Assembly (NCBI GenBank): GCA_019055375.1
Contig: JAHQIW010006078.1
Span: 62,001 to 126,000 of the forward strand
Source of the DNA: Parelaphostrongylus tenuis
Lineage: Eukaryota; Nematoda; Chromadorea; Rhabditida; Metastrongylidae
Length of the DNA: 64,000 bases
Direction: 5' to 3'
The notes under the pieces are model-generated. The model was not told the origin of the DNA and made no database searches. It saw nothing but the letters and a program-made list of their open reading frames with translations. This document shows, one piece after another, positions 1 through 64,000 of the stretch (position 1 is the first letter of the stretch; the number at the start of each line of letters is the position of its first letter). A program made the translations under genes and the position numbers.

Positions 1-575
1 ACGTTGTTTCCTAAGTGTTGGCACTAGAGCAGTAAACACCAAATTTACTGACCAGAATTAATGAAAATCGCATGATTTGGTATCATCTAATTGCGTATTT
101 TCTTGCGAATATTTCGATATACAACTTGCCTATACTCGCTTTATGATGGAGCTGTCGTGAGAACAAATTCGCTTGCTATTCATGCACGAATGGCGCGTGA
201 GGAACGCTAGTGACTCGCAAGTTTAAAGGAGCTTGGGGCTGTGATGTGGTTGCAAAGAACGGTTAGAAATTGATCTGAGAAGTCTGAGGCTAGAGAGAAC
301 AGTGTGGAGGATCAGTCGCGCTCGACACGTTCACAGGAATCACTACTCTTGCGCGCCGCTTCAGGAGCATTTTCACCTACGTGCTATTCGTGTGTGAATA
401 GCAAGCGAATTTGTTCCTGACAGCTCCATTTCAGAGCAAATATACGTGAGTTGTTAGCAGAATGTTCACAAGGAAATGCTCAATTAAACGATACCAAAGT
501 CATGCAGTTTTAATTATTTCTTCTTGATTAATTTGGTCCTTATTGCTACTAGTGCCAGAACTAATGAAAAGACCT
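1..575 (+). mobile_element. Mariner-derived MITE with long inverted repeats, copy 1
   Basis: The left and right ends are inverted copies of each other over roughly 215 bp. The outer 26 bases match the ends of the copies at 2.7 kb and 28.4 kb (core AAGTTTTGGCACTA). Inside the left arm, about 150-330, is a broken reading of the mariner N-terminal helix-turn-helix (MKLSREQIR... then a stretch like KRTVRKWFEKF). The start of this coding part is repeated inverted in the right arm. No catalytic DDD domain remains, so it can only move with help from another element. The left tip may lie a base or two outside the window. Confidence 0.72.
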
Positions 576-665
576 ACTCTTGTTGATTTGTTTGTCAAAG
601 TATACCAGCTAGAGAGATAGAGAGAGATCTATCTACGAAATTTTTTTCAAAATTTACTACTCTCT

Positions 666-950
666 GAGCGCATATGGCGCAGTGGTTAAAGGTACTCCGT
701 TAGGCACTCTTGTTAATCGATGGTCGATAGTTTGATTCCACGCTTATCATGCCTTCCATCCTGTTGGGGTTGATGCAGTGATAGCACACTTCTCCAGGAG
801 AGTAGCAACACTGGCTTGATCCACCGGAGGGCCACCGCGAGTTATTTTAAAGGCCAATGGGCATTCATTTACCTTAGACGATTCTTGGTGAAGTTGAATA
901 GTTGATCAACCTTTTAGGGATTGGTGAACGTCGAGAGCTTTAATCTTTCC
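666..950 (+). repeat. tRNA-derived SINE (SINE-1), diverged copy
   Basis: It begins with the family head GAGCGCATATGGCGCAGTGG, which carries a Pol III A-box-like stretch. The characteristic body follows, including CACCGCGAGT and AGGCCAA, and it ends near GAGAGCTTTAATCTTT. The B box is degraded. It is older than the 18-23 kb copies. Confidence 0.7.
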
Positions 951-1081
951 TTGTACTGCAATTTATGATTCGTAAGTAATGTGCGAAAGCTACCCGTCCG
1001 GCATGGAAGGACCCGGGTTCAACGACGGCCTGGGGTCAGAAGTTTTTGCAAAATACTCAACTTCGTCTTAGATTCATGCAG

Positions 1082-1470
1082 TTAAACCTTCTTTCAACGT
1101 GACGACGATTGTAAGTGGAATTCGAAACATCTTTAAGGACGCACTAAAATTTATGTATTTCAAGTTTTCCGTGGAATCACCTGTATCACCTGTCGTCCTG
1201 TTGGTCCTCAAGTGATTTGATCCGGAATCACCAGTAAAATTTCCATCTTTCCAACGCGTGTAAGAGTAATTTAGTGAGGGGGGTCCTCTTTGCTCTAAGA
1301 ATTTGTAGAGCATCATATCGGTCCTCTAGGCTGTCCATGAAGAAATCATACCTTCGAATTGATGGTCTTCCTTTGGTACATTTGACATCCCGAGGAAATT
1401 GAGCGATGTTAGCTGTCGTTCGTCGGACATCGTTCAAGCTCACCAAGCGAGTCCAATCCATCGTTTCTTT
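1082..1470 (-). mobile_element. RTE-type LINE, 3' end fragment
   Basis: The minus strand reads the extreme C-terminus of an RTE-clade polyprotein: a PRDVKCTKGRPS-like motif, then DFF, ERYDALQILRAKR and ERWKFYW. Better copies lie at 38.6-39.3 kb and 49.8-50.4 kb. The coding part is followed by the short 3' tail repeat of the family (units like ACAGGTGAT). The rest of the element is missing, as in 5'-truncated LINE insertions. Confidence 0.75.
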
Positions 1471-1744
1471 CCATTAAAGAAGGTGTTAAAAAACACAAAG
1501 TAGAGTAACGTTTATCCAGCTTCTCAGAATGGTTCGAGCTTAGGGCGATCGTGTCGAAGCTGACCTTCTCTTGGTGGTGGGACTCGTTCTGAGTCGGTGT
1601 TTGGAAAAAGGAAGTTCAAAGTTTTCCCATCCATAAAAGTACACTACGACCTTGACTTATCTATCTTAGTCTCATTCTATGGCACCACTCTGCCACTCCA
1701 CGGTGTGTAATCCATGATTTTCCAGGATTGATCTCGATTTTCAG

Positions 1745-4700
1745 GCTGCACGAGAAGCTCTCTCAAGTGATCATCTTCACCATCGCCACCACCACGATCA
1801 TGGATCGAGTGGTGGTGGATGTCCACATGCTCACACAAATGGTAAACCGGTGGACATCAGGCATGACTCATAAGCTTCCTCTTGTTTACATGATTTATGA
1901 AATCGTTTTTTCCCCAAGTTTTTGAGCAGTTTGGTCAACTTTCTCTTGTTTTTTGTATTTAATCCTTCCGGGACGGCTGCTCATCGTTCTCCGCAAACGA
2001 CATGTGATTTTCGTTATTCTAGAAATGTTTTTCCTTCGTTTCGGAGAAAAGGAACTTTAGATTTTTGAATAACCCTATGGTCCTCAGTTTTCTCTGCACG
2101 CTCATATGCTTTTTTGTATATATAACCTTTATGTGGGAGGAAAACTTTCCAAAGCTAAAGCGTGATTTTACTTTCGCTCCTATAGCGCATCCACAGACCG
2201 TAGCCGTGTAAGCAGCGCACTCCAAATGTGAAACGTAGTATCATTCTCATTGTTACAGTGAATTCAGAAAGCCTTTTAAGAGATCGAGCACAATGTTGGA
2301 ATCGGCGAAATCTAAGCTTTTAAATGAATGTTAAATTTACTGTAAAAAAGTTCCTTCCAGCAAAAAAGACCTCTGCAAAGTTGAAGGTCGAAAACGACTT
2401 TCACAGTTGGAAAGTATCAGAGTGGGGGCTGGATAGTTTCGTTGTAGTGGGAAACTTCCAAATTATTTTTTCAACGAGATCTAACTAGAATTTAGTCCTG
2501 TTCACGTAGTTATCGCGCGATATCTTGAGTTATTTGCAGCACAAGATCTCGCTCTCACTTGTGGACGTACGCTATCGGTGCCACATTGCTTATTAGTACC
2601 GTACCGTTCTTCCTTCTTATTTTCATACCTATCCAGGTGATTATTTTCTTTTCTTCTTTGAGTTGACAGTTTATCCTTTTCTTACGTTCCTTACTATTAG
2701 GTCTTCCGTAAGTTTTGTCACTCGAACAATAAACACCAAATTTATTTACGAGAAGTAGTTAGAGCTGCGTGATTTTGGTATCATGCAGCTGCGCATTTTC
2801 TTGCGGACATTATGGTTTGCAACCTGCTTATACTTGCTTTCGAATGAAGCTATTTTGGGAACACATTCACTTGCTATTTATACAGGAATGGCGGCTAGAG
2901 GCAAATGCTAACGAAGCCGCGCGCAATATTAAGGAAGCTTAAGGCGATGATACTGTTGCAGAAAAGACGACTAGGAAGGGGTTCGCGTAGTTCAGAGCTG
3001 AAGAGAACAGTCTACAGGATCGGTCGCGCTTCGGCCGTCCGCAGAAAGCTCCGTTAATATTACGATCTACTTCACTAGAATTTCCCCTACGCGCCATCTG
3101 TGCATGAGTAGCAAACAAGTTCATTTCCAAGACAGCTCTACCCTAAATCAGTTGTTGCCAAGTTGTATATCAAGATGTTCAGAAGAATATGTACCTTTGA
3201 ACGATACCAAAATCATACAGTTTTGATAACTTATGTTTATTAAATTTTGTGGTCATTGCTTTAATGGTGAAACTTATGGAATGACTAGATACATGGCTGA
3301 ATCTGTTCCTCTTTCAGAACAACTCTCCATCAAACGAGCCATGGTTAAAGGTTTTGCTTGCTTTCGGGTCTGGTGGTCTACTAGGCGACGCTTTCTTACA
3401 CTTGATACCCCATGCCACACCATCTTCATCCCATTCGCATTCTCATTCGGCTTTACACCACACCGAACACACTCATGAACCACATGATATGAGCGTTGGT
3501 GCATGGGTACTAGCAGGTGAGGTGGCTGTTATGTTTCTTTTTCGGGATATTTGGGAGACGTATTTTGACGCGGATTGTTTGTGCAGATAGGGGGTGAGAC
3601 GCGGGTTCGACTCCCGCCCGAGGCACAAAGTTTCACATAAGGGACAAAACCTCGTGGCTTCGGTCAATCTGTAAGGGATGCGCCATCTTTTCGATCTCAT
3701 AAAACGTCGATTAGAAGTGAATGAAGGCATGTCTATCTTCTAGAATGGCTCGTGGTGGCCAGACAAGTCTGGTACCAAATCAGCAACCCCCGAGAAGTGA
3801 AAGGATTGGTGAGTTCAAGCGCGGGATCGATGTGAAGTTTTACCTAGCACTCGGCATTATTGAATTTATAGTTATAACATAATATCACTGCTCAATTAAA
3901 TAAGGAAGTCTTAGCGTCTTTCAATCATTTGAATAGTCTAATTTATGCAGGTATTACGACGTTCCTGTTAGTTGAGAAAGTGGTAAGAATCATTCGAGGA
4001 GAAGCCGGTCACTCTCATTCTCACTCTCATTCCCATAGCACCGCCTCAAAAAAAAAGGTGGGTTAGTTCATTTACTTGACTTGCTTCAATTTTGAGAAAG
4101 ATACTACGTTTCATGAAGCTCTTAAAAGGCCCTTAGTGCTGACCATTCTCTGAGGAATACGCCGTGCATTCAGCTCCATTCGTACTGTCTTATAGGTGAT
4201 TTAATGCCTATCTGGCCGTTACAATGACGTGCTGTGGGCCTATCGATTTATTAAGTCAGTGCCACTATCCCCTAGAGAAGCTTGTAACCGATTCGCTGAC
4301 CGCGGAAGGATTGAAAACTTGGTGAGCCTTGGGCAGGCGGTCGGACCATCGACCCCGTTCCAACCACTACGGCACACGTCCCCTTCACTACGGTGCATAT
4401 CATTAAGTATTTTTGTGTCAATTTTTTGTTTCATTGACATCAAGGTTGAGCATCTTTTATCGTTGATCAGTTCTGTTCCTTCTACGACGAGACTGATAAG
4501 TATTCTGCAACTGCTTTCTGAACATCATGCGTTGGTCAATGATTTATCCTTTTCGTCAAAGGCGCGTGTGGCGCAGTAATTAGGGGTGCTCTACAGTACA
4601 CGAAAGGTCGATCGATCAATCATCAATGATTCATTTCCGCTTACGCCTAAGGCTCATCAAGCCTTTTGTTTCTCGTCGGCGAATTGTTATCGACTTGTCT

Positions 4701-7700
4701 GAGAGAATGTATAGCACTGACTTGATCCGCATAATCACCATACGATCGCACGAATGGAGTCGAATCATGACGCTTCCCTTGTGTATTGGTCAACGCCGGG
4801 AGCTTCATCCTCTAGAACTTCTATTCCTTGTGTCGTCTAAATCTCACCACGTATTCATTTAAAATAACTTCTGATGGCGCTGAATGTTTCAAAACGGAAT
4901 TTTCCTTCATTGCGCGTAATTCCAGGCGAAGCATTCGGACGACGAGTCTGATGAGACATCGGAGAGTGTTGTCCACTCCAGGAAGGAGGATACGAGTTTA
5001 CATGCTACGAGGCAAAAGTCCGAGGGAGTCAAGGTCAGATTGGAAGCAACTGATCGAAGGCTAAAGTATGACAAAGGTGTCTTTTTTTAATCGCTTTTTC
5101 GTTTAGGTAGCTGCCTACCTCAACCTTGTCGCTGATTTTGCCCATAACTTTACCGATGGTCTTGCTATCGGTGCTTCATTCGTCGCCGGAACGACCGTTG
5201 GAGTAGGTTGGTGCTTGCGATCTTCCGAGTCAGCGAGTTTTTCCCCTCTAGATAGTTTTTTTATGATGCTAATTTTGTTTCAGTAACTATGATGACGGTG
5301 CTCGTTCATGAAGTACCACACGAGATTGGTGATTTTGCAATCTTGATACAGTCCGGTTATTCGAAGAAAAGGGTATGCTTCAGAAATTGTCTGTATTTTT
5401 TCTTCCTCATATCAGGTCATTTGCGCTTCCTGTTGGTACACATATTCGTCGCATAGTAGAACGAGAAAAGATGAGTCGACTTGTCCCTTCTGTGACGGCG
5501 TGTACACTATAGTGCGCACGCGTATTGAGTCACCTTTCCCGCTGAACATGGCATCTTCGCTGGACTTTCAATAGTTCTTTGATAGCTTAAGAAACTATGA
5601 TTCTATTAGTGTACGGTTTCTGAAAAAGGCTTTTTGATACGCCGTAGCAGCGATGAGAAAACCATGTTCCACTTTCGGTTTGCGTTTTTAGACCCGGTTT
5701 TCCTTGAGCTGGGCTTTTTACCGTATTTTTAGTAGTCATTCGATAGCTTGAAAACGACAATTCTAACCAGGAAGCTTGCTTTCTTAAGGAACTTTTTAGT
5801 GTGTCGATAGCAGCGATGATAACATTACGTTTTGCACCCAATCTATGAATATAAATAGAGGTTATATGTGCACGAAATCATTTGGGAGTATATAAGAGGT
5901 CATGAAGTATAAGAGGTATTTGGAAATCTTCAAAATGGAGAAGAAAAGCCAGTTTTCTTTGGTTATCAGGGTATAACCACTTTGTTGGAGAAAGACTTTC
6001 ACTTGTACTCTTAATAATCATACGAAAGCAAGGAGCTCTGGCTACTAAGGTTCATTGCCCTTTTTTGAAGAAGCCTTTTCATAGCGCTGTAGCAGAAAGA
6101 AAACATATGAGTTCCACATACGCATATTTCTCGCAGGAAAGAACTCTTTGCTCAAGCTATAAGTATTCATTCGATAGCGTAGGTTTCGACGATTCCAATG
6201 TTGTGCTTATTTTCTCGATGGACCTTTTCACTACAGTGTAGCAGAGAAAATAGGGTTGAGCTCCACATATGCGGAAATCGTTTTTCGGCTAAAGGGCGGA
6301 CTGGGCGTAGCCAAAGAGGAGGAGGGGGGGGGGGGGGGGGGGATCAGGGCTTTCCGCGACGATCGACTCGTCGGTCCTGCTGAAACAACTCACGTACGGA
6401 TTGCAATATTTGTTATTTACTCAGAGGTTTTCCGTCCGCTTTGAAAGAAACTGCAGAGAAAACGTTTGACTTTGAGATTAAAATATTTCCTCCACAAGTT
6501 CATATGCTTTCGTGCTTTCAGTGAAGTAGCAGTTAAAGTGCGTGGCCACTGTAAAATAAAATTTTTTATGCTAAGTGGTACAGCTTTATACAAACGTCTT
6601 TTGAAAAATGAGCACTCATGTCATCAGCCCTAGGTTCAAGTTTTCGAATGATCACTAACACTCTTATGAAAAGTTCTTGTCCAGCGAAGGGGGTCGTCTT
6701 TATTCTTTGCCATTACTGTGCTTCTAGGGATACTCTCTTTCTCCTAAAATTTCAAATTCATCTATCTATGTAGAAGATAAAGCTCTCGGTGTTATCCCTT
6801 TCCTGTCCGTAGTCCCACGGCCTCTGCATCTCTAATCCCCAGCGTGCTGTGTCTAAACAATGGTGGGCTGTTGCGTCTGACAATTCTGGCTGTTGCATTT
6901 AACAATGACATGCTGCTGCTTAATTATTGGCACGCTGGAGGTTAGAGATGCAGCGGCCGTGGGTCCCCAGTCCTGAAAAGGTTAAGCAGTCCCTGAGGTA
7001 TGCGATGGATACATTCGTTTACATTTACATAGTTAAAGGTGGAAGGTATGTATATGTTTGGCTTTCAACAATGACTTGCGGTGATTTACCGATAAGTCGA
7101 CTCAATGCTCCTGTCATCCTCCCATACAAGTCTGTCACAGACCCCTAACGAGAGATGAAAAGCTGGATGAACCATGAGCGCGGGATCGAACTGTTGAACA
7201 TGTGTTTGTCGTAAAGTACCTCGAACCACTGCGCCATGCGCCGATCACATGGACACTTCTTTATGTATAATAGCGCACGCTAACCAGTTGCACTACCGAT
7301 GCTTCTGTTCTGCCATCAATCTTACTTCAGTCCACAAAAAGAGCATTCAGTTTAGGCGATGGCTATTCAACTTGTGACGGCTTTGGGTGCACTTTCTGGA
7401 TGTGCTGTTTCGTTATGGGCCGGGGATCCGTCGGCACTTGCTGAGGCTGCTGCTAGCAGCTGGATTCTTCCATTTACTGGTATTTTTTATTCTTATTATC
7501 ATTTTCTACAATGTATAGTCTTTCGATTGAGCTTCTAACCCTTCCGTGACCGTGGACCCACCTCTCCTGCAATTTTTGCCCTCAACATGGCAACACTGGG
7601 AGTTGAAGATGTAGAGGAGGGAGGTTCACGGTCCCGAAAAGAGTAATTAGTTTCCTTTTTCAGCTGGAGGATTTATCTATATCGCAACTGTTTCTGTTCT

Positions 7701-7803
7701 TCCCGATCTTTTGGAGAACTCAACAACAGGGCAGTCGTTTCGTGAGATTCTCGCCATTCTTACCGGAATATTAATGATGTATTTTGTTGCCCGATTTGAA
7801 TAA
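1745..7803 (+). CDS. zipt-7: ZIP7/KE4-type zinc transporter (LIV-1 subfamily), 5' partial
   Basis: ZIP7 proteins release zinc from the ER/Golgi to the cytosol. Nine exons are supported: 1745-1860, 2540-2636, 3318-3516, 3951-4057, 4926-5033, 5107-5206, 5284-5372, 7356-7479 and 7664-7803 (TAA), giving about 359 residues in one frame. In order they encode a His-rich luminal loop ([10 protein letters not shown]), a membrane segment ([12 protein letters not shown], ending FIPIQ), the family signature [18 protein letters not shown], a second His-rich loop (HSHSHSHSH), the zinc-site helices HNFTDG and HEVPHEIGD, and a C-terminus with [20 protein letters not shown]. The first intron uses a GC donor at 1861; all others are GT-AG. 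Signal peptide and start codon were not found upstream, so the 5' exon(s) are missing or outside the window. ZIP13 is less likely because it lacks the His-rich loops. Introns hold a mariner MITE and several SINEs. Confidence 0.93.
2080..2235. repeat. Dispersed repeat DR1 fragment
   Basis: A stretch in zipt-7 intron 1 resembles the DR1 family seen throughout the window (pattern: GTGAAA, TTTTACTTTCGCTCCTATAGCGC, then CTCAAGCTT-like text). Assignment is by eye. Confidence 0.4.
2700..3286 (+). mobile_element. Mariner-derived MITE with long inverted repeats, copy 2
   Basis: It sits in the intron between zipt-7 exons 2 and 3. The ends (GTCTTCCGTAAGTTTTG on the left, the inverse of GAAACTTATGGAATGAC on the right) match copies 1 and 3. 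The arms include the start of the mariner helix-turn-helix, inverted in the right arm. Candidate TA target duplications flank it. It is non-coding. Confidence 0.75.
3599..3626 (+). repeat. tRNA 3'-half-like fragment (T arm with perfect B box)
   Basis: A perfect 5-bp T stem (GCGGG/CCCGC) encloses TTCGACT and is followed by CCGAGGC, an acceptor-like strand. No matching 5' half is present, so this is not a tRNA gene. It may be a remnant of the tRNA-Gly-like group: CCGAGGC would pair with the GCCTCGG start of the copy at 18417. Confidence 0.35.
3640..3850 (-). repeat. SINE-1, decayed copy in zipt-7 intron
   Basis: On the minus strand the family order is recognisable: GCGGGATCGAT near the head, then the CAGACAAGTCTGG region, ending at GGATGCGCCAT and GGTCAATC. 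The A-box end is largely lost. Confidence 0.6.
4145..4390 (-). repeat. SINE-1, decayed copy in zipt-7 intron
   Basis: Minus-strand order: head CGTGTGCCGTAGTGG at the right, body with AAGGCTCACCAAG, tail near GAATGCACGGCG. It is about as diverged as its neighbour at 4558, which lies in the opposite orientation. Confidence 0.6.
4558..4830 (+). repeat. SINE-1, decayed copy in zipt-7 intron
   Basis: It starts at GGCGCGTGTGGCGCAG and keeps GGCTCATCAAGCC, ACTTGTCTGAGAGAAT, AGCACTGACTTGATCC and the ending GGTCAACGCCGGGAGCTTC. The B box is degraded. Confidence 0.65.
5560..6480. repeat. Dispersed repeat DR1, several overlapping copies
   Basis: In zipt-7 intron 7 (5373-7355) the same phrase recurs several times: a stretch like GTAGTCATTCGATAGC, then TTTTTGAAGAAGCCTTTTC, then ATAGCGCTGTAGCAG. 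It recurs at 8.4-9.1, 10.1-11.0, 13.4-14.6, 15.4-15.9, 29.6-31.5 and 32.2-32.8 kb, and inside the long direct repeats of the Penelope-like element. I see no ORF or clean termini. Confidence 0.55.
6324..6342 (+). repeat. Poly-G tract (19 G)
   Basis: A run of 19 G, preceded by GGA repeats, lies in zipt-7 intron 7. It could fold as a G-quadruplex in DNA or pre-mRNA. Homopolymer length may be inaccurate. Confidence 0.8.
6805..6985. repeat. Inverted-repeat (foldback) element
   Basis: A left arm of about 40 bases (CCCACGGCCTCTGCATCTCT onward) is matched inverted by the right arm ending GCAGCGGCCGTGGG, around a loop of roughly 75 bases. It is intronic and carries no ORF. A similar, smaller structure lies at 7545-7655. 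Confidence 0.6.
7100..7250 (-). repeat. SINE-1, 5' half only
   Basis: The minus strand carries the head (GCGCATGGCGCAGTGGTTCG) and a B-box-like AGTTCGATCCCGCGCTCATG, then loses similarity. Confidence 0.65.
7545..7655. repeat. Small foldback in last zipt-7 intron
   Basis: The left arm near CCGTGACCGTGGACCCACCT pairs imperfectly with the inverted right arm near GGAGGTTCACGGTCCCG. It resembles the 6805-6985 element and sits entirely inside the intron between the last two zipt-7 exons. Confidence 0.5.
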
Positions 7804-8038
7804 TTTCGTAATTTATTAATTTTTTTGTACTTGTTGGCTTTTTCACGTGTTTTTTTTCCTCTGTATCGAGTCCTAACTCCACGTTTTCATTAACAGTGTA
7901 TAGTTAGCAATTTGATTTACTTAAGAAAAACCAAAACTTTTCCTGTTTTTGTCGTTTTGGTGAGGAAAAATTGCTTTTTGCTTGACTCATGAAGCTTTTT
8001 TCTTTCGTTTCAATGGGAACTGAATGTTGTAAATGTTG

Positions 8039-8044
8039 AATAAA
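8039..8044 (+). terminator. Polyadenylation signal of zipt-7
   Basis: AATAAA lies about 236 bp after the zipt-7 stop codon and is followed by T-rich sequence. No better signal lies between the stop and the rfc-4 start. Confidence 0.7.
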
Positions 8045-8254
8045 GGTGTTGGAATTCTTAGATTTATTGTCTTAGTGTGTCTGTCGTGCACTTCCCGTAC
8101 ATTTCAAATATACTGAGTGACGTTTTACTATGGTCAGGTGAAGGTCGGTTATATATTTTTGGATTTTATCACTGTCAAGTGGATTTCGAAGAGAGAAACG
8201 GCGATAGATGGTTTCAAACAGAAGATCGAACCGGTAAGGTCGCAGCTTCTGAGT

Positions 8255-8271
8255 AGATCTTCTCATTTTAG
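8255..8271 (+). promoter_or_regulatory. Candidate spliced-leader acceptor for rfc-4
   Basis: TTCTCATTTTAG ends immediately before the rfc-4 ATG, the usual look of a nematode trans-splice site. It lies about 227 bp after the zipt-7 AATAAA, within the spacing seen for SL2-type operons in Caenorhabditis. An ordinary 5'UTR intron is possible, but the nearest donor-like GTAAGG (8234) would make it only about 38 nt. Confidence 0.55.
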
Positions 8272-11200
8272 ATGGACAGTCTTGTGAATGTGAATGGCAA
8301 AGAGAATGAAGATCCAGTGGACAAGAGGATGAGCTTACCATGGGTGGAGAAGTAGTGAGTGAATAGCACTGAATTGTTCATTCTTTTCATTATCTAGCAA
8401 CAAAAAGAAACTGGCCCCTTTCCCTAGGCAAAGGTTTTTCACGAGAGTTTTAGTACTCATTCGAAAGCCCGCATCTCTGGCTACTGTGCCATATGCTTTG
8501 TTTTTCAAAAATACTCTTCTAATTATGGAGAATTCAAAATAGATCTAGGTTTTACATCGGGTACGCGCTTTCACTGTTACTTTGCTGGACGCACGAAAAG
8601 CATATGAATGTGTAGAGGAAATCTTCTAGTATCCGAGTCATACGTTTCGTCTGGAGTTTCTTCCAAAGGGGAGAAAAAATCTCGAATTAAACAACAAAAA
8701 CACTCCGCATATGTTTGAAGGGTTAGCGCGACCGATCGATTGCTGTATGGAACGATGGCCAGCATCGCGTCATCCGCTCCCCCCTCTCCCCTTTCTCGTG
8801 CCTATGCCCAGCTCACATTTTAGACGAGAAACAATGCCCACATATGTAAAACTCGAGCTTATCTTCCCTGCTCCACTGCAATGGAACGGTTTTTTTGAGA
8901 AAATAAGCGCAACGTTCGAGCCACTGAAACCTGAGCTATCGGATGGTTATTTATTAGTTGAAGGAAGAGCTATCCTCTGAGAAAATTGCATGTGAGGAAC
9001 GCAGATGTTATCTTTTTGTTACAGCGTTATAAAAAGGCTTTCAAAAAACTGCTGCATAGCGTAGTAGCCAGTTGTGCTTTCGAGTGATTCCTAAAAGTGC
9101 AATGGAAAGTCCTTGTCTGGATAGAAGGGTCGTTTTTTCATTTGTTCCCGGATAACCGAATACTTGCACGAAGTTCTTCCTTCAAATAACGGCCAACATC
9201 TCGGCAAGAGCGCGTGTGGCGCATTGGTTAGAGGTGCTCTGTGACACGCACGTGGTCTATCAGACGATGGTTTGAGCACGCATTCAAGGCTCACAAAGCC
9301 TTTGATCCCTCCGTTGGTGGTGAATTAGTAACACATTTGTCTGCGAGGATAGCAGCACTGACTTGATACTCGATGGAACACTGTGAATCAAGGAAAAAGC
9401 CAGAGAGGCATCCAATCACCTCAAGCGGTGCTGCGAATAGAATCAAATGCATGGCGCATCCCTGAGGGATCAGTCTACACCGAGAACTTAATCCTTTATT
9501 CTTTTATCTTACGAATTATCTTTTTCTCTGAATTAAACTGAGCCATGTTGGTACTATTCTCTTCAAGATCGATAGCCAACAGTTTGGCGATCTTGCCTTC
9601 CTTAGAACCTTTCAGCTGCTATTCATTTATCTTTTCTAGCTCTTTATTCTTTATTTATCATTTTTCAAAATGTCAAAGAACACCGGGGACGTGCCTCACA
9701 TAAAGGGCTTAGTGGCCCTGAGCAAAACGATTAGAAATAGTGTTATCAGAACAGGAGCCCTGCTAATAAAATAGGTTAACACACGCCCTCGGGAAAAGTG
9801 AGATGCTGGCTAGATTCTTGCTCGAGGTTCAGATTTTTGTATCTCACTGAGAAAGAATGTTATCAGACAGGAGCCCTGCTAATAAAATAGGTTAACACAC
9901 GCCCTCGGGAAAAGTGAGATGCTGGCTAGATTCTTGCTCGAGGTTCAGATTTTTGTATCTCACTGAGAAAGAATGTTATCAGACAGGAGCCCTGGTAATA
10001 AATTAGGTTAACACACGCCCTCGGGGAAAGTGAGATGCTGGCTAGATTCTTGCTCGATGTTCAGAGTTTTGTATCTCACTGAGCATCATTGGAAGGCGAA
10101 ATTGCTGATACGTTAGCCATTGAGTTTGAAAAGAAGGTACCACTTTCGTACAGGTTTTATTTAATGAAATGGGCAATTCGTATACAATTTTTGGTTCATT
10201 TCCGTCAGAAGGAAACAAAATAAGAGGCGACCCCTTTTACTGGACAAGATCTTTCCATAAGAGTGTTTATAGTCATTCGAAGGCTGAAATCTTGGAGACT
10301 GCTGTACATGGTTGTTTTTTGAAAAAGCCTTTATATAGCGCTCAGGGCTCAAAATAAAATTATGTTTCACACCTGCCACGCGCTTTTTTTAGTTCTTCGT
10401 TTGGAATATCGAAAAGAATATGAACGTATATACGAACTCATGTAGTATAGGAGTGAAGCTCCTCATCTGAGGTTTCTTCTAAAGCGGAGAAGAATCCTAA
10501 ACTCAATAACAAAGATGGCACTATACATGTGAGTAGCGCCAGCGCGATCACTTCGTCGCGTATCGATCCATGACCACGCATACAAATTAGCCTACAAGCA
10601 CATGGGTGGCGTATGTACAACTCAATCTTATTTTCACTGCTACACTTCAGTGAAACAATCTCTTCAGAAAATACGCATACCATTGGATTCGTTGAAATTT
10701 ACACTATTGAATACTTACTTTCGATTTAAGGGAGGAGCTCTGCTTTGCAAGAAATATGCGTGTGTGAAACACAAAACTTTTCTTTTCTGCTACAGCGCCG
10801 TAAAGAGGTTTTCTCAAAAAGCGATGACATACAACAGTTTCCCTATATTTGAGCTTCTGAATGAATAAAACACTTATATTGGAAGAAATCTTTGCTCAAT
10901 AAAATGGTTCGTTTTTTCATTTGTTTCCGTTCAACAGGAAAGAACCAAACTCTTCCATTACTAGATTCGAATTTCAGTGAAAATCGATTTTTCGAACTCA
11001 AAATTACTTTTATGCTGCTTGAAAACCATCGATAACGTGTTATTTTAGTCGCCCAAGAAACGTGGACGACCTTGTATATCAAAGTGAAGTCGTCTCAGTT
11101 TTGAAGAAAGTTCTCGAAGGATCGGATGTGAGTTCCAGTTTGTAATCTCGCAAAGTTTTTTTTTTTTATTCATCTTTGATGTTTATTTAGCTGCCAAACA

Positions 11201-14200
11201 TTCTTTTGTATGGTCCACCTGGAACTGGTAAAACATCGGCAGTGGTAGCGTTTTGCCGTCAACTTTTTCCCGTCCGTAAGACATTATCCGACCGGGTTCT
11301 TGAATTGAATGCCTCTGATGAGCGAGGAATACAAGTGGTACGAACGAGAGTAAGTTGTCTGTCTTCAAAATCTTTCTAAGTAATTCGGTATGAAGCGTAT
11401 ATAGCGCAGCGGTCAGATGTACTTTGCAACACGCATGTGGTCGATCATTGGACCCCGCTCTCGATGCTCACCTTCTAATTCTCTGGGTCGGCGAAGTGGT
11501 GCCAAAATTATCTGGAAGGATAGATGGCACTGATTTGTTCCATCGCTAGGCCACTGCTAGTCATATGATGGCCAGATATGCCTTAAATGACCTCGAGCTA
11601 TCCTAGATGACTACGAATACATGGCGCATCTTTCAGTGATTGATCATCGTCGAGAGCTTTAAGCGTTATTGTCCGGTTCCTACTCGAGGATTCGTCTCTT
11701 CTTAACTCTAGTAGTAAGCTGCTCGAGACGGCTCTTCATACAATTTGGAGATAGCCGGGCTATGGCATTCTTAGGCGTTCAGTTGATTGATTGCAAGAGA
11801 GTGTTGAGAAGAGGGGATCGACCAGCGCCTTGCTGATCGCTTTTGCTTCCTGAGCACACTACTAACCTTTGCGCTTCTTCGTCTGAACAAGATCACTGTG
11901 TTTTACGGTCATTGTTAGCATTTTAGATAAAGGAATTCGCTCATCGTGCCGTCCCACGAGGTGGTGTACCGTTCAAGATTGTTGTACTCGATGAGGTCGA
12001 TGCAATGACTGGTGCTGCACAAGCGGCATTACGGAGAATCATGGAGAAATATTCCAAAACTACAAGGTATGCATTTTTCAAGTCTTCATTTTTCACTTTA
12101 GACCGAGATATACATTTTTTCCCTTGCTCATTCAGATTCTTCTTTATCTGCAATTATATCTCTCGAATAATTGATCCGCTCACTTCTCGTTGTGCGAAAT
12201 TTCGCTTCAAGCCAATTCCACTGGAGTCTCAGAAGGAAAGGTTAATATTTTTTGTTATTTAGAAAATTGTATTGTTTGATAGATAAAGTGTTCTGGGTAT
12301 GATTCTATCATTGGAACCCATTTTTGACCTTTCAAGGACAAGATCTTCGCTCTTTTCTCAGACTTTTGGTAGTTATTCGATAGTTTGAACAACGCCCGTT
12401 TCAACACCATATTCTTTTTTTTTTCTGAAAACTTTTCTTAGAGCACTGTAACAATGGAAACAAACCAAGCGTTACCTCATTTTTCAGCTATTTTGAGGCT
12501 CTGCTCAAAACTATGTAATCTGATAACGTATCTAGCTTTTCATGAGGTTTGCTATGGCATTTATATGGTGCAAATTACGTGTTCCGACCCTTGAGCCTCA
12601 TTACTTGCACGGTGCCTTTTTTCAGCCAATGTCTTATAGGGGAGACGGAAACTCCTCACATATGAGGGAATCGACGGCGAAGAACTTGTACTGCTGTAAA
12701 GTGAGAATACCATCCGTCGTGCAGTGTTGCATAGTTGATTGCTTGTGGCTGGTAAAACTTATCATGTTGTTTTGAGTGGGGGTCTGAGAAACAGTAGGTA
12801 AGAAAGGTATTACATGATAAGTTTAGCCAGACACGAGTAAACTCAACAACAGTGCACGACGGATGGTCTTTTCATCTTACGACAGTGTGAGTTGTTCGTC
12901 GTTGGTTTCTTTGTGTGGGCCTCCGCTAAAATGGATTGCCTGAAACTAAAGACACCGTGCAACTGATGAGGCTGTAAGGCCGAAATATGTGTCTTGCACC
13001 ATATTAGTGCCATGACAGACCTCTTGAATAGCTCAAGCAGTTATCAAATAACGAGATTACAATTTGCAAGCGACGAGCATTTTTTGCTCGCTGAGGGTTT
13101 GTGGACGGCTTTTTATCAGACTTTCAACGGTTATTTGGTGGCATAATTTTGATGAATCTGAGAAAGTCTTTTTTTTTCTTGAAGATGTCTGCATAGATTG
13201 GAAGGGCGAAAAGAAGTTTACGTTATGCACTCAAAAGTTTAGGCGTAGGCTTCATAGCGCGTTTATTCAGCAGTATAAATGGAAATAAATGGCTAATATC
13301 TATAAAACGATAGAACGAGTTTTTCCTACAATCTTAATGTGGAAAACCTAGCGTTTTCTACAACTTGGGAAAAGGTTTTCAAATAAATAAAGGAAATCCC
13401 GTCCTCTTGAGGCGACTTTGAGATTACTATGTGCGGCACGCTATTTGAGAGACCGCGATAATGCGCATTAAAGATCAAACGTAATCTTATTTTTGCTGCT
13501 ACAGAACGCTAACAGAGACCTTCAAAAAACAAGCACACTTTTAAAATCAGTAAGATTCGTGCTATCGAATAACTATTGAATGTCTGAGGAAAAGCGCGAA
13601 ACACCCTCGTCATTATAAGATTGAAAATTGGGTCAGGGTAACGCGATAACAGGTCGTCTAAAAAATCCGTGCAGTTTTTTAGTTTTTCAAAATGATTTTT
13701 GCCCTACTTTTTCCTAAGAAGAGGCAAAACTGGTAATCAAAGTGTTCTTCATCGACCTCGATAGCTTCCTTCGGTACTTGTCCATTATAAGGCGACAAAT
13801 GAATACTCGATCACATTCGTTAGAGAAGTATTTTTCTTAGGAATTGTAACAATTATGCGAAAGCTTAAATCTCTGGCTAGAGCACTACGTGGATGGTTTT
13901 TCATAGGACCCTTTTATAACGCTATTTTTTCAAAATAAAACTATACTTCACACGACCACGCGTTTTTTTTTCTTATCTCGCTTACATTTTGCTGGACAAA
14001 ACTCTCAGACTGCTAGTAATTTTTTGATAGCGGTGTAGAAAAAAGAAAACATGTGTTCTACCCATCGCCAGACCTATCTCTTTCTTTGGACTATTGGTAA
14101 TCATTCTATAGCATAGGATTTAAGGATTCTAAAGCCATGCTTATTTCCTGGAAAGATCGTTCCTCTGCAGTGAGCAGGGAAAATTAGATTGATTCACATA

Positions 14201-17200
14201 CGCGATCATGTGCTCTTTGACCAATTGCGGGCCGTGGGGTTGGGCGACAAGGGTGGGTGACACGATCGTCGATCGATTTCATAGCATGAAAGTGCGATGT
14301 TTGTTATTTAATTGGGATTTGCTTCTTCGCTTTGAAAGAAACTCTATAATTGAACGTATGACTCTAATACTACGATATTTTCTCGCCACGTTCTTGTGCT
14401 TCGTGCTTTCAGCGAAGTAACAGTTGAATTGCGCAGCCGATGTGGAATATTATTTGGTTTTGAATTTACAGCGTTATAAAAGGGTCTTTCAAAAAGACCG
14501 GACACGTAGGATTTTAGTCAGAGATTTAAGCTTTCGAATGATTACTGACACTCCTATGAAAGGTTCTTGTCTAGCGAATGGGGTCGAATATTCATTTGTC
14601 GCCTTGTAATGAACAAGAACTCTTCCTGCTAAATTTCGAGTACGAGATCAACAATGAATAAACAGTCGCTTTTTTGGTTGCATTTGGCATGTCATTGGAG
14701 GATTATCTTCGACCATCTCAAAAACAGCTTGACAATCATCTTCCAGTGGACAGCCCGAGCGTGACTTTTCCTCCAGATTGTTCTCTTCAGCTCTGGTACT
14801 TAGCGAACCACTTCCTAGTCGTCCCTCCTGTAGCCGTATGATCGCCCCAAGCTCCGCTAATTTTCCGTTGCGTTACTAGCATTTTCCTCCACGCTTTATT
14901 CGTACATGAATAGCAAGCGAATCTGTTTCCAAGACAGCCTCATCCTAGAACAGGCATAGGTAAGTTCTAAGCCAAAATGTTCGCAAAAAATGCGCAATTG
15001 AGCGATACCAAAATGATGCAATTTCAATTGCAAAAGTCACATTAAAAAACCAAGACGACACGAATGTTTTACACAACCTTCAATACCGTCTTTCTTCCTC
15101 TTGGTAGTTGTTCATGACTTTATATACTCAGAGTTTTAACGCCATGACATTTATATAAAAGCCAACTCTATTTTCCGTCCTCAACATTCAGACTGCTCTA
15201 CATATGCAAGAATGAGGGTCTAAACATCAGCGATGATTCCTTATCAATGCTGATAATGTTTTGTGAAGGAGATCTTCGTCGATCTATCAACTATCTGCAA
15301 TCGCTTGCTTTCCGTCAGACTATCACAGCTGACTATATACTCAGTGCAACTGGTCAAGTACTTGAACGAGACGTGAGTTTATCTTGTTATCTCTGACACT
15401 ATATAAGAACATTAAACTTTTTTGGACGGCGACATAATCGATATCGCGCGCGGTACGCGATTTTCGTCATTTGATAAAGGTTTCTCTCAGTATCGTGATA
15501 AACTCAAAGTTTCTTGTATTATTCTGATACTGCACAATTTTCCCTACACGCTCATGTAGTTTTTTGTACATGTTTACCTTCAATGTAAGAAGAACTCCGA
15601 CTGTGAAATGTAATTTTATTTTTCACTCGTATATTGGGCTATGAAAATTTTTTTATAATCAGACTTTAGTTCTGAATCGTCGAAATCTGTGCTGTCGAAT
15701 GAGTATGGTCTAATGCAAACCCATCCTCAAACCCTGCCGTGCAGACAAAGCACTCCGAGCGTGAAATTTAATTTTATATTCGTTGCTACAACGCACTGAG
15801 AGCACCTTTTTGAAACTAAGCATAGCGTTGAAATTACCGAGACTCAAGCTTACGAACAATTTCATAGTTTTAGTAGAAAGGCTCCGTCCAGCGGAAAAGA
15901 CCTTTGGAAAGTTTAGGTCGAAAGTGGCCCTCACCGTCCGCAAAGCATTTATCTGAATTCACTCTTATATCAAGCATATCAGTATGAATAGTTTTTCCTG
16001 GAAAGCAAGTTTCTTGTCTTTTGAGTTGCTCGTAGATCATTTTTATTTCAGATCGCCGAGCTTATCCGTGCATGTCTATCGTCGGATACAAACAGACTTA
16101 CAGAAGCTGTTGATTACATCTACCGCTCCGGATATGCTGGACGACTTGTGATTGATCGACTTTTCGATGAGCTGCTTGACAATGATTTTCTAACTGAATT
16201 AGACAAGAGTGCTATTTTTGATAAAATGGCGGTATGTCCTTTTTTCACAGATCTTTTTTTTTTAGCAAAATTAATCAAATTCGTTATCATTTAAGCGTCC
16301 GTCAATCTTTCATTTCAGAAGTGATCAAATAATCCAATAACAATGGTTGGGAAACTATCACTTTTGTAAAAATTTGAAAAAAAACAATTGTTGAGAATAT
16401 CTAATTCACATTCATGCTGTTGCGAGTTACTTCAAACCATATGATAAGGGAAGAAAGAGGAAGGGGTTGGCCTGTGTATTTGATCTCTTTCTGATTCTCT
16501 TCTCGACGTTTCAGGCGAGGGAATTTACATTGTCGAGGCCTTGAATTGTACAAAAAACGGCCAGGTATTGAGCTAATCCCACGCAAGCACGTAGGCTCCG
16601 TAGACTACTAACTAGAAACGACAAGAGTTTATTCAACCGCTATTTCACCAGTGATATGATGTCATAAATACACGTCCAGTAATGTGGAGTCATATTGAAA
16701 TTTTTGAATCTTGGGTGGGAGTTGAACCCGCCTCTCTTGCTATGCGGGCGTACCTGCTAGCCATTGCACTGCTCGGATCTTGTTACGCTCTTAATCTTTT
16801 TGCGATACAAGGTATCGATTTTATCAGCAACCAACCATCAACGGTTTGTTAGTCTTGTCATTTTTTTTCAAACTATGAGTATTTGGAACAATTGTGGATT
16901 CTCAATTCTCGCTTTTCTCAAATAAATCGATTCTACAGTCGAAAAGCTTCACACTATGGTGTGCACCCATTTTACTCATTATTGAGTTTATTTAAGACGA
17001 AAATATTTATTGAATTGGTTTAAGATAGTGTTTATCTGTCGTTTGCACCACCTATCGTCCACTTGCTCGTCGAGTGATTCGAACGGGCACCCAGTAAAAC
17101 TTCCTTCATAGAATGAGATTCGTGGCTGCCTGGAGATTCTGCATCGCTGACTTTTCATTTTTCTTTTTTGCAAGATGTGTCGTCGGCGATCGAAAAAACA

Positions 17201-20200
17201 TGGAGGAAGTTTAGGACGTTAAAAGACAGTGAAAAGAGCAGTATGAATGTAAACACTGGGCAAATCATGCTAAACAGGCTAGCATTATTGCAGTCGTTGC
17301 AGGAAACACTAGACAGACTTTCACTCTGCGTCATGAGGTTCTTAACAAACGATTCAAGATTTGTCTGAATGTTCGCTCTTTTACAAGATTAAAGGGATAA
17401 AACGATCGGAGTTGATTAATCCCAAAGAGAAGTGCCATGCATTGGACTTCATCAATCATGGTTAGAAGTGTCTGAATGTATTCGTCTGGCCTATACATGC
17501 AGTGGTCTACTGATGTACCAAGTTTATGCCGCTATTCTCCTAGAATAGTTCAATACCAATTTTTCGACTCCGAAGGGTATAAGGCTTGGTGGGCTTTGGG
17601 GTGGGGATCGCATCTTTGACGACGTGTACGTCACAAAACACCCCTAACCACTGCTCCATACACGCTCGATAACCACATACATAGCATTGAAAAACATCTT
17701 AACTCCGACGACATTTGCTCATGTTTCGATATTTGCAGTTCCCGTGCTTGTTGTGGAATTTTTAAAGGCAAATTTTGCTTTAATTTTTGATGACCTCAAG
17801 ATTTGAACGGATCTAAAATGGAAGAAACATATCAAAGAAATTGTGCACCCAAAACAATAGGGTTTAACCTCTTTTCTAAGGCTATGTCGAGTGTTATCGG
17901 TTAAGGACATATCAAAGTCGTAAGGTTTATTCCTCGGGTTTTATTAGACATTCAGTAGCTTCTCAATCTCAAATCGGAGCAATTCAACTATTCCCATCCA
18001 GAAGCAGAAATCGACGATCTTTTTATTTCCAAGATTTTTTATGGTTTTACTGCTTTCTAGTAGTATTGTGACTTTTCAGAAGAACCTAAAAAAATTGTGT
18101 AGTAAGCAAAATTCTACCTCAACGGGGCTTGAACCCGCGTTTGATCCATACTCCCGACGCGTGCTACCACTGCACCACAGATGCCAGCGCTTGCTTATTT
18201 TGCTTACCGCTCAGTTCTCTAAGGTATATTTTGAAACATCGTAACATTGCGAAAAGCAGTAAAAACATAAAAATCTGGGAATTATATCAGTATAATGGCT
18301 GTCGGCTGAAATGGGTTTATAGAGCGATACTGGTTACCCGACCACATCTGTTAATGGTTGGTGGCTGATAGCTGTTACAGAAAGATAGTGAAGAATGAGT
18401 GGTGACTAAGCGATGGGCCTCGGTGGTTTAGTGGTAGCACGTGTCCCTGGTATGGATGAAGCGTGGGTTCAACTCCCATGTTAGATCGAGTTTTTGCTCA
18501 CCACTCAGTTTTCTTGGGATCTTCCTTTTTTCAGTAGTTATCTCTTCATATATGAGCTCATGTGGCGCAGTGGTTAGAGGCGCTCTGCGTCGCACACGAG
18601 GTCAATGGTTCGATCTCGCGCTCATGGCTCATCAAGCCATCCATCCCTCCGGGGTCCGTAAAGTGGTCCCAGGCAGGTCTCAGACTTGTCTGGGAGGATG
18701 ACCAGCACTGACTCGGTTCAGCGGGAGGCCTCCGCGCAGTCATTGTAAAGGCCAGATATGCATTCAATTACCTCAAACGAACTTAAGAAATGAAAAAAGA
18801 ATGCATGGAGCATCTCTTAGGGATTGATCAACGCCGAGAGCCTTATCTTCTATCTTTATCTCTTCATATTACCAATTCCTCCGTTGTCTATATTCACCTC
18901 TTTCCATTTGCTACTAAACTCCAAATTTCCTTCCTTTCCTTCTTTATTTGATCCTTATCACTTTTTTTTTTTACTGTGCGGATCCCACTACCTCTAGCGT
19001 TCAATACCCCATTCATCTTCTTCTTGAACGTCGTAGAATAGTGGTTAAGCGCGTTTCTTTGCAATCGTCAAGGTAGCCTGGCCATAAAGTTCCATAGGGT
19101 GGTCGCTGTTGATCGCCCGAGTGTTGGGAGATGGGGATCAGCCCTGCGCTGAAACGAGTATCACAACCACTCGGCCACCCTCTCTCCTCTCCATTCTCCT
19201 TTCCCCCATTCAACATTAGCGGTAAAGAATCCATGAAAACTCTCTATTATCTATCAGTTTCTTCATAAAAGTAGTTTGAACGCATAATACATCTGAACCC
19301 TCCGTTTCCTCTTCCTCTTGCTCTCCTCCTTATGCTGGTTCCGCATTCATAATGTTCGTTTTCTGCAGCTTCAGATTTACGAAAGAGGAGCACAAAAGGC
19401 TATTCATTATTTTCAATAAATAGTATCCTCGTGTTCAACAGTCCATCGTATATGAAGTCCAGTTCGTTTTGGCCGGCATGATTCAATCATTTGTATGCCA
19501 GATCCTGACCAATATTAGATTATGCTTCGTTTCACTTTCGCCGTGGGCTTTTAGTTATTTTATGGTAAGGTGGATATAAAAAGTACATGGAAAGCCTAAA
19601 CTAATTCATACTCAATGTTTTGCGAGGAGCGCATGTGGCGCAGTGGTTAGAGGTGCTCTGCGTCGCACGCGAGGCCAATGGTTCTATCTCGCGCTCATGG
19701 CTCACCAAGCAATCCATCCCTCCGGGGTCGGTAAATTGGTACCAGACAGGTCTCAGACTTGTTTGGGAGGATAAGCAGCACTGACTCGGTTCAGCGGGAG
19801 GTCACCGCGAGTCATTGCAAAGGCCAGATGTGCATTCAATCACCTCAAACGAAGTTAAAAATTGAAGTCGAATGCATGGCGCATCCCTCAGGGATTGATC
19901 AACACCGAGAACTTTATCTTTATCTTTAGCTTTTACGTTTTGTGAAACCGACCACCTTCGGCTGAAAGCAACATGTACCATTGGAGTCATATACTAGCTT
20001 GTTTAGTGAGATGTATGGGTTTGGTGACGTTCCTTAAACATGGAATAATACATAGACTACGTAGATTTACAGAGAATGAAGAGTGCAGAAAACCGCTAGC
20101 TAAGCGAACATCAATGCGAATCTCGGAGCTGAAAATGCAGCAAAAATGGCGGGCTTGAACTTATGGGGAATAGCATCGCTACTCTACCAAGTTGACTTCA

Positions 20201-20697
20201 TTTCCAAGCGGTTTGCGGGTGACAACATAACTTACGTTTAGTGGCGAAAGCGTTATAAAGGATAAAGCTTTCGGCGTTGATCAATCCCTGAGGGATGCTC
20301 CATGCATTCTTCTTCATTTCTAAAGTTCGTTTGAGGTGATTGAATGTATATCTGGTCTTTACTATGACTCGCGATGGCCTCCCGCTTTATCGAGTCATTG
20401 CTGCTTATCTTCCCAGACAAGTCTGCGACTAGTCCGGTACCAATTTGCCAACACCGGAAGGATGAATGACTTATTGAACCAGGAGCGCGAGATCGATCCA
20501 CGTTACTTACGTGCGATGCGGAGCACCTCTAACCACTGCGCAACATGCGCTCCTAAGGCGTCATAAAGGTATACAAAAGACACTCTACCAAGTGTATTAG
20601 TTTACAGGTGATCGAAGCACGCCTGCTTGATGGTTCTGATGAGTATGTGCAGACGATGGATCTAATATTCTGCATTCAATCACACTTCGCCCGTTAA
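8272..20697 (+). CDS. rfc-4: Replication factor C subunit 4 (clamp loader ATPase)
   Basis: RFC4 is one of the small ATPase subunits of the nuclear complex that loads PCNA at primer-template junctions. Eight exons join in frame: 8272-8354, 11049-11127, 11191-11349, 11927-12066, 12136-12240, 15192-15372, 16052-16231 and 20608-20697 (TAA), 338 residues, close to the family size. Visible are [18 protein letters not shown] near residues 23-40, Walker A GPPGTGKT (62-69), [14 protein letters not shown], Walker B VVLDEVD (about 126-132), [18 protein letters not shown], the SRC motif (171-173), [15 protein letters not shown], and a C-terminus [14 protein letters not shown]. The linker after ERGIQ and the [16 protein letters not shown] text fit RFC4 rather than RFC2. 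ATG 8272 directly follows an acceptor. Intron 5 (2.95 kb) contains a hammerhead-bearing palindrome and a mariner fragment; intron 7 (4.4 kb) contains several SINEs. No frameshift was found. Confidence 0.95.
8420..9110. repeat. DR1 repeat copies in rfc-4 intron 1
   Basis: Phrases such as GTACTCATTCGAAAGCC, and later TTATAAAAAGGCTTTC followed by CATAGCGTAGTAGCC, match the DR1 pattern in both orientations. No conserved ORF. Confidence 0.5.
9206..9510 (+). repeat. SINE-1 in rfc-4 intron 1
   Basis: It opens with AGAGCGCGTGTGGCGCATTG and keeps GGTGCTCTG, GGCTCACAAAGCC, AGCAGCACTGACTTG, ATGCATGGCGCATCCCTGAG and the tail CCGAGAACTTAATCC. Confidence 0.75.
9742..10085 (+). repeat. Three-copy tandem repeat, unit 116-117 bp
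   Basis: Units start at GTTATCAGA (9742, 9859, 9975) and are almost identical. Each contains GGAGCCCTG, ACACACGCCCTCGGG and GTATCTCACTGAG. Near identity implies a recent duplication. It is intronic and carries no ORF of note. Confidence 0.9.
10150..11040. repeat. DR1 repeat copies in rfc-4 intron 1
   Basis: Several DR1 phrases in alternating orientation, for example TATAGTCATTCGAAGGCTG, TTTTTTGAAAAAGCC, and TTCTGCTACAGCGCCGTAAA with the inverse. They run up to rfc-4 exon 2. Confidence 0.5.
11390..11670 (+). repeat. SINE-1 in rfc-4 intron 3
   Basis: A diverged copy: ATAGCGCAGCGGTCAGATG head, GTGGTCGATCATTGGAC in place of the B box, body GGCCAGATATGCC, ATACATGGCGCATC and a tail GTCGAGAGCTTTAAGC. 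Confidence 0.65.
11700..11860 (-). repeat. SINE-3 (second tRNA-headed family) fragment
   Basis: Minus-strand text GGTCGATCCCCTCTTCTCAA then ACACTCTCTTGCAATCAAT matches related fragments at 19.0, 34.4, 42.4 and 50.4 kb. The A-box end is not clear here. Confidence 0.5.
12568..12610 (-). ncRNA. Decayed hammerhead ribozyme, left arm
   Basis: Helix I GUGCAA/UUGCAC is intact and a stem-II-like GGCUC...GGGUC remains, but the core reads GUAAUGA instead of CUGANGA and GGAA replaces GAAA. Cleavage is not expected. It mirrors the intact copy in the right arm. Confidence 0.55.
12945..13008 (+). ncRNA. Hammerhead ribozyme (type I, minimal helix III), all core bases present
   Basis: Helix I is GTGCAA (12957-12962) with TTGCAC (12994-12999), extended past an internal loop by ACTAA (12945-12949) with TTAGT (13004-13008). 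The core CTGATGA is 12963-12969. Helix II is GGCT/GGCC (12970-12973, 12978-12981) with a GTAA loop. GAAA is 12982-12985. Helix III is two base pairs with a four-base loop, then C17 at 12993, so the predicted cut is between 12993 and 12994. All invariant catalytic bases of the hammerhead family are present. Two-base-pair helix III is known from retroelement hammerheads, which can work as dimers. It lies in the sense strand of rfc-4 intron 5. Activity is inferred from sequence only. Confidence 0.87.
13300..14640. repeat. DR1 repeat cluster in rfc-4 intron 5
   Basis: Repeated DR1 phrases occur in both orientations, for example TTTTTGCTGCTACAGAACGC, TAAGATTCGTGCTATCGAAT, and CGTTATAAAAGGGTC near 14470. 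No gene recognised. Confidence 0.5.
14645..15040 (-). mobile_element. Mariner fragment, N-terminal helix-turn-helix region
   Basis: The minus strand reads broken mariner text: a start matching CTTGGAAACAGATTCGC, then an AWGD-like motif, KWF, and [12 protein letters not shown] at the left end. It extends further into the DNA-binding domain than the MITE copies but lacks the catalytic domain. It interrupts rfc-4 intron 5 on the opposite strand. Confidence 0.65.
15420..15960. repeat. DR1 repeat copies in rfc-4 intron 6
   Basis: Text such as GTGAAATTTAATTTTATATT, TTCGTTGCTACAACGCACTG and GACTCAAGCTTACGAA matches the DR1 order. It sits between rfc-4 exons 6 and 7. Confidence 0.5.
16708..16790 (-). 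repeat. tRNA-like sequence (SINE-2 head)
   Basis: The minus strand shows an A-box-like AGTGCAATGGCTAGCAGGT and a clean B box GGGTTCAACTCCCACC, spaced as in a tRNA, but acceptor strands do not pair. Similar heads occur at 18.1, 18.4, 23.5, 25.7, 28.2, 31.7 and 44.2 kb. The downstream AATACAAGGTAT-like text is shared with the 28.2 kb copy, which favours a SINE. Confidence 0.5.
17415..17670 (-). repeat. SINE-1, diverged copy in rfc-4 intron 7
   Basis: Minus-strand order runs from CGAGCGTGTATGGAGCAGTG at the right, through CCCACCAAGCCTTATACCC, to AGTCCAATGCATGGCAC at the left. Confidence 0.65.
18118..18188 (-). repeat. tRNA-Gly-like sequence (SINE-2 head)
   Basis: The minus strand begins GGCATCTGTGGTGCAGTGG and has a B box GGGTTCAAGCCCC. 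The D-arm region resembles tRNA-Gly, but the acceptor stem does not close. Probably a SINE head or tRNA pseudogene. Confidence 0.5.
18417..18488 (+). repeat. tRNA-Gly-like sequence (SINE-2 head or tRNA pseudogene)
   Basis: It starts GCCTCGGTGGTTTAGTGGTA like tRNA-Gly and has a T arm GTGGG/CCCAT. The loop CTGGTAT would give anticodon GGT, and the 3' acceptor strand does not match the 5' strand. Not a functional tRNA by structure. Confidence 0.5.
18554..18855 (+). repeat. SINE-1, well-preserved copy with target-site duplication
   Basis: The A box is in TGGCGCAGTGGTTAGAGG (from 18563) and the B box is GGTTCGATCTC (from 18607), so the internal Pol III promoter is intact by sequence. It ends in a TATC/TTT-rich tail. 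A 14-bp direct repeat TTATCTCTTCATAT flanks it at 18538-18551 and 18856-18869, the mark of LINE-driven insertion. Confidence 0.88.
19015..19215 (-). repeat. SINE-3 copy
   Basis: The minus strand starts with GGTGGCCGAGTGGTTGTGAT (A-box-like), has a B-box-like GGGCTGATCCCC, then CATCTCCCAACACTCGGGCG and a body ending near AACCACTATTC. The family head is different from SINE-1. Confidence 0.6.
19627..19935 (+). repeat. SINE-1, well-preserved copy
   Basis: A full-length copy from GAGCGCATGTGGCGCAGTGG to the tail CTTTATCTTTATCTTTAGC. The B box has one change (GGTTCTATCTC). Imperfect flanking repeats GTTTTGCGA/GTTTTGTGA are visible. Confidence 0.85.
20257..20553 (-). repeat. SINE-1 copy between rfc-4 exons 7 and 8
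   Basis: A minus-strand full-length copy; the tail AAAGGATAAAGCTTTCGG is at the left and the head GAGCGCATGTTGCGCAGTGG at the right. Flanks GCGTTATAAAGG and GCGTCATAAAGG look like a target duplication. It ends 54 bp before the last rfc-4 exon. Confidence 0.85.
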
Positions 20698-21802
20698 TCT
20701 CACGAAGAATGCTGCCTAACACTCCGTTATTTTCGAATGGATCTCTTCCTTTTACTCGCCGTTTCCATTATCATATCTAATGCTTTGTGTTTTTGTAATT
20801 TCGAACATTGTATTACGTTTTCATTTCATGCCAATCAAATGAAGATGTCATGCATATGTGTAACAAACTATTCCGTCGGTATCCTCTTTATTGAATGTTA
20901 TTTTCAATTTGCAAACTTCACAATATGACAAAATGAAGAATCGAGAGAAAAGCCTAACAAAGAAAACGTTAGTAAATGGAATCGGTGAGCACTGAACTAC
21001 ACGTTTCGAACAATAATAACTAGTAGATAAGCACGTTATATTATGTCAGAAGAGAACTAGACCACAAAGGCATGTCCGTAATATGAACTGCAACGTGTTC
21101 AATAATAAAAAAAACTGCAACATTTTCAGCAAATCAACGCTTATATAATAGTGAAATAACAATAGTACTTCGCTGCGCATAACATAATATGCGGAATCAA
21201 AGTTAGGGACACTCTCCGCCTTTCCTAAAAATATGGAATGACCTTATGATATCAGGATATAACACGGATGTAAGCCGGAAAGAACTTCCATAATCCCGCT
21301 TTTTATACAGTGCCCATTTAGCGCCATTCACGTAGTCATGTTGGAAATACTTAGCTTTTTCCACATAGATTTCTTTTGCACATCCAGAAACTTATTTGAG
21401 AATGCTACAAGTAGAAGCCTACGTGGTATTGTCCTCGAAGAATATGGGACACAAAGGGCCTATGATAACCATGATGATATAGAACCAAAGTTATCCAAAT
21501 AGAACTTTTCGCTTAGAACAAATATCTAGCTGGAATTCGAGAGTATTATACAGCAGTGAAAGCACTAGTGCCGAATATAATGCAAAATTAGCAGAATAGA
21601 ACGCAAATAAGTAGTGGAACCCCCCCCCCCCCTCCGATGCTCGAGTAGTTTTACTACAGTGATTTTTTTCTGCTTCTATTGCTTACTTTGCAAAATGAAA
21701 CGTGATATCACAAAAAGGCATCTAGTCACCTATGTGGAACGAAAAACTATACATGTTAGCACCATATGAGAACGTTAAAGCTGATAACAAACAAACGTTT
21801 GA
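20698..21802. other. Convergent intergenic stretch, rfc-4 and mbk-1 3' ends
   Basis: It holds the 3' untranslated regions of two genes that face each other. AATAAA at 21104-21109 is a possible rfc-4 polyadenylation signal. A 13-base C run ends at 21632. I found no convincing mbk-1 signal and no gene. Confidence 0.5.
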
Positions 21803-33236
<11,434 letters not shown>

Positions 33237-33461
33237 CTTAATGTTAGAAAATATAAAGGGGAAAAATGAGCAATTCAACGAACATTTCTCGAAAAAAAAA
33301 CACATAACTGAAACAGAGAGAGGGAGAGGTCAGAAGATAAAAGTATTGGAAGACAATAATTCTGTACACTTAACATATCAACTGGTAAGCTGATAATCAA
33401 AATGCGATATAATAAGACAACATATTTTACGCCTTTAAAGAGGTCTAATGTGGCACCTCTA

Positions 33462-33508
33462 GTGCTAAACGTGTGTCGGCTTACCCTAGTAAGCCTCATC
33501 AGTAGCAC
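33462..33508 (-). ncRNA. Hammerhead ribozyme, one core change (A14 to C)
   Basis: Minus strand: helix I GUGCUA/UAGCAC; core CUGAUGA (complement of 33496-33502); a perfect 7-bp helix II GGCUUAC/GUAAGCC with a 4-base loop; then GACA where GAAA is expected; short helix III; cleavage base U. Relative to the 12.9 kb copy, helix I has changed by a compensating pair (CAA/UUG to CUA/UAG). The A14 change should strongly reduce or abolish cleavage. Confidence 0.72.
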
Positions 33509-33588
33509 GTGCCCTTCGGTTCAGTCAATCCCCAACATATAAGGAAACCAACACAGAACATAATTAGGGTGACTGGACGGAAAAGCAC

Positions 33589-33637
33589 GTGCTACTGACG
33601 GGGCTTGCTAGAATAAGCTGAAACGTATGCCTAGCAC
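33589..33637 (+). ncRNA. Hammerhead ribozyme, mutated core (A9 to G)
   Basis: Helix I GUGCUA (33589-33594) with UAGCAC (33632-33637); core CUGACGG; helix II GGCUU/AAGCU; GAAA at 33620-33623; short helix III with a mismatch next to the core. It mirrors the minus-strand copy in the other arm. Probably inactive. Confidence 0.65.
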
Positions 33638-33906
33638 TGGACCTGCCATCACAGACCTCATAAAAGCCTTAAAACATGCTATCAGATCATATCACTTATA
33701 GCAAATTCTAAAAGAGTCGATAGGAAAGATACCAAAATGTACGAAACGCCATGCAAAGAAGGGCACAATCAAATTAGAATTCAGAATTCATAAAACCTCA
33801 GAAAAAAATTGACTAAAATGTGACTATGAATGCGCGAGATGATATAACGAATAGAACAATGATAGGACCGAATTTAGTTTTCAATAGGAAATTATCAGCA
33901 GAAATC

Positions 33907-33947
33907 AATATATATATATATATATATAATATATATATATATATATG
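33907..33947. repeat. TA microsatellite
   Basis: Nearly pure TA dinucleotides, about 40 bp. Confidence 0.9.
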
Positions 33948-34279
33948 CGCACATATTATCCGTAGAACCCCTTCTTCTCTACTTCTAACCATCACTGTAG
34001 CGTTAATCTTCACCCAACGAAGCATTTCAAAATGATAGACATCTTGAAACAACACATGAAAATTACCTCATAACCTATATAAATGATATTATAGCTCATT
34101 GACAACTGTTCAGAACAGTATAAAATGAAATTTGTTAGACGACCTAGTTAATACAGTCGTTTTATAATTGAGTGATATAAACGGTTTTCTTCATGGTGTT
34201 ACACAGGACGCAGCTGGGATAGATACTTTGTAGCGATTCTACGACTACCAAAAAATTGTCGACAACCGTTCACGTCATT

Positions 34280-34440
34280 ACATATGCACGAATATATGGA
34301 TAAATGTACATATATATGCATACATATTTATGTATATATATGTACCTGCATATATAAATACACACATATACATGTAACATATATATATATGTATATATAA
34401 TGTAATATATATATAATCATATATACGTACATATATATGA
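34280..34440. repeat. AT-rich microsatellite (TATATG/TACATA)
   Basis: An irregular run of TATATG, TACATA and CATATA units directly before a SINE-3 copy. Confidence 0.8.
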
Positions 34441-34660
34441 CGAGGTAGCGCAGTGGTTAGTGCTACAATCCATCACGAAGAAGGGTAATGAGTAAGGCGA
34501 TGGTTTCGTCCTCTCTCCCAACATTCTTGTAATCCAACTAACTGAGACAGCCACAGATCGCCTACCTCCAATATTGAAGGGAGAAACGTCTCGACTAGCT
34601 TTCTACGGCATTCATATGGAAAACGAAGTTCTCAAGCGCCACCCGACTCGAAACAACACG
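34440..34660 (+). repeat. SINE-3 copy
   Basis: It starts GACGAGGTAGCGCAGTGG (A-box-like) with GGCGATGGTTTCGTCC in the B-box position, then CTCTCTCCCAACATTCTTG as in the other SINE-3 copies. It sits between two microsatellites. Confidence 0.55.
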
Positions 34661-34759
34661 CCAGATGTTCAAAGATCTTTCTAAAGAATGAATGCGACAA
34701 ATGAATCAAATGCTAGAAGTGCTGAGATTTGCCCAAAATCGTGATGACGAATCGTCTAA

Positions 34760-35010
34760 TCTACGTATAAATATAAATATACATATGTACGCATGTATGC
34801 ATGCATCTATATGTATATGTAGATATATACACTTACATGTATGTGCGTATATATGTACGTATATATGTACATCTATACATTTATATGTAACACAAATATG
34901 TACACACCATGTGTATGCACGTCTATACACACGCATTAGTCCGTGTGTTCAGACATGTACAGATATGTGTACACACATATATGAGCATATATATGTACAT
35001 ATACGTAACA
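34760..35010. repeat. AT-rich microsatellite (ATATGTAC units)
   Basis: Imperfect ATATGTACAT/GTATGCATGC units. The long open frame through this region is a by-product of the repeat. Confidence 0.85.
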
Positions 35011-36320
35011 ATGGCCCTTATTTTTTTGGAAAGGATAGAAACGACAGAAAAACGTGTCCTTTTCCTTGCTTGTCGAACCTAATCCAACGTATGACCCGAT
35101 GTTTGACGCTGTCTGGAAAATGGTCCTTCCTACTTTTTGGCTTCGTAATGATACACATTCAGTGACTGTTTAGTCTAACGTCTGACGTACACAAGCGTGT
35201 ACCAGATGATGCTTGGCATTTTTACTCATCACTTCATTCGAATCTGTGAAAGATCTAGAGTCTGTGAATATTCCAGCAATTCCCAATCGTTTTCAATTAT
35301 CCGGCATGAAGGCTTGTGTTTTCTCAGGTATAACGACGTGCGTATCATTCAATGATCTGAATAGCTACTGCACGTGCAAATACACCTGATAGATGTTGAC
35401 AACAAACACCTCCTCCTATGCTTTGAGAAAGCCGTCCGAGACTATGTTTACAACCTCCTATGGCTTATTTTACCAACCTTCTTCGCTCTGCCTTCGGTCC
35501 TTATCAAGATATGGTAAGTTTCTAGCTGAAAATACGATGACTTTCGAAGAGTTCGAACTTTATAGGATGCACCTGATATAACCTGTATGAGTTATGACTC
35601 AGAACACGTCATCAAGTGCAACGTGGGAGTTGCTATCGAAGTGTAAGCGTAAAACTCTTTAGCATTACAGCAGCTTGATGACACATAAGTCACGAAAGAA
35701 AAAAATTTTTTTGAGCCTGAAAGATGCTCCGTAAGTTTGCAATGGGTTTTAGTTGACCACTGAGTATTGTTCAAAGAGGTGGAACAATCTACTATACAGA
35801 GACGACAAGGCAAAAGAAAAGTGGACGGAAAAGCTTACACTATCAAAACTTCCGATAGGAATTTTTGATGAATGACAATAGCCTTCTATAATTGATATAC
35901 GTCACCTTTCATTTATTTCTTTCCACCTGTTGGTCTATATCACATGGAATTTCATATAAACAGCAGTTTGGAAGAGATTGTGAATAATGACGTTAGAAGA
36001 CAGCACTCTATTGTCTCAGCTGCCAAGCAAGAAATGGCCTTCAATTTCCAGAAGACACTGCTTTCTTCCACTTGACTGACACCTTTCCAACTCACAAGCC
36101 GGTCACCTTTCAGCTGGTGACTTGAAGCCCGACAACAGACAAAAGTGCTCAGTATGGCATCTACTTTTGTCGGGTACACGTATTTTGATAGGCGGTAAAA
36201 AAAAGTTCTCTCCTACTGCCTAAGAAAGATTTCTACACATGCATTTTGCGCGAATTTGAGCTCATCAGAAACCTCGTTTTCATGCGCATCGAACGATATG
36301 TCATTTGTCCGCACAACCTT
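35011..36320. other. No gene recognised
   Basis: Unique-looking AT-rich sequence. No coding exon, RNA or repeat family could be supported. Confidence 0.5.
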
Positions 36321-36329
36321 CAAAATAGA

Positions 36330-36810
36330 ACTATCCAAGCGAGAAAACTGCCTACTGCCCCACTTCCCCTTCAAAATGGGTATTAACGCTTCTGAAGCAC
36401 ATCGAGAAATCTGCAAGGCGTACGGCAACGAAATTTGCGATGTTCGTTTTGCTCGGCGTGGGTTAAGACAGTCCGAGAATAAGGAGACCGACTGATCGAC
36501 AAGCCAACAGAACGATGTCCACAAGAAGTTGATGGCCAAGCAGTCGTCAGGCCCATTGAAAAAGATCCATTGACGTGTTGTCGAACGTTGGCTGATGAGC
36601 TGGGTTGTGATCCAGTAACGATTTGGCACAGTACACCAGCAAACAACACTTGAAGTCCAAATGGATCCCACCCGAATTGACAGTGGAACAAAGAGAAAAA
36701 CGATTCAATGGTTGTGCTCGATTGACTGAATAAACTTTTTCCATGCGCTTCGAATACGACAGAACTTTTTCGACAACATTCTAAAATTGACAGCTATAAA
36801 GCAGGGCTAG
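36330..36810 (+). mobile_element. Mariner fragment, helix-turn-helix region
   Basis: Reads MGINASEAHREICKAYGNE, later IEKDPLTCCRTLADELGC and PVTIWH in shifting frames, typical of the SETMAR-like N-terminus of mariner transposase. No terminal repeats or catalytic triad seen. Confidence 0.6.
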
Positions 36811-38084
36811 CTACGCTCACTCAGATATCACACATCTGAGAACGTTCACGATATAAATTCAAACTGTATGAAGAGGAGAAAGCTATCTGCCCTGCAATTG
36901 TGGTCTCATTCATGCAAAAATGGCTTCACTTCACGAACCATGGAAAATCTTGCGACCCTCAACATAATTCTTTTTGATATATAAATCATTATGTAGGCAA
37001 AATTTCTTTGAATCAGAATTTCGGAAAATGTCTCACGGCTATCACAAATCTTCACCATTTGCCACCTGAAGACTAAAAAGTTTTGCACATCACTCTATAT
37101 CATTAAAGAATTAGGTCGCTGATAAGGAAGCAACAATTCGCAACGATTCCTAACACTAATTTACTCCTCTAATTATTTTAAAATCGCTGAATCCTTTTAT
37201 TGGAGAGAAACAGCCTGGAGAAGGCTAAATACCTGTTTGATGCAATTCAACATTGAGAAATACCCTACTTCATTATAACGTAGTAGAGTATTGAGAGGGC
37301 TTTTAAAAAAAAAATTCATTACCTCCGTCATTAACTAAAATAAGCTAAACTACACAAGAAAAAACTAATTGAACTCATTAGATTTAAAATAAAGAAGTTA
37401 GAAAACACACGCTAATTACGATCTCCAAATAACTCACTGTGTATTAGCTGATAATGCAGTAGATACTGCTTCAAATACAGATCTGAACCAGAAAATACGG
37501 GGAAAATAACTAAAAATCGGCAAACGGATGAAATGTCAGGTTTTAAAAATATTGATTCCTGGTCCACTAATTATTAGTTATAGCTTATACGGTGAAATAA
37601 ATAAATAAATACTGATTCTACAGTGAGAATCAAAGATAAGGGTGAACGACGGCTTTTGATCATAAGAAATCTAAGACCACTTCACTGAATTCGTTGGATC
37701 GAACAACACAGACATTTCCTTCTACTACGTCACGATATTGACTAGCAACTTGCAAGAGTTGAAGTAGAAAAAATCGACAACACCAACAACACAGCAACAA
37801 CAGTTGACATGACCTTCACAATGTTGACACAGCAGCTCAAAACTAGCAGAATGAGAGATGCGCAAAAATAAAGCAACCTACAAAAATTCTCTTGATTTTC
37901 TTCTCTTAAGTACTACTGTTATGACGTTATATCTATATGCTCAAGAGCACTGAGTGGAATGCAAAACCATGAGTTTGAAACAAGACGTCTACCCACATCT
38001 AGCCCTTTCGATCATTCGTCACCTCAGCACTTTTGAATATATAAAGATAACAAACGAATAACACTTCACAAGAATACCGCGAAG
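36811..38084. other. No gene recognised
   Basis: AT-rich sequence without a supported gene, RNA or repeat. Confidence 0.5.
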
Positions 38085-38135
38085 GTCATATATACATATA
38101 TATGCATATATACATGTATACACATACATATATGC

Positions 38136-38193
<58 letters not shown>
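38085..38193. repeat. TA/CATATA microsatellite
   Basis: CATATATA-type repeats turning into about 45 bp of pure TA. It adjoins a SINE-1 copy. Confidence 0.9.
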
Positions 38194-38196
<3 letters not shown>

Positions 38197-38485
38197 ATAA
38201 AGGTCTTGGCGTCGATCAATCCCTGGGGGATGCGCCGTGTATTCGTCTTCAAAATTAACTTTGTTTGAGGTGACTGAATGAACATTTGAAATTTGAAATG
38301 ACTTGCGGGCCTCCTGCTGTAATGAGTCAGGGCTGCTTATCCACCCAAACAAGTCCACCACCATTGTGGTACCATTTACCGACCCCGGAGGGATGGATGC
38401 TTGGTGAGCCATGAGCGCAAAATCGAATAATGGACCTTATGTGCGACGCAGAGCACCTCTAACCACTGCGCCACATGCGCTCCTG
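38194..38485 (-). repeat. SINE-1 inserted in a microsatellite
   Basis: Tail GGATAAAGGTCTTGGCG at the left, head GAGCGCATGTGGCGCAGTGG at the right. Microsatellite lies on both sides. Confidence 0.85.
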
Positions 38486-38517
38486 CATATACATACATGT
38501 ATGCATACCTATATGTA

Positions 38518-38555
<38 letters not shown>

Positions 38556-38562
38556 TATATGT
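38486..38562. repeat. TATATG microsatellite
   Basis: Continuation of the TA/TATG repeat interrupted by SINE-1. Confidence 0.85.
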
Positions 38563-38565
38563 ATG

Positions 38566-39312
38566 TGGAAAGATCGGTCTTCAACTGAATCTAACGAAAA
38601 CAATGTTCATGAGGAACGGATGGGTTTCTAATGCCCCATTAACGCTCAACGGAACGACAATTTCCAAATGCTCCAGTTACATCTATCTAGGTCGTGAAAT
38701 CAACATGATGAACGACCTAGCCCCAGAGTTGAGCAGGAGGAAACGAGCGGCTTGGGGAACGTTTAAGAGCATCGAAGATGTAGTGAAGAGGACAAAGAAC
38801 ATCCGACTCCGTGCCCACCTTTTCGACTCGACAATTATCCCTGCCCTAACGTATGCAGCAGAAACCTGGTCGCTACGTAAGCAGGATGAAAGATCACTTG
38901 CCGTTATCGAACGCGCAGTCGAAAGGTCGATGCTAGGAGTATCTCGTATTTCGCAAATGAGACAAAGGATCCGAACTTCCGACCTACGTCAACGATCGGA
39001 AATCAGAGACGCCGCCCTACACGCCAGGATATCGAAAATAAGGTGGGCCGGACGCGTGATGCGCTTCAACGACAACCGATGGACGAGAGCCGTTACCGAC
39101 TGGATTCCTCGGGACGTCAAGCGCTCTAAAGGAAGACCACTGACCCGTTGGTCCGATTTCTTCACGAAAGCAATGGAAGAAAGATATGATGCTCAGCGAA
39201 TTCCTAGAGCAAGAAGGACCCACTGGGCTTCTCTTGCACGCGATAGGGAAAAAATGGAAGAGTTGCTGGTACCTGCTCGAGTCACTCGACGATCAACGGG
39301 ACGACAGGTGAT
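38566..39312 (+). mobile_element. RTE-type LINE, 5'-truncated, C-terminal coding part
   Basis: An open frame encodes the part of an RTE-clade polyprotein after the reverse-transcriptase catalytic site: KIGLQLNLTKT, YLGREINMMNDL, TYAAETWSLRKQDERSL, RISKIRWAGRVMR, DWIPRDVKRSKGRP and RWSDFFTKAMEERYDAQ. The catalytic YADD region and the N-terminal endonuclease are missing. The coding part ends near the family 3' signal GGGACGACAGGTGAT. The open frame, despite truncation, suggests a fairly recent insertion. Confidence 0.88.
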
Positions 39313-39535
39313 ATATAAACATATCTGCACACTTAGATGCACATGTATATACGCGCATATACACAGCCTTGTGTGTATGTGCGCATACACATGTATATAT
39401 GTTTCTGCATATGTATACATGTTCACATGAACGCCACATTTCCACATGTACATGTATGAATGTGTATACATATATATGCCCGTATATACAGATGTACACG
39501 TTCATATGCAAACACGTGTACATGTCCATGTAGCG
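39313..39535. repeat. ACATGTATATACGC-type microsatellite
   Basis: Irregular ACATGTATAT/GCATATAC units directly after the LINE. Confidence 0.8.
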
Positions 39536-39649
39536 ACCATCAGACAGTAAACTCTGCTGTTACCAACTACGATGCAACACAATAGCAACGACTTTGATAT
39601 TTCCTGAAAAGAATTCTAGCCCCAAACGCACTCAAGCCCCACTTGATCT

Positions 39650-40048
39650 AGGGCCCTATTATAGAAGCCGTTGCAGCTCATAGGAATATTATAGACCATC
39701 TGAAGGATCACGACGATGGTTTATAAATAGTGCGTAAACTCCTAGCATGGATCACCTCAACGGCACAGATAGCGTAGCAAAAGCTCAGATTTATGCCTGA
39801 CTCACCACACTACTGCAAAAGATCTTGCAGATCATAGGAAAATCAATCATGATACAACTTTTATTTACTGCATTATAATAATGGGTCCACAGATAGTGCA
39901 GAATTCGAAGCATACGACCGTTTCAACGGCGATTAGTCGATTAGTTAACAAAAACTCATTCAGTCGCAATATACCGTCCTTGTGTAAAGGCATAGATCAT
40001 GGGCAAATCTATCATGATACGTGTTTTATTTACAAGATCATAACGATG
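39650..40048 (+). repeat. Diverged copies of an older satellite unit (about 155-165 bp)
   Basis: Anchor phrases like GCTCATAGG/GATCATAGG/GATCATGGG occur at 39676, 39830 and 39995, with shared text ATCATGATAC and TTTTATTTAC. They look like old units from which the 110-bp array was derived. Confidence 0.6.
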
Positions 40049-41684
40049 GGTCGAGAAATTGTGGGGAATTCTGAGCACGAGAACACTTGAACGGCGCTCA
40101 GGTAGCATACCAAAACCTTCGATTCATTCGCGATCTACCGATCTACCGCAGGAGTTCGGGTCGACAAATTGTGGGGAACTCCGAGCATGAGAACACTTGA
40201 ACGGCGCTCAGGTAGCATACCAAAACCTTGAAATCATTCGCGATCTACCGATCTACCGCAGGAGTTCGGGTCGACAAATTGTGGGGAACTCCGAGCATGA
40301 GAACACTTGAACGGCGCTCAGGTAGCATACCAAAACCTTCGATTCATTCGCGATCTACCGATCTACCGCAGAGTTCGGGTCGACAAATTGTGGGGAACTC
40401 TGAGCATGAGAACACTTGAACGGCGCTCAGGTAGCATACCAAAACCTTCGATTCATTCGCGATCTACCGATCTACCGCAAGAGTTCGGGTCGACAAATTG
40501 TGGGAATTCTGAGCACGAGAACACTTGAACGGCGCTCAGGTAGCATACCAAAACCTTGAATCATTCGCGATCTACCGATCTACCGCAGGAGTTCGGGTCG
40601 ACAAATTGTGGGGAACTCCGAGCATGAGAACACTTGAACGGCGCACAGGTAGCATACCAAAACCTTCGATTCATTCGCGATCTACCGATCTACCGCAGAG
40701 TTCGGGTCGACAAATTGTGGGGAACTCCGAGCATGAGAACACTTGAACGGCGCTCAGGTAGCATACCAAAACCTTCGATCATTCGCGATCTACCGATCTA
40801 CCGCAAGAGTTCGGGTCGACAAATTGTGGGGAACTCCGAGCATGAGAACACTTGAACGGCGCTCAGGTAGCATACCAAAACCTTGAAATCATTCGCGATC
40901 TACCGATCTACCGCAGGAGTTCGGGTCGACAAATTGTGGGGAACTCCGAGCATGAGAACACTTGAACGGCGCACAGGTAGCATACGAAAACCTTCGATTC
41001 ATTCGCGATCTACCGATCTACCGCAAGAGTTCGGGTCGACAAATTGTGGGGAACTCCGAGCATGAGAACACTTGAACGGCGCTCAGGTAGCATACCAAAA
41101 CCTTCGATTCATTCGCGATCTACCGATCTACCGCAGGAGTTCGGGTCGACAAATTGTGGGGAACTCCGAGCATGAGAACACTTGAACGGCGCTCAGGTAG
41201 CATACCAAAACCTTCGATTCATTCGCGATCTACCGATCTACCGCAAGAGTTCGGGTCGACAAATTGTGGGGACTCCGAGCATGAGAACACTTGAACGGCG
41301 CTCAGGTAGCATACCAAAACCTTCGATTCATTCGCGATCTACCGATCTACCGCAGGAGTTCGGGTCGACAAATTGTGGGGAATTCTGAGCACGAGAACAC
41401 TTGAACGGCGCTCAGGTAGCATACCAAAACCTTCGATTCATTCGCGATCTACCGATCTACCGCAGGAGTTCGGGTCGACAAATTGTGGGGAACTCCGAGC
41501 ATGAGAACACTTGAACGGCGCTCAGGTAGCATACCAAAACCTTCGATTCATTCGCGATCTACCGATCTACCGCAAGAGTTCGGGTCGACAAATTGTGGGG
41601 AACTCCGAGCATGAGAACACTTGAACGGCGCTCAGGTAGCATACCAAAACCTTCGATTCATTCGCGATCTACCGATCTACCGCA
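40049..41684 (+). repeat. Satellite array, about 15 units of 109-110 bp
   Basis: The phrase GAACACTTGAACGGCGCTCA recurs at 40081, 40191, 40301, 40410, 40519, 40628, 40737, 40846, 40956, 41066, 41176, 41285, 41395, 41505 and 41615. Units are nearly identical, with a few shared variants (AATTCTGAGCACGA versus AACTCCGAGCATGA, and CAGGAG versus CAAGAG). The unit is not a multiple of three, so the short frames through it have no coding meaning. Too long and spacer-free to be a CRISPR array. Confidence 0.95.
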
Positions 41685-42000
41685 GAAGCTCTTTTGAAGC
41701 AAGCAGAAATCGTCACAGGACGTCTACTATTTTGAAGACTATGCCAAGTGGCGTCCACAAATAGTGGAAAACGCTAAAGCACGAGACCACCTCAACGACG
41801 ACTAGCCAACATAAGAAAAGCTCGAAGCATGCGTGATCTACCGGTCTACTGTAATGAATCCTATAGATCATAAGAAAGAAGATCATACCAAGTGTTTTAT
41901 TTGCAAAAGATCTCAACGATTGACCTACAGATAAAGGGAAAATCCTAGACACGAACCACCTCACGACGACAAGCTAACTTAGCAAAACGATGTATGCGAA
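41685..42000 (+). repeat. Diverged older satellite copies, right flank
   Basis: Text such as CGAGACCACCTCAACGACGA, GTGATCTACCGGTCTACTG and GATCATAAG echoes the array unit with many changes. Confidence 0.55.
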
Positions 42001-42415
42001 ACACGAAACAAAAGCGATTCCGCTTCGGATCTAATGAGTAATGTAAAGGAAAATCAATAAATGAAACATTATCTTTAATAAAACACAATACCACCAGTAA
42101 TAATCGATAATTACCTGCCAGATATTGAGGCATTACCGGAAGTACGCAGCGCGACACGCGACGTCAGGCGCGCGAGACACAGCTAAAGTTCAATACGTGT
42201 GAAATAGTTCGATTAGGTCATGTTATGTTTCAATAATCATGGTCATTCCAAATGATATTGTATTTATTAGCCTAAACAGTCTTTCGAAAAGTTCGTTTCA
42301 TTTTTAAATTTTGTAAAACATGTAATTTGACAAACAATCTTTAGTTGTCTTATATTTTTTAGCATTATTTCTATATTTCACGACCCCTTATCACGTCGTT
42401 AATGTGCGGCGAATC
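42001..42415. other. No gene recognised; short CpG-rich patch
   Basis: A CpG-rich patch at about 42140-42185 (GCGCGACACGCGACGTC) stands out from AT-rich surroundings. No gene could be linked to it. Confidence 0.4.
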
Positions 42416-42419
42416 CAGA

Positions 42420-42715
42420 ATCCCAGCGCTTCTAACACTCGATTCGTTCCCTCGTAAGCTCGTTCTCCTCAGAAGTCTTCGAACATTCCAAGTGTTGCTT
42501 CAGAGGCTGCTAGAGAATCCCAGCCTCTTTCTGAATGTCGTAGCATACTGCTCGAGACTATTCGCCTTTGCCATCCGGGAAGATAACAGAGCTAGGGTCT
42601 TCCTTAAGGTGTTCAATGATTGATTGCAAGTGAGTGATAAGGGAGCAGATCGAACCAGGGCATCGTTTTCCGACACGCTGCATCACTGACCACTGCAGCA
42701 TCCCGCCCTCAGTCG
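42420..42715 (-). repeat. SINE-3 copy
   Basis: The minus strand has GATGCTGCAGTGGTCAGTG (A-box-like) and B box CTGGTTCGATCTGC at tRNA spacing, then ATCACTCACTTGCAATCAAT and a body with GAGCAGTATGC. Confidence 0.6.
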
Positions 42716-43480
42716 CAACCCTAAGAAGAATTTTCACTTATCTCTCTATCGTTGTCAGAATATGCTGGTAGTTTTATGAAGATGATCAGAGGAGGAATCG
42801 ATGTGGCGAAACAAAGTCGGTTGAGGTGCCGAGTAATCGTAGCAATTGCTCCAATCATGATAGATCGGAGTTACAAGACAGCCACCTCGCCTTAATCCAC
42901 AGTAAGCGCAAAAATTCCGTATCTCATGACCTTCACGAGGATAAAAACTTTGCTCTTAGGATTTTCCTGGTGTACAAAAAAATAAATTTGCAGGTTACAA
43001 GAGCCAAAATTCGAAGTGAAATTTACAGTCTCGTATCCGCTGGCTTCCATCACAAACCTTTTGTGGGGAGACACTACCGACAAGAAACGAAGGGCTTATC
43101 CTAGCTTTTCATTACAGTACTAAAGATTTCTGAAGTTTAAAAACCATCTAGAGACTCCTGTATTTGGGAAGCTTCATGGATGTCAGTCTGCTGCTGGACG
43201 ATCCTTCTGAGACTGCAAACGACGTGTAACTTGTGGCGTTCTGCTGTCAGATCAGAAAAATCAAGAAGAGTGGAGTGCAACAGTACTGAGAGAAGCTGAT
43301 GAGATTTTACTTTTTTCTATTGTACACGACCTGTCGTCACATTTTTTTTTTGGTGGATACCCGCACAGGCCTATGTCATCAAGGGGTTAGCAGGAATTTG
43401 ATATCCATTGTTGAGAAACTATCGAGTGATTCTGAAAGGCTTTACTTTCGACCGCTTATATAGACCTCGCTCAGAAACAA
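42716..43480. other. No gene recognised
   Basis: No supported gene, RNA or repeat. Confidence 0.45.
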
Positions 43481-43484
43481 CAGT

Positions 43485-43960
43485 AATCTCATAATCTGAT
43501 GACATTTTTTGAGCCCTTCATGAGGTCCACTATCGCATTACACAGGGCCAACCGTCTGTTTTGCCTTCAAAGAAGTCAGGATGTTCGTTTTCTTTCGTTT
43601 CAGCCGATTCTATGTGAAGCATGTACCTCATTAAGGAATCCACGCCGAATTACTCAGATCACCGCTGGTCGAGTGACAAAATCCCCCGGCATTGCAGTGA
43701 CCACATTCAAGCGCTTATGGCTGGTAGAATAGCTCATACCTTTACTTTCGACTGCTCATATAGACCTGGTTCAACATTAATTACATCTGATAATCTGATA
43801 ACACGCTTGAACCTTATATCAGGTCTGATATGCTACTAATGAGTCTGTAAAGGCGAAACAGCTGAATAGTACTGCATCAGTGCCACAACTGACCTCATAA
43901 AAGGCTCCAAAGATGTTAAGAGATTGTCAGGTTATTATTGATTTGAAAAATTCTAAGGAG
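43485..43960. mobile_element. Palindromic hammerhead-bearing element (family A, copy 3)
   Basis: The left end (GATGACATTTTTTGAGCCC, TTCATGAGGTCCAC) is mirrored by the right end (CTGACCTCATAAAAGGCTCC, AAAGATGTTAAG). A hammerhead fold lies in the right arm; the left-arm equivalent (about 43525-43575) is too decayed to call. The interior is longer than in copies 1 and 2. Confidence 0.6.
43830..43872 (+). ncRNA. Hammerhead ribozyme, mutated core (G5 to A)
   Basis: Core CUAAUGA (43836-43842); helix II GUCU/AGGC with a GUAA loop; GAAA 43855-43858; helix I UGCUA (43831-43835) with UAGUA (43867-43871), including one G-U pair. Invariant G5 is A and the first helix III pair is A-A, so it should be inactive. 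Confidence 0.65.
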
Positions 43961-44215
43961 AAGTTCTTCTGTAATAAAATAAGCCATCGAAGAAAGATAA
44001 ATTCAATATAATGTATTAAAGTCATTGATTGTCATTTACTCACTGCACATTTTTACCTTCGACATGCTTCTTCCAGCGCTGTATTGTTTATAAAAAAGAT
44101 AAACCGCACAGGCTCATTCAAGTTTACGCTGCCACAGTAGCCAAAAATCCTTAAATTGCGTAGGTGTGCCTCAGCTCTCTCTCGTAAGGCGAGCATTTCG
44201 AGTAATGTGCCAAGT

Positions 44216-44285
44216 CGCGTCTGTGGTTCAGAGGTAGAATGCTCGCCTTCCACGTGTGCGGACAAAAGTTCGGGTGTGCTGTTGG
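44216..44285 (+). repeat. tRNA-Gly-like sequence
   Basis: Starts GCGTCTGTGGTTCAGAGGTA and has CTCGCCTTCCACG in the anticodon region (TCC, Gly), but T arm and acceptor stem do not fold. A tRNA pseudogene or SINE-2 head. Confidence 0.5.
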
Positions 44286-44289
44286 CGAA

Positions 44290-45005
44290 TGTTCTGACTC
44301 TGGACACCCGATAGTTTTGCACTGGGCTTAGCTCATTTCTCAGAAACATTTTCTGCGTGTTTGCAAGTTTTCACCTTTTGAAAATTTATCAGAACGTCTG
44401 CAAACAGTTGAGAAGGCAAAACCACCAGATTAGGATTACCTAAATTTGATCTGCTGAATCAATAAGGAATCTTTCATAAATTGGACGGGGATATGCGGAA
44501 CAATAGACAGCTAGCGAAAGAAAGTAGGTCAATAATAAGAGATAGAGACCAATCCCAGATTTTTCAGGAGCCGACGGTCGCTTGATCTCGGTATAAATAA
44601 TCAGTATCATCTCAGCACACCAGTGAACTGAGCGCAAAGTACGAATATACTGAATGAATAAAATTTAGTTTAAAAATCGCAAAAAAAACGGAATATAGAA
44701 GTAGGAGCTCTATGACAAAGTCTCATTTCATCACCTTATTGAACTGATTGCTCGCAGTTAATCGACAAATCGCATATACTGCTGTATTATGAGAATTTTG
44801 TGTTGAGAAGACGTACCTTTTTTCATTCCTTATTAACTGACGACTATAGAGATGAGGATTCATGCACGCTCAAAAAGGATTACTTTACAAGATTTTAAGA
44901 AAAACTATACTCGGCCAGGATACTAATTGTCGCTGAGGAGAAAAGACTATACATATCTTCAATCCACAGCTGCTTTCGCTGTACTAACTTGGAATTTTCT
45001 ATAGA
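44290..45005. other. No gene recognised
   Basis: No supported gene, RNA or repeat. Confidence 0.45.
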
Positions 45006-45009
45006 CGAC

Positions 45010-45330
45010 AACGAGAAGATCGTAACACTAACGAGAGATCCATTCATTACTATTTGAGCCAACCTGTTAGCTCAAATGATAACGAACGGATCTATTGAAT
45101 TTGAGTGTGATCTTAACGAAACACTCGAAATAAAGGTATAATATGATAAAAATACCAGCCAAAGAGCAATCGAGTGCGCAACACTCTGTGTTAGGTAAGA
45201 ATTTAACTTGACATAGAAAGGAAAACGCTCGTCTTCGATGACTCTCTATAAGAAGTGTAAGGTTCCTGAGAAGAACTGACTATAAAAAGATCGAAAGACG
45301 ACGGGTTCTGCCCGACTGATGGCTACAGGG
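45010..45330 (+). repeat. Rearranged copy of palindromic family B
   Basis: It shares the centre of the 50.5 kb element (GTCTTCGATGACT..., AACTGACTATAAAAAGATCG, GACGACGGGTTCTGCCCGAC) and its terminal text (GAAACACTCGAAA), in a different order. After CCCGA it reads CUGAUGG, a remnant hammerhead core, then diverges. Confidence 0.55.
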
Positions 45331-45594
45331 CCAACATGAGCCATCAAAAAAGTGAAGCTTACAAAAGTTGACCGGAAAATAGAAAATCTATTTGCTTTGG
45401 TCTTACAATGGGCCGTCTCTCATAATTGGTCCTCAGTGGCTTACGAGCATTTTCAAGGATGATGGCCTACTAGGCAAACAGCAATGTTTGTTGCTACGAT
45501 TGGAATTACCCTTCATTTACATGTCGAAAACCGCTGTATTCAAATGATTCTGAATTATGTTATTAAATCGTGCTTCAGAAGTCTAATCCGATGC

Positions 45595-45715
45595 TCAGTA
45601 AGACTTGGGTTCACATACGTGATGCTCTTAAACGCTCTCCAAGCTATTGAACCCTGCTACTCAATTCTGGAGCCACGTCGTTCGTCACATTGACTTCCTG
45701 AACGAGATTGGTGTA
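45595..45715 (-). mobile_element. RTE-type LINE, short decayed fragment
   Basis: The phrase GATGCTCTTAAACG and the text after it align with the minus-strand LINE copy at 50.28-50.35 kb. Too short to say more. Confidence 0.4.
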
Positions 45716-46509
45716 ACCAGAGCATCTGAAGAAATTCTATCCATAGTATGAATAGAGTTTTCAAAGCGATCCGATGAGAATGCACAAAAGCCAGACTTCA
45801 AGTAAATTGGGCGTCATTTGCTAATCTCGTGAACAATTCCTTTTTTAACAACAACTCATTGTTATCTCCAGTTGACTTAAAAACCTTGCATTCATTTAGA
45901 CAAGTAATGGTCGACGAGCCAAGGTAATGTGTTGATGCAAACCGCTCAGAAGTCCTTCGAGTGCTTGGGTCTTAGAATATCAAAGCCAGGTTGTTCTTTG
46001 ATTCTACAGCGACGAAATAGCATGCTTGTTATTGATTTCAAAAGGAAGTTGAGAAGACAAATCTATCTTCTTTATTTCTTATGATGGCTGAAGGACATGG
46101 CTATCGTAGAAACACGAGCTGTCAAAGCGGATAATTTTCCTCATTGCCGTTTTGGAAATACTAACTGTTCCATCTACGCGTCAGACTGTACTCATCTTGA
46201 CTTTGTAACTAAAAAAAGTTTGGCAGTCTTTGCGAATCTTTTCTCATCTTCACAGCTTAGGCTATAACTGCTGCTCTTCCCCTTTTAGATCCCCTGATCT
46301 TTTGTGAAGACAAATGTCCATAGATGACTCGCAAACCCTCCGCTGGCGAGAAAATGTCAAATAATCGTCTATATTGTTATAAACGTTGCCTTCTCACAAA
46401 TCGCGTGATAAATCGAAGAATGCCTAGTTTTTGATTATATTAAGATTTTGTTATCTGTTATTAGCGGGACCCTTTTCTCTTTGTAAGGAATGGAAACTTG
46501 CATGGGTGG

Positions 46510-47150
46510 GAGTATTGGTCTGATTCCGGAGACTTAGACAGCCACGGCAACATCGCTTGAGCAAAACCTTTGATTGAATAAGATGTGGTCCATGTTATGG
46601 TATTTTCTAGTAAAAGACTCCCACTTCAATGGCTGAGAGTGGAGCTTCTGAACTTGTGAATTACCAGGAATGGTTGTTGTCGTCATGATAAACTCGAAGA
46701 GTTTCTCAAGCCGCATGTTCCGTTCTAATTCGTGGATCTCAATGTGATGCTCTTCAAAGATTTTTTTATGCAATTTTTGCTTATAAATCTCCATGATAAA
46801 ACAGGGAATGTAAGGTCTTCTTTGTTCAAGTTTCTTGGGTCTCTATAGAACGTTTTCGTCAACGAAGGAAGGGAAAAGTCGGTAATGACCTACTTCGTTT
46901 AAACCACAATCGTCCCACCCGGGTTGTAAGTTGTTTGAATGGATCGATGTTCTTGGTCATACTCATGTTCAAAAGGAATCAATGCAGTCGTCACCTCCAC
47001 TATCGCACATTCTAAGATTTAGTTTACTCTTTGATCAGAGACATCGTGAAATGGATGGCGTTTTTCCGTATCAGCTAAGCCAATGACGTCGTACCTTCTT
47101 GTTTGCATTGAGAGATCTACCATGGAAGATTTGTTTGAGTGTGTACTTTC
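46510..47150 (-). mobile_element. RTE-type LINE, endonuclease domain fragment
   Basis: The minus strand reads, in shifting frames, QTRRYDVIGLADTEKRHPF, then FKQLTTRVGRLWFKRS, then KWESFTRKYHNMDHILFNQR and FCSSDVAV. These are parts of the apurinic-like endonuclease at the N-terminus of nematode RTE proteins, including the DH region near its end. Stops and frameshifts show it is dead. Open text on the same strand up to about 47434 may be the element's 5' part. Confidence 0.7.
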
Positions 47151-47439
47151 GTTTTATGCACATATCGCCACATTCCGCTATGATTTTGGCGGTCTTGTTT
47201 GATTCTGGGATTTTGGCAACTACTTCATAATCGTCTTTCCAGACGTTGCCCTACCGGGGCTTCTTCGGGATCAGGGCTCAGACCTGTTTTACCTGCTTTG
47301 TACAGCATTTTATACCCTAGGTATTGTTTCCTCACCTTTGAACGTGGAAGAGGTATACTCGCGAAGAGCACGTTTGCTTCGCCTGGTGGGACATGGGGAG
47401 ACATTTCAATGAAGGTAACCACTAACTGCTTCACGTGTG

Positions 47440-48005
47440 CAGCTGAGCGTACAAGTTCTCAAGCACAAGTTTTTGGCCACTTTACCCTCGGAAGAAGGTA
47501 GTATATCAGTTGATGCAAGAGAAAGAAGGGATATACGCTGATCTGCATTTATTAATGATTGATTTGATCATAGTCATTAGCCACTATAAATTCGCTACTG
47601 ACCATCATTATCTACGATCCTCTGATAACGACCTGCGAAGCTCGGAGTCTCCTCGAAATCACAATTTCCTGAGTTTCAAATCAATGAAACTTCTGATATA
47701 CCTCTTCAACTCGATAAAATGCCTCGAACTGGCGTCCACGCAAAAATCGCACCACTGAGCGAAAATCGGATCATAATAGGACGAAGCAGCATCTGGAATG
47801 TACGCTGTTATACGATTGGGAAGAATGTTCTAGGGCACTTCAATAAGCATCAGATAGCTCCCATGCATATCATGAAAAATTATAGATTCTTATGCGCGAT
47901 TTTCCACTGAAAGCCTAGATACAATTCGCCTTTATTTATTCACTCTGCTCCAAGTCCCCGCCGTGTCCAACGATTCGATGGAAGTTTGTGTTTTTTCGCA
48001 TCAAT
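47440..48005. other. No gene recognised
   Basis: Only short open frames without recognisable motifs. Confidence 0.45.
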
Positions 48006-48009
48006 CTTG

Positions 48010-48300
48010 GAGAATAGGCCTTTCACAGAGAGATACAGTTGATGAAATTAATAAAGTTGAAGGGGATGGCACATCAAGAGAATTTGATACTGGGGCGGTG
48101 GTTTCAACTCTTCAATGCCAAAGATCTTGTGATTGAAGACAAATCTGTCTCACTAAGTTCAAGCAAGTTGAACAACGGTCTTGACTGCTGTTTGGAAGAT
48201 GAATCGCCGTCAAAAGCCCGAAAATTGACAGCCGAACTTGATGTTTCTAAGACTCCTATGCTAACCTAGGTCCACCAGCTCAACTTGATAAACCTACGGC
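48010..48300 (+). mobile_element. Mariner fragment, helix-turn-helix region
   Basis: Contains GTSREFDTGAVVSTLQC-like text in one frame and KARKLTAELDVSKTPML in another, matching the second helix-turn-helix of mariner transposase (the R-E-L-A-x-E-L-x-V-S pattern). Several frame changes. Confidence 0.6.
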
Positions 48301-49750
48301 AGAAATTTGCAGAGAACGATAAACTTTCAATTCGATGGATAGTTATTACTTATTTTGTTTCGAAAGCATGTTTTCAGTTTTTTACAAGTGCCCCATAACA
48401 TTCTTTTCAACCAAATGAATTTAGTGAAAATATAAGGCACCTATGGAGTAGAGTTATGAATGCATGCTTATAGAGGAGGTATATATTAGGCATGCATATA
48501 TGTTTGTGAATGTGTATACACGTCAACTGCATGTCCGTATTGAGCTATGCGGAAATACGTGTGATGAAACAGAAGCACAGACTCGCGCGTCATACGACGC
48601 CACAGCTCCTGTGCTCCCTGGGGCGGATACTCACGCCAGTGCGGTGCTCACAGCGCGGCACGCTATGGGCATCTCACTGGTAAGAACGCAGTGTGGTTTG
48701 CCAGGTCTCTAATTAACAGAGACTTTGGTGTGTCTTTCCGGGTTTGTGCCCGGAAAGGCAGCAATGCGGGTGGATGGTGACGAGATAACGGTGAGATTGG
48801 AGCTTAGTCGTGTGGAGTCCTCGTGATAGTCGCTTTGATAAGTAAAAACTCGCTTTGTGTTCATTCACGGAAACTCTCGCTCTTCTGGCTACCAAATTTT
48901 TTCAATTTTCTTCTCATATGAAAGCAGAAACTGAGAATTATCAAGAAACTACGCCACAAAAAACGAAGCAACATGCTCTGCATCGGCTGCCTCCATAGAA
49001 AATGACTCGCAACCAGAGTAAAGTTTCGAAGGACTATTGCAACATTCAAAATTTTGGTGCATGTTTCATGGAAAATTAGGGGCATGAACAGAGGAAATTT
49101 CAACACTCTACGGCATCCATCTCAGTATATGAGGACGGAAAAACTACGTTTTCGATTCATAATATTTCCACAAACGAGGAACAGAACGAAGAGAAGAAGC
49201 ATGAGGGTGGGCACTGAAAACAATATAAAATTATGTGAGCTCTAAAAGGTGTGCTTAGTTCCAGCAGTTCCGCGGTAAAGCTGTGCTAATGTCGCGAGTT
49301 GTTTCAGCCTTTTTGACCTATCTTGTCCACGGTCTGGAAGCGACATTACTTTTGCACCAACCAACATCCTTTCCATTGTCCAAATAAATTATAAAATAAC
49401 ACCAATTAAAACGCCACTACCAACTAACCGAACAGCGAGAAATGCGCTTTTGATGATGTTGAACATAAGAACATTTATTTAAGAATACGTTTCAATTTTA
49501 GCAGTTTTTCAACCAAATGACTGATATTTTCTTATCTATCATGCTGTTGACTATCAATATATTTATTTAAAGATAATCATTACGCTTAATCGTTGCCGAA
49601 GTGAGTCATACCAGCCAGTTCGTTTTTTCGCACACTAGCCGGCCGAGTTGCCACGCAACACAAAGGCTCGTGCTTTTCATTTAGCAACCAGGGTCAACAC
49701 ACTCTAAATATTTTACCATATACAATGAAGATGACACGATATTAGCATTT
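48301..49750. other. No gene recognised; locally GC-rich at 48.55-48.85 kb
   Basis: A GC-rich island (about 48560-48840) includes an 82-codon open frame at 48464-48712 of no recognised family, ending close to a GTAAGA donor-like site, and a strong hairpin (separate entry). The remainder shows nothing. Confidence 0.4.
48734..48757. other. Strong GC-rich hairpin
   Basis: A perfect 9-bp stem CTTTCCGGG/CCCGGAAAG with a 6-base loop, extendable to 11 bp with one G-T pair. Not the histone-mRNA stem-loop sequence; function unknown. Confidence 0.6.
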
Positions 49751-49757
49751 TTCGTTA

Positions 49758-50385
49758 TGACGTAAAAATCACCTGTAATACCTGACGTCCCGTTTGACCT
49801 TTGAGTAACTCGAGTACGGCACCAGCAACACCTCCGTTTTTCCCTATCGCGCACAGTGGGTGCCTCATCGCTCTAGGGATCTGTTGAGCATTGTATCTTT
49901 TTTTGAAACTTTTGTTAAAAATTTGCACCACTGGATCGGTAGTCATCCTCCAGAGCGCTTGATATCCCGATGAATTCAGTCAATAACGGCTCTCATCTAT
50001 CGGTTGTCGTTGAAGTACATCACATTTCCTGCCCACCTTGTTTTCTATATCCTGTCGTGTAGAACGGCCTCTTTGATTTTCGATTTCTGACATAGATCGG
50101 AGCTTCAAATAATACTCCTAGCATCAACCTTTCGATTGCGCGTTCAGTAACGCCAAGTGATCTTTCATCCTGCTTACATAGCGACCAGGTTTCTGCTGCA
50201 TACGTCACTTCAAGGATAATTGTCGAGTCGAAAACGTGGGCACGGAGTCGGATGTTCTTTGTCCGCTCCATTACATCTTCGATGCTCTTAAACGGTTCCC
50301 AAACCGCTCGTTTCCTCGTGTTCGGCTCTGGAGCTATGTCGTTCAACATGTTGCACTGACTGTAGTCGAGCCAAGACGCTCCCAG
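49758..50385 (-). mobile_element. RTE-type LINE, 5'-truncated, C-terminal part
   Basis: The minus strand reads MLNDIAPEPNTRKRAVWEPF, KSIEDVMERTKNIRLRAH, TYAAETWSLCKQDERSL, then frameshifts, RYNAQQIPRA, and ends with GTCAGGTATTACAGGTGAT. The same region as the 38.6 kb copy but more decayed. Confidence 0.8.
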
Positions 50386-50490
50386 TTGATTGATCCAGAG
50401 AGTGTTGGGAGAGGGGATAAAACAAGCAAGGGCCATGCTTACTACTTTGCTATGTAATACATTACGTCACTAACCACTGTGTCCCATGAA
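50386..50490 (-). repeat. SINE-3 fragment next to the LINE
   Basis: The minus strand starts TTTCATGGGACACAGTGG, then TTAGTGACG, and later TTTTATCCCCTCTCCCAAC, matching the SINE-3 head. Confidence 0.5.
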
Positions 50491-50519
50491 AGGAAACTGT
50501 GAGTGTTATAGATAGCATA

Positions 50520-50912
50520 TGTTTCGTCTCGAGTGTTTTTTTAAGACCACAGCTCAAATTTCAATACGCCAAATAATCATTTTTGAGCCACGCATGTCGT
50601 GCGGTTTATTCAAAAGGGCTGACTCACAGAATTCGATGCATGCGTGATAAACTTCGCTTGACATAGAGTGTTAAACGTTCGTCTTCGATGACTGTCTGTA
50701 AGGGAGCAGAGCTCCCGAGAGAACTGACTATAAAAATATCGAAAGACGACGGGTTCTGCCCGACTAACGAGTGTGTAAGGACGAAACACGTGTATCGGGC
50801 TGTACGAGAGCCCTTACCAGACCGCATGACAAATTGGCTCAAATAATAATGAACGAATCTATTGAAATTTGAGCGTGGTCTTAATAAAACACTCGAAACA
50901 AACGACTAACGA
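50520..50912. mobile_element. Palindromic hammerhead-bearing element (family B)
   Basis: The left end (GTTTCGTCTCGAGTG, TAAGACCACAGCTCAAATTT) is mirrored by the right end (AAATTTGAGCGTGGTCTTAA, AACACTCGAAAC). The right arm carries a hammerhead on the plus strand; the mirrored left arm (about 50590-50680) is a decayed equivalent. Sequence differs from family A except in the ribozyme layout. Partial relatives lie at 45.0 and 51.9 kb. Confidence 0.68.
50758..50800 (+). ncRNA. Hammerhead ribozyme, mutated core (G5 to A)
   Basis: A perfect 6-bp helix I, GCCCGA (50758-50763) with UCGGGC (50795-50800). The core is CUAACGA, helix II has only its two outer pairs (GU/AC), and GAAA is at 50783-50786. 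Helix III is AC/GU around a four-base loop, and the cleavage base is A at 50794. The G5 change and weak helix II predict little or no activity. The fold is shared with family A although the paired bases are different. Confidence 0.68.
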
Positions 50913-51118
50913 GAGGTTCGACGTTTGAGGCAAGAACGTACCATCTGAGTACAATTTTAGGTATCTAAGCAGTTACAAATGAGTTTTTTGAAAGGAAAAA
51001 TGCGCGATTGTAAGTAGATCAAATAATTGGGGAAACACTTTTGTACGAAACAGTGCTAGATATGTACAGCGGAATGTCATGTAAAAGTGATAAATTGGCA
51101 TATTATATTGGTAACAAA

Positions 51119-51380
51119 GAGCGCATGTGGCGCAGTGGTTAGAAGTGCTCTGCGTTTCACACAAGTTCGATATTTTGATCACACGCTCATGGCTCACCAA
51201 GCCATCCACCCCTCCGGTATCGATAAACTGGTACTGGACTGGTCTCAGACTTGTCCGGGAGAATAAGCAGCACTGACTCTTTAATGCGGGAGGACACCGG
51301 GAGTCATTATGAATTCGATCACCTCAAACAGAGTTAAAAACCTTAGGGTTCGATCAACACCAAGAGCTTTATCTTTTCTC
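51119..51380 (+). repeat. SINE-1 copy
   Basis: Starts GAGCGCATGTGGCGCAGTGG; the B box is altered (TTTTGATCACACG); the tail is GAGCTTTATCTTTTC. Flanks TTGGTAACAAA and ATGGTAACAGA suggest a target duplication. Confidence 0.82.
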
Positions 51381-51914
51381 ATATGGTAACAGAATTTTAA
51401 ACGTACTTCTCGCTTAGAGATAGTAGTTTTGGTAAGTAATACGCAACTACCCTAGAAATCCACAGATTGGTAGATAGATAAATGAGTAAACATATAGGAA
51501 CCTCAATGATGAGAACCAAGAGCAAGTTCTACGGGAAAAGTTATTCTTTTCATGACACATGTTGAGATGTAACATTTGCAAATAGCTTCTTGGGATGTTA
51601 AAACGACGTATTGAATTTGACTAAATCGATGGTGAAGGCCGAGTTCATAATGCGAATATCGCCGTCGCTCTATTCATTCGCAAATCTCGATTGTGAACAT
51701 ATGGTCCAGTTTCCGATAAAGAGTATTTGATACGTTGAATTCAAAAAAAATTCTCATGATTGAAGGAAAAGCATAATGTTAGATAGCAAATGGCTTTGAA
51801 AACCGACTCCTCTAACTTCGGCATGTACCATCAATCATTATTGAGTGTACAAATAGGATTCCGCCGTTTCTCTTATTTTTTGCTCTAATAATAGTAAAGA
51901 TAAGGGTATGCAAC

Positions 51915-52055
51915 CTTGCGTTTCGAGTGATTCTGGAGAACACGCTCGAATTTCAAGATGTCTGATAGTCATTTTTGAGCTATGAGTATTTGTCAGGCAT
52001 ACTGAAATTTGAGCGTGGTCTCAGGAAACGATTTGTTTCAAGGTTTAATACTTAA
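51915..52055. repeat. Small family-B palindrome without hammerhead
   Basis: GTTTCGAGTGATTCTGG... CACGCTCGAATTTCA on the left mirrors TGAAATTTGAGCGTGGTCTC on the right. The ribozyme segment is missing. Confidence 0.5.
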
Positions 52056-52059
52056 ACTA

Positions 52060-54935
52060 TTTTTAACGAAATTAAGATTTGAATAAGATGCACATATCCT
52101 AGGACCAACTAATAGTTTCTTCTGTGAGTAGCACTCCATCTCAGAAATTCTAGATTGAAAATTTATCGAACTCTACTAGATTAAAGAAAATGAGGGGTCA
52201 TAAGAAATGTGGTAATTGATATGCCACAAAATTTACACTCAGATGACCTCGAGGCCGAGCTTCGATCTTTATGGCCTGTAATAAACAAAATCCTTATGCG
52301 CGTTGACCGCAGCTATAACACCTTTTCGCCAACATCACTTCTGTTTGAATTCTCTTTTAGAGGTCTAGAAAAGCAGGATGCCGGGCAAAGACTGGATGCC
52401 TTCGTCCCAGTAAGAATGAGGCTGGCAATCAAAGAGGTTAGTGAGTCAATTCTAAGTTTGTTGTAGTCCGTGCATTTTTTTTCTAGATAAGTGCTTCAGG
52501 CATAGAAGAGACGATGATTTGATAAAGCAATATCAGAGCTATAAACGGGATGTAACCTCGTGTTCAGCCCATACTCCCCAAAAAATTGCGGCTTGAGATG
52601 AGCATTATCTTAAAGGAGTGAAAAACTGGATGATTTTGGAGGCTTTTTTGTTTTTTGCACACGTCGGCACCGATTGTTGGCCCGTTCTGAAGTACTTCCC
52701 AATACATCATGCTTTTTCAATTCCAGAAAGCCAAGAAACAACGATGAGAAAAGGATTTTTGAGCAACCCCGCATGATGTGCATGATAGGGGCCACAATAG
52801 ATCATTTCTAGTATATTTCACTTGCGGCTCAATTTTTTTACTTCTCAGTCAACGTATTATATTATGAATGGGTTTGCATGTATTCCATATCATGTGAAAA
52901 ATCTGCCTTGAAGACACCGTCAGCATAGGTTCGTCCATATTAAGAATTTCTTTTATTTTCAATTAACAATGTCAAACATTTCAACGCGGAATATACAGCA
53001 TACACTGTATCTGCCAGACAGAATTTCAGTGGACTTCTTCCGTGTAACTTTCTTCATGAGCTGAGATACATTGGTTCTCATAGAACCCAGAAAGAGACGA
53101 GGCTAACTTTTTAGAGAAAAGCAAAAGTGGGAGTTAACCCGAGCATCACTTCATTCGTATGAATTACATGGTCGTTGAATTGCAAACTTCAGTTAGCCAA
53201 CGGTGTAGCAAGTGCAGAAATTGGACCAGCCCCTGGATATCAGTACGCCACTTCATCCTACGTATATGCCGCTAGAACTGTGCGACGAACAACAGCCGAG
53301 TTTACATTTCTTACTTGTCATGGGAAAATTTCTGTAGTTCGAGCATCCAATAAATACCAGCTTCTATTCCAAATTGCCGAGACATAAGCTAAAGAATGGA
53401 TTCTTAGCGAAGCGGAGTTCCTCTCTCAAAAAAGGTTCAAAACGGGTTGAGACAAAGGAATGTACCCTTATTTTGCTTCCAATGGCTCTCACGAAGCCAT
53501 AGAAAAGAACAAGCTTTTCCTCTCAGCTTGCACTGGATGCTTTTCTACAGAATCCACAATCAACTGCACCAGTCGTTCTACTAATTCGTACGACTACGGG
53601 CCGAAATTTGTGAGGAATACCGGATAGTGCTTGCGGAGAAATCTTGGACATCCTATGGTATAACTTGTGCAATGGTAGCTCGAAATTTATTATATTGTTT
53701 CAAAATTCGAGAAAAGAACCCTAGGAATATAAAAAAACAGGAAACAATGTTTCAAGATCACCACTAAAAGGCATAGACAAGATAGGTATGAGCTTCCTCG
53801 AGCAAAACTTGCAATCTCATAGCACAGCCTATCTCAAGAAGTTCAGAAGAAAAGAAGAAATGGTCAAATTTCTAATTAATGCTTCGTACTCAATACATTC
53901 AAGGATAAGGCTATGACGACTCTGTACGGTTAAGAGTTCCACTGTAGAAAGAATTTGCTAGACTTTCTGTAGACAAGCATGGGTCACTGAAAAGAAGAAC
54001 AACTTTATCGATCGACGAACTCAAACGAAATTATACCAGTAGGATTCGTTGATCATTAGAATACCGCTATTGAACACTCTAGATGTGAGGAGCTAGGACG
54101 ATTTTTGACATGAAATAATGTGAAATACGCGCTTATACTATAAGAGATTTCTAAAAATTTCTCAGTTCAAATGTGAAAATTTATATCATAATCCAATGAA
54201 AAGTGACAAATGAGAAATCAAGCGAAGATGAAGATTTCCTAAATGCTTCAAATAGTTATCCTCGATAAACACAAGCACCACCAAACACTTCTCGTTTTTA
54301 CAACCGTTTTGTTCACGAGTGAAACCATAAGCTCAGGCCGGCGATGAAATGGAAATTCAACTAGGAACAACTCGAGGTAGCAACCGATATCTAGATTTTC
54401 GAGCTAATGTTATGATTGATTACTGGTACTGGGTTTGTACTGGCATAGAATTTATTGACGTCGAATCAGATTTGTGGTGACATGGTGATGCAATCGCGAT
54501 TAGTAACCAATTAGGCAACTTCCCCTTAAAAGGATTCATGTGGATTTCACAGTCGTAATGAAGCACTGACTGGTAGTCCCATCGCCGGAGAGTAAGGAAT
54601 AGTGAGTTGGCCAATTTGCGGTGCTGACTTTTAACAACTGACCGTTTCGCTATCACGACCGTTTCTGGCTGGCTCGTGATACGGACAGAGACAAAGAGCT
54701 GTTGGCCTCTTAAAACTGCGTGTGCAGAAGTCTCTTCCGTGATAATGTATCACTTGTAGACTGAGTTCATTCATAATCTTAATTAATAGTATGAATACTA
54801 GATTTATATTGAAGTGCGTAAGAATATCCGTAAGTCTCCTGAACAGAGCGGACACGTGTGTGTCGTTTTTCGCTATACGTCGTAGTGAAAGGGTTATATC
54901 AAGTTCGACGTTGCTCAATAAGTTGGTGGCTACAT
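52060..54935. other. No gene recognised
   Basis: Open frames at 52209-52466 (85 codons) and 53175-53387 (70 codons) have protein-like composition, but no recognised motif and no flanking exon chain. No repeat family was identified. Confidence 0.45.
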
Positions 54936-54939
54936 GAGA

Positions 54940-55215
54940 GTGCGTCTTTGGCGAAGCGGTCAGATGTGCCTCGCAGTACATACGTAGTCGTTAGTATGAT
55001 TCCTGGCTTAGGCTGACCAAACCTTTTATTCCTCTTAAGCCGACGAATTGCTATTAGAGTTGTCTAGGAGATCAGCTGTATTTACCTGATATTAGGCCAG
55101 CACAAGCAACTGTATAAGCCACATATGCAACTGAACACCTCCAACGATGCTTGATGAAGTCGAATACATGGTACATCCCTTTAGGATTGATCAAAGTCGG
55201 CAGCTTTTCCTTCAG
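54940..55215 (+). repeat. SINE-1, decayed copy
   Basis: Head GTGCGTCTTTGGCGAAGCGG, then TCAGATGTGCC, GACTTG-like text lost, then GAAGTCGAATACATGGTACA, TTGATCAAAGTCGG and a TTTTCC tail. Confidence 0.6.
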
Positions 55216-55329
55216 CTATTTTGTTGTTAAAAGAACTTGGGGATGATATTATCAACGTTCTTAGAACTGGCTAACGTTTTGGCAGTTTCTTCTTTTTTAA
55301 AGCCTAAAAATGCCAATTTGTCACGCAAT

Positions 55330-55630
55330 ATGAACGAATCGCTATAGTTGACACGAGAAAGAGCCATTTTCAATGGCTATATAGCATCAGCCATAGGTTA
55401 AGTTCAAAAGGTAGATGTAGGCCCCAAAACAGCAATACCCCACAACTGAACAAGAATACTTTCAAACGGCCATTTTATCCGTCGAAATTAGTAGCGCGGT
55501 TAAGAGGTAGCCAAAAAGATGCGATATTGAGAAATCTGTGGTAGTTGTTTAACTTCGATCTCTCACCCTGTGCCATCAGTTGATCCTCAATAAACTTTGC
55601 GATTGCTTATGCAATACAAAGAACTGTATA
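55330..55630 (+). mobile_element. Penelope-like element fragment (region before GIY-YIG)
   Basis: Aligns with 60250-60545 of the large element: shared GAATTAGTAGCGCGGTTA, AAAAAGATGCG, CTCACCCT, GCCATCAG and TGATCC. It stops at a GT microsatellite. Confidence 0.65.
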
Positions 55631-55654
55631 GGTGGTGTGTTGTGTGTGTGTGTG

Positions 55655-55695
<41 letters not shown>

Positions 55696-55870
55696 GGCAT
55701 ATGTATGCATGTAGATATGTATATATGTATGTATGTACATATGTATATATGTATGTACGTATACATGTAAATATGTATGTATATATGTAAATATGTATGT
55801 GTGTATATATGTATATGTGCATATATGTATGTACGTATCGTGTATATGTGATGTGTGCGCGTGTATGTGT
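55631..55870. repeat. GT and ATATGTAT microsatellite
   Basis: About 70 bp of GT repeats followed by ATGTATGTATATATGT-type units. Confidence 0.9.
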
Positions 55871-55879
55871 GTGTTACAT

Positions 55880-57772
55880 AATCACTGAACATATGATCGA
55901 CGTCACTATCGTTAAAGTGAAGCATGAAACTAGCGTTGTACATAGGTCCTCATGAACAAGTGCTAACTATGCAAGGTTTCATTGTTGTTGGCGGTACTTG
56001 AATCAGTGCTACTGAATCCTGTACACCCCAACATTGTTCTATAGCTGTGCCATCCTCGTTGGAAATAAAGGGTTAATCAAACGGACCTCTATTTTCGTTA
56101 GACGAGTTGTCTTGAGCTTTGTTTCACATACATATAATTATTTATTCTATTTGTCGTGGAGAGCTGCCGCTGCGTGAATTGTTAAATTGAGTTGCGCTCC
56201 ATCCGGAGAATCACTCGCATGAACCTCATAGAGAAAGTCAGTAGAGTAATCTTAGTCGCATAGTGAAAAGCTTTTTTTAAACACTCCATGTTATGCTCTT
56301 CGCCTCAGGGCTACTGATGGAGAGCAGCTGACAGGTTCAAAAAATGTGAATTATGTCCTCCTCAAAACAAACATTAAGCTAGAAGTACTAATTTTACATA
56401 TCTTTAGCCCTTTGCACCTGCTCCAAAAAGCTTAAATACACTCAAATACACTTATGAGTGAAATGCATAAATATGCATTGATTGGCTCTTTCCTTATAGT
56501 GCAAACACTGACATAATAAAGATCCTCAGTGTTATAACCTTCACACAGAAAAAGGGATAGTTTCTCATTTACCAGTATAATTTTAGTTTAGTTTTAGTTT
56601 TTAGTTTGATTGGAAATAATTCCTCCGTTAAAATAAACTTGTGGGTTTCTTATTCTACTTTGATACATCACGATTTACTTTAAAGCTCATATATTTTTGA
56701 AGCATGTATAACTGTTTAGTGTGAAGGAAAACATTGACTTACTACACAGTCACACTATTTTTGGTATTCAGTCAATTGCAATAAGTTATATAAAGGATAT
56801 CACGATATAATTCTATGAGCTTTCGCAGCTTTCAACTCCAGGAGTTGAATTATAAACAGAAGTACTTTTTATATATCCACCTACAGTATACTGTAAACCC
56901 TCTTTCGGTATTGCAACTTTTGCCACTGGACATGCCCACTGATTTCGCGTGTCCTACTTACTTTTTTACTGGCCTCAAAACGAGTTCATGTACGCCTTCC
57001 ATTTTTCAGCTCTTCGAAATAACTTTAATGTGACCACGTGCAGATGGTTGTAGCCATCCACCACGAATCATCAGACCTGGTTGACCTAAAAGCTTCCTAC
57101 GCGCATTTCACTCCATTTTCACCGCTTGAATAAATAGACTTTGTTTATTTCTACGATTTTCTTCCATACTTCACATTTACGATGGGAAGAAATACTTTTG
57201 CGTTACGGGACAACTCTGTTCTAAAGGTCACAAGAGTTTTGAAAAAACTAGTCAGTATACTGCATATTTCTTGTTCGTTCATTGTTGTCACTTGAAACTC
57301 ACTACCTTAGGGAAAGCCTTCGTAATTTCAGCTATCATTGTGCTGTCTCCCCTCTTCAACAGATTATCGATTATAAGATAAACGGTGAGTTTCCGCAGAA
57401 TGTGCCGTCGCCCAGAGCCCTAGTCCACATTTTAGGCGTTCAAAATAACGCAGCGCTCAAGTGGAAAATACCAATCGTCTTCCGCAAACTCTAAGTGCCC
57501 GGTATTTGTAAAATTACTCTAGAACGGACATATCATCATGACCATCGAACGAATGAGAATGATGAGTAGGAATGGACGATCCTACTCTCGCAACATAAGC
57601 GACAGGAATTCGTAATAAGAATTAAAAATCTTTGTGTTCTCAAATTTTGACTTTTCCCTCTTGGAAAAGAAGGAATATTGGAACGCATGTTCTCTTTTTT
57701 AAGGATGCCTAAAGGAAAAACTTTCCGGCATTGAATTTTTCTTTGGTGACGATGACCTGTTCTAATAGTCTG
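55880..57772. other. No gene recognised
   Basis: AT-rich. A 70-codon frame at 57282-57494 is unrecognised. A short TTTAGTTTTAGTTTT run lies near 56585. Confidence 0.45.
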
Positions 57773-59401
57773 AATTCACTATGTATTTACTACTAATACT
57801 TGCCGCAAAGTTCAAATAAGGGCTAATCATTTTGAAACAGGGCGCATTTTGTTTCTCTTTGGTATATCGGTCTATGACGACTTTTCTAGACACCAGGACG
57901 AGTTCTAAAATCCCTTATTCCCAAGCTGTCGAATTATTATCAATATCTCAGCGGAGAAGGAGTAAATACCACTCGCTGGTTGTGAGAAGTACAAATCTAA
58001 CGCAACAAAAGTAAATCTTAGCCATTGCTGGTGTATGAGAAAAGGTAGTACGCTGTTGATTGATGTTGATTGCATAAGTTGTTGATTGTTCAATAATTTG
58101 AGTGGAAAATTCACAGCGTCAGTGAGAAGTTTCCAAAATTTAGGCGAAGAAAATGCACTCCCACCGAAGAAGTACTCTATGAGAGTTAAATACGGACTTT
58201 ACCAAGGCTACGACAACATACCAAAACACGCTTTAGAATACGTCACTTTCAAAAGTTTTACAATATCGTCGAAAGAGATGAGGAATAGAGTTAAAAATGC
58301 ATTGTTCTCCCAAAAAAGTAACTTTCGCGCTGAAAAGTAGAATTTTCATGATAATTTTTGAGATAACTGGGAGATCTTTTTGCGACAAATGCGCTTGGAT
58401 AACTCCGCGCAAATACGGGCTTTTTCGTAGCATCAAAGTTACCTTGGAATCACAGTTTTACTTCATATATGCTAACGAAACCTGTTGTTAAATTCAAACA
58501 AGGCTAGTTATATCAAAAACAAAACCTTGACCTTCTTTCGTCAGTACAAACTACTAAAAAAGTTTTTGAAGATAACACGCTTATCATCAAAATCGCATTT
58601 TTCATGTTATCGAACAACCGCAAAAACGTAGATAATATAGAAAGAAAAATGTTCACTAACACTTGAAAATGAGTTTCTTAATGCAAGATTGTTTTTTTCC
58701 CATGGAAACATAAGAAATTTTTTGACACGCGATCGTTCATTTTGGTATAAATAACTTTTTACAATCTTTCTCCGTGATATTCTGATTTTGTAAGTAAAGT
58801 GCTTCTAAGTCATAAACAACTTTTAAGAACCAGTAAACGCGTCACGTTGCTCAAACAATGGGATGACTATATTTCAGGTGCCAAATGAAATCTTCTTCTA
58901 TCCCCTACACCGGTATATGGATACCTTCTCATAGCCAATTTCAGCTTCAGAATAGTTGATACTTGAGCTATCGAAAGAGTACCAAAACTTCAGCGAAAGG
59001 CTTTCCTTAGATCGAAGTCGAGCCTGAAACAAGATGTTATATTCTCTCGTACAACACGATAAGAGGGCTTTCTGAAAAAGCAACTACATTATTCAAATCG
59101 TCGAGATCCGAGTTTCCGAGCAATCGCTAAGAGTTTAACAAAAATAATGTGTTTAGCGAGAAACACCCTCAAGCAACTGTGTACCAGCGCAGGTACACTC
59201 CGTCGCGAACGGGTCAATTAACTCATCATCTTCTGAGAGCGAAAAAATAGTTCCTGAGAGGCAAACTGTTTGAGCTCAGTGAGAACATTGCAAACTCTCC
59301 TTCGACAACAACCCTCCTTTCAATAGTGACGATGTCCTGTAAGAATACCAATCCGTGCAATAAGCATTCAGCTATCATGAGCGTTCAAACGTATAGAAGG
59401 T
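57773..59401 (+). repeat. Left long direct repeat of the Penelope-like element
   Basis: It matches the right copy in order along the whole length, from CTATGTATTTACTACTAATA to GCGTTCAAACGTATAGAA, with scattered changes and short indels. It includes a segment (about 58870-59160) resembling the dispersed DR1 repeat. Divergence between the two copies means the insertion is not recent. Confidence 0.85.
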
Positions 59402-60230
59402 TGTCCTATTTGTCCGGTCCGATACCTTCTCGTAAAAACACATAAACTTACATCTATTGGTGATCTAGTGTCAACCGATCCATCAACATTCAAGGTTAGA
59501 CCTATCATCAGTTGTATAGGCGGACCAACGGATAGAATAACGTGGTTTCTAAACCTCATTTTTACTCAGGTGCTCAAATTCATGCCAACCCATCTACCCA
59601 ATACTAAAATGTTCCGAGATCACCTACGTTGCGCGAAACCAAACAACTCGCACGTAATGGAGTCATTTGGTGTTAGTAAATGACTCTGCAATGCAAGCCA
59701 TTTTCGAACTTTTAACTGAAAATGAACAAAAAGTAAACATGTATGGCTTTACAATTCAACAACTAATGACCCTCCTAAAACAATGTCTTAGTTGTTCAAT
59801 CTTTCGGTGGTCGGGAAAATACTTCACACAACTCAGGGGGTTAGCCATGGGTCAACGCTTAGCACCTAGTCTTGCCATCGCTTTTATGTATAAGGTGGAA
59901 ACTTCAATTCTCGTTCACCGCCCATTGCTCTATTGCCGGTATATAGATGATTGTTTCATTGTCTGTTCCACACAAGAGGAAATGGACAAATGTTTTGAAG
60001 CTTGAACGGACAGTCAGAGCATATCAAATTTATGCGAGAAAGTCCAAACGGGGGCTGGCTTCCATTCTTAAACACCCAAGTAAAGCTTTTGGATAGTGGC
60101 TATAGTACAAAATGGTATCGAAAGCCAAGTAACAAAAACATTTTGGTCAATTACCTTTCCTCTCATCCTTCACACATGAAAAAAATCGCTAATCAAAAAC
60201 ATGTTTCGAACGGCTAAAAGTGTGTGCACA
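59402..60230 (+). pseudogene. Reverse transcriptase of the Penelope-like element, broken
   Basis: Early RT text reads DPSTFKVRPIISCIGGPTD, RITWFLNLIFTQVLKF and MFRDHLR. Then comes AMQAIFELL, the motif-B region LRGLAMGQRLAPSLAIAF, and the catalytic motif C YIDDCFI near 59942, followed by LPFLNTQVKL and WYRKPSNKN. Around 59660 the text jumps from ESFGV to NDSAMQA: motif A, with its catalytic Asp and the LYT stretch, is missing and the frame shifts. Further shifts occur near 60003 and 60217. It cannot make active enzyme. Confidence 0.85.
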
Positions 60231-60364
60231 GGAGAGGAGGAAAGGAACGAATCATTAGACTTGGCACGAAAGATCGCCATTTCCAACGGCTACAAAACAT
60301 TTGCCACTAGGGAATATTCAAAAAGTGGAATTAGGTCACAAAAGAACAATACTCCGCACCTGAA

Positions 60365-60844
60365 TTGAGTCCCCTTCAAATTACCATTTATATCAAACGA
60401 ATTAGTAGCGCGGTTAAAAGGTGCCTAAAAAGATGCGGTCTTGAAAATTCCGTGGTAGTTATCGAAACCCCACCTCTCACCCTACGCCATCAGCTGATCC
60501 GCAGTAGACTCTATGATCGATTGTGCAACACCAACAACTGTATAATGTGCCTCAACGGAAAAGAGGGAGATTGTATGAGATCGGGCACAATTTATTTGCT
60601 AACATGTAAAACATGCGGGGAAGAATATATGGGCGAAACGGGTAGACCACTTTTCATCCGCATAAAAGAACATCTAGGCAGTAAATCTAAAATAGATAAA
60701 ATCAAACCTTTAGGTTTACATAGGGCACAAAAACACAACAACAAGATTTTTGATGTGACTGTCACAATCCTGGTGCAGGAATCAAAGACATCCACGCGCA
60801 AAACTCTTGAGGCATTTTGGATAAACGCCAAAACCCCGAAATGA
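60365..60844 (+). CDS. GIY-YIG endonuclease domain of the Penelope-like element
   Basis: An open frame of about 159 codons. Residues near 60-72 form a Cys cluster (CNTNNCIMC, then C), followed by the GIY-YIG core: GTIYLLTC (about 74-81), EEYMGETGR with the catalytic Arg (about 85-93), and RKTLEAFWI with the catalytic Glu near 149. This domain nicks target DNA in Penelope-like elements. It was originally the C-terminal part of one polyprotein with the RT; frameshifts now separate them. The apparent start is not a true start codon of the family. Confidence 0.85.
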   Translation: MSPLQITIYIKRISSAVKRCLKRCGLENSVVVIETPPLTLRHQLIRSRLYDRLCNTNNCIMCLNGKEGDCMRSGTIYLLTCKTCGEEYMGETGRPLFIRIKEHLGSKSKIDKIKPLGLHRAQKHNNKIFDVTVTILVQESKTSTRKTLEAFWINAKTPK

Positions 60845-60976
60845 ACGGAAGGAAGAATGTGTCACCATCACACGAGATCTCGCGCCCTTTCTTCGTTTTA
60901 TCTTCTAACCTGACTTAGGCAGCATATAAATAAGACCACCCGAATCATTCAAATAGACTAACACTACATACGCCCA

Positions 60977-61011
60977 GGCTCTGAAGAAGGCGGGTCGCCG
61001 AAACGTTAGCC
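60977..61011 (+). ncRNA. Hammerhead-like core after the Penelope ORF
   Basis: Helix I GGCU (60977-60980) with AGCC (61008-61011); core CUGAAGA (60981-60987); an extra A; helix II GGCG/CGCC with a three-base loop; GAAA at 61000-61003; then CGUU, which gives no loop for helix III in a single molecule but could pair in a dimer. Hammerheads are known in Penelope-like elements. The extra A and loopless helix III make activity doubtful. Confidence 0.5.
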
Positions 61012-61118
61012 GAATTTCTACGACTACTTTACCAACCTCGCGCCAGCTAATCAAGATAAGTTTTCTCGATTTTCATATATCATTTGATTATGCCGAGGTT
61101 TATAGAAAGTTGAACTTT

Positions 61119-62771
61119 TGAATTGTTTCACTATATATTTGCCAACAATACTTGCTGCAAAGTTCAAATAAGAGCTAATCACTTTGAAACAGGGCTCATT
61201 TTTTTTCTCTTTGGTATATCGGTCTATGACGACTTTTCTAGACACCAGGATGAGTGCTGAAATCCCTAATTCCCAAGCTGTCGAATTATTATCAATATCT
61301 CGGTGGAAAAGAAGTACATAATACTTGCTGGTTGTGAGAAGTACAAATTAAAGCAACAAAAGTAAATCTTAGTCATTGCTGATGTATGAGAAAAGGTAGT
61401 ACGTTGTTCACTGATATTGACTGCATAAGTTGCTCATTGTTCAATAATTTGAGTGGAAAATTCACAGCGTCAGTGAGAAGTTTTCAAAATTCACGCGAAG
61501 AAAATGCTCTCCCACCGAAGAAGTACTCGATGAGAGTCAAACACGGACTTTACCAAGGCTGCAACAACATATTGAAGCTCCCTCTAGAATAGGTCACTTT
61601 CAGAAGTCCTACAACATCGTCGAAAGAGATGAGAAATAGAGTAAAGAATGAGTTGTTCTTCCAAAGACGTAGCTTTCGTGCTAAAAAGTAGAATTTTCAT
61701 AATAATTTTGCGAGATAATTGGGAAATTGTTTTGGTACGAATGCGCTTGGATAACTCCGTGCAAATACGTGCTTTTTCGTAGCATCGAAGTTACGTTGGA
61801 ATCACAGTTTCACTTCATATATGCTAACAAAACCTGTTGATGAGTTCAATCAAGGCTAGTTTTATCAAAAGCAAAAAGTTGACCTTTTTTCGTCACTACA
61901 ATGTACTAAAGCAGTTTTTGCAAATAACACGCTTAGTATCAAAATTGCATTTTCATGTTGTCGAATAACCGCAGAAACGTAGATAATATAGGAAGAAAAT
62001 GTTCACTAACAATTGGAAATGAGTTTCTTTATGCAATAATATATTTTTTTCATGGAAACATGAGAAATCTTCTGACACGCGACCGTCCTTTTTGTTACAA
62101 ATAACTTTTTACAATCTTTCTTCGTGATATTCTATTTTTTGCAACAGTAGTGTGCTTCTAATTCATAAACAACTTTTAAGCATCGATAAACTCGTCACGC
62201 TGCTCAAACAATGAGGTAACTATATTTCAGGTGCCAAATGTAATCTTCTTTTCGTCCTTACACCGGTCTATGGATAACTTTTCACAGCCAATTTTAGCTT
62301 CAGAATGGTTGATACTTGCGGCATCATAAGACTACCAAAACTTCAGCGAAAAGCTTTAAACCGACCGAAGTAGAGTTAACAAACAAGTCGGGCGTGAAAG
62401 CGAATGTTATATTTTTTTCGTTCAAACGATAAAAAGGGATTTCTGGAAAAAGCAACTACATTATTGAAATCGCCGAGATCCGAACTTCCGAGCAATCCTT
62501 GAGAGTTTAGCAAAAAAAATTTTGTTCAACAGAAACACCTCTAAACAACTGTGTACCAGCACAGGTACACGCCGTCGCGAACGGGTCAAATAACTCATCA
62601 TCTTCTCTAGGCGAAAAGAAAGTTCTTGAGAGGCAAACTGTTTGAGCTCAGTGAAAGCATCGCAAACTCTTCTTCGGCAACAACCCTGCGTTCACTAGTG
62701 ACGATGTCCTGTAAGAATATCAATCCGTGCAATAAGCATTCAGCTTTCATTAGCGTTCAAACGTATAGAAA
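61119..62771 (+). repeat. Right long direct repeat of the Penelope-like element
   Basis: The counterpart of 57773-59401, starting TCACTATATATTTGCCAAC and ending GCGTTCAAACGTATAGAA. Confidence 0.85.
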
Positions 62772-64000
62772 ACCACCAACTGTAAGTGACTGTTCTTGGT
62801 CTACACATAATGTAGTCAACGAAGGAGTCTAGTACGATCATCATCAAGCTTCTACAACTCCAAACAGTTTTCACTGCTGAGCTTTGAAATTAACCCAGGT
62901 AATAGCCATTATTTATATTAGAGGAGAGGAATTTAAAAGCTTCCGATTTTCTATTTTAAATTGCTTTCTATAAAAAAGACTGCTGGAGAAAATGTATGGT
63001 CTACTGTTGGTCCTCAAATTTTTTCATTACAATGATTTACATGTTAGGAAGGATCAAATTAGAATTTAACGATTATGATCAGCAAGGTTTGATTTCCTTA
63101 CCAACTAATTCCCGCTTCGTAGCAGTTCACACGAGCATTTGATAAATTGTCGTGGTATAATGGCAAGCCAGTGAGAACAAACTTTCTGTTTTTTGAATTC
63201 CGACTACTTATGTTTTTTAGAAGCTACTCATAGAAGAATTTTTCAGTATTAATTCACCCATTTACAACATAATAGGAGTAGATTATGTTTATCTCTTGTG
63301 GACTAACAAACGGCCCACCAATTTTCGGCCCATTGCAGGTGTTATGTATCGAGGTGTCAAAAGCCGCTTAATTTTGAGTAGGTTCTAGAACGAATTTTAT
63401 GAAGATGGTCCTTTCCACTGGCCTAGAATATCTACAAATATAGCCAGCTCGATGTGTGACTTTTGAACGAACTCTGTGTTATTCTTTAGACTGTGTCAAT
63501 GTTCCAAGTTTTTTCAAAGGTGCATTTGTATTGCATTCGCATTTGTGAGTAAATGAATGATCTGACAGAACTGTATGTGAAAAAGACACTTCTTTTTCCT
63601 TGGAAAATTTGCTCTACAGTGCTCACCATCAAAAGGACTAGTTACTGCACTGAATGAGCATAAATAATATTTTGTACCTCAATGAAAGATTTTTCGCTGA
63701 CCAAAGCTTTTCCTTCGGGGTTTTACCAACCAATCGATAGAATCTTAAGATTTCCAGTGATCTATTCGGTTTTTATGATGGACCTGGTATTACGCTGTAG
63801 CAGCCGAAGAAGAGTTGGAATTCGCGAAAAATGTATTACTCCAACTATCGTCTCCTCACTTCAGTTAATTATGCAAGACGTGTTTTTGATCGTTTCTGAT
63901 GTTTAAATAATCAATTGACAGTTTAAACTGGAAGAATGTGAATTGTTGAATTCACTTTCACTTTTCTTCTTATTGTGCTGAAAGAGCAAAAACGATATTG
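62772..64000. other. No gene recognised; DR1 fragment at about 63690-63850
   Basis: AT-rich sequence to the window end. TTACGCTGTAGCAGCCGAAG near 63790 matches DR1. No coding exon supported. Confidence 0.45.

What the first reader, a model, noticed from the sequence alone, without database searches (positions are those of the whole stretch)
12945..13008. Intact hammerhead ribozyme in the sense strand of rfc-4 intron 5
Every invariant hammerhead core base is present (CUGAUGA, GAAA, A-U closing pair, C before the cut). Helix I is a perfect 6-bp stem extended past an internal loop by ACTAA/TTAGT, and helix II has a GUAA loop. If active, it would cut the rfc-4 pre-mRNA inside its 2.95-kb intron, between 12993 and 12994. 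That could be neutral, or could affect splicing or release an intronic RNA.
Basis: partly seen in the sequence, partly recalled or inferred. Interest (0 to 1): 0.86.

Follow-up and report, generated by a model that had tools for sequence, protein, structure and literature searches.

The report
Hammerhead ribozyme in fold-back mobile element
The self-cutting RNA motif seen in a worm gene's intron looks real, but it is the one copy with an intact core in a decayed mobile-element family that carries such motifs in mirror-image pairs, and it is probably folded away and of no consequence for the gene.

Summary
A complete type I hammerhead core lies at 12957-12999 (+) in a verified 2951-nt intron of an rfc-4-like gene; chance expectation is about 0.003 per 64 kb. 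No Rfam hammerhead model reaches its gathering score. Related elements lie near 33.5, 43.7 and 50.7 kb, with a truncated one near 45.2 kb. Across six copies helices I and II covary (96.7% of 60 cells paired). Only the rfc-4 copy has a full core; neutral decay predicts about one in six. Helix III is a short palindrome, as in dimer-acting hammerheads. The left arm would sequester the ribozyme in the transcript (36 kcal/mol penalty), so cleavage of rfc-4 pre-mRNA is unlikely. Best reading: fossil of a retrozyme- or Penelope-like non-autonomous family, probably in a strongylid nematode, with head-to-head hammerheads as an unusual arrangement. Activity, genome-wide copy number and mobility are untested.

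The parts
12515..13052 (+). Element A: 538-bp fold-back (inverted repeat) in the rfc-4 intron, outward-facing hammerheads in both arms
   Evidence: arms align at 67% over 561 columns with gaps, 74% ungapped for the outer 105 nt; predicted RNA fold is a rod, -263.8 kcal/mol
12957..12999 (+). A_R: hammerhead with complete core (the finding); predicted cut between 12993 and 12994
   Evidence: 0 of 12 core positions departed
12945..13008 (+). A_R with the ACTAA/TTAGT outer extension of helix I
12553..12620 (-). A_L: decayed hammerhead in the left arm, opposite strand
   Evidence: 4 of 12 core positions departed
33389..33712 (.). Element B: fold-back with B_1 (33449-33518, -) and B_2 (33579-33650, +), both core-defective
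   Evidence: self-inverted 33406-33693, 68%
43440..43958 (.). Element C: C_R (43820-43887, +) core-defective; C_L (43483-43692, -) very degraded; an extra tail copy 43785-43840 (-)
50523..50902 (.). Element D: D_R (50748-50815, +), one core departure; inverted tail copies 50523-50566 / 50860-50902
   Evidence: weak Rfam Hammerhead_1 match, 20.9 bits, E 0.013
45036..45317 (+). Element E: D-like, hammerhead broken off after the first core segment; tail copy lies upstream of the flank copy (direct tandem order)
   Evidence: 45207-45317 is 85% to 50657-50765 and 45067-45134 is 86% to 50834-50902; sequence read
12241..15191 (+). Intron of the rfc-4-like gene that holds element A
   Evidence: splice sites read; flanking exons match RFC subunits

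Best explanation
The motif is the best-preserved copy seen here of a type I hammerhead carried by an old, dispersed, non-autonomous mobile-element family, probably in a strongylid nematode. SHOWN: four related loci plus a truncated one in 64 kb; each of the four (A-D) has inverted units with the hammerheads or their tails facing outward; two loci (C, E) also keep a direct tandem order; helices I and II covary; five of the six readable hammerheads have core lesions. INFERRED: living ancestors were transcribed and self-cleaved, probably as dimers through the palindromic helix III, giving unit-length RNA that was reverse transcribed in trans, as proposed for animal retrozymes and Penelope-like elements; inverted dimers arose during integration or became the element's standard form. 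In the present intron the element is an inert fossil: the nascent left arm anneals to the ribozyme and blocks folding, so rfc-4 splicing is probably unaffected.
For: Family copies. Covariation: 96.7% of 60 cells paired against 18.6-43.1% when slid; 7 two-sided changes; covariation score 0.533 against at most 0.133 slid; 0 of 500 shuffles reach the score or the percentage, 8 of 500 reach the number of pairs with a two-sided change. Palindromic helix III: of the five full-length 8-mers checked (B_1 left out for its deletion), A_R and D_R make 4 of 4 self-pairs, B_2 and C_R 3 of 4, A_L 2 of 4. Sequestration: penalty for the hammerhead helices 36.3 kcal/mol once the left arm is included, 0.8 to 8.5 without it, depending on length. 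Decay: 0.96 intact copies expected of six, 1 seen. Most classical animal type I hammerheads lie in retrozymes, minimal ones in PLEs (passages of PMC7229834, abstract start; PMC7761336); amphibian and PLE forms with weak helix III act, or may act, as dimers.
Against: No element ends, target-site duplications or partner enzyme were established. The one Penelope-like element seen in the window (57775-62770) shows no hammerhead of this family or of Rfam; one relaxed-scan hit in it at 58544 (-) is at chance level. Direct tandem order rests on two degraded loci. Only six arms enter the covariation count, two pairs of which share a locus, and the shuffle control does not correct for relatedness. Adding helix III lowers the paired share to 91.0% of 78 cells. 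Most invertebrate retrozyme hammerheads are said to have a stable helix III and to cleave as monomers (PMC7761336), unlike these. Copy number in the genome is unknown because the genome search did not complete. Folding energies ignore hammerhead tertiary contacts and co-transcriptional kinetics.
Confidence: 0.66

Rival explanations
1. A fold-back (MITE-like) DNA transposon family, unrelated to retrozymes, captured a hammerhead; it moves as DNA and the ribozyme is a passenger or trims transcripts.
For: Inverted, outward-facing architecture at four loci; fold-backs without a hammerhead are also present in the window, 28400-28985 and 26190-26590.
Against: Hammerhead helices covary across copies, so RNA folding was maintained; two loci keep direct tandem order; no target-site duplication was seen by eye around element A.
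Confidence: 0.2
2. The intronic ribozyme has been kept for a host function: it cuts rfc-4 pre-mRNA and changes splicing or releases an intronic RNA.
For: Of six readable copies only this one has a complete core; sense orientation in a real intron. Intronic hammerheads in amniotes are conserved and cleave in vitro (passages of PMC3088659; PMC6155905).
Against: About one intact copy is expected by neutral decay; the left arm sequesters the motif in predicted folds. No orthologous intron could be compared.
Confidence: 0.05
3. Chance match to hammerhead core words with no ribozyme history.
For: No Rfam hammerhead hit at gathering level; the core words alone and a one-mismatch descriptor are near chance level.
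Against: Strict motif 0.0027 per 64 kb; six related copies with compensatory changes.
Confidence: 0.02

Closest known systems
Metazoan non-LTR retrozymes with type I hammerheads (PMC7229834 and PMC7761336, passages read)
   Same: Type I hammerhead, repeat unit of a few hundred bp, dispersed non-coding copies; weak or palindromic helix III as in the amphibian forms.
   Different: Units here are inverted at four loci; most invertebrate retrozyme hammerheads are said to have a stable helix III; circular RNA is untested; the word stem 'nematod' does not occur in the main text of either paper.
Hammerheads in Penelope-like elements and Terminons (described in PMC7761336, PMC6155905 and PMC11167929, passages read; the original 2014 and 2017 papers were not held)
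   Same: Short helix III, possible dimer action; a PLE is present in the same window.
   Different: Four of six copies fold with a helix I extension beyond a bulge or internal loop, whereas minimal PLE forms are said to lack helix III or tertiary contacts; no RT is attached; the PLE in the window shows no hammerhead.
Rfam RF00163 Hammerhead_1
   Same: Same core and type I layout; copy D_R matches model positions 1-45 of 45.
   Different: Below the gathering score (20.9 against 34 bits); for A_R the best clan member was HH9, 17.7 bits against 52.
Intronic hammerheads of amniotes (RECK, C10orf118; PMC3088659, passages read)
   Same: Hammerhead in an intron, thought to derive from a repeat.
   Different: Conservation could not be tested here; embedded in a fold-back that sequesters it in predicted folds.

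Membership tests
Hammerhead ribozyme, type I | Complete catalytic core with three helices in type I order | tested here: met
   12 of 12 core positions in A_R; helices read
Hammerhead ribozyme, type I | Covariation of helices among relatives | tested here: met
   six copies; helices I and II only, helix III weak
Hammerhead ribozyme, type I | Covariance-model score above Rfam gathering threshold | tested here: not met
Hammerhead ribozyme, type I | Self-cleavage after C17 | not testable with these tools
   needs an in vitro assay
Metazoan retrozyme | Dispersed small non-coding units with type I hammerhead | tested here: met
   within this window only
Metazoan retrozyme | Direct tandem repeats bounded by target-site duplications | tested here: inconclusive
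   direct order only in C and E; inverted in A-D; no duplication recognised by eye for A, other loci not examined for it
Metazoan retrozyme | Circular RNA in transcriptome | not testable with these tools
   no RNA data
Penelope-like element pLTR | Same hammerhead unit in the repeats of an RT/GIY-YIG element | tested here: not met
   the one PLE recognised in the window (57775-62770) has no matching hammerhead; other PLEs of the genome not searched
Fold-back / MITE DNA transposon | Long inverted repeats with defined ends and target-site duplication | tested here: inconclusive
   long inverted repeats yes; ends and duplication not resolved

The most novel reading that the evidence does not exclude
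The head-to-head fold-back is the element's native form: each strand is transcribed into a rod-like RNA bearing a hammerhead of that polarity, so intact copies elsewhere in the genome produce and self-process RNAs of both polarities, like a genome-integrated animal relative of viroid-like circular RNAs with paired ribozymes.
Probability: 0.07. Interest if true: 0.82.

Novelty: new variant of a known kind. Interest (0 to 1): 0.45.

Why it matters
If the host is a strongylid nematode, as the RT hits suggest, this adds that group to the animals with hammerhead-bearing mobile elements: in eight library searches on hammerheads (five of them capped lists) I saw no title or abstract start that reports natural hammerheads in nematodes. 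It also shows an unusual inverted, two-strand arrangement, and it is a caution that an intact ribozyme motif in an intron can be a sequestered fossil. The decayed relatives supply a covariance model with which a whole nematode genome could be searched for active copies.

Tried and rejected
Host-function reading: rejected as leading account. Chance: rejected, although the core words alone and a one-mismatch descriptor are near chance level. Link to the window's PLE: searched, not found.

Own errors corrected: model R1 and the first pair count used helix columns shifted by one (that count gave 81.7% of cells paired); replaced. The outer helix was misplaced and corrected. Rows left out of the alignment: C_L (too degraded) and E (truncated). 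The six sequences behind R2 match it by construction, so its E-values are not independent evidence; beyond them one search lists only weak hits, the best being the broken E unit (45300-45345, E 0.82). In the estimate the two-base deletion of B_1 counts as two departures and A_R itself is included. Pairwise alignments of whole elements were mostly too noisy to use.

Literature: nine library searches, the first eight on hammerheads. Listings were complete for (4; 8; 2) and capped for (20 of 34; 15 of 3,387; 15 of 156; 15 of 1,368; 15 of 44). Searches were too broad to be informative. PMC12711028 is about engineered ribozymes in a nematode. PMC7229834, PMC7761336, PMC11167929, PMC6155905 and PMC3088659 were seen as passages only. 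Four papers were not held.

Viral contigs (pattern of the family core): 16 loci; by eye, 11 of 16 have the same ATCAAA/TTTGAT helix I around the core. They share the helix II/GUAA module; no other similarity was tested, so they are not treated as relatives.

Full report
What is there. The window holds an rfc-4-like gene: exon segments read, joined at consensus splice sites, match replication factor C small subunits (best E 3.3e-43 to an RFC small subunit, 1.2e-40 to RFC subunit 4, the best eukaryotic one). The intron runs 12241-15191, 2951 nt; its number in the gene was not checked. Within it, on the sense strand, lies a full type I hammerhead core, 12957-12999. The strict descriptor occurs 4 times in 96 Mb of first-order random sequence, so one hit in 64 kb is unlikely by chance. 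The bare core words and a descriptor with one mismatch allowed (4 found, 1.5 expected) are near chance level.

Organism. A 270-residue piece of an RT fragment (38561-39370) is 95% identical, over 88% of the query, to a Parelaphostrongylus tenuis protein; of 624 hits 120 are listed, and the named ones I saw are strongylid nematodes except one annotated from a shrew. I infer a metastrongyloid nematode, P. tenuis or close; the RT is a mobile element, so this is indirect.

The motif is in the right arm of a 538-bp inverted repeat, 12515-13052. The left arm holds the mirror copy on the minus strand, with four core lesions. Searches with the arms found further units at 33.4-33.7 kb (two, inverted), 43.4-44.0 kb (inverted, with an extra tail), 50.5-50.9 kb (one hammerhead, inverted tails) and a truncated one at 45.0-45.3 kb. 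In A to D the hammerheads or tails face outward. In C and E a tail precedes the next unit's flank on the same strand, i.e. direct tandem order.

Was it a ribozyme? On the six readable copies (A_R, A_L, B_1, B_2, C_R, D_R; C_L and E left out; alignment) helices I and II pair in 96.7% of 60 cells, with 7 two-sided changes and 10 further pair types; slid structures pair in 18.6-43.1%. Against shuffles, 0 of 500 reach the covariation score and 8 of 500 the number of pairs with a two-sided change; relatedness is not corrected for. Helix I shows GTGCAA/TTGCAC, GTGCTA/TAGCAC, TGCTA/TAGTA and GCCCGA/TCGGGC. Helix III has no real loop: it is a palindrome such as ACACGTGT (D_R) or, with wobbles, ATATGTGT (A_R), the form expected of hammerheads that act as dimers; of five full 8-mers, two pair fully with themselves. 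Adding helix III lowers the paired share to 91.0% of 78 cells. Folded with helix I forced, A_R, B_1, C_R and D_R (4 of 6) extend helix I beyond a bulge or internal loop; B_2 makes only scattered outer pairs and A_L none. D_R gives a weak Rfam type I match (20.9 bits, E 0.013 in 351 bases). At gathering level the window has one Rfam hit, a tRNA model.

Is this copy active? Unknown. Alone, the 68-mer prefers another fold by 8.0 kcal/mol (nearest-neighbour energies; tertiary contacts ignored); trimmed to 12951-13002 the penalty is 0.8. With the left arm present, 38 of 44 ribozyme bases pair with it and the penalty is 36.3 kcal/mol. The left arm is transcribed first, so in pre-mRNA capture is likely (inference). 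Core departures across six copies average 1.83, so about one intact copy is expected without selection; one is seen. Host function therefore has no positive support here.

What it works like and what it is. It works like the type I hammerheads of animal retrozymes and Penelope-like elements (passages). Membership in either is unproven: the PLE of the window has no hammerhead, ends and target-site duplications are unresolved, no RNA data exist here, and most invertebrate retrozyme hammerheads are said to have a stable helix III. The inverted arrangement is the feature I did not find described: the word 'inverted' does not occur in the main text of PMC7229834, PMC6155905 or PMC3088659; in PMC11167929 the one use is a chemical block, and in PMC7761336 it is in the title of a cited paper.

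Noticed in passing
57775-62770: Penelope-like element: RT (RVT_1) and a GIY-YIG piece just under the Pfam cut-off, at 59381-60844, between 86%-identical direct repeats of about 1.6 kb.
   Followed up: partly
40048-41691: Minisatellite-like array with a period near 110 bp, offsets 95-98% identical.
   Followed up: no
28400-28985 and 26190-26590: Other fold-back elements without a hammerhead by the family model; relatives of the first at 2710-3281 and 13-576.
   Followed up: partly
A_L, C_R, D_R (12553-12620, 43820-43887, 50748-50815): The same core lesion (G5 to A) in three of six hammerheads; shared ancestry, mutation bias or an alternative core are not distinguished.
   Followed up: no
50729-50736 and 45281-45288: A TATAAAAA stretch about 30 nt upstream of the hammerhead in D and E could place a transcription start at the ribozyme's 5' end (read by eye).
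   Followed up: no
L001-L016 (IMG/VR): The helix II/GUAA core module of this family also occurs in viral contigs, in 11 of 16 inside one shared hammerhead form.
   Followed up: partly
38408-39430: RT fragment whose hit list includes a protein annotated from the shrew Sorex fumeus among strongylid nematodes: contamination or horizontal transfer.
   Followed up: no
18424-18479: tRNA-like sequence just above the Rfam cutoff (29.1 against 29 bits), not called by ARAGORN; possibly a tRNA-derived repeat.
   Followed up: no
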